The notes under the pieces are model-generated. The model did no database searches, was not told the origin of the DNA, and saw only the letters and a program-made list of their open reading frames with translations. Shown one piece after another: positions 1-43,679 of a stretch of DNA of 43,679 bases. Source of the DNA: Flavihumibacter solisilvae (GTDB taxonomy: Bacteria > Bacteroidota > Bacteroidia > Chitinophagales > Chitinophagaceae); NCBI RefSeq assembly GCF_000814475.1, contig NZ_JSVC01000032.1, positions 1 to 43,679 of the forward strand, in the 5' to 3' direction. The stretch's first letter is position 1. The number at the start of each line of letters is the position of its first letter. Made by a program: the position numbers and the translations under genes.

Positions 1-3000
1 GGAGTAGGGGAAATTTCTATCGGTAAGATAACCGGAATTACCCAGGATCCCCAAGGATACATGTGGTTTACAGATCAGGACAAAGGCTGTATTACCCGTT
101 TTGACGGATATAGTATGGTTAGTTTTAAACATGACCCTTCAAATTCAAACAGTCTTGGCGGAACTTATCCTGAATGTATAGTTGCAGAGCCCAGCGGTAT
201 TCTCTGGATTGGATTTTTCGGTGGTATGGGACTCGACAGATTTGATCCGTTTTATGGAACGTTTACCCATTTCCGGCATAATCCAACTGATCCGGGAAGC
301 TTGATTAGCGATAGTGTTTGCTCTGTAATTGTCGACCGCGATGGCGATATTTGGGTGGGAACAATGGCCGGTTTGGATTTGCTGGATAAAAAGACAGGCA
401 AGTTCATTCATTTCAGAAATGATCCTAAAAATCCAGCCAGTATCAGCAGTAACCGGGTACGGACTGTTTATGAAGATAGAAAAGGAACAATCTGGGTAGC
501 TTGCGGACCTTTCTGGGAACCTGGTAATGCAGGGGGACTGAACAGGCTGGATAAATCTACGCGCAGTTTTACCCGTTACATGCATGAACCTGGCAATCCA
601 AACTCTCTTGCCGACAATAGGGTAAGGGCGATTCTTGAGGATAGCAAGGGCAATTTCTGGATTGGTACATCAGGTGATGGTTTACATACCCTTGACCGCA
701 GTACCGGTAAGTTCACCCGCCACTCTTATGATCCTGCCAATCCTGCCAAATTAAGCCGTCCAGCTCTGCACAATGAAATCGACCATATCACCTTTATTAC
801 TGAAGATGGTACCGGTTGTATCTGGATCGGAACCTTTGAGTCTGGCGTGAGCCGGTATGATCCGGAAAAAAAATCAATTACACGTTTTGGAAATAGCCTG
901 CAATTCGCTGATAATACTGGTTGGTGGGCTTATACTTCCCGTGAAGGTGTGCTTTGGTTTAGTACCCAGGAAGCTAATCTGTACCGCATTGATCCTTTTA
1001 ATAAACGGTTCTCATTTTGGGAAATGGGAATGGCCATCACAAATTTTTTTGAAGAACCGAATGGTGAACTAATGGTCTGCTTTCCAGAGGGTATTTTTCA
1101 CGTGAATGCCACAAAAAAAGTTATTGGTAAAGAAATGCTGTTTCCAAGGCCCATCGGAATGGTCAGAACTATCGAAATGAAAATCATTCCTGACAGGAAG
1201 GATTTTTTGGTGTCTAATGGCGGACAATTATTCCGTTATAATAAACAAACTGGTTATTCAAAAATTTTGAAAACAGGAATTTCCGGGCGGATCAACACAA
1301 TCGAGATGTTTATACTGACTATGATTCCCATGGATGAAGAAAAAATCTGGCTGGGCACCGAAATGGGAGTTTATGAAATGGATCTGTTGTCAGAAAAGGT
1401 TACCAAAATTCCCATACATGACTCTTTAACCGGAGGCTTCCTACCTGTATCATGTCTCTACAAAGATTCAAAGAATACCATCTGGGCAGGTTCTGGTTTA
1501 CAATCTGGTCTATTCGCTTACGAAAAATCGATAGGATTCAGGCGTAAACTCTCAAGCCAGTATATCACCACTATATTTGAAGATAGTAATAAGTTTCTTT
1601 GGGTAGGAACGACCAATGGACTGTTTAGCAAACACCGTGATGCAGAGGAGTTTTCGCGATTTAAGTTACCCGGATCACCAATAGATAATGCATTAATCTT
1701 AGGAATAGTCGAAGACGATCAGAAACATCTGTGGATTAGTTCCAGGTCAGGCCTTTTCAGGCTGGATAATTCCAGGTCAAAAATTACCTGGTATGGGGGG
1801 AGCCAGGGATTAAAAAGTACTGCATTTACGCAAGGCATCCTTAAACTAAATAATGGAGATATTCTTGTCGGAACGACTAGTGGTTATTATGCATTTCAGC
1901 CGGATAAAATGGCCAGCAATGCTATTCCTCCCCAGATAGTCCTACGGGATTTGAAAGTAAAAGACAGGCTGGTAACACCAGGAAAAAACTCTCCTATCCA
2001 ACTTCCCCTGGAATTTACATCGGAAGTACGTTTAAAACATAATCAGAATTTTATAAGCATTGGCTTTGCAGGTATACATTTCAATAATCCGGGAGAGAAC
2101 CAGCACTATTATATGCTGGAAGGTTTTGACAGAAACTGGCGAAGCGCTGTAAGCGAGCGAACTGCATATTACTATAATATTCCACCTGGCAACTATACTT
2201 TCCGGGTGAAAGCTTCCAACAATGATGAAGTATGGAATGAAAAATCACTCAGGTTTGTAGTCATTCCTGCCTGGTATTCCACCCCATATTTCCTTGTTCC
2301 TGCTGTTGTGATGTTAACATTGAGTTTGTATGCACTTGTCAGGTGGCGAATTCACAATTCATACAAAAAACAACTGGAACATTCCGAGACCGAAAAACAA
2401 CTTTCAGAACTGAAACACCGATCCGCTATGTTGGAAATGCAGGCACTGCGTTCGCAGATGAACCCACATTTTATTTTCAATTCCCTGAATTCAATCAACC
2501 GGTTCATACTGCATAACGACAAGGCAAAAGCCTCAGAATATCTGACAAAATTTTCCCGGCTCATGCGATTGATCCTGCAACATTCAGAACATTCATCTGT
2601 ATCTCTCGAAAATGAATTGCAGGCACTAAGTCTTTACCTTGAACTGGAGGCGGTACGATTTGACCACCAGTTCGATTACCGGATTATCGTAGATGAGGAT
2701 ATTGATGTTTCTGTTGTTAAAGTACCGCCTCTCATTTTTCAGCCTTATGCGGAAAATGCTATCTGGCATGGATTAATGCACAAGGAAGAAAAAGGCCTGC
2801 TCGAAGTTGTGATCAGTCAGGAAAACAACCTGCTAATCTGTAAAATCCGAGATAATGGCATTGGCAGGCAACAGGCGACGGAACTCAACAGCAAATCTGC
2901 CTCTCAACATAAATCTATGGGAATGAAGATTACTGCGGGAAGAATTGAAATGATAAAAGCAAACAGTAGTGGACATGCACATGTGACCATTCGTGACCTG

Positions 3001-3066
3001 GTACTTGCCGATGGTAGCGCCGGAGGGACAGAAGTAATCATTAAAATACCTGTCATTTATGATTAA
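1..3066 (+). CDS. Propeller-type sensor histidine kinase (LytS/His_kinase family), 5' end cut off
   Basis: Membrane sensor kinase that should read a periplasmic signal and phosphorylate the response regulator encoded next. The frame is open back to base 1, and the first residues already lie inside a propeller repeat (ITGITQDPQGYMWF), so the ATG at 61 is not the true start. Numbering from that ATG, repeats with W-[IV]-G-[TF] signatures fill roughly residues 1-620, a Y_Y_Y domain spans about 655-735, one membrane helix is at about 743-763, and a charged linker follows. The His_kinase block has the phospho-acceptor motif NPHFIFN (His803), the N box AENAIWHG near 897 and the G1 box DNGIG at 931. 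Unlike the hybrid regulators of many Bacteroidota carbohydrate loci, it has no fused receiver or AraC domain; the regulator is a separate gene overlapping by 8 bp. The ligand is unknown. Confidence 0.93.
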   Translation, partial: GVGEISIGKITGITQDPQGYMWFTDQDKGCITRFDGYSMVSFKHDPSNSNSLGGTYPECIVAEPSGILWIGFFGGMGLDRFDPFYGTFTHFRHNPTDPGSLISDSVCSVIVDRDGDIWVGTMAGLDLLDKKTGKFIHFRNDPKNPASISSNRVRTVYEDRKGTIWVACGPFWEPGNAGGLNRLDKSTRSFTRYMHEPGNPNSLADNRVRAILEDSKGNFWIGTSGDGLHTLDRSTGKFTRHSYDPANPAKLSRPALHNEIDHITFITEDGTGCIWIGTFESGVSRYDPEKKSITRFGNSLQFADNTGWWAYTSREGVLWFSTQEANLYRIDPFNKRFSFWEMGMAITNFFEEPNGELMVCFPEGIFHVNATKKVIGKEMLFPRPIGMVRTIEMKIIPDRKDFLVSNGGQLFRYNKQTGYSKILKTGISGRINTIEMFILTMIPMDEEKIWLGTEMGVYEMDLLSEKVTKIPIHDSLTGGFLPVSCLYKDSKNTIWAGSGLQSGLFAYEKSIGFRRKLSSQYITTIFEDSNKFLWVGTTNGLFSKHRDAEEFSRFKLPGSPIDNALILGIVEDDQKHLWISSRSGLFRLDNSRSKITWYGGSQGLKSTAFTQGILKLNNGDILVGTTSGYYAFQPDKMASNAIPPQIVLRDLKVKDRLVTPGKNSPIQLPLEFTSEVRLKHNQNFISIGFAGIHFNNPGENQHYYMLEGFDRNWRSAVSERTAYYYNIPPGNYTFRVKASNNDEVWNEKSLRFVVIPAWYSTPYFLVPAVVMLTLSLYALVRWRIHNSYKKQLEHSETEKQLSELKHRSAMLEMQALRSQMNPHFIFNSLNSINRFILHNDKAKASEYLTKFSRLMRLILQHSEHSSVSLENELQALSLYLELEAVRFDHQFDYRIIVDEDIDVSVVKVPPLIFQPYAENAIWHGLMHKEEKGLLEVVISQENNLLICKIRDNGIGRQQATELNSKSASQHKSMGMKITAGRIEMIKANSSGHAHVTIRDLVLADGSAGGTEVIIKIPVIYD

Positions 3067-3799
3067 GGCCATCACCGTAGACGACGAACGGCACTGCCTT
3101 GAAACCCTGGCTTTGCTGCTTAAAGAATATTGCCCGGATGTACACCTGGTTGAAGAATGCAGATCCGGAGCTCTTGCATGGGAAGCGATTAGCAAGTACC
3201 AACCGGACCTGGTGTTTCTCGACATTGAAATGCCCTCCATGAACGGTTTTCAATTACTGGAACAATTTGAAGACATCCCCTTTGCCGTGATCTTTACAAC
3301 AAGCTATGACCAATATGCTATCAAAGCAATCAGGTTCAGCGCTCTTGATTACCTACTGAAACCGATTGATCCCAACGAACTTATCCTGGCAATAAACAAA
3401 TATCGCGAACACCGCCGTGCACCTATCACGGAACAAATCAAACTACTGCTGCAACAGGTGAATGGTAAAGGACAGCAATTCAATAAAGTGGCGGTACCAA
3501 CAGCCGAAGGATTTGAACTGGTGCCTGCTGACGAACTGATTAGATGTGAAGCGAACGACAATTACACCTTATTATTTCTGCACAACAACAGGAAGATCGT
3601 TGCCTGCCGCACCTTAAAAGAGATGGAAGAACAACTTGGTAACTTCCCTAATTTTATCAGGGTTCATCATTCATATATTGTAAACCTGAATGAAGTAATC
3701 CGTTATGTCAGGGGTGAAGGCGGTTATCTTGCCATGAGCGATGGCTCTACCGTAAACGTTTCAAGAAGCCGGAAAGAATCACTGCTGAAATGGTTCTGA
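3059..3799 (+). CDS. LytTR-family response regulator
   Basis: Cytoplasmic two-component regulator of 246 residues, the usual length for the LytR/AlgR family. The receiver domain has the acidic pair D8-D9, phospho-acceptor Asp55 in FLDIEMPSMNG, Thr80/81 and Lys101 in LLKPIDP. The LytTR DNA-binding domain covers about 141-246 (FIRVHHSYIVNL, then a final SRSRKESL). The ATG overlaps the last 8 bases of the kinase gene, so the two are translationally coupled and almost certainly form one phosphorelay. LytTR proteins typically bind two short direct repeats about two helical turns apart. Repeats with that geometry occur upstream of the two FtsX-type permease genes in this window, but a regulatory link to this protein is only a hypothesis. 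Confidence 0.95.
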   Translation: MIKAITVDDERHCLETLALLLKEYCPDVHLVEECRSGALAWEAISKYQPDLVFLDIEMPSMNGFQLLEQFEDIPFAVIFTTSYDQYAIKAIRFSALDYLLKPIDPNELILAINKYREHRRAPITEQIKLLLQQVNGKGQQFNKVAVPTAEGFELVPADELIRCEANDNYTLLFLHNNRKIVACRTLKEMEEQLGNFPNFIRVHHSYIVNLNEVIRYVRGEGGYLAMSDGSTVNVSRSRKESLLKWF

Positions 3800-3913
3800 T
3801 CTCCGCAGGTTACCATCCAAAACCGCCAACTGCTCGCCCGCACTGGATTTCCGCATGATACAGAGGTAATTTTGAATCGGCATCAAGATACAGTCATTCA
3901 AAAAACCTTAATC

Positions 3914-4429
3914 ATGAAAAAGTTAATCTCAACCGCCATCGCAGCCATCTTCATTACTGCAGTTCCTGTCAGCAGCGCATACACGCAACCGAATAATGAG
4001 CAAAATTTCGCTTCTGATTTGTATCCGGCAATTGTACGACCATTGGATGCAGAAAAGCTGTATGCTGACAACACAAAGGCCATAAGAAACTTCAGGAAAG
4101 AATTTAAAAACACAACAGGTGAAAGCTGGTATGCCCTGCAGGATGGTTACCGGGTTAAGTTCCTTCAGAATGGTGTGTATAACATGGCAGATTACAACGC
4201 AAAAGGCAAATGGCTAAGGACCATCCGCTATTATGATGAGCAAGGCCTCCCAAAAGATATCCGTAATGCAGTAAGACACGAATTTCTTGATTTCAACATT
4301 TTCCTGGTAATGGAAATGAACCTGCCCCAGTCAATCATTTACCTGGTTAAAATCGAAGACAAAACTTCCTGGAAAACTGTCCGGGTTTCTGGCGACGACA
4401 TAGATGTAGTTGAAAGTTTTACCAAGTAA
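3914..4429 (+). CDS. Small secreted protein, possibly PepSY-like
   Basis: Exported protein of 171 residues and unknown function. The start was set at 3914 because it yields a clear Sec signal peptide (MKKLISTAIAAIFITAVPVSS); the frame extends 14 codons further upstream without adding recognisable sequence. The mature part is built around a segment with FRKEF, ESWY, Y-R-V-K-F and a repeated Y-D/N-x-K/E-G pattern, resembling the short periplasmic PepSY-like/BLIP-like proteins common in Bacteroidota; the protein at 17264-17710 is of similar build. It lies 114 bp downstream of the response regulator on the same strand and could be co-transcribed or a target of it. The family assignment is tentative; a signal peptide and small size are what can be seen directly. 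Confidence 0.7.
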   Translation: MKKLISTAIAAIFITAVPVSSAYTQPNNEQNFASDLYPAIVRPLDAEKLYADNTKAIRNFRKEFKNTTGESWYALQDGYRVKFLQNGVYNMADYNAKGKWLRTIRYYDEQGLPKDIRNAVRHEFLDFNIFLVMEMNLPQSIIYLVKIEDKTSWKTVRVSGDDIDVVESFTK

Positions 4430-4442
4430 GCCTTTCCTTTGA

Positions 4443-4826
4443 TCAAAGTACGAGTTGTTGATGCAGCCGGTCAAGTGTCCCGGCTGCATCTTCGCTTAAT
4501 CCGGAATGCACTTTCGAAACCTGTACAATGGTACTTCGCGGTGCAGTGAGCCAACGAAAACGGGATGCCATATCCAGTTGACCAATCGGACCACCCTCCT
4601 TCCCTCCTTTACTTACTTTATCAAATGCACAGATGTAATCCTTCAACGCTGAAATATCTGTTTGCGGATAAAATGCCAGAAGTCTCATCTCATCAAGTGT
4701 ATATTTCACGCCTAAAAACTTCTGGTTACGTGAGTACAGGATAACGCCGATATTGAGGAATTCTTCGCGTTCCACCCTCGGCACAACCCGGATAACGGCA
4801 TATTCAAATAATTGCTTGTCTTGCAT
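4443..4826 (-). CDS. DUF3037 domain protein
   Basis: Cytoplasmic protein of 127 residues matching the DUF3037 family in length and in its opening pattern (FEYAVIRVVPRVEREEFLNIGV), followed by a G-x-L-x(2)-ASRFRWLTAPRSTI segment typical of the family. Its biochemical role is unknown. The ATG lies 23 bases inside the end of the upstream HipA-like kinase gene, so the pair is translationally coupled. HipA-like kinase plus DUF3037 is a recurring bacterial gene pair, which suggests the two proteins act together, but there is no evidence here that they form a toxin-antitoxin system. It ends 13 bp from the convergent secreted-protein gene. Confidence 0.85.
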   Translation of the reverse strand: MQDKQLFEYAVIRVVPRVEREEFLNIGVILYSRNQKFLGVKYTLDEMRLLAFYPQTDISALKDYICAFDKVSKGGKEGGPIGQLDMASRFRWLTAPRSTIVQVSKVHSGLSEDAAGTLDRLHQQLVL

Positions 4827-5607
4827 GTAACGCTGCTTTTATGAAAACCTCAGATGCTGCCAGCCTGGTATTCAGGAACTGGTAATATACCTCCCGTTGT
4901 TCTTCGGGCGTTCCCTGGGCCTCATTACTGAGCCATACATCAGGAATAAGGGAAATGATCGATTTAAGTTTGGAGGCTGTCAGGATTGATTTTCCTGTAA
5001 TGTCTGCCTGTTCAATTTCCGACGCCTGCGGCAAAAGCACATGATCCTTTATCTGCTCGAACGGACGGGTGGCAAAAGCTTTCCAATTGTCCCAGGTATG
5101 ATGAAAATACAAGGAAGCTCCATGGTCAATCAGCCAAAGCTCACGGTACCACATTAACATATTTGTATTTCGTGCCGTTCGGTCAACATTGGTCAGCAGG
5201 CTGTCGAGCCAGACAATTATAGAAGCTGGCCCTGGTTCAACCACCGTAGTAGTGGGATCAAATGTAATAGACCCGGACAGGTAATGATTTGCAAGGTTAA
5301 GCCCAATGCTCGCTTTAAGCAGGTCCTGGATTTCTTCATCGGGTTCAGTCCTGCCATACGACTCATCAAGCCGGGCAAAAACAATTTCGGGCACTTTGAG
5401 TCCAAGTGCTCTTGCTATTTCTCCCCCGATCAATTCTGCAATCAACGCTTTCACCCCCTGCCCTGCTCCCCTGAATTTCAGTACATACAGGAAATCATCA
5501 TCGGCTTCGGTTATTGCCGGCAGTGAGCCTCCTTCCCGCAAGGGAGTAACATACCTTGTGACGTTGACAGTCCTGATCTGCTTATGTTTATCGTTAATGT
5601 TATTCAT
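4804..5607 (-). CDS. HipA-like kinase-fold protein
   Basis: Protein of 267 residues related to the C-terminal kinase half of HipA but lacking HipA's N-terminal subdomain (HipA itself is about 440 residues). Visible kinase-like features are a strand with a candidate ATP-binding lysine (YVLKF, Lys44), an acidic helix (AELIGGEIARALGL), a catalytic-loop-like segment LLTNVDRTARNTN (Asn140, Asp142, Asn147), which corresponds to the N-x-D-x-H-x-x-N loop of HipA, and LIDHG (Asp161) in the position of the metal-binding Asp. The start at 5607 was chosen because the frame upstream of it would run into the signal-peptide gene on the other strand. It is followed by the overlapping DUF3037 gene. The phosphorylation target is unknown. 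Confidence 0.82.
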   Translation of the reverse strand: MNNINDKHKQIRTVNVTRYVTPLREGGSLPAITEADDDFLYVLKFRGAGQGVKALIAELIGGEIARALGLKVPEIVFARLDESYGRTEPDEEIQDLLKASIGLNLANHYLSGSITFDPTTTVVEPGPASIIVWLDSLLTNVDRTARNTNMLMWYRELWLIDHGASLYFHHTWDNWKAFATRPFEQIKDHVLLPQASEIEQADITGKSILTASKLKSIISLIPDVWLSNEAQGTPEEQREVYYQFLNTRLAASEVFIKAALHARQAII

Positions 5608-5678
5608 TTTTCCAACCAGCTGGCAAGCTATTAAATCTTTGTTACTTGCAGTATGGCGCATTGTACTATTTTCAACAG

Positions 5679-6872
5679 ATGAAGAAGCTTGTCATCCTGC
5701 AGCTTACTATATGCCTGTCGTTATTACTGGCAGCACAGGATCTTAGGTCACTCTGGAAATTTCAGACCAGGGGAATGATTTTCGGCTCCCCGGCTACAGA
5801 TGGAAATCTTGCATATGTTGGAAGCACTGACAGTACCCTGTATGCCATAGAAATTGCTACCGGCAAAGAGTGTTGGCAATTTTCAACCGGAGGAGCAATT
5901 CGTTCTGATGCCCTGGTGAGTGGTCAATCGGTTTATATTTATTCGGGTAACGGGCAGCTTTACAAGCTGGTACTGCAAACCGGAAAGCTTATTTGGAGCT
6001 TTAAAAGTGCCAGGGAAAAACAAGTAGACCAGTGGGACTATTATCATTCCTCACCGGTTCTGGCGGGAGACAGGCTCATTTTCGGCAATGGTAACGGCAA
6101 TATTTATGCGTTAGACACATTGACCGGTCGCAAGCTTTGGAGTTTCCCGACCAGCGGAGCGGTTCATGCAAGTCCTGCTGTTTCCGGCGATACTGTATTT
6201 GCAGGCAGTTACGATGGACATCTTTATGCATTGAATGTGAAGACAGGCAAACTGATCTGGAAGTTCAAGACAGTTGGCGACAGGTATTTCCCCGCTGGTG
6301 CTATTCAGAAAGCTGTTACCCTTTATAAAGATGCGGTTGTTTTTGGAAGCCGGGATTTCAATATTTATGCAGTGGACAAACAAAAAGGAACCGGCTTCTG
6401 GAACTGGAAAGAAAAGGGAAGCTGGATAGTCGCTTCTCCTCATTTGCTGCAGGACAATCTATATTTTGGCACTTCCGACTCCCATCGTTTTTATTGTATC
6501 GATGCCGGCTCCGGGGAAATAAAATGGAACATTTCTGTACCAATGAGGGTATATGGCACTGCAGCTTCAGCAGATTCCATCATCTATTTCGGTTGCTTCG
6601 ATGGTAAGCTATATGGTGTAGATGAAAGAGAAGGTAAAATCTTACGAACCTTTCAAACTGATGGCAGCAAAAGGAATTACGCCACTGTGTTTGACGACAA
6701 TGGCCATTTCCGCAAAGGATTTGTATTATACGGCCCGGATATGGAGATTACTGAAAAAGCAATCCTTGACCTCGGTTCTGTAACAGGAACACCACTTATT
6801 TATAAGCGTCAAATTATTTTCGGCAGCACGGATGGTTTCCTTTACGCCCTCTCTTTGGACGGGCCAAACTGA
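5679..6872 (+). CDS. Secreted PQQ-like beta-propeller protein
   Basis: Exported protein of 397 residues made of repeated PQQ-enzyme/BamB-type blades: each has a [FY]-x-G-x-x-x-x-x-L-Y-A-[IL] strand followed by T-G-K-x-x-W, at least seven times along the protein. The start at 5679 gives a signal peptide (MKKLVILQLTICLSLLLAA); the frame begins 11 codons earlier but that would bury the signal. There are no catalytic residues of quinoprotein dehydrogenases and no lipobox cysteine, so a binding or scaffolding role is more likely than an alcohol dehydrogenase; this is inference. It is divergent from the HipA-like gene with 71 bp between starts. Confidence 0.88.
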   Translation: MKKLVILQLTICLSLLLAAQDLRSLWKFQTRGMIFGSPATDGNLAYVGSTDSTLYAIEIATGKECWQFSTGGAIRSDALVSGQSVYIYSGNGQLYKLVLQTGKLIWSFKSAREKQVDQWDYYHSSPVLAGDRLIFGNGNGNIYALDTLTGRKLWSFPTSGAVHASPAVSGDTVFAGSYDGHLYALNVKTGKLIWKFKTVGDRYFPAGAIQKAVTLYKDAVVFGSRDFNIYAVDKQKGTGFWNWKEKGSWIVASPHLLQDNLYFGTSDSHRFYCIDAGSGEIKWNISVPMRVYGTAASADSIIYFGCFDGKLYGVDEREGKILRTFQTDGSKRNYATVFDDNGHFRKGFVLYGPDMEITEKAILDLGSVTGTPLIYKRQIIFGSTDGFLYALSLDGPN

Positions 6873-7003
6873 CCTACGCATTGTATCTCAACGACATATG
6901 CCTCCAAAGACCGACTCTTTAGAGTTTGTTATCGCTGCCGGGTATACAGTGGATTTATCGTCACCTGAGCGTAGTCTTATCATAAGCGGATTGTAGTCTC
7001 GAC

Positions 7004-7047
7004 AAGGTCTCGTAAAGGTCTAGTTAAGGTCTAGTTAAGGTCTAGTA
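7004..7047 (+). repeat. Four 11-bp direct tandem repeats
   Basis: Units start at 7004, 7015, 7026 and 7037. The consensus is AAGGTCTAGTT: copies 2 and 3 are identical, copy 4 differs at its last base, and copy 1 reads AAGGTCTCGTA. A period of 11 bp places every unit on nearly the same face of the helix. The array ends 130 bp before the TonB receptor ATG, so it may be an iteron-like operator for that operon. Confidence 0.75.
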
Positions 7048-7151
7048 ATGGGGTTTGTCCTGGTAGCTGGACTTTTTGTAATAGATAAGTCATTTTTCCC
7101 TTTTCGAAACCCTTTTTCCCGATTTCATAAATGCCGGGAAACGACGCTGCC

Positions 7152-7159
7152 TAGTTTTG
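7152..7159 (+). promoter_or_regulatory. Candidate -7 promoter element for the TonB receptor operon
   Basis: TAGTTTTG fits the Bacteroidota -7 consensus TAnnTTTG exactly and lies 18 bp before the chosen ATG at 7178, implying a very short leader. No good -33 TTG is seen about 19 bp upstream, so support is limited. Confidence 0.3.
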
Positions 7160-7177
7160 CAGCGCGAAAAAAGGCGT

Positions 7178-9529
7178 ATGTTCAGATATATATATTATTT
7201 TATTTTACTATCCGTGCTCAGTTTCAATGCTTCCGCACAGGTCATCAATGGTATTATTAAAGACGAACAAAAACAACCTCTGGCTGATATTGCAGTAACT
7301 ATCAGGGAAGGCTTCAATGGTTCGGTCTCCAATCCTGCAGGCGAATTTTCACTAAAGCTTCCGAAACCTGGTCAATATACTGTACTGGTAAGTGCTGTCG
7401 GCTTTGCATTCCAGGAAAAATCGGTAACCGTGAAGGCTGATGAAACGGTTACAATAGAATTCATCCTGTCTAACCAGGCGAGTTCACTCAAAGAAGTAAC
7501 TGTAACCGCAGGAAGAAAAGCGGAGATCGTCGACCGCACTCCAGCCTCCGTTCAGGTTATTAACAGCAAAGAAATTCAGAACAGGATGCTGGTCTCCCCC
7601 AACATTTCCAATATCCTTGCCCAGTCAGTGCCATCGCTTGGTTTTGGAACCAATACAACCAGCAATACCGGGCAAACTTTGCGGGGCCGTACGCCCCTGA
7701 TTATGATCGACGGCATTCCGCAATCCACACCGTTGCGAAATGGTTCACGAGATGTCCGGACCATTGATCCGGCCGTTATCGATCGGATAGAAGTAGTAAA
7801 AGGCGCCACATCTATGTATGGCAACGGTGCAGATGGTGGAATAATCAACTACATTACCAAAAAATCTGAAGGCAACAAAGCATTTAATGCATACAGCAAT
7901 ATTGCTGCTACAGGCATGCCTATAAAAAGCAGCAGTTCACTTGGTGGAAGACTTACACAACAATTCTACGGAAAGATCAATGCGTTTGATTATATCGTCA
8001 GCGGCACATTCGAAAACACCGGCGTATTTAAAGATGGTAAAGGAAGAGTGATCAGCCCGGTTTACGGACTCGGAGAAACAGACTCTTACAATGCCTTTGC
8101 TAAGCTAGGATATAATATTGCAGCCAATCACCGTCTTGAAGTAATGTACAATTACTTCGGTTCGCAACAGCATACCGATTACGTAGTGAAAACTGGAAAA
8201 TATGATTCAATTCCGACAATCGGTGTTCCCGGAAAAGTGTTGGGAGAACCTGGCGGCAACAGGTATAATCATAATACCTATTTGCGCTACCAGGCAAAGG
8301 AACTTCCATTTCACACCAGCCTCCAGGCAGACCTCTATCTCCAAAGCTTTTACACTGTCTATGGATATGAACCGGTATATTTTGAGAACGGCGGACAATC
8401 AACAATCCAATCAGATAAGAAAGGCCTTCGTCTTTCTCTAAATACCCCATATAATATCACAAGCTGGCTAAGTGGCGATATAGTTTACGGATTGGATGTA
8501 CTGAACGACAAGACCGGTCAGCCATTGGTAGATGGACGTACATGGGTGCCGGATATTGAACTAAAAAATACGGCGCCGTATCTGCAGGCAAATATCCATT
8601 TGCACCGTGACTGGATCCTTCGCGCGGGATATCGCTTCGACAATATGAAGATAGATGTACCAACCTTTACCCAGGTGATGGTATTGAACAGTACAACAGG
8701 AGATTATATAGGAGGACAGACGATTAATGGCGGCAAGCTTTCGTTTGATGCTTCCAGTTTTAACGCCGGACTTCGTTTTGCACGATGGGAATGGTTCCGT
8801 CCCTTTATTAGTTTCAGTCAGGGCTTTTCAATCATTGACATGGGGCGCTATGTGCGTTCCGCGAAAGAGAACGATGTGGCCAAGATGCAAATCCAACCAG
8901 TTCGTGTAAATAACTACGAAGCAGGTTTCAGCAGCAACTTTGGCTGGCTGCAATTTACCGGCAGTTACTTTATCAGCACCAACAAGATCGGTGCATCACT
9001 GGTACAGGATAGTACAGGATGGTATACGCAACAGAAAGCGCCAGAGAAAACATACGGCTATGAGTTGTCTCTTGACCTGACTCCGATGGAAAATCTGGGA
9101 TTTGGAGCAGCCTATGCCTATGTAGAAGGAAAGGCTGACAAGGATAACAATAATCACTATAATGACGCTGCTGATATTTACCTGACCAGTTCCAAGATCT
9201 CGGCACCGAAAGCATCGGCATACGTTCGATATGCGCTAACCCCCGCCATCAGCATTTATACACAATGGATACATTTTGGTGATCGGGAAAGGTTTAAGCC
9301 CCGCGCAAATGGCAGGTATGCTAATGGCGAGGGACCTGTAAATGGTGCCGGCATAGTGAATCTTTCCGGAACGTGGAAAATGAATAGCCGTATTAACCTT
9401 CAGCTCGGAATCGAAAACCTTTTCAATAAGACGTATTACAGTCCCATTGCTCAATGGACTGGTTCTGACACAGATTATACCACTGCAAATGGCATGCGTT
9501 TCCAGTTGGGGGTTGGAGTGAAGTGGTAA
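7178..9529 (+). CDS. TonB-dependent outer-membrane receptor, siderophore type
   Basis: Outer-membrane active transporter of 783 residues. The ATG at 7178 was chosen because it starts a signal peptide (MFRYIYYFILLSVLSFNASAQ); a TTG seven codons upstream overlaps the putative promoter. After the signal come a carboxypeptidase-regulatory-like domain (about 22-105), a plug domain (about 115-230, with LRGRTPLIMIDGIPQ and IDRIEVVKGATSMYGNGADGG) and a beta barrel ending in an aromatic W, with the family's C-terminal LGIENLFNKTYY motif. It has no STN domain and no SusD partner, and a PepSY membrane protein starts one base after its stop, which points to iron-siderophore uptake rather than glycan uptake. 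The actual ligand cannot be read from sequence. No clear Fur box was seen upstream. Confidence 0.93.
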   Translation: MFRYIYYFILLSVLSFNASAQVINGIIKDEQKQPLADIAVTIREGFNGSVSNPAGEFSLKLPKPGQYTVLVSAVGFAFQEKSVTVKADETVTIEFILSNQASSLKEVTVTAGRKAEIVDRTPASVQVINSKEIQNRMLVSPNISNILAQSVPSLGFGTNTTSNTGQTLRGRTPLIMIDGIPQSTPLRNGSRDVRTIDPAVIDRIEVVKGATSMYGNGADGGIINYITKKSEGNKAFNAYSNIAATGMPIKSSSSLGGRLTQQFYGKINAFDYIVSGTFENTGVFKDGKGRVISPVYGLGETDSYNAFAKLGYNIAANHRLEVMYNYFGSQQHTDYVVKTGKYDSIPTIGVPGKVLGEPGGNRYNHNTYLRYQAKELPFHTSLQADLYLQSFYTVYGYEPVYFENGGQSTIQSDKKGLRLSLNTPYNITSWLSGDIVYGLDVLNDKTGQPLVDGRTWVPDIELKNTAPYLQANIHLHRDWILRAGYRFDNMKIDVPTFTQVMVLNSTTGDYIGGQTINGGKLSFDASSFNAGLRFARWEWFRPFISFSQGFSIIDMGRYVRSAKENDVAKMQIQPVRVNNYEAGFSSNFGWLQFTGSYFISTNKIGASLVQDSTGWYTQQKAPEKTYGYELSLDLTPMENLGFGAAYAYVEGKADKDNNNHYNDAADIYLTSSKISAPKASAYVRYALTPAISIYTQWIHFGDRERFKPRANGRYANGEGPVNGAGIVNLSGTWKMNSRINLQLGIENLFNKTYYSPIAQWTGSDTDYTTANGMRFQLGVGVKW

Positions 9530-9530
9530 G

Positions 9531-10571
9531 ATGAACAAAAAAAACGTATTTAAATGGCATCACTGGAGTGGGCTGATCGTTGGCCTGTTCCTCCTGTTGA
9601 TGAGCTTAACTGGTTCAATCCTGGTCTTTTCTGAAGAGATGGAGTCTTCAGCAGATAGTCCATACCTTGCAATCGGCAACACTTCGGGAACTTACTCTTA
9701 TGATTCATCATACAGCAAGGTCAGTGCCCTTTACCCGGGATGGGAAATAAGGTTGTATGGTAAGCCGTCCGGAAATGAAGCATTGGTCTACGAATTACGG
9801 AATAAAGAGCAAAGAAAGAAGGTCTTTACCCATCCTCAAAGTGGTAACATTCTCAGGGTTATTGACGATGGAAATACACAATGGCATCGTCGCCTTCTTT
9901 TATTGCACTACACTCTGTTTGCCGGTACAACAGGCAAAGTAGTGGTATTCTTTATTGGGATCTTATTTCTCATTTCACTTGTTACAGGCCTGATTATTTA
10001 TCGTAAAGCGATCACAAAAACCATTCTCTTTCGGTCACGAATAAGCGTTACAACAAAAAAGAGTTTCTTTTCCAGCTTTCACCGCGTTATTGGTGTCTGG
10101 TCAGTCTTCTTCAATTTGCTAATCGTTTTTACCGGGCTCCTTCTAAGTGGCCAGGTTGTTCTGAACGCCCTGAAAACGGCTGAAGTGAAACCGGTTGTTG
10201 CTTCCCATGCCTTGTCAATTGACAGGGTAATGAAACACGTAGCTACACAGTACCCCGACTTTGAGGTTCACCTCGTAAGGGTACGCGCCAACAGTAAATC
10301 CGTCCAACTAAGCGGCCGTTTCCTTCATGATCCTCCCTGGTACGGCCATTTTTATAGCTACGTGATCATTAACTCCACGTCAATGGAACTTGAAAAACAG
10401 CAGGTCATGGCCTCCCTTCCTGCCGGAAAGAAAATGCTGGCCATGGCCGGCCCTCTACACTTTGGCAATTATGGAGGGATCCCACTTAAGATTTTGTATT
10501 CGCTGCTTGGAATTACTCCCGGGTTGTTATCCCTGACCGGTTTTTTACTCTGGCGAAAGAGAAACCGCTAA
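9531..10571 (+). CDS. PepSY-associated TM-helix protein (putative siderophore-iron reductase)
   Basis: Inner-membrane protein of 346 residues with four membrane segments at about 12-33, 137-157, 187-211 and 320-343 and a large periplasmic PepSY-type part between them. Histidines flank the helices (HHWSG at the start, WHRRLLLLHY near 125, FHRVIGVW near 184, GPLHFGNYGG near 310), as in PepSY-TM proteins that bind haem and reduce ferric siderophores. The ATG follows the receptor stop codon by a single base, so the two genes are one operon, and the pair reads as receptor plus reductive iron release. The reductase role is known for some family members and inferred here. The 3' end overlaps the convergent gene by 4 bp. 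Confidence 0.87.
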   Translation: MNKKNVFKWHHWSGLIVGLFLLLMSLTGSILVFSEEMESSADSPYLAIGNTSGTYSYDSSYSKVSALYPGWEIRLYGKPSGNEALVYELRNKEQRKKVFTHPQSGNILRVIDDGNTQWHRRLLLLHYTLFAGTTGKVVVFFIGILFLISLVTGLIIYRKAITKTILFRSRISVTTKKSFFSSFHRVIGVWSVFFNLLIVFTGLLLSGQVVLNALKTAEVKPVVASHALSIDRVMKHVATQYPDFEVHLVRVRANSKSVQLSGRFLHDPPWYGHFYSYVIINSTSMELEKQQVMASLPAGKKMLAMAGPLHFGNYGGIPLKILYSLLGITPGLLSLTGFLLWRKRNR

Positions 10572-11062
10572 CGCTGTTCGCATAACTGCAAAGTCGAAGT
10601 GTTTTGTGTACTCATCTGGATCCTGCGTACTTTTCCGCCAGAATAATGTAAAACCATTACTCCATATTGTGTCTGGAATGCGTCCCAGGTATCGTCTTTT
10701 AACTGCGGTGTGCCCAGAGTTTTAAATAGTGAACCCCTCGATGCACCTAACAATGGGATGCTAAGTTTTCCTTTGAAGTTGGGGCCGATTTCAATATAAT
10801 CCCTTTGTGTGTAGAAATACAGGTCTTTGTCTTTAAAGAACACTCCCCCACCGCATTTAGACGAAGGTCCTTCTTCCTCGGCGGTGGTAAAACATGGGAA
10901 CTTGTCCTTGATCTCTGACAGGGTATAATTGGCTTTCACCCTGTTTACCGTTCCATTTAATACATCCACTACGAAGGGGTCACATTTGGCTTTTACTGTC
11001 AACTGGGCATGGGCGTTAGTTAGCAGGAAGCTTAGGGCCAGAAGCACGAAAGTTTGTTTCAT
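10568..11062 (-). CDS. Secreted protein of unknown function
   Basis: Protein of 164 residues starting with a signal peptide (MKQTFVLLALSFLLTNAHAQ); the ATG at 11062 is preferred over the frame's upstream extension because it puts the signal at the N terminus. The mature part has four cysteines (KCDPF, FPCFTT, KCGGG, QLCEQ) that could form disulfides in the periplasm. I recognise no domain. It overlaps the PepSY gene tail to tail by 4 bp (shared bases CTAA) and is divergent from the FtsX-type permease gene, so its own promoter must lie in 11063-11239 together with the operator described there. Confidence 0.75.
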   Translation of the reverse strand: MKQTFVLLALSFLLTNAHAQLTVKAKCDPFVVDVLNGTVNRVKANYTLSEIKDKFPCFTTAEEEGPSSKCGGGVFFKDKDLYFYTQRDYIEIGPNFKGKLSIPLLGASRGSLFKTLGTPQLKDDTWDAFQTQYGVMVLHYSGGKVRRIQMSTQNTSTLQLCEQR

Positions 11063-11119
11063 ATGTACTTGTTTCTTCTGGTTAATATGCAAAATCCTTG
11101 CTAATTTTTTGTAGCAGAA

Positions 11120-11148
11120 TCGGACAAGAGCGTATCGAAACCGGACAG
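11120..11148 (+). promoter_or_regulatory. Paired CGGACAR direct repeat, candidate operator (copy 1)
   Basis: Two direct repeats, CGGACAA at 11121-11127 and CGGACAG at 11142-11148, start exactly 21 bp apart. The spacer holds GTATCGAAAC. A copy matching at 24 of 29 positions lies upstream of the other FtsX-type permease (34943-34971, minus strand). Each copy ends 91-95 bp before the permease ATG. Conservation of both repeats, spacer and distance argues for a regulator binding site. Confidence 0.65.
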
Positions 11149-11180
11149 CTTGCGGGCTGAGTTGTCATACAATTGATTGA

Positions 11181-11206
11181 TTATAAAAGCTTTATAACTC
11201 TGGCAC
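11181..11206 (+). promoter_or_regulatory. Inverted repeat and TGGCAC element before the permease gene
   Basis: A perfect inverted repeat TTATAAA-agc-TTTATAA lies at 11181-11197, followed by TGGCAC at 11201-11206. TGGCAC is the core of the sigma-54 -24 box and also occurs at a similar place before the second permease gene, but the expected -12 GC is not in register here, so the promoter type is unsettled. Confidence 0.3.
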
Positions 11207-11239
11207 TCGATTGGAAACTATTTGCAAGACTCTACCATT

Positions 11240-13657
11240 ATGTTTTTTAATTCCCTCAAAATAGCCTGGAGAAACCTGTTCCGGAACAGGTTGCATTCGA
11301 TTATAAATATTGGCGGTTTAATTATTGGATTTACCATCGGGATCCTGATCCTGCTTGTGGTTTATGACCAACTCAGCTATGATAAATTTCACGTCAACCG
11401 GGACCGGCTTTATCAGGCATACCAGGTTTTTGGGAGAAAGACGGGCGATGACTATGTAAGCCAGTTTGGATTTGCCGCGGCCCCTGCTTTCAAGGAAGAA
11501 GCTCCGGCAATAGCCCGGGCATCCAGGTTTGCATTCGGCGGAGGAAACGTAGTATACAACGATAAAGAACTTGATATAACCGTGATGCTGGTTGATGAGG
11601 ACTTTCTTCCAATGTTCAGCTTCCCCGTGGTGGCCGGCAACTCGGGAAATCCCTTGCAAAGTCTGTCAGGTGTTGTCATCACCGAAGCCACAGCAAAGAA
11701 GATCTTCGGAAACGAAAATGCTGTCGGTAAGACCCTCAAGGTTTCAACAGGCGAGTTGAAGGCAATGACAGTTATGGCAGTAGTAAAGGACTGTCCGCTT
11801 AATTCAAGCATCAGGTTTGATATGCTGGCCCGCGTTGAGAACAGAAGTGATTTTGCCCGCGACCGGGCGAATTGGGATCGCCAGCACCATCCTGTCTTCA
11901 TAGAATTGAAGGAAGGCGCTACGCAGCAACAGGCAGAAAATGAAATCCGCTCCATTACAAGGAAACATCTTGCGGAATGGTACGCCGAGTTGGAGCGCGA
12001 CGGTGGCAGACCGGATAAAAACGGCGATGTGTATGCCGCCCACCTTATGCCGTTCAGTAAACTGCATTTTGCACCCAGGGTCAATGACAGGGCAATTAAC
12101 AAAGCTGTCGTTTATACTGTCATGACCGTCGGGATCCTGATTATACTCATTGCATGTTTCAATTTTGTAAATATCAACCTGGCAAAAGCATTTACCCGTA
12201 GCAAAGAAATCGGCGTCAGGAAATGCCTCGGCGCTGGAAAAACAAGGTTGTTTTCGCAGCTGTGGACGGAAAGTTTTCTCCTGTGTACAGTAGCGTTCCT
12301 GATTTCACTCACTGCTGTGAACCTGCTTCTTCATTCAATTAGCGGTATTCAACGGATTAATGCCAACCTGGCGACAATACTTTGGAAACCGGATTTCCTT
12401 TTGCTGGCGGTAGCTGTACTTGTTGCAGTTTCGTTTATCGCCGGCGGCTACCCTTCCTGGTTAATGGCAAGATTCCAGGTAGCCGAGACTTTAAAAGGAA
12501 AAGTAACGTTGCGAAGGAAAAGCCTGCTGCGCAGTTCCCTGATTGTAATCCAGTTTGTCATTGCCTGCATAATGATTAGTTGTACGGGTATCATTTATAG
12601 ACAATTCAAACACTTGCAGAACGGCGACCTGGGATTTAATAAGGAACATGTGATCAGTATTCCACTTAACAAACCGGAAAACGGCCGGCAAACTATTGAA
12701 AAACTCAGGACCAGGCTTTCCTCACAGTCGTCGATCCGGTCCATCACCGGCAGCAATATCAATATTGGACGGGGACGTGATGGGTCGACCACCCGGTCTG
12801 CAGTGACCTTTGAATACCAGGGAGAATTGATCAAGACACTGATCGCTTCGGTTGATTACAATTACCTGGAAACCTTCGGCCTGAAAACGATAAATGGCCG
12901 GGACTTTGATCGTAGTTATGCTTCGGACACCCAGCAAAATGTTATCATATCTGAAAGTATGGCACGCCAATTCAGGGAGAAGGATATTACTGGAAAATCA
13001 CTCAGTTCTGATACTTCTGCACCCAGGTGGAATATTATTGGCGTTTTCCCCGATTTTCATTTGTATTCCTTGCGGGAACCAATGCAACCATTAACACTCG
13101 TCATTAATCCCAGTGATGAGATCAATTATTGCTTCATAAAAACTTCAGGAAGCAACATGGTTGGTACCATTGACCTTGTAAAGAAGGAAATGGAAACCCT
13201 TGAACCTGGTAAGGAATTCCGGGGTTCATATCTCGATGAAAATATCAACAACTGGTATGAACAGGAGCGCACCATGTCACTTATGTTCAGCATTGCTGCA
13301 CTTATATCCGTGATTCTATCCTGCATGGGGCTGTTGGCAATGGTGTTGTTGATGATCCAGCAACGGGTGAAGGAAATCGGCATGCGGAAAGTCCTTGGTG
13401 CAAGCGTGCAACAGATTTCATTCCTGATTTCGCGCGATTTCCTGGGTCTTGTTGGCCTGGCTGTCCTGATCGCAACACCTGTCAGCTGGCTTGTCATGAA
13501 TAAATGGCTGGAGGATTTTGCTTACCGCATTCCCATCCGGTGGTGGATGTTCGGATTAATGGCCATTATCGCCATCATTGTGGCATTACTAACTATCAGT
13601 TTCAACACCATCAGGGCTGCACGCCAGAACCCGGTGAAGAGTCTGCGAACAGAATAA
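11240..13657 (+). CDS. FtsX/MacB-type ABC permease, about 800 residues
   Basis: Inner-membrane protein of 805 residues built as two FtsX modules. The ATG at 11240 (MFFNSLKIAWRNLFRN) matches the family's usual start; a TTG six codons upstream is unlikely. There are about eight membrane helices: one at 20-43 followed by a periplasmic MacB_PCD domain, three in the middle (about 295-410), one near 440, a second periplasmic domain, then three at the C terminus. The family motif K-E-I-G-x-R-K-x-L-G-A appears twice (EIGVRKCLGAGKTR and EIGMRKVLGASVQQ). No ATPase gene is adjacent, as is common for these Bacteroidota paralogues, so the partner must be encoded elsewhere. Related permeases drive export or mechanotransmission of peptides, lipoproteins or drugs; the substrate here is unknown. 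It is preceded by the shared operator at 11120-11148. Confidence 0.92.
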   Translation: MFFNSLKIAWRNLFRNRLHSIINIGGLIIGFTIGILILLVVYDQLSYDKFHVNRDRLYQAYQVFGRKTGDDYVSQFGFAAAPAFKEEAPAIARASRFAFGGGNVVYNDKELDITVMLVDEDFLPMFSFPVVAGNSGNPLQSLSGVVITEATAKKIFGNENAVGKTLKVSTGELKAMTVMAVVKDCPLNSSIRFDMLARVENRSDFARDRANWDRQHHPVFIELKEGATQQQAENEIRSITRKHLAEWYAELERDGGRPDKNGDVYAAHLMPFSKLHFAPRVNDRAINKAVVYTVMTVGILIILIACFNFVNINLAKAFTRSKEIGVRKCLGAGKTRLFSQLWTESFLLCTVAFLISLTAVNLLLHSISGIQRINANLATILWKPDFLLLAVAVLVAVSFIAGGYPSWLMARFQVAETLKGKVTLRRKSLLRSSLIVIQFVIACIMISCTGIIYRQFKHLQNGDLGFNKEHVISIPLNKPENGRQTIEKLRTRLSSQSSIRSITGSNINIGRGRDGSTTRSAVTFEYQGELIKTLIASVDYNYLETFGLKTINGRDFDRSYASDTQQNVIISESMARQFREKDITGKSLSSDTSAPRWNIIGVFPDFHLYSLREPMQPLTLVINPSDEINYCFIKTSGSNMVGTIDLVKKEMETLEPGKEFRGSYLDENINNWYEQERTMSLMFSIAALISVILSCMGLLAMVLLMIQQRVKEIGMRKVLGASVQQISFLISRDFLGLVGLAVLIATPVSWLVMNKWLEDFAYRIPIRWWMFGLMAIIAIIVALLTISFNTIRAARQNPVKSLRTE

Positions 13658-13671
13658 ACAGGTTACCATGT

Positions 13672-14496
13672 TTACCCGCCATTGAAAAACCGCTGCATAA
13701 ACAAGAGCTGGTAGTGAACTGCATTTGACCAGTATTCCCAATTGTGTGCACCCGGGCGGGTAATATAGTCGTGCCTGATATTGCGATACAGTAGTTGTTT
13801 GTGAAGTGCCTCGTTAACCGAATAGAAAAAATCTTCTGTGCCACAATCAATAATAAGCGCCAAAGAACCCGGTACAACCAGGTGAAGCATGTTGATCACT
13901 GTATTCTTTTCCCACCGCTCGGGAAATTCTGCATATGCGCCGAGCCTGGCTGCCATGTCCCAGTTTTTCGGAAACGGCCTGATATCCACCCCTCCGCTCA
14001 TACTGCCTGCTGCACCAAATACATCCGGATGCCGGAGCGCCAGGTATAATGCTCCGTGACCACCCATGCTAAGCCCCGTAATCGCCCTGCCCTTTTTACT
14101 TTTTATTGTGCGATACTTTGAATCTATCGACGACACCAGTTCAGAAGAAATATAGGTTTCGTATTTCCAGGAAGGGTCTGACGGGCTATCCCAATACCAG
14201 CTTCCGATTCCTCCATCCGGACATACAATTAGGCATTGATACCGGTCAGCAGCAGAATCAAGCCCTTTGACTTTGGTTATCCAGTTTGCATAATTGCCTC
14301 CATAGCCATGTAAAAGGTATACAACAGGAAATTCTTTGCCGGAGTTATAGCCCGCCGGGATAATCACAACCGACTTTATCGATTTCTTCATTGCGTTACT
14401 GTAGGTAGTGATGGTGTCAACATCTGCCGCTTTTGTATTTAGAGTAATGCTTGCGGCCAGCAGAACTGAAAAGGCCGCCTTGATTGCTATATTCAT
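13672..14496 (-). CDS. Secreted esterase of the esterase D / PF00756 family
   Basis: Alpha/beta hydrolase of 274 residues with an N-terminal signal peptide (about residues 1-23). The nucleophile is Ser143 in GLSMGGHG, the oxyanion region is LLHGYGG (61-67), and Asp222 (GTEDFF) and His251 (PGAHNWEYW) complete a plausible catalytic triad. Such exported enzymes cleave acyl or feruloyl esters on polysaccharides, or other short-chain esters; no carbohydrate-binding module is present to narrow this. It faces the permease gene tail to tail and is divergent from the truncated haemoglobin gene, with 64 bp between starts. Confidence 0.88.
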   Translation of the reverse strand: MNIAIKAAFSVLLAASITLNTKAADVDTITTYSNAMKKSIKSVVIIPAGYNSGKEFPVVYLLHGYGGNYANWITKVKGLDSAADRYQCLIVCPDGGIGSWYWDSPSDPSWKYETYISSELVSSIDSKYRTIKSKKGRAITGLSMGGHGALYLALRHPDVFGAAGSMSGGVDIRPFPKNWDMAARLGAYAEFPERWEKNTVINMLHLVVPGSLALIIDCGTEDFFYSVNEALHKQLLYRNIRHDYITRPGAHNWEYWSNAVHYQLLFMQRFFNGG

Positions 14497-14505
14497 AGAG
14501 TCAAT

Positions 14506-14533
14506 TTGCCCGCTAAAATATATCGTAATTTTA
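14506..14533 (+). promoter_or_regulatory. Candidate promoter of the truncated haemoglobin gene
   Basis: TTG at 14506-14508 and TAATTTTA at 14526-14533 are 17 bp apart. This fits the Bacteroidota promoter TTG-N17-21-TAnnTTTG except for the last base. The predicted transcript would start about 20 bp before the ATG at 14561. Confidence 0.4.
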
Positions 14534-14560
14534 TATTATTCCACAACTTAAAACTACGCC

Positions 14561-14944
14561 ATGGAACAACAAGCCAACACCACAAAAGAGGTTTCGCTGT
14601 ATGACAAGCTTGGTGGAGAGGTGGGACTTAGAAAAATCGTTACGGATATACTTGACAGGAACAGTAATAACCCCCAGATATCCCATTATTTCAGGAATGT
14701 TGATATGAACATCTTGAATCAACATGTCTTCGAATTCTTTTCAATGGGCATTGGCGGACCTCACCAGTATACTGGGAAGGATATGCTTACTGCGCATACA
14801 GGATTGCACATCAACGAAAAGGATTTTGACATTGCAAATGATGATGTAGTTAAGGCGCTCAATGATAACAAAGTGCCTGAGGCCGAGCAGAAGGAGATTA
14901 TCGGCATCCTGGAATCGCTGAGAGAACAAGTAGTCAATCGCTGA
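14561..14944 (+). CDS. Group 1 truncated haemoglobin
   Basis: Haem protein of 127 residues, the usual length for trHb1. It opens with SLYDKLGGEVGLRKIV, the conserved A/B-helix start, has a Phe/Tyr-rich B-E segment (HYFRNVD, FEFFSMGIGGP), and carries the proximal haem ligand His79 in MLTAHTGLHI, followed by the standard C-terminal helix. The role is probably O2/NO binding or NO detoxification, by family knowledge. The gene appears monocistronic: it ends 4 bp before the convergent oxidase stop codon. Confidence 0.93.
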   Translation: MEQQANTTKEVSLYDKLGGEVGLRKIVTDILDRNSNNPQISHYFRNVDMNILNQHVFEFFSMGIGGPHQYTGKDMLTAHTGLHINEKDFDIANDDVVKALNDNKVPEAEQKEIIGILESLREQVVNR

Positions 14945-14948
14945 AAAT

Positions 14949-16343
14949 TCAAGCCAGCGCAGCCACCTTACCTGGTATAATGTTTTGGTTGACCCGGAAG
15001 AAATTTCCGGGATCATACTTGTTTTTTATCTGAACCAGCCGCTCATAATTTTCACCGTAAGTCGCTTTCACCCTGTCCTCACCCTCGTCCATCATAAAGT
15101 TAACATAGGCACCGCCTGCTGAATAGGGATGTAAAGCTTCCCAGTATGCTTTTGTCCAGCTGGTGATTTTTTCCTTGTTTGCAGGATCAGGATCCACGCC
15201 CACAATCACCATCGCCCAGTTTGCCTGCCTGTAATTCCAGGCTGTATCCTTATTACCTATAGTAGCTGCTTTACCGTTTACAGGATACAGGTGCATTGTG
15301 GAATGTTCGGTTGGCATTTGCCGGGCAAACCTGATGTGCTCCTTTATCGCATCATCGGTGAGATCATTCACAAAGTCCGCGCGCCAATACCACTGTAGCC
15401 CTGGTGGATAAATACCATCGAACATACCCTGAAGTGCCGGATGCGGCAATGGCCCTACAAGATCAAGGGCAGGTTTTTTGAACTGTCGAATGGGCGCAAA
15501 AACTTCCTCGGCTTTCTCAAGAGGCCCGGTGTATGTCCATACTATGAAAGCCATTTTCTTATGATGTAAATGTTCAGGGAATGGCGCTACTGGTGGAACA
15601 CAATGGAATGCAAAGAACCCATTCAGGTCGTCTGGTGAATGTGTGATCAGCAGGCGATACCATTTCATTAGTTCTTCCGTATGCTCAGGTTCCCACAACA
15701 TGGGGCCGGCATATACCGTATCGATCGGATGCAATCGGAACGTAAATGCTGTGACGATACCAAAATTGCCGCCACCTCCCCTTAGCGCCCAGAAAAGGTC
15801 TGGGTGGTTGCTCTGGTCAGCATGAACAAAACTTCCATCTGCCAGTATCACATCTGCAGCCAGAAGGTTGTCAATTGTAAGTCCGCATTTCCGGGTAAGG
15901 TGACCCAATCCACCCCCGAGGGTAAGTCCGCCAACCCCGGTAGTTGAAATTATACCGCTTGGAGTTGCCATACCGAAAGCATGTGTTGCGTGATCAACAT
16001 CGCCCCAGGTGCATCCGCCCCCGGCTACAACAGTACCGGCTTCAGGATCAACCCTTGTATATTTGATTGGAGACAAGTCAATGACAAGCGCATCATCCCA
16101 CACTCCCAACCCACCGGCATTATGTCCCCCACCCCTGACTGCTACCTGCAATCCTGAGGTCCGGGCAAAATTCACGCTCATGATCACATCTGCGACATCA
16201 GAACATTGTACGATCATCCGCGGACGTTTGTCTATCATACCGTTATATACCTTTCTTGCAGAATCATAGTTGGCGTCTCCCGGTTGAATCACAGAGCCTC
16301 TAATTCCGGAAATTAGATCCAGGATCGTTTCGTTACTTAGCAT
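14949..16343 (-). CDS. FAD-linked oxidase, berberine-bridge-enzyme-like
   Basis: Oxidoreductase of 464 residues with an FAD_binding_4 (VAO/PCMH) domain and a C-terminal BBE segment (YDPGNFFRVNQNI). His74 in VRGGGHNAGG is the expected 8-alpha-histidyl FAD attachment site. The second, cysteinyl attachment of bicovalent members is absent: the aligned stretch reads SGIISTTGVGG. The ATG at 16343 gives an N terminus like known homologues; a GTG at 16385 is possible and would overlap the cyclase stop codon as GTGA. There is no signal peptide, so it acts in the cytoplasm. It follows the cyclase gene on the same strand and is probably co-transcribed. The substrate (sugar, alcohol or aromatic) is unknown. 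Confidence 0.9.
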   Translation of the reverse strand: MLSNETILDLISGIRGSVIQPGDANYDSARKVYNGMIDKRPRMIVQCSDVADVIMSVNFARTSGLQVAVRGGGHNAGGLGVWDDALVIDLSPIKYTRVDPEAGTVVAGGGCTWGDVDHATHAFGMATPSGIISTTGVGGLTLGGGLGHLTRKCGLTIDNLLAADVILADGSFVHADQSNHPDLFWALRGGGGNFGIVTAFTFRLHPIDTVYAGPMLWEPEHTEELMKWYRLLITHSPDDLNGFFAFHCVPPVAPFPEHLHHKKMAFIVWTYTGPLEKAEEVFAPIRQFKKPALDLVGPLPHPALQGMFDGIYPPGLQWYWRADFVNDLTDDAIKEHIRFARQMPTEHSTMHLYPVNGKAATIGNKDTAWNYRQANWAMVIVGVDPDPANKEKITSWTKAYWEALHPYSAGGAYVNFMMDEGEDRVKATYGENYERLVQIKNKYDPGNFFRVNQNIIPGKVAALA

Positions 16344-16381
16344 AAGGTCAAGTTTGAATGTATGGATCCTAACGTTTATAG

Positions 16382-17212
16382 TCACTTGTAACCGAGCACG
16401 GAAAACACTTTTACAGGGTTGGAAAAGCCTTTCAGTTTATGATCACCCAGGTCTTCAAATTCGAAATTGCGACCCAGGCAAAGGCTTTTAACCACGTCCG
16501 AAATAAATACCTGGTCGGCACCCGCAATGTCGCAAATTCGTTTGCTTAATTGCACTGCGGCACCAAAGAAGTCCTGTCCCTCCGTAACCGGCTCCCCGGC
16601 GTTTATTCCTATGCGTACGAAGAGAGGCGTATCAATATGAACTGACCTGAACTCCTTCAGGTCCTTCTGGATTTCCAATGCACTCCTGACTGCTTTTGAC
16701 GTTGAAAAGAAACTGGCCATAATCCCATCGCCTGTATGTTTTACTTCCTGGCCATTATTTTTCTGCAAGCTGTCACGTACAATCTCGTTATGTTTCCGAA
16801 GTATGTTCATGGACATTATATCACCATAATGTTCTGTGAGGCTTGTTGAATTCACAATATCAGTAAAGAGAAAAGTGCGGACGGCCGAATCAATCTTACC
16901 ATCCGGATGCACTGCAAACCCGGTTGGTGCAGTATCACCATTGCCAAGAATAGCTGAATAATCCCTGGGATGAACTTCAATAATTTCACAAGGAGTGTTT
17001 CCATGCGCCTCACTGTGGCAGGCAGCACATGCCTCTTTACTTGGTCCTTCGATCAGGCAGAAAATTGTTCCTTCTTCTTCGTTTACGTAAAACTTGTGGT
17101 ATTTCACCCCGTACTTATCCTGCACGGCGAGATCAAGCAAATGTGCTTTTTCCACATCGCAAAGTTTAATTTGCCCTTTAAGGCCCTTATGAAGGTCCAT
17201 ATAAAGCGGCAT
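16382..17212 (-). CDS. DUF4242 plus class III adenylyl cyclase domain protein
   Basis: Cytoplasmic protein of 276 residues. Residues 1-85 form a DUF4242-type domain (the small family that includes nickel-binding SCO4226) with several His and Cys residues (CAACHSEAHG). Residues about 110-275 are a class III nucleotide cyclase domain: metal-binding Asp118 (FTDIVNST) and Asp162 (HTGDG), adenine-selecting Lys158 and Asp214, and transition-state Arg225. The usual transition-state Asn is Gln (Gln221, AVQLSKR), which is seen in a subset of bacterial cyclases and may lower activity. This suggests cAMP synthesis gated by a metal- or redox-sensing N-terminal domain, an inference from domain order. The oxidase gene follows at once, suggesting linked function. 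Confidence 0.88.
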   Translation of the reverse strand: MPLYMDLHKGLKGQIKLCDVEKAHLLDLAVQDKYGVKYHKFYVNEEEGTIFCLIEGPSKEACAACHSEAHGNTPCEIIEVHPRDYSAILGNGDTAPTGFAVHPDGKIDSAVRTFLFTDIVNSTSLTEHYGDIMSMNILRKHNEIVRDSLQKNNGQEVKHTGDGIMASFFSTSKAVRSALEIQKDLKEFRSVHIDTPLFVRIGINAGEPVTEGQDFFGAAVQLSKRICDIAGADQVFISDVVKSLCLGRNFEFEDLGDHKLKGFSNPVKVFSVLGYK

Positions 17213-17263
17213 GCCCGAAGTTTAAGCGAATGATTGTACTAAAGATACTTATTAACTACTGCC

Positions 17264-17710
17264 TCAGATGGTACTTTTGGACTTAACTTCTTTCCCGTCT
17301 TTGTCGAAGAAAATGTATTTTTTCTCTATACCTTTCTTTAACTCATACCTGTACATCTTCTCACCTTTGTTATTTTCCACCAAATCCGCTGAAAGAATTT
17401 TCCACTCAGAATAACGACTTTTGGTTAACGCAGATTTTACGTCAGCAGGAAACTTATCCTCCGTTAGAAATGTTTCCGTATAATCCCACACTCCATCCAT
17501 GTGATAATGCGCTTTATGTTTCAGGTTGTCCTGGTCGAATGAAGCGCTGTAATCAGTCACATTGTTTTTCCAGTTTACATTCGCAGCTTTGGGATACTTT
17601 TCAGAAAAATGCTTTTCAGATTTGTTGGGTATATTGATTACCTGGGCTATCAATTGTCCGCAAAATAAAATACAGGCAAGAACTGTTGGAATGAACTTTA
17701 GACTTTTCAT
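17264..17710 (-). CDS. Periplasmic PepSY-like protein
   Basis: Exported protein of 148 residues with a signal peptide (MKSLKFIPTVLACILFCGQLIAQ). The mature part fits the PepSY-like family of Bacteroidota (PF11396/DUF2874 type): F-x-x-K-Y-P-x-A-x-x-V-x-W near the start, then a Y-H-M-D-G strand, a FPADVKSAL helix and a Y-R-Y-E-L-K-K-G strand with a final FFDKDGK turn. These proteins are small inhibitor- or chaperone-like folds with no assigned activity. It stands 51 bp upstream of the cyclase gene on the same strand, but its promoter and any operon link are not evident. Confidence 0.85.
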   Translation of the reverse strand: MKSLKFIPTVLACILFCGQLIAQVINIPNKSEKHFSEKYPKAANVNWKNNVTDYSASFDQDNLKHKAHYHMDGVWDYTETFLTEDKFPADVKSALTKSRYSEWKILSADLVENNKGEKMYRYELKKGIEKKYIFFDKDGKEVKSKSTI

Positions 17711-18000
17711 TGTATGTTGTTTTAGGTTTGTAAAACACTAATCCGGTTGTTCTTCTAAAACATAATCACACATTCCTTCTCCCCCAAATTGAACCTATCA
17801 TCTCAGCATTGAAGTTTCACAGAGATCAGACCTGCGTTTCTGCGTAGTTGGGTCGTTAGGGATTACCGTTGCCTTAATAATGTTCTCCGGGTACGCTACT
17901 TAACGGGTTTGGTTTTCTTTTCTTCATTCTTTTTCATAGCGGGCATTTTAAATTATCATGAAAATATAATGCCAGTTGCCCGGATGAATTACATTTGGTG
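17711..18000. other. 290-bp intergenic region
   Basis: Divergent spacer between the PepSY-like and Gfo/Idh/MocA genes. It contains a very short Lys-rich reading frame (17896-17946, minus) and a TACATTTG that fits the -7 promoter consensus at 17990-17997 but sits only 3 bp before the ATG. No RNA gene or strong hairpin was recognised. Confidence 0.5.
17896..17946 (-). CDS. Possible 16-residue basic micropeptide
   Basis: A frame of 16 codons, MPAMKKNEEKKTKPVK, with an ATG and a TAG stop. Half of its residues are Lys or Glu. It is too short to be statistically meaningful and lacks a visible ribosome binding site; listed only because the surrounding spacer has no other coding signal. Confidence 0.15.
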   Translation of the reverse strand: MPAMKKNEEKKTKPVK

Positions 18001-19089
18001 ATGCAGAAAAAAATCTTTCGCGTTTTGGTTGTTGGCTGCGGCAATATGGGGAGCTCGCATGCATTGGCTTACAAATCAATTCCCGGCTTCGAAATATGCG
18101 GATTGGTATCCACAGGCAAAAGTAAGCAGGTTCTCGGTGAAAAACTTGGCGGAGATATTCCACTGTTCGACGACCTGGAATCCGCACTACAATCTACTCA
18201 CCCTGATTGCGTCTGCATTTCAACTTATCATGACACCCATGAAAATTTTGCGATCAGGTCCCTGGAAGCCGGCTGCCATGTTTTTATTGAAAAACCATTG
18301 GCAGCGACTGTTGATGGTGCAAAAAGAATGATCGATGCTGCAACACGGACCAACAGGAAAATGGTAGTTGGGTACATCCTCAGGCACCATCCCTCCTGGC
18401 AAAGGTTTATTGAATTGGCAGGAACTCTTGGTAAGCCACTGGTTATGCGGATGAATCTGAACCAGCAGAGCCAGGGTAGCGCATGGTTGGTTCACCGCAG
18501 ACTGCTGGAAGAATTGAGTCCGATAGTTGATTGCGGTGTACATTATATCGACGTCATGTGCCAGATGACGAAGGCGGAGCCTGTACAGGTCAGCGCGATC
18601 GGTGCAAGGCTTACAGACGATATGCCCTCAGGCAATTATAATTATGGTCAACTGCAAATCCGCTTTGCCGATGGCTCAATTGGCTGGTACGAAGCCGGCT
18701 GGGGACCAATGATGAGTGAAACAGCCTTTTTTGTAAAAGATGTGATTGGTCCCAAAGGCTCAGTTTCCATTACTGCCCGGGATGCAGGTGCTGCCGGCAA
18801 GTCTTCGAGTATCGATTCACATACAAAAACGGAATCGCTCCTGTTGCATCATTCAGCTCTGGATGATCAGGGGCATTTCAAAAAGCAGGATGAATGGATC
18901 GACATGAGTGATGAACCAGATCACCAGGAACTTTGTAACCGCCAGCAGCGATTTTTCTTTAAAGCCATTACGGAAAATCTTGATCTGGATGCACACCATC
19001 GGGATGCCCTGAATAGCCTGCGCGTTGCTTTCGCTTGTGATGAATCTGTTCATACAGGCAAAGCGATAAATCTGGAAGCGATAAATTAA
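18001..19089 (+). CDS. Gfo/Idh/MocA-family oxidoreductase (cytoplasmic)
   Basis: NAD(P)-dependent dehydrogenase-like protein of 362 residues without a signal peptide. The Rossmann motif is VVGCGNMGSSH (11-20) and the family's catalytic Lys motif is EKPLA (Lys98); a later D-C-G-V-H-Y-I-D segment supplies the usual Asp/His pair. The ATG at 18001 is preferred to the preceding TTG-GTG codons because it begins directly with the nucleotide-binding strand. Members oxidise or reduce sugars, inositols and their derivatives. The VOC gene follows 57 bp downstream. It differs from the exported family member at 25243-26439, and nothing ties it to a given sugar. Confidence 0.9.
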   Translation: MQKKIFRVLVVGCGNMGSSHALAYKSIPGFEICGLVSTGKSKQVLGEKLGGDIPLFDDLESALQSTHPDCVCISTYHDTHENFAIRSLEAGCHVFIEKPLAATVDGAKRMIDAATRTNRKMVVGYILRHHPSWQRFIELAGTLGKPLVMRMNLNQQSQGSAWLVHRRLLEELSPIVDCGVHYIDVMCQMTKAEPVQVSAIGARLTDDMPSGNYNYGQLQIRFADGSIGWYEAGWGPMMSETAFFVKDVIGPKGSVSITARDAGAAGKSSSIDSHTKTESLLLHHSALDDQGHFKKQDEWIDMSDEPDHQELCNRQQRFFFKAITENLDLDAHHRDALNSLRVAFACDESVHTGKAINLEAIN

Positions 19090-19146
19090 TTACATTCGGG
19101 AGTCCCCAATAAACCACTTTTAACTAACTGAAAAATCAACCAAATT

Positions 19147-19587
19147 ATGGCACAGGTAAACCCATATCTGAATTTTAAAGGCAATTGCGAAGAGGCCTTT
19201 AAATTTTATCAATCAGTGTTCGGAGGAGAATTTCCATATGTTGGACGTTATAAAGACATGCCCCCAACTGAAGGAAAAGATATGAAAGATATTGATGGAG
19301 AACTTGTAATGCATATCTCCCTTCCGATCGGTAAAGACTCCGTTCTTATGGGAAGCGACATAGGTGGCGAATGGGCCAAAAATGTAGTTGAAGGAAATAA
19401 TATCCAATTGTCAATCAATACCGACTCCGAAGAAGAAGCGAGACGCGTATTTAACGGCCTTTCCGCCGGTGGAAAGATCACCATGCCGATGGAGAAAACT
19501 TTCTGGGGAGCTTTTTTCGGCATGTTTATCGACAAATTCGGGATCAGCTGGATGGTGAATTACGATTATAACCAACAAAAGCAATAG
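19147..19587 (+). CDS. VOC-superfamily protein, PhnB-like
   Basis: Small cytoplasmic protein of 146 residues in the glyoxalase/bleomycin-resistance (VOC) superfamily, subgroup PhnB-like: it opens with NPYLNFKGNCEEAFKFYQSVFGGE, has a central D-G-E-L-V-M-H-I strand and ends with a WGAFFGMFIDKFGISWMVN block. Function in this subgroup is mostly unassigned; the name PhnB does not imply phosphonate metabolism. It may be co-transcribed with the Gfo/Idh/MocA gene upstream, and a strong terminator follows. Confidence 0.9.
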   Translation: MAQVNPYLNFKGNCEEAFKFYQSVFGGEFPYVGRYKDMPPTEGKDMKDIDGELVMHISLPIGKDSVLMGSDIGGEWAKNVVEGNNIQLSINTDSEEEARRVFNGLSAGGKITMPMEKTFWGAFFGMFIDKFGISWMVNYDYNQQKQ

Positions 19588-19605
19588 GGAATTTAATACC
19601 TGTTT

Positions 19606-19665
19606 GTGGGGTAATGGCGAACTGCCGGCATCGGCCGTAAGCGTCATTACCCCACTTCTTTTTTC
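19606..19665 (+). terminator. Strong rho-independent terminator after the VOC gene
   Basis: Arms GTGGGGTAATGGCG (19606-19619) and CGTCATTACCCCAC (19642-19655) pair over 14 bp with a single G-U, and the loop contains a further GCCG/CGGC mini-stem. A T-rich run (TTCTTTTTT) follows directly. It ends the plus-strand transcript 18 bp after the VOC stop codon and is the clearest terminator in the window. Confidence 0.85.
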
Positions 19666-19730
19666 ACGATTTTGCTATTATAATACTAGTTTGATAGTGC
19701 AAAATGGTGGTTTTCTTCTGACGGGGCTTT

Positions 19731-19738
19731 TAGTTTTG
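19731..19738 (+). promoter_or_regulatory. Candidate -7 element for the ECF sigma gene
   Basis: TAGTTTTG matches TAnnTTTG exactly and lies 46 bp before the sigma-factor ATG. The expected -33 TTG is not seen at normal spacing, so this is weak evidence. Confidence 0.3.
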
Positions 19739-19784
19739 GTTAACGACCATTGCTAATTGCGCCATAGGAAAAACGACTGCCTGC

Positions 19785-20345
19785 ATGACTAATATTCAGT
19801 ACCTGAGCGACTGCCAGCTTGTTACACTTTTGAGGGAAAATGAAAACAGAAAGGCATTTGAGACTCTGTATAACCGCTACTGGAAAAAACTACTGATCCT
19901 AGCCCGCTGCAAAACCGGGTCTGAACAGGAGGCCGAAGAAATCGTACAACAGGTGTTTCTTAACATCTGGAAAATGCGAAAAGAACTTCATATCCGGAAT
20001 ACTTTTCATACTTACATAGCCTCTTGTGTCAAATATGAAATTCTAGCGACCTTGTCACGGCAACAAAAATATCAGAACGCAGTGAACACCTTATCCGGTA
20101 ACCCCACCGCCGACCTCGATAACCAGACCTCTGAATGGCTTGACTATTCCGCTGTTCGCCAGCAACTGGAACAAACTGTACGAAGCCTGCCTGAAAAATG
20201 CCAGCTGGTATTCCGGCTTAGCAGGGAAAGTGGTTATTCTGAAAAGCAAATCGCAGACGTGATGAGTATTTCCAGGAAAACGGTACAGGCACATATGAGC
20301 AAGGCGCTCAAAGTACTTAAAGGCCGCCTTCTGCTTCCACGATAA
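19785..20345 (+). CDS. ECF-type RNA polymerase sigma factor
   Basis: Sigma-70 family protein of 186 residues of the Bacteroidota ECF type. Region 2 spans about 22-90 (AFETLYNRYWKKLLILA, AEEIVQQVFLNIW) and region 4 about 125-180 (SLPEKCQLVFRLSRESGYSE, then IADVMSISRKTVQAHMSKAL, the helix-turn-helix). Factors of this kind are held by a FecR-like anti-sigma that senses a TonB-dependent transducer with an STN domain. No FecR gene adjoins it; the nearest is at 31259-32401, at the other end of the minus-strand SusC/SusD operon whose last gene overlaps this one tail to tail by 29 bp. Pairing of the two is therefore likely but inferred. Confidence 0.92.
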   Translation: MTNIQYLSDCQLVTLLRENENRKAFETLYNRYWKKLLILARCKTGSEQEAEEIVQQVFLNIWKMRKELHIRNTFHTYIASCVKYEILATLSRQQKYQNAVNTLSGNPTADLDNQTSEWLDYSAVRQQLEQTVRSLPEKCQLVFRLSRESGYSEKQIADVMSISRKTVQAHMSKALKVLKGRLLLPR

Positions 20346-21360
20346 AATTGCAGTATAAAAACCCGTCAGGATCCTGCCCGCGTAAACGGGCCAGTTTCTC
20401 AGCCGCCAGCTGCATCGGGATAATATTAACAACAGGGGCAAGCATCGAAGGAAAATGCGGGACTTCAATTTTAAATCCTTTCAAAGTTGCAGGAAGGTCA
20501 TGACCGATTGAAACTATGTTAACGTCTCTCTCTGCAAGGTCATTGACCAGTTGGATATCGTAATCGCGGACAATCCTGTTGTCAAGCCAAAGGGCAATAT
20601 TAAGACTGTTATTAATGATCTCCTGCGGGCCATGACGGAATGCTCCGGTAGTTAACGAAGTTGCCGGATGTTTCGCAGCTTCTTCCCATAATAACCTGCT
20701 CTCGTGGGCCGATGCCAGGTTCGCGCCACGCGCCAGGAAATAAGTGTATGGATTTTTACCTCCCCATCCGGAAGCCTCGGTCATATCCTTCCATTCGGAA
20801 ATCCTCTGGCGGACCTGTATAATTGATGATGTAAGTTCCTCTACCATTGAATTATCCAGCCTATGATCTGCGATGCACCTGGCGAGAATGTTACCATTCA
20901 GGATGATCGATGAATAAGTGCTCACAGAAATACTGTTATCAAAACGGACTCCCATCAGTATGCAGGCGTCAGAGCCCCGGGCAAGAGCACTTTCATTATC
21001 GTTGGTAATGCTTACCACCGACGCTTTTGCCGCACGGCATTTTGGTAAAGCATTTACAATCTCAATACTTTTCCCGCTGCGCGACAGGAAGATAACTGCA
21101 GAATCCGGCAAAATATGGGTAAAGTGCAGGAAATCAGCAGCATCACACAGTTCAGCCTGTACCCCGGTTTCATTGAGCGCTGCCTGTAGTGCAATACCCG
21201 CATTCCAGCTGGCACCGATCGCAGAAATGTAAACATGATCGGCCCTTCGTACAAGCCCTGCTGAAGTTTTCATCTGCGCACTGCCTTCACCGAAATTATA
21301 ATCTATGGAATTCAGCAACTGGTCAGGCTGATCGAGTATATCCCGAAGGTATTTTGTCAT
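20317..21360 (-). CDS. Double-SIS sugar-phosphate isomerase/deaminase-like protein
   Basis: Cytoplasmic protein of 347 residues with two SIS domains, like the isomerase half of GlmS without its glutaminase part; relatives include AgaS-type deaminases and Amadori deglycases. SIS1 holds SAIGASWNAG and the phosphosugar loop FLSRSGKSIE; SIS2 holds FLARGANLASAHES. The segment WEEAAKHPATSLTTGAFRHGP retains a Glu and a His corresponding to GlmS catalytic Glu488 and His504, whereas the position of GlmS Lys485 appears not to be Lys. It probably isomerises, deaminates or deglycates an (amino)sugar phosphate. It starts 5 bp after the flavoprotein gene and is the last gene of the operon. No sugar kinase is encoded in the window, so the source of a phosphate is unexplained. 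Confidence 0.87.
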   Translation of the reverse strand: MTKYLRDILDQPDQLLNSIDYNFGEGSAQMKTSAGLVRRADHVYISAIGASWNAGIALQAALNETGVQAELCDAADFLHFTHILPDSAVIFLSRSGKSIEIVNALPKCRAAKASVVSITNDNESALARGSDACILMGVRFDNSISVSTYSSIILNGNILARCIADHRLDNSMVEELTSSIIQVRQRISEWKDMTEASGWGGKNPYTYFLARGANLASAHESRLLWEEAAKHPATSLTTGAFRHGPQEIINNSLNIALWLDNRIVRDYDIQLVNDLAERDVNIVSIGHDLPATLKGFKIEVPHFPSMLAPVVNIIPMQLAAEKLARLRGQDPDGFLYCNFIVEAEGGL

Positions 21361-21365
21361 AGTAG

Positions 21366-22826
21366 TTACATTTTTCCCGCAGCCGCCTGGTCGCCGGTTA
21401 TTTCGGCAAGCAGGTCTTCGAGCAACGAAGTACAGCTTTCACATCCTGAACCGGCATTAGTGAATTTTTTGACCTCATCCAGTCGTGTTAAGCCATTTTC
21501 CTTTATTTCTGTTACTATTGTTCTTTTTGTTATCCCCTCACACAAGCAGATAACGGTATCATCCGGCAGATTCGTGATCTTTTCCGATGCGGTGTCCGGG
21601 TTCACCGTTACCAGGTCTTCAGGTGATCCGGAAATTTTTATCCTGTTCCGCACCATGTGGAACAACGATGAATAACCACCGGCTTCGCCTAATAAAATGC
21701 CTCCCAATACATATTGCCGGTCAGGGGAAACATTGACACGCTTGTAGATCCCGGAACCCGGGTCTGAATGTACAAGCGGTATGTGATCTTTTTCGCCAAG
21801 TGCATCTCCAAACGAAATGACCTTTACTTCCATCACTTTCAATTTTGTCAACAGGTCATTACCGGTAAAGACCTTGTAGATTTTCGCCAGCCGCGCAGCT
21901 ACAACTTCTGCCATTTCAAAACACGGGGCTGCCAGGCCCCATACTTTACCTGCAGCAAATGCACATTCACCAATAGCAAAAATGTTCTCGTCCTCACTCA
22001 GGTTATAGTTGTTTACAGCAATGCCGCCATTTGGACCTGTTTTCAACTCCGAGGAAACAGCCAGTTCATCACGTGGACGGATACCTGCTGACATTACCAC
22101 CATATCAGCATTCAATTCGGTTCCGTCACTGCAAACCACCAACTTCGTGTTGTCCACTCCAACTATGCGTTCTACTTTTATGCCCGTCAGTATATTTATC
22201 CCCAGTGCCTCAATTTGCTTTTGAAGGATGGCAGCACTGTCGGCATCGAGCTGACGCGACATAATGTGCGGTGCAACTTCTATAATAGTTGTCTTCAGCC
22301 CTGATTCTGAAAGCGCCCGCGCTGCTTCAAGTCCGAGTATACCTCCACCGATTACAACAGCCTTTTGCCCCGGCCGCATGAAATCATGGATTGCCTGTAC
22401 ATCATTAAGGGTACGATATACAAATACACCCTCCATGTCCATATCTGCAATAGGAGGAACAAAAGGTACTGAACCGGTGGCTAAAATGAGTTTGTCGTAT
22501 GTTTCTGTCGCGCCACGTTCAGTCCTGATCCATTTTTCCGCGCGGTTGATCTCAACAATCCGTTGTCCAGTCCGTAAGACCATTTTATGCTGAGCGTACC
22601 AGTTGGATGATGCAAGTATCAGTTTCTCGGCAACCTTATCGGAAAAGAATTTGGTAAGATTGATCCTGTCATATGCCGGGGTCTTTTCTTCTCCATAAAC
22701 AACGAGGTCATAATTTTTGCCCAGCCTGTACTTCACGAATTTTTCGCAAAACTTGAATCCCACAGGTCCATTTCCAATCAGTACCAGCTTTGTCTTTTTT
22801 ACCGGCTCAACTGAAGTCCTTTTCAT
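21366..22826 (-). CDS. NirB-like FAD/NAD(P)H reductase with C-terminal BFD [2Fe-2S] domain
   Basis: Flavoprotein of 486 residues equivalent to the N-terminal half of nitrite reductase NirB. It has an FAD motif (LIGNGPVGFKF), an NAD(P)H motif (VVIGGGILGLEAARAL) and the second FAD motif (NIFAIGECA). The C terminus is a BFD-like domain with Cys427, Cys429, Cys462 and Cys465 (C-x-C, then C-x2-C), which should bind [2Fe-2S]. The sirohaem/4Fe-4S half of NirB is missing, so it is not a nitrite reductase. Its ATG overlaps the stop codon of the Rieske oxygenase gene (ATGA), so it is most likely the electron donor for that oxygenase, carrying electrons from NAD(P)H through FAD and its own cluster. The role is inferred from domains and coupling. 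Confidence 0.88.
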   Translation of the reverse strand: MKRTSVEPVKKTKLVLIGNGPVGFKFCEKFVKYRLGKNYDLVVYGEEKTPAYDRINLTKFFSDKVAEKLILASSNWYAQHKMVLRTGQRIVEINRAEKWIRTERGATETYDKLILATGSVPFVPPIADMDMEGVFVYRTLNDVQAIHDFMRPGQKAVVIGGGILGLEAARALSESGLKTTIIEVAPHIMSRQLDADSAAILQKQIEALGINILTGIKVERIVGVDNTKLVVCSDGTELNADMVVMSAGIRPRDELAVSSELKTGPNGGIAVNNYNLSEDENIFAIGECAFAAGKVWGLAAPCFEMAEVVAARLAKIYKVFTGNDLLTKLKVMEVKVISFGDALGEKDHIPLVHSDPGSGIYKRVNVSPDRQYVLGGILLGEAGGYSSLFHMVRNRIKISGSPEDLVTVNPDTASEKITNLPDDTVICLCEGITKRTIVTEIKENGLTRLDEVKKFTNAGSGCESCTSLLEDLLAEITGDQAAAGKM

Positions 22827-23998
22827 TCGTTCATTTTTTCCAGGTACCAGGAATGGAAATTCACTACATCAGCTTCTGAAGGTGCCAGCGGTCCCGGCTC
22901 ATACCGCGTCGAACGAATCCCCTTCTGGTTGTTTTCACAGAGATGCCAATCCTGCTCCCCGGTGATCTTCCAGAATTCAGTAAGCCTTTCCACATCATAA
23001 TCTATTCCTTCTTCGGCCTTACCGTCGACCAGCCAGGTAAGGTCAACAACAGATCGCGATTCATCCAACGGTGTAATGCGCATCGACCAGAGATAATCAC
23101 TCACTCCATCCATCCAGAAGTTAGGATAATTGATGAGACCTACCACACCGGCATCGTAATGCTTATGTTCGCCCATGAGAGGTGCTGCAGGTCTTCCATC
23201 CAGTGTATAACTTTCCATACCCGGACGCAATGGATAACGCGTAGCATAATGACTTGCGCCATTTTCGTTTTCAATCGTTCCAACAGCCAACCCATTTTGC
23301 TGCCAGATAGTCATGCTTTCCTCCACAACAGCTTCCCTGTCTTCAACCAGGTTGGCTCCCACTACAACACTGCAATATTCGATGTGAACCGGTCCGCAGT
23401 GATAGCACTCACGGAAATTCTCACCAATGAGTTTCCAGTTGGCATCGAGTTCATATCGGTCGCGGTATGCAACTTTCGCCTTGTCAAGCTGGAATGGTTG
23501 CAGGTATGGCGCAAGCCCCTCCGTTTCCCGTGTAAAATCCGGCGCCACATCACTAAGACAAATAAAAATAGCTCCCTCGATCTGCCGGATGTGTACAGGA
23601 TGTAATCCAAAGTGGCTCTTGTCAAAATCTTCTGGCATTAATCGTGCATTCCGGAGATTTCCTTTTTTATCATACACCCAACTGTGGTATGGACATTTCA
23701 GGTTTTCTTCATGCCCACGCTCTTCCAGGCAGATCGCAGATCCGCGATGCCTGCAGGAATTGTGATGGGCATAGATTTTCCCATCATCATTCCTGATGAT
23801 GATGACAGATTGCTCGAGAATATTATATGTAAAATAATCGCCCGGCTCCGGAATTTCACAGGAGAAACCCGCAAATAGCCATCGCTTCTTCCAGACCTGT
23901 TCCACTTCACTGTCGAACACTTCACGACTGGTATAGAAATCGCGTTCAAGACTCCATCCCTTTTTATATTGCTTCAAGAGCATTTGCACTTTATTCAT
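22823..23998 (-). CDS. Rieske non-haem iron oxygenase alpha subunit, GbcA-like
   Basis: Terminal oxygenase of 391 residues. The Rieske site is Cys82-x-His84 and Cys102-x2-His105 (SCRHRGS and CPYHSW). The catalytic domain has Asn194, Glu197, His200 and His205 in ENFRECYHCGPVH, and an Asp in the late GEQDWHLCE segment as the likely third iron ligand. Opening blocks (SLERDFYTSREVFDSEVEQV, WLFAGFSCEIPEPGDYF) and the GIRSTRYEPGPL tail resemble glycine-betaine/stachydrine demethylases and choline/carnitine monooxygenases rather than arene dioxygenases, and there is no beta-subunit gene. It probably performs oxidative N- or O-demethylation or hydroxylation of a small cytosolic substrate. Overlaps of 8 bp with the MFS gene and 4 bp with the reductase gene show tight coupling. 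Confidence 0.9.
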   Translation of the reverse strand: MNKVQMLLKQYKKGWSLERDFYTSREVFDSEVEQVWKKRWLFAGFSCEIPEPGDYFTYNILEQSVIIIRNDDGKIYAHHNSCRHRGSAICLEERGHEENLKCPYHSWVYDKKGNLRNARLMPEDFDKSHFGLHPVHIRQIEGAIFICLSDVAPDFTRETEGLAPYLQPFQLDKAKVAYRDRYELDANWKLIGENFRECYHCGPVHIEYCSVVVGANLVEDREAVVEESMTIWQQNGLAVGTIENENGASHYATRYPLRPGMESYTLDGRPAAPLMGEHKHYDAGVVGLINYPNFWMDGVSDYLWSMRITPLDESRSVVDLTWLVDGKAEEGIDYDVERLTEFWKITGEQDWHLCENNQKGIRSTRYEPGPLAPSEADVVNFHSWYLEKMNE

Positions 23999-25205
23999 AT
24001 TGGGGAATTTTATAGCTTTTTGATTTTGCTGATCTGTAGAACAGCAGGAATGAGATTATTCCAACAATAAATACCAACAGGCTGAAAATTCCGAACACCT
24101 GGTGCATCGGCATGCTTTCATACATTCTGCCGATAAGAATATTTCCCAGTACAGCCCCTGCGCCGAAATACATTGCCCAGAGCAGCGATTGCCCGGTAGT
24201 TCGCCATTGCGGAGGCACTTTTTCGTTCACAAATTCAACAGATGCGATCCATAAGAGTGTCCATGTAACGCCATTCAGTGTTTCGATGCCAATGACTGCA
24301 TAAGGATTATTGTTAAGGTAATACAACAACAATCTGAGCCCCGTTCCGAAAATGGCAATCACAAGTACTTTTCCGGGCGATATCTTCCGCAACATCCATG
24401 CTGCAATGAAATAGAACGGTAATTCACTGAGTGCCTGGATTCCGATTGCCGTTCCCGTTGTAGTAGACGAAGCGCCAATTTCACGCATGTATACGGTAAG
24501 AAAAAAAGAACTGCAGGATTGAGCTATCGACACGATTACCAGGATGAACAGGAATCCCAGCAGCACTTTATTGATTAAAGTCTGGCGCAGCCCCCTGAAA
24601 CTCAGGTCCGCAGCTGAAACTGCAGGTGGCAATACGGTTAATGTTTTTGCCACTAGCCAACCTGATACCAGGAAAATCGCAGCCAGGTAAAAACAGACAT
24701 CACTTCCGAATTTTGGCATCAGCAGACCCGTCAGTAATGCGCCCAGTCCAAAACCAGGTGCGCCCCAGAATCGTAATGTACTGTATGAAACTGTTGCGTC
24801 TGCCGAAGTATGATCAAGCGTAAGGCTGTCCAGTAACGGTAATACAGGTGATTGAAAAACTGCGAATAGGAAAATCATTACAGCTATTAGTGTGGTTCCT
24901 GACGCAGAAAATGGGAAAATGGCGAACAGGATTGCAGACAGTAATATGGCGAAACTAAAGCAGCGCATTTTACCGGCTCTATCAGCAAGCAGTCCCCAGA
25001 AGGGCTGTACGATCAGCATTACCAGCCACGGAATTGCTGAAAGATAGCCCATCTGGGAGCCACTCATACCTTTATCTTCCAGCCAGATATTCAGGTTGGG
25101 CATCCAGGCACCCAGCGAAGCGAAACAAAACAGGAAAACTGCCCGGAAGCGGTTGTTTTCCGTCCCGATTCTCAGCAATCGTCCTGTATTATGAATGTCC
25201 GGCAC
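23991..25205 (-). CDS. MFS transporter (MFS_1_like / LacY-HcaT-like)
   Basis: Inner-membrane permease of 404 residues with about twelve helices. It belongs to the MFS_1_like group, which holds sugar, nucleoside and phenylpropionate importers: FCFASLGAWMPNLNIWLEDKG in helix 1, PWLVMLIVQPFWGLLADR between helices 2 and 3, and the F-W-G-x-x-G-F-G helix 5 motif. The start is a GTG at 25205; no ATG is available because a stop codon lies five codons upstream. It probably moves the SusC/SusD-imported ligand or its product into the cytosol, since the Rieske oxygenase gene overlaps it by 8 bp. The substrate is unknown. Confidence 0.88.
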   Translation of the reverse strand: MPDIHNTGRLLRIGTENNRFRAVFLFCFASLGAWMPNLNIWLEDKGMSGSQMGYLSAIPWLVMLIVQPFWGLLADRAGKMRCFSFAILLSAILFAIFPFSASGTTLIAVMIFLFAVFQSPVLPLLDSLTLDHTSADATVSYSTLRFWGAPGFGLGALLTGLLMPKFGSDVCFYLAAIFLVSGWLVAKTLTVLPPAVSAADLSFRGLRQTLINKVLLGFLFILVIVSIAQSCSSFFLTVYMREIGASSTTTGTAIGIQALSELPFYFIAAWMLRKISPGKVLVIAIFGTGLRLLLYYLNNNPYAVIGIETLNGVTWTLLWIASVEFVNEKVPPQWRTTGQSLLWAMYFGAGAVLGNILIGRMYESMPMHQVFGIFSLLVFIVGIISFLLFYRSAKSKSYKIPQYE

Positions 25206-25242
25206 TTTGTTATTGATTTATAAGTTACGAATACTTTTTCCC

Positions 25243-26439
25243 TTACCCTACCATTGGCCAGGGAAAAGCTGAGTTGAGGTTAATTCGCTGGCCGGTACGT
25301 TGTGATTCCCGCGCAGCTTCAATGATTTCAAGCACATGAAGCGAGTGTTCAACGTTGATCAGTGGTTGTTTGCCGGTTGACATGCATTCGCAAATCACAG
25401 ATGCGCCTTCCTGCCAGACATATGAACCGGTGTCTGTGGCAAATCTCTGGGTTGCGGGATTCTCATGTGTAGCCATATCCACACCGAAAGGCATCCAGTC
25501 ATAACCGACCATATGCATGTTACCTTTTGAACCGTAAACTGAAATTGTTGGTCGCTCCTGCCCTTTTCCCTGGTGACCGTAAGGATCAAAGTAATTGAAC
25601 CCGCACTGGATATGACTGATCACACCACTGTGATGCTCGAACAACACTTGGGCATTGTCTTCTGCAACGACCTGGATCGATCCTTTATCTTCAACATTCC
25701 TTGTAGGCGTGATCACATTTGTCATGGCAACAACTGATTTGGCTGGACCAAACAGACCGGTAAGCGTTGCAATGTTATATACACCAAGGTCCGGCAGACT
25801 GCCCCCATTTTCTTCGTAGAAGAATGCGGACCAGTGCGGACCTTCATGACCATAGTGGCCATGCGCCGCAGCGATCCGGCCCAACTTGCCCTCTGCGATC
25901 TGCTTTGCCATAAAAGCGAACTGTGGACTATTCACTACTGCAGGAGCGCCCCAGATCTTTACTCCTTTCGCTTTTGCAAGATCAAGGATCTCACGACCTT
26001 CCTTATACGTATTTGCCAGCGGCTTTTCGCACCACACATGTTTACCCGCTGCAATGGCGATTTTATTGAGGCGCCCATGCTCCTGCATATTGGTGGTATT
26101 GATCAACAAGTCGAACGGCACCCCGGCCAGCATTTTGTCAATATGCGGATACACAGTTGCACCACTAAACTGCTTCGCCCTTTTCTGGGCACGATCAGGC
26201 TTGATGTCACAAAGGCTGACAACCTCTGCAAACTGGCAATTGGCAAGATGGGGAAGATATACACCTGAAACACTACCACAACCAATGAGTCCTACCCTGA
26301 CTTTCCTGTTCAAGGGCAACTGCGGAACATCCGCAGTACCTTTTTCGGCAGCAGTTGCCAATACAGAAGGAGATAAAACTGCAGCGGCACCCAGCACGCC
26401 AAAGTTTGTCAGGAAGTTTTTTCTTGAAATATTTTTCAT
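25243..26439 (-). CDS. Exported Gfo/Idh/MocA-family protein
   Basis: Oxidoreductase-like protein of 398 residues with a Tat-like leader (ISRKNFLTNFGVLGAAAVLSPSVLA; Arg-Lys rather than Arg-Arg), so it would be exported folded with its NAD(P). The Rossmann motif is VGLIGCGSVSG and the catalytic Lys motif is CEKPLANTY; a D-L-G-V-Y-N segment follows. Some exported relatives are NAD-dependent glycosidases (for example GH109), others dehydrogenases; the residues seen do not separate these. Its place between susD-like and MFS genes, 32 and 37 bp away, suggests that it processes the imported sugar in the periplasm before uptake. Confidence 0.88.
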   Translation of the reverse strand: MKNISRKNFLTNFGVLGAAAVLSPSVLATAAEKGTADVPQLPLNRKVRVGLIGCGSVSGVYLPHLANCQFAEVVSLCDIKPDRAQKRAKQFSGATVYPHIDKMLAGVPFDLLINTTNMQEHGRLNKIAIAAGKHVWCEKPLANTYKEGREILDLAKAKGVKIWGAPAVVNSPQFAFMAKQIAEGKLGRIAAAHGHYGHEGPHWSAFFYEENGGSLPDLGVYNIATLTGLFGPAKSVVAMTNVITPTRNVEDKGSIQVVAEDNAQVLFEHHSGVISHIQCGFNYFDPYGHQGKGQERPTISVYGSKGNMHMVGYDWMPFGVDMATHENPATQRFATDTGSYVWQEGASVICECMSTGKQPLINVEHSLHVLEIIEAARESQRTGQRINLNSAFPWPMVG

Positions 26440-26471
26440 GTCGTTGATTTTGTTATTGTCAGAAACTGATG

Positions 26472-28013
26472 TTAATAGCCTGGGTTTTGTTTTAATTTAT
26501 TATTGGCGTCGATCGCAGCCTGTGGAATAGCGTAGAGCAGGTATTTCGGGTCACTGGCGTAAGGCTTGAACGGAGAACGTGGTTGCAGGAACTTATCAAA
26601 CCGGATCATGTCCTGGCGGGTAAAGCCTTCCCATGCCAGTTCGAATCTTCTTTCCTTGTAAATATATTCGAGTGTTACTGATCCATACAATTTCGAAGGG
26701 TCAGTAAATGCCCTTGCCCTAATAGCATTTACTAAAGAGGTTGCTTCAGTATTGCTGCCGCCATTCCGTACCAGTGCTTCTGCCTTCATCAGGTACACGT
26801 CCGCTAGCCGGAAAATATGAAAGTCATTTTCCATACTGTTACTTAATCCCAGTTCGAAAGGCCATTTTTTAATCCTCGCCCCTTCTTCCTGGTTGATCCA
26901 GCCCCAACCGTCCGATCCCACTTCATTCATAACCATATCCACTGTGTGGATCAGTGGCCTGCCGTGCGGAGTGAGAATGATTTCACCAGCAGGGTTTCTC
27001 ATTTCACCAATCAAGAAAGAGGCATCATACCTTGAATCTGCCGGATCAAACTCCTTAACATACGAAGGGGTGGCGGCTATACCGTTCCATGGACTTATAT
27101 TCAGTCCAAGCGCAATCGGATCAAAATAGTGAAGGGTATTCAGCGCGATGTTGTTCTGCCTGCCGCTTCCGCCGGTTTTGAATACCGCACTAAAGATGGC
27201 TTCGCGTGAAATGTTATTGTTTGGAACAAAATTTACATCCCACTTCTCAAGCTGGTATGGCATGGCAAGCACTTCGTTGCAGGCATCGATGCATTCCTGC
27301 CATTTAGGTCCGCCTGCAGGATTCCACGACATTGCATTGAGATACATTTTCGCAAGCAATGTATAGGCGGCACCGCGTGTCATCTTTCCGTAGCTCGCAG
27401 GGGTTGCGACATCAGTACGCAGTTTGTCCTTTACTTCGTTCAACTCATTGACGATAAAGTTGAAAACTTCCGCCCTGGTCCTCGTTTCCGGTTGTGATTT
27501 ATCAAGAAAGTCAGTAACGATGGGCACATTACCATAATGGTCAACTAGGATATAATACCAGAAAGCTCTCACCGCCCTGATCTCGGCCAGGATCTGCACT
27601 TTCAGTTCCGGAACAATTGCGTTGTTAATATCGATCTGGTAGTAGATCTGGTTGCAAAGGGAAATGTTGGCAGACGGTCCGAAATAGGACTCATTGAAGC
27701 CGCTGCTGCTCGCATTCCAGGTATGCCTCATAGTTTCCTTGTACATCGGCTCACTCCAGTCCCCTCCTTTATATCCGGGAATGGCGATCATATCGGATGA
27801 CAATCCATCCATCGTAATATAGGTGTCCCAGTCTATGCAATGAAGCTTAAGTGTACTGTAGATCGAACCCACCAGGGCATTAATCTGTTCCTGGTTCGTG
27901 CCGAAATCGTCTACTGCTACCTGTGAGTACAAAGTCTCGTCCAGTTTCGTGCAGGATGTGGATAGTGCCACAGTAAGTGCCAGCGTGTATAGTGGTAGTT
28001 TGATTTTTTTCAT
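26472..28013 (-). CDS. susD: SusD/RagB-family outer-membrane lipoprotein
   Basis: Surface glycan- or nutrient-binding lipoprotein of 513 residues. The ATG at 28013 starts a lipoprotein signal (MKKIKLPLYTLALTVALSTSC, lipid anchor at the Cys); the TTG two codons upstream is rejected. The SusD fold is recognisable from the N-terminal TPR region (EIRAVRAFWYYILVDHYGNVPIVTD, MTRGAAYTLLAKMYLNAM) and the C-terminal block YIYKERRFELAWEGFTRQDMIRF. It works as the lid of the SusC channel encoded 18 bp upstream. The ligand cannot be predicted. Confidence 0.95.
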   Translation of the reverse strand: MKKIKLPLYTLALTVALSTSCTKLDETLYSQVAVDDFGTNQEQINALVGSIYSTLKLHCIDWDTYITMDGLSSDMIAIPGYKGGDWSEPMYKETMRHTWNASSSGFNESYFGPSANISLCNQIYYQIDINNAIVPELKVQILAEIRAVRAFWYYILVDHYGNVPIVTDFLDKSQPETRTRAEVFNFIVNELNEVKDKLRTDVATPASYGKMTRGAAYTLLAKMYLNAMSWNPAGGPKWQECIDACNEVLAMPYQLEKWDVNFVPNNNISREAIFSAVFKTGGSGRQNNIALNTLHYFDPIALGLNISPWNGIAATPSYVKEFDPADSRYDASFLIGEMRNPAGEIILTPHGRPLIHTVDMVMNEVGSDGWGWINQEEGARIKKWPFELGLSNSMENDFHIFRLADVYLMKAEALVRNGGSNTEATSLVNAIRARAFTDPSKLYGSVTLEYIYKERRFELAWEGFTRQDMIRFDKFLQPRSPFKPYASDPKYLLYAIPQAAIDANNKLKQNPGY

Positions 28014-28031
28014 GACCAATCTTTTGTTTGG

Positions 28032-31000
28032 TTAAAAATTCATGTCAATGCCAAAAGAGAATGTCCGTGGTTTTGGAACAAAAACATTTTCCAGCACACC
28101 GGGTGCCAACCCGCTCATGTTCACTTCGGGATCCATTCCATTGAAACTGGTGATAACAAAGAGGTTTTGTGCAGTCACATACAAGCGAAGCCCACTAATA
28201 CCTTTTTCCTTTTTATCAATCAGCTGGTAAGAAAGACTGGCGTTATCAAGACGCAGGAAAGAACCTTTTTCAATGTAGAAGCTGGAAAATTTCGGATCAT
28301 CGTTAACCCCGTTTGTCAGGGCATCCTTCATTACATTTGAACCTGGCAGCCATTTCACGTTGGCATACTGCAATCTTGGGTTATTGAGAACATCATTCCC
28401 ATACACACCCCTGAAGAAAATGGAAAGATTGAACTTTTTATATGTCAACGAGTTGTAAATGCTATATGTGAATCGGGGCATCGCATTCCCGATATACGTA
28501 TAATCGAGGCTGTTGATCTCACCATCCTTGTTCTGGTCAACGAAAACGAATTTTCCGTCTTCATCCAGGCCGGCAGATTTCCAACCATAGAATGTTCCTA
28601 CTTCCTTGCCCTCCTCGATAATGTGACTGGTAAGGTTGCCTGACCCCCGCAAGTTGATGGAACCGGTTTTAATGCTTTCCGTTTGATACATGTCATTGGA
28701 AAGGCTGTTCACCACGTTCTTGTTTGTTGCAAAATTCAACGTACTGGTCCAGCGAAAGTTCTTGTTCCGGATGTTTTCCGTATTGATCAAAAACTCAAAT
28801 CCGGAGTTGGTCATATCACCAACGTTTGCGAGTGTGGTCGGAAACAGGTTCGGTGGTACGGGGACATTGTATACATAAAGCAGGTCGGTGGTTTTCTTAA
28901 CATAAAAATCCATTGCACCTGAAACACGGCCGGCAAACAATGAATAATCAATCCCAATATTGCTTGTAGCGGTCTCTTCCCACTTCAGGTCAGGGTTGTT
29001 ATTCTGGACGTAGCGATAGGTGTTTCTCCACATTCCATTATCATAGTACTCATCGCCCCTTCCATAAAGTGCTATAGAATTATAAGGCCCGATCCCTTCC
29101 TGGTTACCCACCTTACCATAACCAATCCTGAGCTTCAGTTCGTCCACAACAGTACTTGAACTCAGGAATGCTTCTTCGGAAATAGTCCATGCCGCAGACG
29201 CTGATGGGAAGAGACCCCATTTATTATTCTTGCCGAATTTGGAAGAACCGTCACGGCGTATTGTGGCACTCATAGTGTACTTCCCGTTGTAACTGTAGTT
29301 AAGTCTGCCGAAGAAAGAGATCAGCTTACTCAGTTCTTTATTAGAACCAACATCGCCGGGGAAGAGATTTTCTCCTGCAGTTAGATTATTGTATTCAAAC
29401 TGGTCGGTTATGAACCCCCTGTTCGCAGCACGAACAAACTGCGCATAGTTCTCTTCATATGAATAGCCACCCAGAAGCTTGAAGTCGTGATCCTTAATGC
29501 TCCTGTCGTATTCGCCCGTAATCTCCATCAGGTTCTTGTCCCATACATTGTTTTCACGGTATGCATATCCCCGGTCATTTCTTCCAGCCTGGGACGTGAT
29601 GGAATTATACCTTGCCCCATCCTGCGTCATGCGCTGTTTAAACAGGTTGACCCCAGCCGTGAACCCTTCGAAGAGTTTGACTTTTATATTTCCATTTCCA
29701 TAAAGCTGGCTTGTTTTGTTGTCATTGCTGTTTTCCTCGATGTTATGCACGGGGTTTCCCTGTTCCCAGTCATATTTTTCAAACCAGGTGCCATCTTCGT
29801 TCTTAATGTTATAAACAGGCAGCATCGTGTATGCCAACACCGTATTGTAACCATTTGTCGGCGAAAAATCACTTTGGGTTGCGCCACCCGTTAACGACAG
29901 GTTGATCCTGCCGTCAAGCACTTTCTGGTTCACACTGAATAGGGCGTTGAATCGCTTAACGCTGTTATCTTTCATGATCCCCTGCCGGTTAAGGTAGTTG
30001 AGCGACGCACGATAGTTGCCTTTATCTGTGCCGCCTGAAACGGAAAGGTTGTTGTTAGTTGAAATACCCGTGCGCATGATTTCATCGAACCAGTCGGTAT
30101 TGCCACCCATATCGAGACCGGTAACATCCATACCATTGGCCGAAGTGTACTTACGCCATTCATCTGCGGATAGAAGTTCAGGCTTGTTCGCTACTTTATC
30201 TACCGCTATATAATTATTGAATTGGATCTTTTGCTGTCCTGACCTGCCCTTCTTTGTTGTGATCAGGATCACACCACTCGCTGACCGCGATCCGTAGATA
30301 GCTGTAGCAGCGGCATCTTTCAGTACACTTATTGTTTCAATATCCTGCGGTGCTACTGATGTCATATCCATACCCGGTACTCCATCTATCACGACAAATG
30401 GCGCACTGGAACCCGTGAGTGATGATGTTCCGCGAAGGCGGATGGTTGGTTTTGCAGTTACATCACCCGATTCTGTGGTTACTGTCAACCCCGCCACTTT
30501 TCCCTGCAGGAGGTCTGCTGCAGTTTGCGTAACACCTTTATTGAAGTCCTTTTCAGAAACAACTGCTATTGACCCAGAAACATCTTTCTTTTTCTGAGTG
30601 CCATAGCCGATCACTACGACTTCATTCAGCTTACTTTCCAATAGTTCGAGCTTCACCGTGATCGTCGCATTGTGACTGGCTGCCACCTCCTTAGTTGCAT
30701 AACCGGTGTAAGTAAACACCAGCGTTCCATTTTCAGGGATAGTGATAGTGAATTTCCCTGAAGCATCAGAAGTTGTTCCAATGGTTGTCCCTTTCAACAT
30801 GATGCTCACACCATGCAGTGGTGCGCCTGCGTCCGAACTGACTGACCCTGTTATTTCTATCGGTGGAGTTGCAACTTCTGTGGTTACCTGGAAATTTTTA
30901 TTATTGCGTGGAATTACTACTATAGTATTCTCCACAATCTTATACGTTACCGGCTGTTGGCGGAAACAGAGATCCAAAACATGCTCCAGTGTTGCATTCT

Positions 31001-31232
31001 TCACGCTGATGCTAACCGTGCTGGTATTTTCGAGTTGCTTGTTGCTGTAAATAAACAGGTAGCCGCTCTGTTTTTTAATTTCATGGAAGACCTTGTCGAG
31101 TGATGCATCCTGGAGAGTGATCGTTAATGGTTGCGTAAATGCTTTTGCGCTGACCTGCAGGCCGACAGCAAGCAGCAGAACCAGTACGATCCACCCGCGG
31201 GCGGCGACTTTACAGGAAGTGTCAAGTTTCAT
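28032..31232 (-). CDS. susC: SusC/RagA-family TonB-linked outer-membrane channel with STN domain
   Basis: Outer-membrane transporter of 1066 residues. After a signal peptide come an STN domain (about 50-105, LDKVFHEIKKQSGYLFIYSN), a carboxypeptidase-like domain (about 125-200), the SusC signature VVVIGYGTQKKKDVSGSI near 210-226, the plug (LRGTSSLTGSSAPFVVIDG, SVLKDAAATAIYGSRSASGV) and a long barrel ending in F. The STN domain means that it can signal to a FecR-type anti-sigma, whose gene lies 26 bp upstream. With SusD it should import an oligosaccharide-like or other large ligand, powered by TonB. Confidence 0.96.
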   Translation of the reverse strand: MKLDTSCKVAARGWIVLVLLLAVGLQVSAKAFTQPLTITLQDASLDKVFHEIKKQSGYLFIYSNKQLENTSTVSISVKNATLEHVLDLCFRQQPVTYKIVENTIVVIPRNNKNFQVTTEVATPPIEITGSVSSDAGAPLHGVSIMLKGTTIGTTSDASGKFTITIPENGTLVFTYTGYATKEVAASHNATITVKLELLESKLNEVVVIGYGTQKKKDVSGSIAVVSEKDFNKGVTQTAADLLQGKVAGLTVTTESGDVTAKPTIRLRGTSSLTGSSAPFVVIDGVPGMDMTSVAPQDIETISVLKDAAATAIYGSRSASGVILITTKKGRSGQQKIQFNNYIAVDKVANKPELLSADEWRKYTSANGMDVTGLDMGGNTDWFDEIMRTGISTNNNLSVSGGTDKGNYRASLNYLNRQGIMKDNSVKRFNALFSVNQKVLDGRINLSLTGGATQSDFSPTNGYNTVLAYTMLPVYNIKNEDGTWFEKYDWEQGNPVHNIEENSNDNKTSQLYGNGNIKVKLFEGFTAGVNLFKQRMTQDGARYNSITSQAGRNDRGYAYRENNVWDKNLMEITGEYDRSIKDHDFKLLGGYSYEENYAQFVRAANRGFITDQFEYNNLTAGENLFPGDVGSNKELSKLISFFGRLNYSYNGKYTMSATIRRDGSSKFGKNNKWGLFPSASAAWTISEEAFLSSSTVVDELKLRIGYGKVGNQEGIGPYNSIALYGRGDEYYDNGMWRNTYRYVQNNNPDLKWEETATSNIGIDYSLFAGRVSGAMDFYVKKTTDLLYVYNVPVPPNLFPTTLANVGDMTNSGFEFLINTENIRNKNFRWTSTLNFATNKNVVNSLSNDMYQTESIKTGSINLRGSGNLTSHIIEEGKEVGTFYGWKSAGLDEDGKFVFVDQNKDGEINSLDYTYIGNAMPRFTYSIYNSLTYKKFNLSIFFRGVYGNDVLNNPRLQYANVKWLPGSNVMKDALTNGVNDDPKFSSFYIEKGSFLRLDNASLSYQLIDKKEKGISGLRLYVTAQNLFVITSFNGMDPEVNMSGLAPGVLENVFVPKPRTFSFGIDMNF

Positions 31233-31258
31233 AAGCTGGCAATTGTTGGTTTTATTTG

Positions 31259-32401
31259 TTAGTTGGCAATCCTTGTGTTGGCGAGAACGGTTAACGATTT
31301 ACCATTCTTCTCGAAGCGGACCTCCCTGGTGAGCGATAAAATCTCCAGGACCGCTGCCAGGTCTTTCTTTCGCTCCATCATTCCAGAGAAGCGGACATCA
31401 TTCAGTCCTGGTCCCATGTTCACGTCAATGTCATACCACCTGGATAGCTGCTCCATTATTGTGGGGACATTTGCATTATTGAGTTTGAACAGACCCGATT
31501 TCCAGGCCATTACTGCCTCCAGGTCGGGAGATTTATCAAGATGGATCTTTTTTGAACCGGGAAGAAGCCTGGCCTGCTGACCAGGAGCAAGCAACTGCTC
31601 ACTGCCGTTACCGGCAAACTTTACTTTGCCTTCGAGCAGGGTAACTACAGGCTGCCCATAAGTGTTGACGTTAAAATGTGTACCCAGTACTTCTGTAGAT
31701 GAGGTTTGCGTACGCACAACAAATTTCCGCGCAGCATCCGGACTTACTTCAAAATATACTTCACCGGTTATCTCAACTTCCCGTTGTTTTCCGCTGAACG
31801 AAACGGGGAAATGCATTGTGCTTTCCATGTTGAGCCAGGCAATGGTACCGTCAGAAAGCCGGATTGACTGGACCTTACTGCCTTTGGGTACACTAATGGT
31901 GTTGAAGAGAATTTCCTGGCTTTCGCGGTTTTGATGCAGGTAGGCTAGCTGACCATCAGGCTGTTTGTGAATAATTGCAGAACCCTGGCTTGCAACCGGA
32001 CCGGTATTTACCATCTCTAAAGGAATCGTGGAACCGTTTGCAAGTGTAAGACTAACGCCTTCAATCTTTTCAGGCGCGATTTTGGTGCGGGCTATTTGAG
32101 GTTCACTGTCTTTCCTTTTACCTGAAGTATAAGTGTAAAAAAATAAGCTTGCGCTTCCGATTATTACCAGTACACTGGCAGCAATGGCGAATTTCCTGGT
32201 CAACCTGTTGATCCGTGGTTCATCCATGATCTGGCTGAACATCCTTGCCTTAAGCTCGTCTTCCGAATCTGCACTCATCCAGTTGAGGCTTTCTTCAGGA
32301 TGATCATTGTACCAATGTTCAAACTCCTGTTTTTCTTCCTCGGTAATGGTGCCGTTCAGCCATTTCTCCGCCAATACCCTTATTTTCTCCTGTTGGTTCA
32401 C
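31259..32401 (-). CDS. FecR-family anti-sigma factor
   Basis: Inner-membrane regulator of 380 residues. It has a short cytoplasmic N terminus (EKWLNGTITEEEKQEFEHW) that should bind the sigma factor, one membrane helix at 71-92, the FecR domain at about 170-265 (AWLNMESTMHFPVSF, VEITGEVYFEV, LGTHFNVNTYG, LLEGKV) and a DUF4974 tail from about 310. The start is a GTG at 32401; a stop codon lies eight codons upstream with no ATG between. In most Bacteroidota loci the ECF sigma gene sits immediately upstream; here that place holds an unrelated permease and the only ECF gene in the window is 11 kb away, beyond the operon's 3' end. Confidence 0.93.
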   Translation of the reverse strand: MNQQEKIRVLAEKWLNGTITEEEKQEFEHWYNDHPEESLNWMSADSEDELKARMFSQIMDEPRINRLTRKFAIAASVLVIIGSASLFFYTYTSGKRKDSEPQIARTKIAPEKIEGVSLTLANGSTIPLEMVNTGPVASQGSAIIHKQPDGQLAYLHQNRESQEILFNTISVPKGSKVQSIRLSDGTIAWLNMESTMHFPVSFSGKQREVEITGEVYFEVSPDAARKFVVRTQTSSTEVLGTHFNVNTYGQPVVTLLEGKVKFAGNGSEQLLAPGQQARLLPGSKKIHLDKSPDLEAVMAWKSGLFKLNNANVPTIMEQLSRWYDIDVNMGPGLNDVRFSGMMERKKDLAAVLEILSLTREVRFEKNGKSLTVLANTRIAN

Positions 32402-32423
32402 GTAAAAAGGTTGTGTTACCTTT

Positions 32424-32451
32424 TATAGAGAAGAAAATAAGGGACTACCCT
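32424..32451 (-). promoter_or_regulatory. Candidate ECF-type promoter of the FecR-SusCD operon
   Basis: On the minus strand AGGGTA (32451-32446) and TCTATA (32429-32424) are separated by 16 bp, the spacing usual for ECF promoters, and would start transcription about 15 bp before the FecR GTG. The assignment rests on spacing and position only. An inverted repeat, TAAGGG-4-CCCTTA (32438-32453), overlaps the first element and could also act as a weak terminator for the permease gene. Confidence 0.35.
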
Positions 32452-32477
32452 TAGTGCACCGGAAAAAAAGTTTCCAG

Positions 32478-34847
32478 TTATTCCGACCTGAGGCTTTTTA
32501 CCGGGTTGGCCACAGCAGCTTTTATAGCCTGGAAACTGATAGTCGCGAGGGTTATGGTAATTGCAAGCACTGCAGCGGCAATAAATACGAGCGGACTGAT
32601 ATTAATATGATAATCATATTTCTGCAGCCAGTTATCCATGAAAAGCCACGCAATTGGTGAGGCAATCAGGCAACTGATGACTACAAGCAGCACAAAATCC
32701 CTTGAAAGTAGAATCCATAATTGTGGTACTGAGGCCCCGACAACTTTGCGAATGCCGATTTCTTTTGTCCGACGCTCAGCCATAAATGAAGCGAGACCGA
32801 ATAAGCCCAGGCAGCTGATAAAGATTGCCAGTACGGCAAATATTCCGGCTAACCTGCCCACCTGGTTTTCATTCCTGAATTTACGCGCAAACGCTTCATC
32901 AGTGAATTGGTAGTCAAACGGGTATGCCGGGTTATGGCGTTCGAAAACCGGCTGGATTGAAGCCAGCGCTTTCCTTATATCAACATCTTTCTTAAACCGG
33001 ACAAAGCCCTGCCCGATAAAGTATGGTCTTAGCAACATGATGGCCGGCATAACAGGTTTATATGGATTTTCCATCAGCATATCTTCAGACACCCCGATCA
33101 CCGTCAGGTTTTCCTGGTCATATTTAACGGTGCTGCCCAGTGGCTTTTTGAACCCCATCAGTTTAGCTGCTGACTCGTTAATGATGACAGAGTTACTATC
33201 AGTTGAAAAATCACGCGAAAAAAAACGGCCGTCTTTGAGTTTAATTCCGGAAGTCTTTTCATAGTCATAATCCACCATTATTGTTGAAAACAATGGTTTG
33301 CTTTCCCGGTCCATCCCCTCCCAGGTAAAATTATCCCACGAATTGTAAACCCCGGTCATTGGGCTTGATGATTTGCTGACTGCTTCAACATAACCCGTTC
33401 CCTGGAGCTCGCGTTTCAAGGCATCATAATTTTTCTCCAGGTCAGCTGAAATATTAAAGCCAATGAGGTTATTGGGATCATATCCAAGAGGCCGATCCTT
33501 AGCATGCTGGATCTGCTGGAAAATAACTACAGTTCCGATTATGAGGGCTATACTGAAACTGAATTGCGTAACCACCAGTATCTTACGTGGCAGGTTAGCC
33601 GATTTCCCTGGTTGAAATGTTCCTTTCAACACTTTTACCGGGTTAAACCCGGAAAGATAAAATGCCGGGTAGCAACCAGCAAGCAAACCCGTAACAATAC
33701 ATCCGGCCAATGCAGTTCCCAACAAAGCATAGTTGTCAAATTCAAAGCTGATATCCCTGAAACCAATATCTTTTAGTAACGGCAGGGATACTTTTACCAG
33801 GAAAAGGGAAATCATGAATGCAATGAATGTAGTTACCAGCGATTCGCCAAGGAACTGGCTGATCAGCTGCTTCCGCTGCGAGCCTACGGCTTTACGGATC
33901 CCAACTTCTTTCGCCCTTTTTTCCGAACGTGCTGTACTGAGGTTCATGAAGTTAATGCAGGCGATTAACAACACCAGGATCCCCACGATCGCGAAGAGAC
34001 GGACATATTCTATAGCGCCACCGGTGTTCACCCATTCTTTAAAATCATCATATAGATGCCAGTTTTCCATCGGGTGCACGAACAGGGTGGCTTCTTTCTT
34101 GTCATCCACCTTTTCACGGACAATATTCTCAATGCGTTTCGAGAACGTGCTTGTTGTAACACCATCTTTCAGTTCAACTATTGTCTGCAGGAAATTATTC
34201 TGCCACTGCGTCTTGGCATTCCTTACAAAGTCACTTGTCGCAACGTTTAGTTCATACGGCATGAGAAGGTCAAAACTGAGAGTGGAATTTGACGGCACAT
34301 TCCTGGCAACTCCGGTAACTATGACATTGTGGGCATTGTCGATTTTAATCATTTTCCCCATCGGATCCTCGTTACCAAATAAAGCGGTGGCAAGTCTTTC
34401 GGACAGCACTATTGAATATGGTTCATTCAAAGCCTTATCCGCATTTCCTTTTACCAGCGGGAATGAAAACATTCTGAGGAAATCGGGATCAGCAAAATGA
34501 CCTTCCATCTGCAGACGCTTATTGCCCACAACGAGGCTATGCCCACCACCCCAGTCCAGCCGGGTGATATATTTTACATCCGGATATTTGCTTTTCAGTT
34601 CATCATATAACGGCAACATTACACCGGTCTGCACCCGCTTCACATTGTTGAAGTTCGTTTTCTTCATTACGATCGCAATGTTCTTGCGGTGCGTGTGAAA
34701 TTTGTCAAAACTGAGTTCATACTGCACCCACAGACCAATAAGCATGGCTACAGCCATCCCAACCGACAGGCCGAAGATGTTTATAAAAGAATAACCTTTA
34801 TTCTTCCACAGGTTGCGGATCGCTGTCTTGAAGTAATTGCTGAACAT
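32478..34847 (-). CDS. FtsX/MacB-type ABC permease, about 790 residues
   Basis: Inner-membrane protein of 789 residues with the same two-module build as the protein at 11240-13657: an N-terminal helix (FINIFGLSVGMAVAMLIGLWV), a large periplasmic MacB_PCD domain, a middle helix group, a second periplasmic domain and three C-terminal helices. The motif K-E-[IV]-G-I-R-K-x-V-G occurs twice (EVGIRKAVGSQRKQ and EIGIRKVVGASVPQ). No ATP-binding subunit gene is nearby. Its upstream region carries the same paired CGGACAR element as the first permease gene, so the two are probably co-regulated members of one response. Transport substrate unknown. Confidence 0.93.
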   Translation of the reverse strand: MFSNYFKTAIRNLWKNKGYSFINIFGLSVGMAVAMLIGLWVQYELSFDKFHTHRKNIAIVMKKTNFNNVKRVQTGVMLPLYDELKSKYPDVKYITRLDWGGGHSLVVGNKRLQMEGHFADPDFLRMFSFPLVKGNADKALNEPYSIVLSERLATALFGNEDPMGKMIKIDNAHNVIVTGVARNVPSNSTLSFDLLMPYELNVATSDFVRNAKTQWQNNFLQTIVELKDGVTTSTFSKRIENIVREKVDDKKEATLFVHPMENWHLYDDFKEWVNTGGAIEYVRLFAIVGILVLLIACINFMNLSTARSEKRAKEVGIRKAVGSQRKQLISQFLGESLVTTFIAFMISLFLVKVSLPLLKDIGFRDISFEFDNYALLGTALAGCIVTGLLAGCYPAFYLSGFNPVKVLKGTFQPGKSANLPRKILVVTQFSFSIALIIGTVVIFQQIQHAKDRPLGYDPNNLIGFNISADLEKNYDALKRELQGTGYVEAVSKSSSPMTGVYNSWDNFTWEGMDRESKPLFSTIMVDYDYEKTSGIKLKDGRFFSRDFSTDSNSVIINESAAKLMGFKKPLGSTVKYDQENLTVIGVSEDMLMENPYKPVMPAIMLLRPYFIGQGFVRFKKDVDIRKALASIQPVFERHNPAYPFDYQFTDEAFARKFRNENQVGRLAGIFAVLAIFISCLGLFGLASFMAERRTKEIGIRKVVGASVPQLWILLSRDFVLLVVISCLIASPIAWLFMDNWLQKYDYHINISPLVFIAAAVLAITITLATISFQAIKAAVANPVKSLRSE

Positions 34848-34942
34848 GATGAAGCAGTTGTGTGCCGGTAATTGTGCCAGTACTATGCCTGAAATATAAC
34901 TTGCTGTAAATCAAATCCTTGACGAATGTATAAAAATACCAA

Positions 34943-34971
34943 CTGTCCGGTTTTGATACTATCCTGTCCGT
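34943..34971 (-). promoter_or_regulatory. Paired CGGACAR direct repeat, candidate operator (copy 2)
   Basis: On the minus strand CGGACAG occurs at 34970-34964 and again at 34949-34943, 21 bp apart, with GTATCAAAAC between. It matches 24 of 29 bases of the element at 11120-11148 and lies 95 bp before the permease ATG. TGGCAC, a sigma-54 -24-like core, lies further down at 34879-34874. The element also directly abuts the -33 TTG of the divergent PhnA-like gene. Confidence 0.65.
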
Positions 34972-34973
34972 TA

Positions 34974-35003
34974 TTGAGCATTTAATTGAGAATCTTACCT
35001 TCG
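34974..35003 (+). promoter_or_regulatory. Candidate promoter of the PhnA-like gene
   Basis: TTG at 34974-34976 and TACCTTCG at 34996-35003 are 19 bp apart, one mismatch from the Bacteroidota consensus TTG-N19-TAnnTTTG. Transcription would begin about 10 bp before the ATG. The operator-like repeat ends 2 bp upstream, so a protein bound there would touch this promoter. Confidence 0.45.
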
Positions 35004-35021
35004 CGCGCAGAAAACAAGGAT

Positions 35022-35609
35022 ATGAATCTGAAAGCACGTCTTGAACAAAGGGCACAGGGGAAATGTGAACTGTGCGAATCGACTGAAGCAATTAGCATTT
35101 ACGAGGTTGGGCCGGATTCGGCCACCAAAGAGGAAATAGCGATTTTAGTTTGCAACAAATGCCTTGCACAACTTCAAAAGAAAGAGTCACTCGACAAAAA
35201 GCATTGGGCAGACTGCCTGCCCCGATCGATGTGGAGTGAAGTACCTGCGGTGCAGGTTGCCTCATGGCGGATGCTGAACAGGTTGCGGCACGAAAGCTGG
35301 GCTATGGAAGCACTCGATATGATGTACCTCGACGACGAAACACTTGAATGGGCAAAAGCTGAAGGTGATCATGTTCATGAAGGTGAAGTTGACCTGCATA
35401 AGGATTCAAATGGCAACGTGTTACAGAACGGCGATACCGTTGTATTGGTAAAGTCTCTTGATGTGAAAGGATCAACACTAACAGCCAAACTGGGAACAGT
35501 GGTAAAGAATATCCGCCTGGTTGAAAACAATACAGAACAGATCGAAGGTAAGATAGAGGGACAGACGATTGTTATCCTCACGAAATATGTAAGAAAGCAG
35601 GGCGCCTGA
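35022..35609 (+). CDS. PhnA/YjdM-like zinc-ribbon protein
   Basis: Cytoplasmic protein of 195 residues. The N terminus is a zinc ribbon with Cys15, Cys18, Cys44 and Cys47 (CELC and CNKC), and the C terminus (about 120-195) is the PhnA domain with NGDTVVLVKSLDVKGS and GTVVKNIRLV. E. coli PhnA is about 110 residues; the extra middle part (roughly 55-115, with a WADCLPRSMW segment) is typical of the Bacteroidota form. Despite the old name, the family has no shown role in phosphonate breakdown. The ATG at 35022 was chosen over a TTG twelve codons upstream. The lipoprotein gene follows 47 bp later. Confidence 0.88.
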   Translation: MNLKARLEQRAQGKCELCESTEAISIYEVGPDSATKEEIAILVCNKCLAQLQKKESLDKKHWADCLPRSMWSEVPAVQVASWRMLNRLRHESWAMEALDMMYLDDETLEWAKAEGDHVHEGEVDLHKDSNGNVLQNGDTVVLVKSLDVKGSTLTAKLGTVVKNIRLVENNTEQIEGKIEGQTIVILTKYVRKQGA

Positions 35610-35656
35610 CCCAACCAAATTCTTAAGAAGCAATATCTGTATTCTAAAACAAGGAT

Positions 35657-36364
35657 ATGAAAAAGGTATTGATGTTGTGCATTTCAGCATTCGTTTTGCT
35701 TACAGGTTGCAGGAAAGATCACTACAAACCCGGCGGCACATATAAACCGGACATATCTCCAGATGAATTTTCTTCTGGCACGGTTATTACCAACCCATAT
35801 TTCCCGGCCCCGCCAGGAAAAAAGTATACTTATGAAGGCGAAACGGCGGAAGGATCAGAAAAGGTAGTAGAACAAAGGCTGGCTGAAACAAAGGTCATAA
35901 TGGGCATCACCTGCATTATTGTGAATTTCAAAGCCTTTGTTGATGATGAACTGGTCGAAGAAGCCTGGGATTGGTATGCACAGGATAACGATGGAAATGT
36001 CTGGTACTTCGGGGAAGCAGTAGATAACTATGAAGAAGGCGTATTGGTTAACCACGATGGCTCGTGGGAAGCAGGTATAGATGGTGCACAGCCTGGGATC
36101 ATAATGCCTGCGCACCCTTATGTAGGCCTGCAATACCGGGAAGAATATTATCCTGGTGAAGCCGAAGATGAAGCCGCAGTAATCGCAACAGGCCTTAACG
36201 TGACAATTCCGTTTGGGTCATTTGACAATTGTCTCCAGACGAAGAACTGGACTGATCTTGAGCCAGGCATAGTGGAATTCAAGTTTTATGCGCCAGGCGT
36301 CGGTCTGGTTAAGGAGTTGAACCAGCAGGAAAACGAGGAGATTGTACTGGTTGAAATTGAATGA
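35657..36364 (+). CDS. Putative lipoprotein of unknown function
   Basis: Lipoprotein of 235 residues (signal MKKVLMLCISAFVLLTGC, with the Cys at residue 18 as lipid anchor). The mature part has conserved-looking blocks: YFPAPPGKKYTYEGE, DWYAQDNDGNVWYFGE, GSWEAGIDGAQPGIIMPAHP and YAPGVGLVKE. These recur in a family of bacterial lipoproteins that I recognise but for which I know no function. It is rich in Asp/Glu and aromatic residues, compatible with a beta-rich, possibly calcium-binding fold (inference). Its start region repeats 16 bases of the start region of the PhnA-like gene. Confidence 0.82.
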   Translation: MKKVLMLCISAFVLLTGCRKDHYKPGGTYKPDISPDEFSSGTVITNPYFPAPPGKKYTYEGETAEGSEKVVEQRLAETKVIMGITCIIVNFKAFVDDELVEEAWDWYAQDNDGNVWYFGEAVDNYEEGVLVNHDGSWEAGIDGAQPGIIMPAHPYVGLQYREEYYPGEAEDEAAVIATGLNVTIPFGSFDNCLQTKNWTDLEPGIVEFKFYAPGVGLVKELNQQENEEIVLVEIE

Positions 36365-36373
36365 GTCTGTTGT

Positions 36374-37264
36374 TCATCGTTTTCTATTATCAAGCTTAGC
36401 TAAAGTTTCTGCGATCAGTTTGTCAGCAGCCAATAGTCGGGCTCTTCTCGATTCAACCTCGGCCAGTTTTACACGCAGTGCATCGGCATCTTTAAGGTCT
36501 GTATTCCTTATGGCATCGAGCAGGTCCTCGTTGTTTGCATATGTTCCATCGTCAACTCCAAGCATTTCTTTCAGACGAACCCATTCTTCCGGTGCAGGAT
36601 CGACAACCTGGTCAATCAGGTCTTTGAATTTATTCAGTTGTTCGATAAACCTTCCGACATTAAAATTTGGCTTGAAGATGTTTTTACTGGTGTAAGCGGC
36701 CACCACAAGATCACTCATATACTGAGGTATGGTCACCAGCGTTTCATCCGGGAGAGGGCCGTAATCTCCGCTCTTGTAGGTTCTCCATCTAAGGAACTCA
36801 GACCCCGGCAATTCCTCGACATTAATCCGGGCTATAATTTCAACATCGCCGGCAGAAGTATCTATAATGACGGACCCATCACCTGGCCAGGCACCGGCAG
36901 GGGTAACGGACTCTATAGGTGAACCCGCTACGACTTCGTCAATATTGGTATCGAAGACAAAAATCTGAGTCTGGGACTGCGGCGGTTTGAATGTCAGCGG
37001 GTCAACATACCAGACAGTTGCAATAACATGGTTAAGGTGGAATTCCTGGAGGACAGTAGGAAAATCGTTAAAAGTGGAAGGGTACACTCCAATTATATTT
37101 TTAAAAAATTTATTGTATAACTTGTATTCGCCGGGGGAAGATTCAGCAGTTACTGTCATTTTGGGGATGAAAGAATACCCGGGATCAATATTGTCCAGGT
37201 AAAATCCTCCCGGAAGTTCCTCACCGGTTGGAAAAACCCGGTTACGTTGTGTAAAGCTGGGCAT
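36374..37264 (-). CDS. Unrecognised protein, second of a tandem paralogue pair
   Basis: Protein of 296 residues without signal peptide or membrane helix, and no family that I recognise. Shared features with the gene just upstream (37288-38190) are the N-terminal RNRVFPTGEELPGG, an ESSPGEYKLYNKFF block near 40, an aromatic W-Y-V-D-P-L-T-F-x-P-P segment near 85, and a Q-I-F-V-F-D-T-N-I-D strand near 100. The last 100 residues are highly charged helices that may form a coiled coil (LKDADALRVKLAEVESRRAR). It starts 23 bp after the paralogue, so both are one transcription unit, and ends 9 bp from the convergent lipoprotein gene. An intracellular role is suggested only by the missing signal. Confidence 0.75.
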   Translation of the reverse strand: MPSFTQRNRVFPTGEELPGGFYLDNIDPGYSFIPKMTVTAESSPGEYKLYNKFFKNIIGVYPSTFNDFPTVLQEFHLNHVIATVWYVDPLTFKPPQSQTQIFVFDTNIDEVVAGSPIESVTPAGAWPGDGSVIIDTSAGDVEIIARINVEELPGSEFLRWRTYKSGDYGPLPDETLVTIPQYMSDLVVAAYTSKNIFKPNFNVGRFIEQLNKFKDLIDQVVDPAPEEWVRLKEMLGVDDGTYANNEDLLDAIRNTDLKDADALRVKLAEVESRRARLLAADKLIAETLAKLDNRKR

Positions 37265-37287
37265 ATACGTTTGATTAGATGTGAATG

Positions 37288-38190
37288 CTACATTTTGTCT
37301 TCCAATGTGTCGATTGCTTTCCTTAGCAATACCGAAGCTGATTCGAGCCGCTTTATACTCCTTCCAACCTTAGCCTGCATTTTATTCAACTCCGCTTTAT
37401 TTTTTTCATCGGCATCAGCCAGAAAATCCGAAAGTTCATCCCGCTCTTTTCTTTTTATGATTTCCATTTCCTTGATAGCTTGCAGAAACGCATTCCAGTC
37501 CTGGTGACCTGGTAAGGATAAACTCTTTATAATTGATTTGATCTTCCTTGCCTTAAGATAGAATTCATCCAGGTCCATTCCGGATGCAATATTCGGGTTG
37601 GGATCCATCGCATTATCCTTGTAAACAGCAATGGCCATATTGCAGACAAATTGACCCTGGGAAAATTGATACCCGTCGCCAACTGTCCCAAATGCAAGTC
37701 GCCATGGTATCACAAAATGACTATTCACAAATGGAATTTCCAGTTGCTTCGCATGAACCCAGATGGCTTCAGAATCCAGGTAGTCTATTGCCGTAGAGGC
37801 TACCGTTGATTGTCCGCCTGCCCATGCGGAGTCCGGTGCAGTATCTTCAATACAGGTAAGATCTGGATAAACCTGGTCCGTATCCACATGATACACATAT
37901 GTCTGAATTGTTGATGGTGGCGGCTGGAATTCGGCAAGGGAAAAATACCAGGCATTGGCAAATTTATCCTCAGTCATATTTATATTCCTGTAAATGGATT
38001 GTGCCATTGTTTCCCCGTTTGTGTTCCACATAAAAAAATGGTACAGCATAAATACACCGGGTGAAGATTCAATCGAAATGGTTGGCCAGGCATGCAGAGA
38101 ATAATTACCAGTTATATCCTGGATCACCATTCCGCCAGGAATTTCTTCCCCTCCGGGAAATACCCGGTTGCGTATAGTCAGGGTTGGCAT
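37288..38190 (-). CDS. Unrecognised protein, first of a tandem paralogue pair
   Basis: Protein of 300 residues; the ATG at 38190 was chosen because it aligns the N terminus (PTLTIRNRVFPGGEEIPGG) with that of the neighbouring paralogue, while the frame could extend 20 codons further. It shares the ESSPG-x-x-x-LY block, the W-Y-F-x-L-A-E-F-x-P-P segment, the Q-T-Y-V-Y-H-V-D-T-D strand and the charged helical C terminus (about 215-300, KEMEIIKRKERDELSDFLAD), which is probably a coiled coil. Overall similarity is limited, so the duplication is old. No signal peptide, catalytic motif or known domain was found. Confidence 0.75.
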   Translation of the reverse strand: MPTLTIRNRVFPGGEEIPGGMVIQDITGNYSLHAWPTISIESSPGVFMLYHFFMWNTNGETMAQSIYRNINMTEDKFANAWYFSLAEFQPPPSTIQTYVYHVDTDQVYPDLTCIEDTAPDSAWAGGQSTVASTAIDYLDSEAIWVHAKQLEIPFVNSHFVIPWRLAFGTVGDGYQFSQGQFVCNMAIAVYKDNAMDPNPNIASGMDLDEFYLKARKIKSIIKSLSLPGHQDWNAFLQAIKEMEIIKRKERDELSDFLADADEKNKAELNKMQAKVGRSIKRLESASVLLRKAIDTLEDKM

Positions 38191-38275
38191 ATTTGCGCAT
38201 TGAAATGTGAGGGATATGCGCAAAATCGGCATTCTATGAGATTTAAACAACGGGAAAATCCCCCTCCCGTCCTGC

Positions 38276-39799
38276 TCAATCCATCAACGCTTCAGCTTCG
38301 CTGTCGTTGTATTGCCGAATTAATTTTCGAAGGTCCTGTTTGAGCCGGAAGGTAACTTTTGAATATTCTTTCTTCCCATAGAGGTTGTTCATCTCATGCG
38401 GATCCTGGTCAAGGTCGTATAATTCCCAGCCATTCACCCGGTTGTAGAAGCGGATCAGCTTGTACCTGTTTGTCCGGATCCCAAAATGAGGGGATACCGC
38501 ATGTTCACCGTTTTCATAATAATGATAGAAGATAGCATTCCGGCTTTTTGCAGAAGATTGTTTCTCAGACGTGATAAGCGAAAGAAAAGACTGGCCCTGT
38601 AAGTCTGCCGGCCTGGCAATTCCTGCAGCCTCCAGAACAGTCGGGGCAATATCGAGGTTCAACACGAGGTCATTGTTTACCGATCCCGGCCTGACTTTTC
38701 CTGGATAACGCATCAGCATTGGCGTCCGGAAAGATTCTTCATACATGAAACGTTTATCAAACCACCCATGCTCGCCAAGATAAAAGCCCTGGTCAGACAA
38801 GTATATTACAATTGTATTTTGAGCGAGGTTATGCTTATCGAGATAATCCAGCATTTTGCCAATATTCCGGTCAAGCCCTTTTGCAGTCGCCAGGTAATCA
38901 CGCATATAACGCTCGTATTTCCACCTGGCCAGTTCCTCGCCTGTCAGGTTGCGTGATTTGAAATCCTGGTAGACATTATTATAGTAGGACTCAAATTTTT
39001 TGCGCTGGGAAGGGTTCATACGATTGATCATCGGGCTCTTATCCATTTTCCCCGGGTCGTCATACATCTTCAGGTCGTAATCAAGCCGCATTGATTTTTC
39101 GATCGACATATCCTGTACGCGTGCAGCTTCCCTCCCTGAATAAGTATCGTTGAAATTGGCGGGAAGATGAAAGTTTTCTTTATCAAAAGCTCCCAGGTCA
39201 GTTGTATCCGGAAACCAGGTACGATGTACGGCATTGTGCCCGATCATCAGGCAGAACGGTTTTGAAGTGTCCCTGTTGTCCAACCATTGCTCTGCTGTAT
39301 TCTGGATAACATTGGCAGCATAGCCTTCCACACGAATGACTGTGCTGTCCATATTGAGGAAGTCGGGATTGTAATAGTGCCCCTGCCCTACCAGGATTTG
39401 CCAGAAGTTAAATCCCGTTGGTTTTGTGCCAAGATGCCATTTTCCTACCCAGGCAGTCTCGTAACCGTTCTGTTGCAACAGTTTTGGAAACGTCTGCTGC
39501 CTTCCTTCGAACTGAGGAGTAACATTGTCCCTGAAACCATTGACATGACTATACTTGCCTGTAAGGATAACTGCCCTGCTGGGGCCGCAGATGGAATTGG
39601 TAACATAAGCTCGATCGAACTTCACTCCTTCCGCTGCGAGCCGGTCGATTGCAGGTGTTTTCATGAGCTTGCTCCCATACGCGCTGATGGACTGGTAAGC
39701 ATGGTCATCCGAAACAATAATCAGGATATTGGGCTTTTTCTGGGCAATTGAGAGAAAAGAAATGAAAAAGGCAGCAACAAGTAAGTAACCAGTTTTCAT
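38276..39799 (-). CDS. Secreted sulfatase, S1 family
   Basis: Formylglycine-dependent sulfatase of 507 residues. The ATG at 39799 starts the signal peptide (MKTGYLLVAAFFISFLSIAQ); a longer frame exists upstream but is not needed. Cys71 in CGPSR is the residue converted to formylglycine, metal ligands include Asp31-Asp32 (SDDHA) and the late SDQGFYLGEHGWFDK block, and GKWHLGTKPTGF carries the substrate-side Lys/His. The PTGFNFWQILVGQGHYYNPDF stretch resembles GlcNAc-6-O-sulfatases of the S1_11 type (like BT4656), so an N-acetylglucosamine sulfate is the best guess, at moderate confidence. The anaerobic maturase is not encoded here. It is a single gene, not inside the SusCD operon. Confidence 0.92.
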   Translation of the reverse strand: MKTGYLLVAAFFISFLSIAQKKPNILIIVSDDHAYQSISAYGSKLMKTPAIDRLAAEGVKFDRAYVTNSICGPSRAVILTGKYSHVNGFRDNVTPQFEGRQQTFPKLLQQNGYETAWVGKWHLGTKPTGFNFWQILVGQGHYYNPDFLNMDSTVIRVEGYAANVIQNTAEQWLDNRDTSKPFCLMIGHNAVHRTWFPDTTDLGAFDKENFHLPANFNDTYSGREAARVQDMSIEKSMRLDYDLKMYDDPGKMDKSPMINRMNPSQRKKFESYYNNVYQDFKSRNLTGEELARWKYERYMRDYLATAKGLDRNIGKMLDYLDKHNLAQNTIVIYLSDQGFYLGEHGWFDKRFMYEESFRTPMLMRYPGKVRPGSVNNDLVLNLDIAPTVLEAAGIARPADLQGQSFLSLITSEKQSSAKSRNAIFYHYYENGEHAVSPHFGIRTNRYKLIRFYNRVNGWELYDLDQDPHEMNNLYGKKEYSKVTFRLKQDLRKLIRQYNDSEAEALMD

Positions 39800-39851
39800 A
39801 ATTGAGACAATACCCAATAATAAAAAAAGAATGGCTGATCGCGAAAATGAT

Positions 39852-40874
39852 TTATTTCCATGGACATGGAATAAACCCTGATGGTCTTCTTTTTCCACGT
39901 ATGATCAGGGAAAGTTCACATGTTTGAGGCTTCCGGGCCGCCTGGTTGAGTTTTGAGATGGTGGCATCGTAGCTGAATCCGAGCTGGAAGTCATTATAAA
40001 CAAACCCTATATATGGAATTATCGCATTCTCCGACCAATACCAGATCCCGGCATTAAAAATGGTGTGGTTGTCTTCATCAAGGATATAACCCAATGCACC
40101 ACCGACGGAAAAATACTGTGCCTCCTGCTGAAACTGATAAATTGCGTTGGTGTTGAGTATTACCCGCTCGTTCAGGAATCTTTCAAAATTGGCATGGGCA
40201 ACTTTCCGCATAGGCAACCTTTGATTGTCATCCTCAAGGAATGTTTGCCTTGGCTTGTTCAGGTGAAAGACGGAAACTCCGATATCGAAATTGCTTTTTT
40301 CATTGCTGAAATTATACAAGCACCCGGCGCTGACGGAGATATATGGCTTCATATTGGAAAGGGCGACCTCCCCTGTAGGCAGGTTGGTATTGAAACCTGA
40401 TCCTGTAAACTGTTCTTCAAAATCAATCCGGCTGAAATCAACATACCGCCTCCCGTAAATGGCGCCAAAGCCGAGTCCCAGCCTATGCTGGGCATCCTCA
40501 ATTTCAAGCAGTTTCACATTGTAGGAAAGATTCAGTGATGCATATGTGCTTTTTACAACACCACTCATGGCATTATCGTACATCATCATAGCGCCCAGTC
40601 CCAGGTAATTGCCTTCCTCACTAAACTGATCCCTGTTCTGAAGGATCTTGGTGTCAAAGGAAATAGTTCCGGTCATATATGGACTTGCGGGACCAATCCA
40701 TTGATCCCTAAGGTTTGATATTGCGCGCCAATCTGCATTGATGTTTGCCGTTAATGCAGGGTTAACGTTCAATGGTGATGAAAAGAATTGCGAAAAACTT
40801 GGATCCTGCGCCTGCATTTTATTCGCTGCAAGCAGTAGGAAGATAGCCGTCATCAACTTTTTCAATATGCACAT
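39852..40874 (-). CDS. Type IX secretion PorP/SprF-family membrane protein
   Basis: Outer-membrane beta-barrel protein of 340 residues. The ATG at 40874 starts the signal peptide (ILKKLMTAIFLLLAANKMQAQ). Directly after it comes QDPSFSQFFSSPLNVNPALT, the hallmark opening of PorP/SprF proteins, and the rest alternates barrel strands (YLGLGAMMMYDN, GLGFGAIYGRR). SprF-type members are needed to secrete and attach the giant partner protein encoded next to them; here the start lies 10 bp after the stop of a gliding-motility C-terminal-domain protein, the standard pairing. Confidence 0.93.
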   Translation of the reverse strand: MCILKKLMTAIFLLLAANKMQAQDPSFSQFFSSPLNVNPALTANINADWRAISNLRDQWIGPASPYMTGTISFDTKILQNRDQFSEEGNYLGLGAMMMYDNAMSGVVKSTYASLNLSYNVKLLEIEDAQHRLGLGFGAIYGRRYVDFSRIDFEEQFTGSGFNTNLPTGEVALSNMKPYISVSAGCLYNFSNEKSNFDIGVSVFHLNKPRQTFLEDDNQRLPMRKVAHANFERFLNERVILNTNAIYQFQQEAQYFSVGGALGYILDEDNHTIFNAGIWYWSENAIIPYIGFVYNDFQLGFSYDATISKLNQAARKPQTCELSLIIRGKRRPSGFIPCPWK

Positions 40875-40884
40875 AAACCAAATT

Positions 40885-43679
40885 TTATCGTAGTAAAACT
40901 GAGTTACCACTGCGTTTAATAATACTTCCGTCCATGCCAACTGCCTCAACGGTCCATGTATAAGCATCCATAATTTGCGGTTGTCCATTGAAGATGCCGT
41001 CCCAGCCCGAGCCGATTACATTTGTTTCAAATAACAGTTTACCCCACCTGTTGAATACCCTGAAGTACTTCAATTCCTTAATACATACTGTTAATGGGTA
41101 CAGCCTGTCGTTATGTCCATCCGCATTCGGTGACCATGCCTTAGGTACAAAAAGGTCAGATTTACATTCTGTTGGTGTTTGCCTGATTCTAACCATCAGG
41201 GTATCGACAATCTGGCATCCTCCGCCTGTTGTGATCCGGATGCGATATTCTGTTGCCTGATTGTACCTGAATATGGGCGTTCTGCTGGATGGTGTATTTA
41301 AACCAACTGGAGGCATCCACTGATAAGTCATGTTGTTGCCCAGGTCTCTGGCAGTGAGCTGCAATGGCACATTTGCTTCGGCAAATACTGTTGGATACCG
41401 TATAGCCTGCACTTCCTTAATTACTGTAATATCAACTTTTACCGATTTAGTAAATGAACAACCGCTCTGTGATGACGCTTTGATATAATACGTGCCGCTT
41501 TCAGAAATTGCAGCAGGGTTCTGCAGCGGAATTGTGTTTGCTGCGTCAGCCCAATAAGTATAAGTCAATCCCGGATCACTGCCGGCAGTGATTGCCGGAG
41601 ATGTGAGGTCGATCGTAGCCGGTGCGCACACCTGCGCAGGATTGGTAACAACAAATGTTGATGCTGACGTAAGGAATGACACATTAACCGGTTTGATATT
41701 AAAGCATCCGTCAACTGTTGTCGCTTTGATGTAATATGTTCCGGCGGTGCCGATGGACTGTGGATTATTTAAAGGATTAGTTGCAGATTGATTTGTCCAA
41801 TAGGTGAAGGTCAGACCTGCATCACTGCCTGAAGTAACCGAAGGATTTGTCAGATCAACAGTACCTGGAGAGCATACCGCAGGTGGGTTAGAGATTTGCA
41901 ATGCCGGCGAAGCAACAATAGACACCACCACTGGTTGAATGGAAGAACAACCAGCCGCATTAGTGGCTTTAATATAATATGTTCCGGCTGAAGTAATGAA
42001 GTTCGGATTGCTTAACGGAACTGTAGCCGCTTCGTTGGTCCAATATGAGTATTGAAGTCCCGGTTCACTGCCTAATGTAACAGCAGAAGTAGTAAGGTCT
42101 GCGACAGTACAGGTAGTTACCGGGTGAGTGATGAGTGATACGTTGTCCTGAGACTGAGATATAGTAAATGAACCGAGTGCAGTACATCCATTAGCATCAG
42201 TTACTACGACAGAGTATGTTCCAGCAGGAATATTATTAAGATCTTCCGTGGTCGCATTGAAGCCGGCTGGCCCAGTCCACCTATATTCATAAGGCGCTGA
42301 ACCGTTACCATTAACTATTAGATCAATTGAACCATTGCTTGTACATGACACATCCTGCGCCCTGTAATTGAGAGTCGTTGTCGTGATAAGGTGACCGACT
42401 GTTATTTTGGCCAAGGCGGTACAGCCATTAGCGTCAGTAACGGTTACTGCATAGTCGCCAGCCTCCAGATTGCTTAGGTCTTCGGTGGTTGCAGTGAAGC
42501 CACCTGGACCGCTCCACTTATATTGATATGGCGATGTACCGTTTCCATTAACGATGAGGTCGATCGTGCCATTTGAAGTTGTGCAAACAGCATCAACTAC
42601 TTTTTGATTAATTGTAATAGTAGTGTTTTGCTGGCCGACAGTTACAGACTTGGTGGCGTTACATCCATTTGCGTTTACTACAGTGACTATGTAGTCACCT
42701 GGGATCAGTCCCCTGAAAATGTTCTCGTCCTGGAAGTTAATACCATCAATGCTATACCTGATTCCGTTTCCTTGTGCCGGAGATGTAACAACTACGGATC
42801 CAGACGCGGCAATGCAGGAGGCGTCGGACACAACAACAGATGGTATAAATTCCGGATACACTCCCAGGATCAGGGTTACAATGGAATCGCAACCTGCTGA
42901 ACTAGTCAGTTTTACCTGATAAGTGCCAGCCTCGGAAATGCTAGTACCGTTCCAGTTAAAGGGCAGTTGGTTGGAGCAGAACGTCAGGTTAGTTGTGCTG
43001 GTCAGTACGGTGTTAACCGTCAGGATAAGTGTGGCGATTGAATCACAACCTGCCGTGCTGGTCAATTTAACTTCATATGTTCCTGCTTCAGAATAAGTAT
43101 TTCTGTTCCAGCTGTACGGCAACTGGCTGGTACAGATGGTGGCATTGGTAGTACTGGTCAGGGTTTCATTTACCACCAGGTTCAGGGTAGCAATAGAATC
43201 GCAACCGGCTGCACTAACAAATGTCCTTTCATAAGTACCGGCAGTGGTATAGGTCTCGCCATTCCAGCTATAGGGCAACTGGCTCGCACAGATGGTGGCA
43301 TTGGTAATGCTGGTCAGGGTTTCATTTACCACCAGGTTCAGGGTAGCAATAGAATCACAACCCGCTGCACTCACAAAAGTCCTTTCATAAGTACCGGCAG
43401 TGGTATAGGTCTCTCCATTCCAGCTGTATGGCAACTGGCTCGCACAGATCACTACGTCTGTAGTGCTGGTCAAGGTCTCGTTAACCACCAGGTTCAACGT
43501 AGCAATAGAGTCGCAACCCGCTGCACTAACCAGGGGAACTGTATAGGTTCCTGCAGTTGTATATATCTCACTATTCCAGCTATAGGGTAACTGGCTGGTA
43601 CAGATGGTGACATTGGCAGTGCTGGTCAAGATCTCGTTAACCACCAGGTTCAACGTTGCAATGGAATCGCAACCCGCTG
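40885..43679 (-). CDS. Giant repetitive T9SS substrate with gliding-motility C-terminal domain, 5' end cut off
   Basis: Cell-surface protein of at least 930 residues whose N terminus lies beyond the right edge; the frame stays open to the last base. From that edge inward there are five full 52-residue repeats (each with SQLPYSWN, AGTY and AGCDSIATL), one bridging domain, two SprB-type repeats of about 80 residues (NGNG-x-x-PY-x-Y-x-W-[ST]-GP, then VTDANGC), three repeats of about 80 residues with Y-W-[TA]-[ND] and GTYYIKA, and a C-terminal CHU_C domain (PKAWSPNADGHNDRL, FRVFNRWGKLLFE, DAYTWTVEA), which is a type B T9SS sorting signal. It is an adhesin- or SprB-like surface filament protein, probably secreted with the adjacent PorP/SprF protein. 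Confidence 0.92.
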   Translation of the reverse strand, partial: AGCDSIATLNLVVNEILTSTANVTICTSQLPYSWNSEIYTTAGTYTVPLVSAAGCDSIATLNLVVNETLTSTTDVVICASQLPYSWNGETYTTAGTYERTFVSAAGCDSIATLNLVVNETLTSITNATICASQLPYSWNGETYTTAGTYERTFVSAAGCDSIATLNLVVNETLTSTTNATICTSQLPYSWNRNTYSEAGTYEVKLTSTAGCDSIATLILTVNTVLTSTTNLTFCSNQLPFNWNGTSISEAGTYQVKLTSSAGCDSIVTLILGVYPEFIPSVVVSDASCIAASGSVVVTSPAQGNGIRYSIDGINFQDENIFRGLIPGDYIVTVVNANGCNATKSVTVGQQNTTITINQKVVDAVCTTSNGTIDLIVNGNGTSPYQYKWSGPGGFTATTEDLSNLEAGDYAVTVTDANGCTALAKITVGHLITTTTLNYRAQDVSCTSNGSIDLIVNGNGSAPYEYRWTGPAGFNATTEDLNNIPAGTYSVVVTDANGCTALGSFTISQSQDNVSLITHPVTTCTVADLTTSAVTLGSEPGLQYSYWTNEAATVPLSNPNFITSAGTYYIKATNAAGCSSIQPVVVSIVASPALQISNPPAVCSPGTVDLTNPSVTSGSDAGLTFTYWTNQSATNPLNNPQSIGTAGTYYIKATTVDGCFNIKPVNVSFLTSASTFVVTNPAQVCAPATIDLTSPAITAGSDPGLTYTYWADAANTIPLQNPAAISESGTYYIKASSQSGCSFTKSVKVDITVIKEVQAIRYPTVFAEANVPLQLTARDLGNNMTYQWMPPVGLNTPSSRTPIFRYNQATEYRIRITTGGGCQIVDTLMVRIRQTPTECKSDLFVPKAWSPNADGHNDRLYPLTVCIKELKYFRVFNRWGKLLFETNVIGSGWDGIFNGQPQIMDAYTWTVEAVGMDGSIIKRSGNSVLLR
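42879..43658 (-). repeat. Five in-register 156-bp coding repeats
   Basis: The same landmark (the CAATagAATC-type start of the DSIAT codons) recurs at 42879, 43035, 43191, 43347, 43503 and 43659, exactly 156 bp apart each time, with a sixth unit cut by the window end. The units near 43191 and 43347 are close to identical over most of their length, while the one at 42879 is most diverged, pointing to recent duplication or gene conversion in the distal units. Confidence 0.9.

What the first reader, a model, noticed from the sequence alone, without database searches (positions are those of the whole stretch)
20317..32401. SusCD uptake locus fused by operon structure to a Rieske oxygenase and a SIS deaminase-like enzyme
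Eight minus-strand genes lie in order with gaps of at most 37 bp or overlaps: FecR, SusC (STN), SusD, exported Gfo/Idh/MocA, MFS, GbcA-like Rieske oxygenase, NirB-like reductase with BFD domain, double-SIS protein. PUL-type loci usually carry glycoside hydrolases; none is seen here. Known facts: GbcA-like Rieske enzymes demethylate quaternary amines, and SIS proteins of this build act on (amino)sugar phosphates. Inference: the locus imports an N- or O-methylated, or otherwise hydroxylatable, (amino)sugar or sugar conjugate, removes the group oxidatively in the cytosol, and feeds the product to isomerisation or deamination. I know of no described pathway with this combination; O-demethylation of methylated algal galactose uses P450 instead.
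Basis: partly seen in the sequence, partly recalled or inferred. Interest (0 to 1): 0.85.

Follow-up and report, generated by a model that had tools for sequence, protein, structure and literature searches.

The report
Putative N-methyl amino-sugar catabolic operon
A Bacteroidota bacterium carries an operon that appears to import a methylated amino sugar, strip methyl groups off its nitrogen with an oxygen-using Rieske enzyme and feed the sugar into central metabolism; every part belongs to a known family, the combination looks undescribed, and the substrate is inferred rather than shown.

Summary
In detail: eight minus-strand genes (FecR, SusC, SusD, exported Gfo/Idh/MocA, MFS, group V Rieske, NirB-like/BFD reductase, GlmS-like SIS) lie head to tail; a convergent ECF sigma gene was missed. 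MFS, Rieske, reductase and SIS stay together in 8 of 8 close relatives; in 394 family genomes the SIS protein (E<=1e-40) occurs only in the five with this Rieske type. SusCD is not core: beside the Rieske in 6 of 8 close relatives, none in L013, only a distant SusC in L011, not part of the sister clade's cluster. A PfkB kinase sits between reductase and SIS in five relatives; a sixth has a ROK kinase and an MttB-family demethylase. In the sister clade an unrelated NagB-fold hexosamine-6-phosphate-deaminase homologue lies within 3.5 kb in 19 of 21 loci, with a ROK kinase in 11. A third, 33-37% identical Rieske type sits in betaine-to-glycine clusters in 9 of 9 loci. Best reading: oxidative N-demethylation of a methylated, possibly quaternary, amino sugar, with phosphorylation and deamination. 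N,N,N-trimethylglucosamine is one candidate. No enzymatic step has been tested, and the window's operon lacks the kinase.

The parts
31259..32401 (-). FecR-type anti-sigma/signal transducer
   Evidence: PF04773 64.2 bits, PF16344 57.6 bits
28032..31232 (-). SusC/RagA TonB-dependent transporter with STN domain
   Evidence: TIGR04056 776 bits, PF07660; 60-76% identical orthologues in 6 of 8 clade-A loci, L018 cut by the contig end
26472..28019 (-). SusD-family surface lipoprotein
   Evidence: PF07980 105.5 bits; 65-82% identical in 6 of 8 clade-A loci
25243..26439 (-). Gfo/Idh/MocA oxidoreductase with an N-terminal signal (Tat-like, RK rather than RR; read by eye)
   Evidence: PF01408, PF22725; relatives in both clades, K139, D217, Y221 invariant in 15 of 15 aligned; fold matches include DgpA, scyllo-inositol dehydrogenase, GFOR, AAOR, GenD2, KanD2
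23991..25205 (-). MFS transporter of the MFS_1_like / LacY-nucleoside symporter group
   Evidence: PF12832 200.9 bits; 49-72% identical in 8 of 8 clade-A loci
22823..23998 (-). Group V Rieske oxygenase
   Evidence: PF00355 and PF00848; GbcA model 350.3 bits; C82, H84, C102, H105, E197, C198-x-x-C201, H200, H205, D350 in the alignment (role of each residue taken from CntA or recalled); 8 relatives at 62-81%
21366..22826 (-). NirB-like FAD/NAD(P)H reductase with C-terminal BFD [2Fe-2S] domain, without the C-terminal nitrite-reductase part
   Evidence: NirB model positions 1-473 of 794, Fer2_BFD 56 bits; 46-65% identical in 8 of 8 clade-A loci; two NirB-like matches elsewhere in the genome, 42% and 29%
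20317..21360 (-). GlmS isomerase-like SIS protein, putative hexosamine-phosphate deaminase/isomerase
   Evidence: GlmS models 111-113 bits; active-site comparison; best fold matches GlmS/GFAT isomerase domains
19785..20345 (+). Convergent ECF sigma factor, likely partner of FecR
   Evidence: TIGR02985 140.5 bits; 58-59% relatives in the same convergent place in L012 and L014

Best explanation
The operon encodes uptake and breakdown of an N-methylated (probably quaternary or tertiary) amino sugar or a conjugate of one. SusC/SusD take it across the outer membrane under FecR/ECF-sigma control. The exported Gfo/Idh/MocA enzyme acts on the sugar in the periplasm (a redox step or redox-assisted cleavage) and the MFS carrier brings it into the cytosol. 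There the group V Rieske oxygenase, fed electrons from NAD(P)H through the NirB-like/BFD flavoprotein, hydroxylates an N-methyl group, which leaves as formaldehyde. A sugar kinase (PfkB or ROK; in the operon in 6 of 8 close relatives, presumably encoded elsewhere in this genome) makes the 6-phosphate, and the SIS enzyme isomerises/deaminates it to a ketose phosphate plus the amine. Shown: gene order, domain content, conserved linkage, residue conservation. Inferred: substrate, order of demethylation and phosphorylation, number of methyl groups removed, electron path, cellular location of each step.
For: Linkage: MFS, Rieske, reductase and SIS together in 8 of 8 clade-A loci. Co-occurrence: of 394 family genomes the SIS query matches 5 at E<=1e-40, the same 5 that have a Rieske at 68-100% identity. 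Kinase: PfkB in the operon in 5 of 8, ROK in 1 of 8. Non-homologous counterpart: the sister clade has a NagB-fold protein (AgaI 194.5 bits, NagB 192 bits, both below cut-off) with D72, H143, E148 and K208 of E. coli NagB in 17 of 17 sequences, i.e. 16 distinct loci, within 3.5 kb of the Rieske in 19 of 21 distinct loci; the genomes searched hold 2-4 matches to the family (12 of 12). A ROK kinase lies in 11 of 21, in 9 of them within 40 bp of the Rieske on the same strand. Demethylation: bridging Glu and CxxC of group V (PMC10952381, passages); an MttB-family gene in L018, a superfamily some of whose non-pyrrolysine members demethylate quaternary amines (PMC8604678, passages). Contrast: the 33-37% Rieske type sits with choline-dehydrogenase-like, aldehyde dehydrogenase, dimethylglycine-dehydrogenase-like and sarcosine-oxidase genes in 9 of 9 loci, two in the window's genus; the same probes hit 0 of 8 clade-A and 0 of 21 clade-B loci. 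The SIS protein keeps GlmS S303, S347, S349, E488, H504 in 9 of 9.
Against: No kinase in the window's operon, nor in those of L011 and L013; the window's genome has no PfkB orthologue (best 33%, 37.5 bits). SIS scores are far below every curated cut-off, and GlmS K603 is F or L in 9 of 9. Clade B has a SIS-domain gene of another subfamily (SIS_2) in 10 of 21 loci, so 'NagB instead of SIS' is not a clean swap. NagB is absent from L026 and partial in L022. The window's genome has three other NagB-family matches that could deaminate GlcN-6-P without the SIS protein. No genes for removing a second or third methyl group were recognised. Neither a Stc4-like nor a NirB-like reductase was found in clade-B loci, so the proposed electron partner is specific to clade A. 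Clades A and B group together at 88/94, below the tool's star. No protein here has been assayed in anything I read.
Confidence: 0.58

Rival explanations
1. Quaternary-amine conjugate: the locus takes up a sugar carrying a choline-, betaine- or similar aglycone. The Rieske acts on the aglycone amine and the SIS/kinase part handles an ordinary amino sugar or sugar phosphate.
For: Group V Rieske enzymes act on small quaternary amines (PMC10952381, passages); MttB homologue in L018.
Against: The genes that accompany the betaine-type Rieske in 9 of 9 loci (dimethylglycine-dehydrogenase-like, sarcosine oxidase, aldehyde dehydrogenase) were hit in 0 of 8 clade-A and 0 of 21 clade-B loci by the same probes; many clade-B contigs are short, so some absences may be cut-offs.
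Confidence: 0.15
2. Amadori-type substrate: PfkB kinase plus SIS protein are the equivalent of FrlD/FrlB or FraD/FraB, and the pathway handles a ketosamine of a methylated amine.
For: A kinase plus deglycase pair (FraD, FraB) serves fructose-asparagine use (abstracts in the listing; the PfkB and SIS family labels are recalled); fructoselysine 6-kinase model 58 bits for the PfkB protein.
Against: SIS scores 113 bits to GlmS against 34 to fructoselysine-6-P deglycase and folds best on GlmS; the PfkB scores higher to iolC and ribokinase models; the sister clade uses a NagB-fold protein and ROK kinase, which fit a hexosamine phosphate.
Confidence: 0.12
3. O-demethylation or amino-cyclitol route, rhizopine-like: the Rieske removes an O-methyl group and the Gfo enzyme oxidises the ring.
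For: Rhizopine catabolism involves mocDEF and, by the title of a cited paper, a ferredoxin-oxygenase complex (PMC10107442, passages); Gfo fold matches include inositol dehydrogenases.
Against: Group V sequence marks; hexose-type kinases and hexosamine-6-P-deaminase homologues would not be expected for an inosamine.
Confidence: 0.08
4. Two adjoining systems: a generic SusCD import unit that happens to lie upstream of an independent Rieske/SIS catabolic unit.
For: No SusCD/FecR beside the Rieske in L011 and L013, and no SusCD in the conserved clade-B cluster.
Against: SusC/SusD relatives (60-82%) precede the unit in 6 of 8 clade-A loci, one of them in a Prolixibacteraceae genome; gaps of 12-37 bp in the window.
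Confidence: 0.15

Closest known systems
Glycine betaine monooxygenase GbcA / stachydrine demethylase Stc2 (group V Rieske)
   Same: Rieske and catalytic domains, bridging Glu and CxxC aligned; GbcA model 350 bits; S. meliloti plasmid homologues beside stc4/stc3 about 37.5% identical.
   Different: Separate branch in the tree; NYPNFWMD...SDY where most proteobacterial references have WNHF...DH; NirB-like/BFD reductase, where six annotated plasmid references have four 'hybrid-cluster', one Stc4 and one PDR/VanB-type neighbour; amino-sugar-type instead of betaine or amino-acid neighbours.
Carnitine monooxygenase CntA/YeaW
   Same: E and CxxC motif aligned.
   Different: Very long branch in the tree; different partner gene in E. 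coli (YeaX).
Betaine-to-glycine cluster of the same family of bacteria (9 loci)
   Same: Group V-like Rieske, 33-37% identical.
   Different: Sarcosine-oxidase, dimethylglycine-dehydrogenase-like and aldehyde dehydrogenase neighbours in 9 of 9 instead of SIS, kinase, Gfo and SusCD.
GlmS isomerase domain and SIS-type glucosamine-6-P deaminases (NagB-II, GlmD)
   Same: Two-SIS layout by alignment and fold, phosphate-loop serines, E488 and H504.
   Different: No glutaminase half, K603 and K485 lost, Q348 to R; scores below all curated cut-offs.
Rhizopine catabolism (mocDEF, mocBA, mocC)
   Same: Catabolism of an amino-cyclitol, with an oxygenase complex by the title of a cited paper; MocA gives the Gfo/Idh/MocA family its name (recalled).
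   Different: No SusCD, kinase or SIS, and another oxygenase family for MocD (all recalled).
P450-based demethylation of 6-O-methyl-D-galactose in porphyran-degrading marine bacteria
   Same: Oxidative demethylation of a methyl sugar with release of formaldehyde (PMC10033563, abstract in listing).
   Different: P450 and O-methyl group there; Rieske and probably N-methyl here.

Membership tests
Group V Rieske oxygenases (quaternary ammonium) | Rieske CxH...CxxH and mononuclear-iron His/His/Asp residues | tested here: met
   C82/H84/C102/H105, H200, H205, D350 in the alignment; ligand roles recalled for the family
Group V Rieske oxygenases (quaternary ammonium) | Bridging Glu next to a Cys-x-x-Cys pair at the iron site (the pair is present in some members) | tested here: met
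   RECYHC, E197-C198-x-x-C201; E205 and Cys206/Cys209 of CntA from PMC10952381 passages
Group V Rieske oxygenases (quaternary ammonium) | Demethylates or cleaves a quaternary ammonium substrate | not testable with these tools
   needs an enzyme assay
GbcA equivalog (NF058607) | Score at or above the curated cut-off of 670 | tested here: not met
   350.3 bits
Polysaccharide utilisation locus | Adjacent SusC and SusD homologues | tested here: met
Polysaccharide utilisation locus | Glycoside hydrolase or polysaccharide lyase in the locus | tested here: not met
   no such Pfam or NCBIfam match above the thresholds used among the eight operon proteins
SIS-type glucosamine-6-P deaminase (NagB-II, GlmD) | Curated equivalog cut-off | tested here: not met
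   51.5 of 430 and 37.8 of 580 bits
Two-SIS hexosamine-phosphate enzymes (broad) | Phosphate-loop serines and Glu/His pair of the GlmS isomerase site | tested here: met
   S347, S349, T352 to S, E488, H504 in 9 of 9; residue roles recalled
GlmS (glucosamine-6-P synthase) | Glutaminase domain and Schiff-base Lys603 | tested here: not met
   347 aa, K603 is F or L in 9 of 9
Fructosamine-6-P deglycases (FrlB) | Curated FrlB equivalog cut-off | tested here: not met
   33.9 of 430 bits
NirB nitrite reductase | Full-length NirB, cut-off 578 | tested here: not met
   461.6 bits, model positions 1-473 of 794 only
Rhizopine catabolism | mocD/mocE/mocF homologues | not tested
   no moc query was run

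The most novel reading that the evidence does not exclude
A previously undescribed aerobic catabolic route for quaternary amino sugars (such as N,N,N-trimethylglucosamine, known from the Streptomyces product TMG-chitotriomycin), in which a new branch of group V Rieske oxygenases, served in one clade by a new kind of reductase (NirB-like flavoprotein with a BFD cluster), removes N-methyl before a SIS enzyme or, in the sister clade, a NagB-fold enzyme deaminates the sugar phosphate.
Probability: 0.35. Interest if true: 0.78.

Novelty: new variant of a known kind. Interest (0 to 1): 0.62.

Why it matters
If right, N-methylated amino sugars are a nutrient for some Bacteroidota, with a dedicated import and demethylation route, and group V Rieske chemistry extends from betaines to sugars. 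It would also make a NirB-like/BFD protein a Rieske reductase. TMG-chitotriomycin selectively inhibits insect and fungal glucosaminidases (PMC5480352, introduction), so a bacterial route that consumes such compounds would bear on their fate. The two sister clades, one with a SIS protein and one with a NagB-fold protein, give a directly testable prediction.

Tried and rejected
Betaine catabolism by this operon: rejected as the main reading, because the genes that mark it occur with a different Rieske type (33-37%) in 9 of 9 loci and with none of 8 clade-A and 21 clade-B loci. GlmS or NirB proper: rejected by missing domains and residues. NAD-dependent glycosidase of the GH109 kind for the Gfo protein: considered; its Pfam hits were generic Gfo/NAD-binding domains and none of the 50 fold matches shown is labelled as one; not excluded. 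MttB as the general counterpart: its L018 copy was found in 1 of 11 genomes of the locus set and in 1 of 395 genomes of its class, that one itself, so it is a single case. A Bacteroidota-type promoter pattern (motif recalled) gave 0 matches in the window against 1.74 expected. Literature: 'trimethylglucosamine' 1 paper, off topic by its title; Rieske with glucosamine-6-phosphate deaminase 1 paper, off topic; Rieske with BFD-like 0; Rieske, SusC, polysaccharide utilization and demethylase together 0; searches gave nothing on such a pathway in the rows shown, a capped part of 39, 651 and 584 papers. The library holds open-licence papers only. FraB catalytic residues: looked for in two papers and not found, so that comparison is not used. 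L017 lies in the set of clade A but its genome was not in the 394.

Full report
What is there. A convergent ECF sigma gene (+, 19785-20345) was missed; a relative keeps the same convergent place in L012 and L014, and FecR heads the operon, so control by a FecR/ECF pair through the STN domain of SusC is likely (inference). The Gfo protein has an N-terminal signal of Tat-like form (RK; read by eye), so it is probably exported. The window is one whole contig of a 5.4-Mb genome rated 99.97% complete.

How common it is. Counting the window's own genome, the Rieske protein has a match at E<=1e-30 in 5 of 99 relatives, at E<=1e-60 in 2 of 395 genomes of the phylum and at E<=1e-60 in 24 of 394 of the family. 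A scan of genome contigs gave 38 loci, 26 from Bacteroidota (L011-L036) and 12 from other phyla at 28-32% identity, which I set aside. The Bacteroidota loci fall into two groups: A (L011-L018, 62-81% identical) and B (L019-L036, 53-56%; with L095, L096 and L105, fetched from family genomes, 53-58%). In a tree of 38 rows A has support 94/99, B 100/99, and A plus B against the references 88/94, the last below the tool's star.

Clade A. MFS, Rieske, reductase and SIS are together in 8 of 8 loci; L018 has reductase and Rieske in swapped order. FecR-SusC-SusD precede them in 5 of 8 (L012, L014-L017). L018 has SusC-SusD, with the contig ending inside SusC. L011 and L013 have none upstream and show genes like the FabF and RNase III genes of L012 there; L011 has a 29% SusC 5.7 kb downstream, L013 none. 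The operon-type Gfo is in 5 of 8 (L014-L018). L011-L013 have instead a Gfo on the other strand 2.9-5.2 kb away, 55-59% identical to the window's; in the alignment the L012 and L013 proteins share features with the clade-B proteins. A PfkB kinase lies between reductase and SIS in 5 of 8 (L012, L014-L017); L018 has a ROK kinase and an MttB-family protein (PF06253, 77.1 bits) in the operon. The window, L011 and L013 have no kinase in the operon. The window's genome has no PfkB orthologue (best 33%, 37.5 bits) but has seven ROK matches, six of them over most of the model. MttB was found in 1 of 11 genomes of the set and in 1 of 395 of the class of L018, that one itself.

Co-occurrence. In two searches of 394 family genomes, apparently the same draw, the SIS protein matches five genomes at E<=1e-40 (48-100% identity), and these are the five with a Rieske of 68-100% identity; in each the two lie on one contig within 3 kb. 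Some of these genomes hold loci already seen, and related genomes are not independent, so this repeats the linkage evidence rather than doubling it.

Clade B. In 21 of 21 distinct loci the Rieske is convergent with an MFS gene. A near full-length NagB-fold gene lies within 3.5 kb of the Rieske in 19 of 21, in 17 of them on the strand of the MFS gene; L022 has a partial one near a contig end and L026 none. NCBIfam puts it nearest to galactosamine-6-P isomerase (194.5 bits) and glucosamine-6-P deaminase (192 bits), below the cut-offs. D72, H143, E148 and K208 of E. coli NagB are kept in 17 of 17 sequences (16 distinct loci); D141 is N and R172 is K. The 12 genomes searched hold 2-4 matches to this family each, so adjacency is not expected by chance. 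A ROK kinase is in 11 of 21, in 9 of these within 40 bp of the Rieske and on its strand; a MetE-like gene in 12 of 21 (one cut by a contig end); the Gfo relative in 7; SIS_2 in 10; SDR in 9; SusC (30%, over 6 kb away) in 2; NirB-like or Stc4-like reductase in none. Many contigs end early, so the presences are lower bounds. One genome, G1000, has both an A and a B locus.

The contrast. The same family of bacteria carries a third Rieske type, 33-37% identical to the window's, in nine genomes (G012, G013, G966, G995, G1085, G1110, G1147, G1194, G1196). In 9 of 9 the Rieske lies with dimethylglycine-dehydrogenase-like, sarcosine-oxidase-subunit, aldehyde dehydrogenase, amino-acid permease and choline-dehydrogenase-like genes (domains read for one locus, the rest by similarity). 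None of these sarcosine/dimethylglycine/aldehyde-dehydrogenase probes hits any of the 8 A or 21 B loci, and no SIS, NagB, PfkB or ROK probe hits the nine. G966 and G1194 have both this and the clade-A type. So within one family of bacteria the Rieske type divides the neighbourhoods: betaine genes for one, amino-sugar-phosphate genes for the other two. The nine lack a Stc4-like gene as well, so that absence is not special to clades A and B.

Enzymes. The Rieske has the expected iron-binding residues and the Glu and Cys-x-x-Cys that mark some group V enzymes (PMC10952381, passages). Clades A and B share NYPN[FI][WF]MD and VSDY where most proteobacterial references have WNHF and DH (16 rows printed), which may reflect a different substrate (inference). 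The reductase is the N-terminal part of NirB with Rubredoxin_C and BFD domains. Six annotated plasmid references have as neighbour four times a 'hybrid-cluster NAD(P)-dependent oxidoreductase', once Stc4 and once a PDR/VanB-type gene. That the BFD cluster hands electrons to the Rieske cluster is inference from gene order. The SIS protein keeps S303, S347, S349, E488 and H504 of E. coli GlmS, with T352 to S and Q348 to R, but K603 is F or L and K485 is L or I in 9 of 9 (residue roles recalled). Its AlphaFold model (pLDDT 74.5; 210-251 and 333-347 poor) matches GlmS/GFAT isomerase domains best. The Gfo model (pLDDT 73.3) matches DgpA, scyllo-inositol dehydrogenase, GFOR, AAOR, GenD2 and KanD2 among others.

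Reading. Two unrelated deaminase-type folds and two unrelated kinase types beside the same Rieske lineage point to a hexosamine phosphate as intermediate; the Rieske type and the single MttB case point to an N-methyl group. N,N,N-trimethyl-D-glucosamine is a real natural unit, in TMG-chitotriomycin of Streptomyces anulatus (PMC5480352, introduction read), but nothing here shows that it is the substrate. It is open whether the Rieske acts before or after the kinase, and whether all methyl groups go, or one goes and a methylamine leaves in the deaminase step.

Known or new. Every component belongs to a known family. Oxidative demethylation of a methyl sugar is known with P450 (PMC10033563, abstract in listing), and the model of rhizopine catabolism involves a ferredoxin-oxygenase complex (PMC10107442, passages and the title of a cited paper). 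I found no paper on the present combination in the searches, which cover open-licence papers only and of which three listed only part of their hits. I class it as a new variant of a known kind.

Noticed in passing
window 19785-20345 (+): ECF sigma factor gene convergent with the operon, 3' ends overlapping by 29 bp; same arrangement in L012 and L014, while L015-L017 have a sigma gene divergent from FecR.
   Followed up: partly
L018:6196-7665: MttB-family methyltransferase gene inside the operon of a Prolixibacteraceae genome, the only case found; no corrinoid protein was looked for.
   Followed up: partly
L029:14092-15117 and 11 further clade-B loci: MetE-like (Meth_synt_2) gene near the Rieske in 12 of 21 loci; its methyl donor is unknown and it may belong to the same demethylation theme.
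   Followed up: no
L022:11114-11801: NagB-fold gene only partial, as two short ORFs near the contig end.
   Followed up: no
window 38276-39898 (-): Sulfatase with SGSH_C domain, beyond the ABC-permease gene upstream of the operon; link to the operon not shown.
   Followed up: no
window 14949-17212 (-): BBE-type FAD oxidoreductase gene overlapping by 4 bp a gene with SCO4226-like and guanylate-cyclase domains, an odd pair.
   Followed up: no
window 17995-19089 (+): Second Gfo/Idh/MocA gene just before the sigma gene, followed by a glyoxalase-like gene.
   Followed up: no
L061 (G000:C40:67248-68669): NirB-like paralogue, 42% identical to the operon reductase, with one in-frame TAA in the stretch.
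   Followed up: no
window 39852-43653 (-): PorP/SprF-like protein and a large SprB-repeat protein with a type IX secretion signal domain.
   Followed up: no
genome G1000 (L015 and L095): One genome carries both a clade-A and a clade-B Rieske locus, so the two may serve different substrates or conditions.
   Followed up: partly
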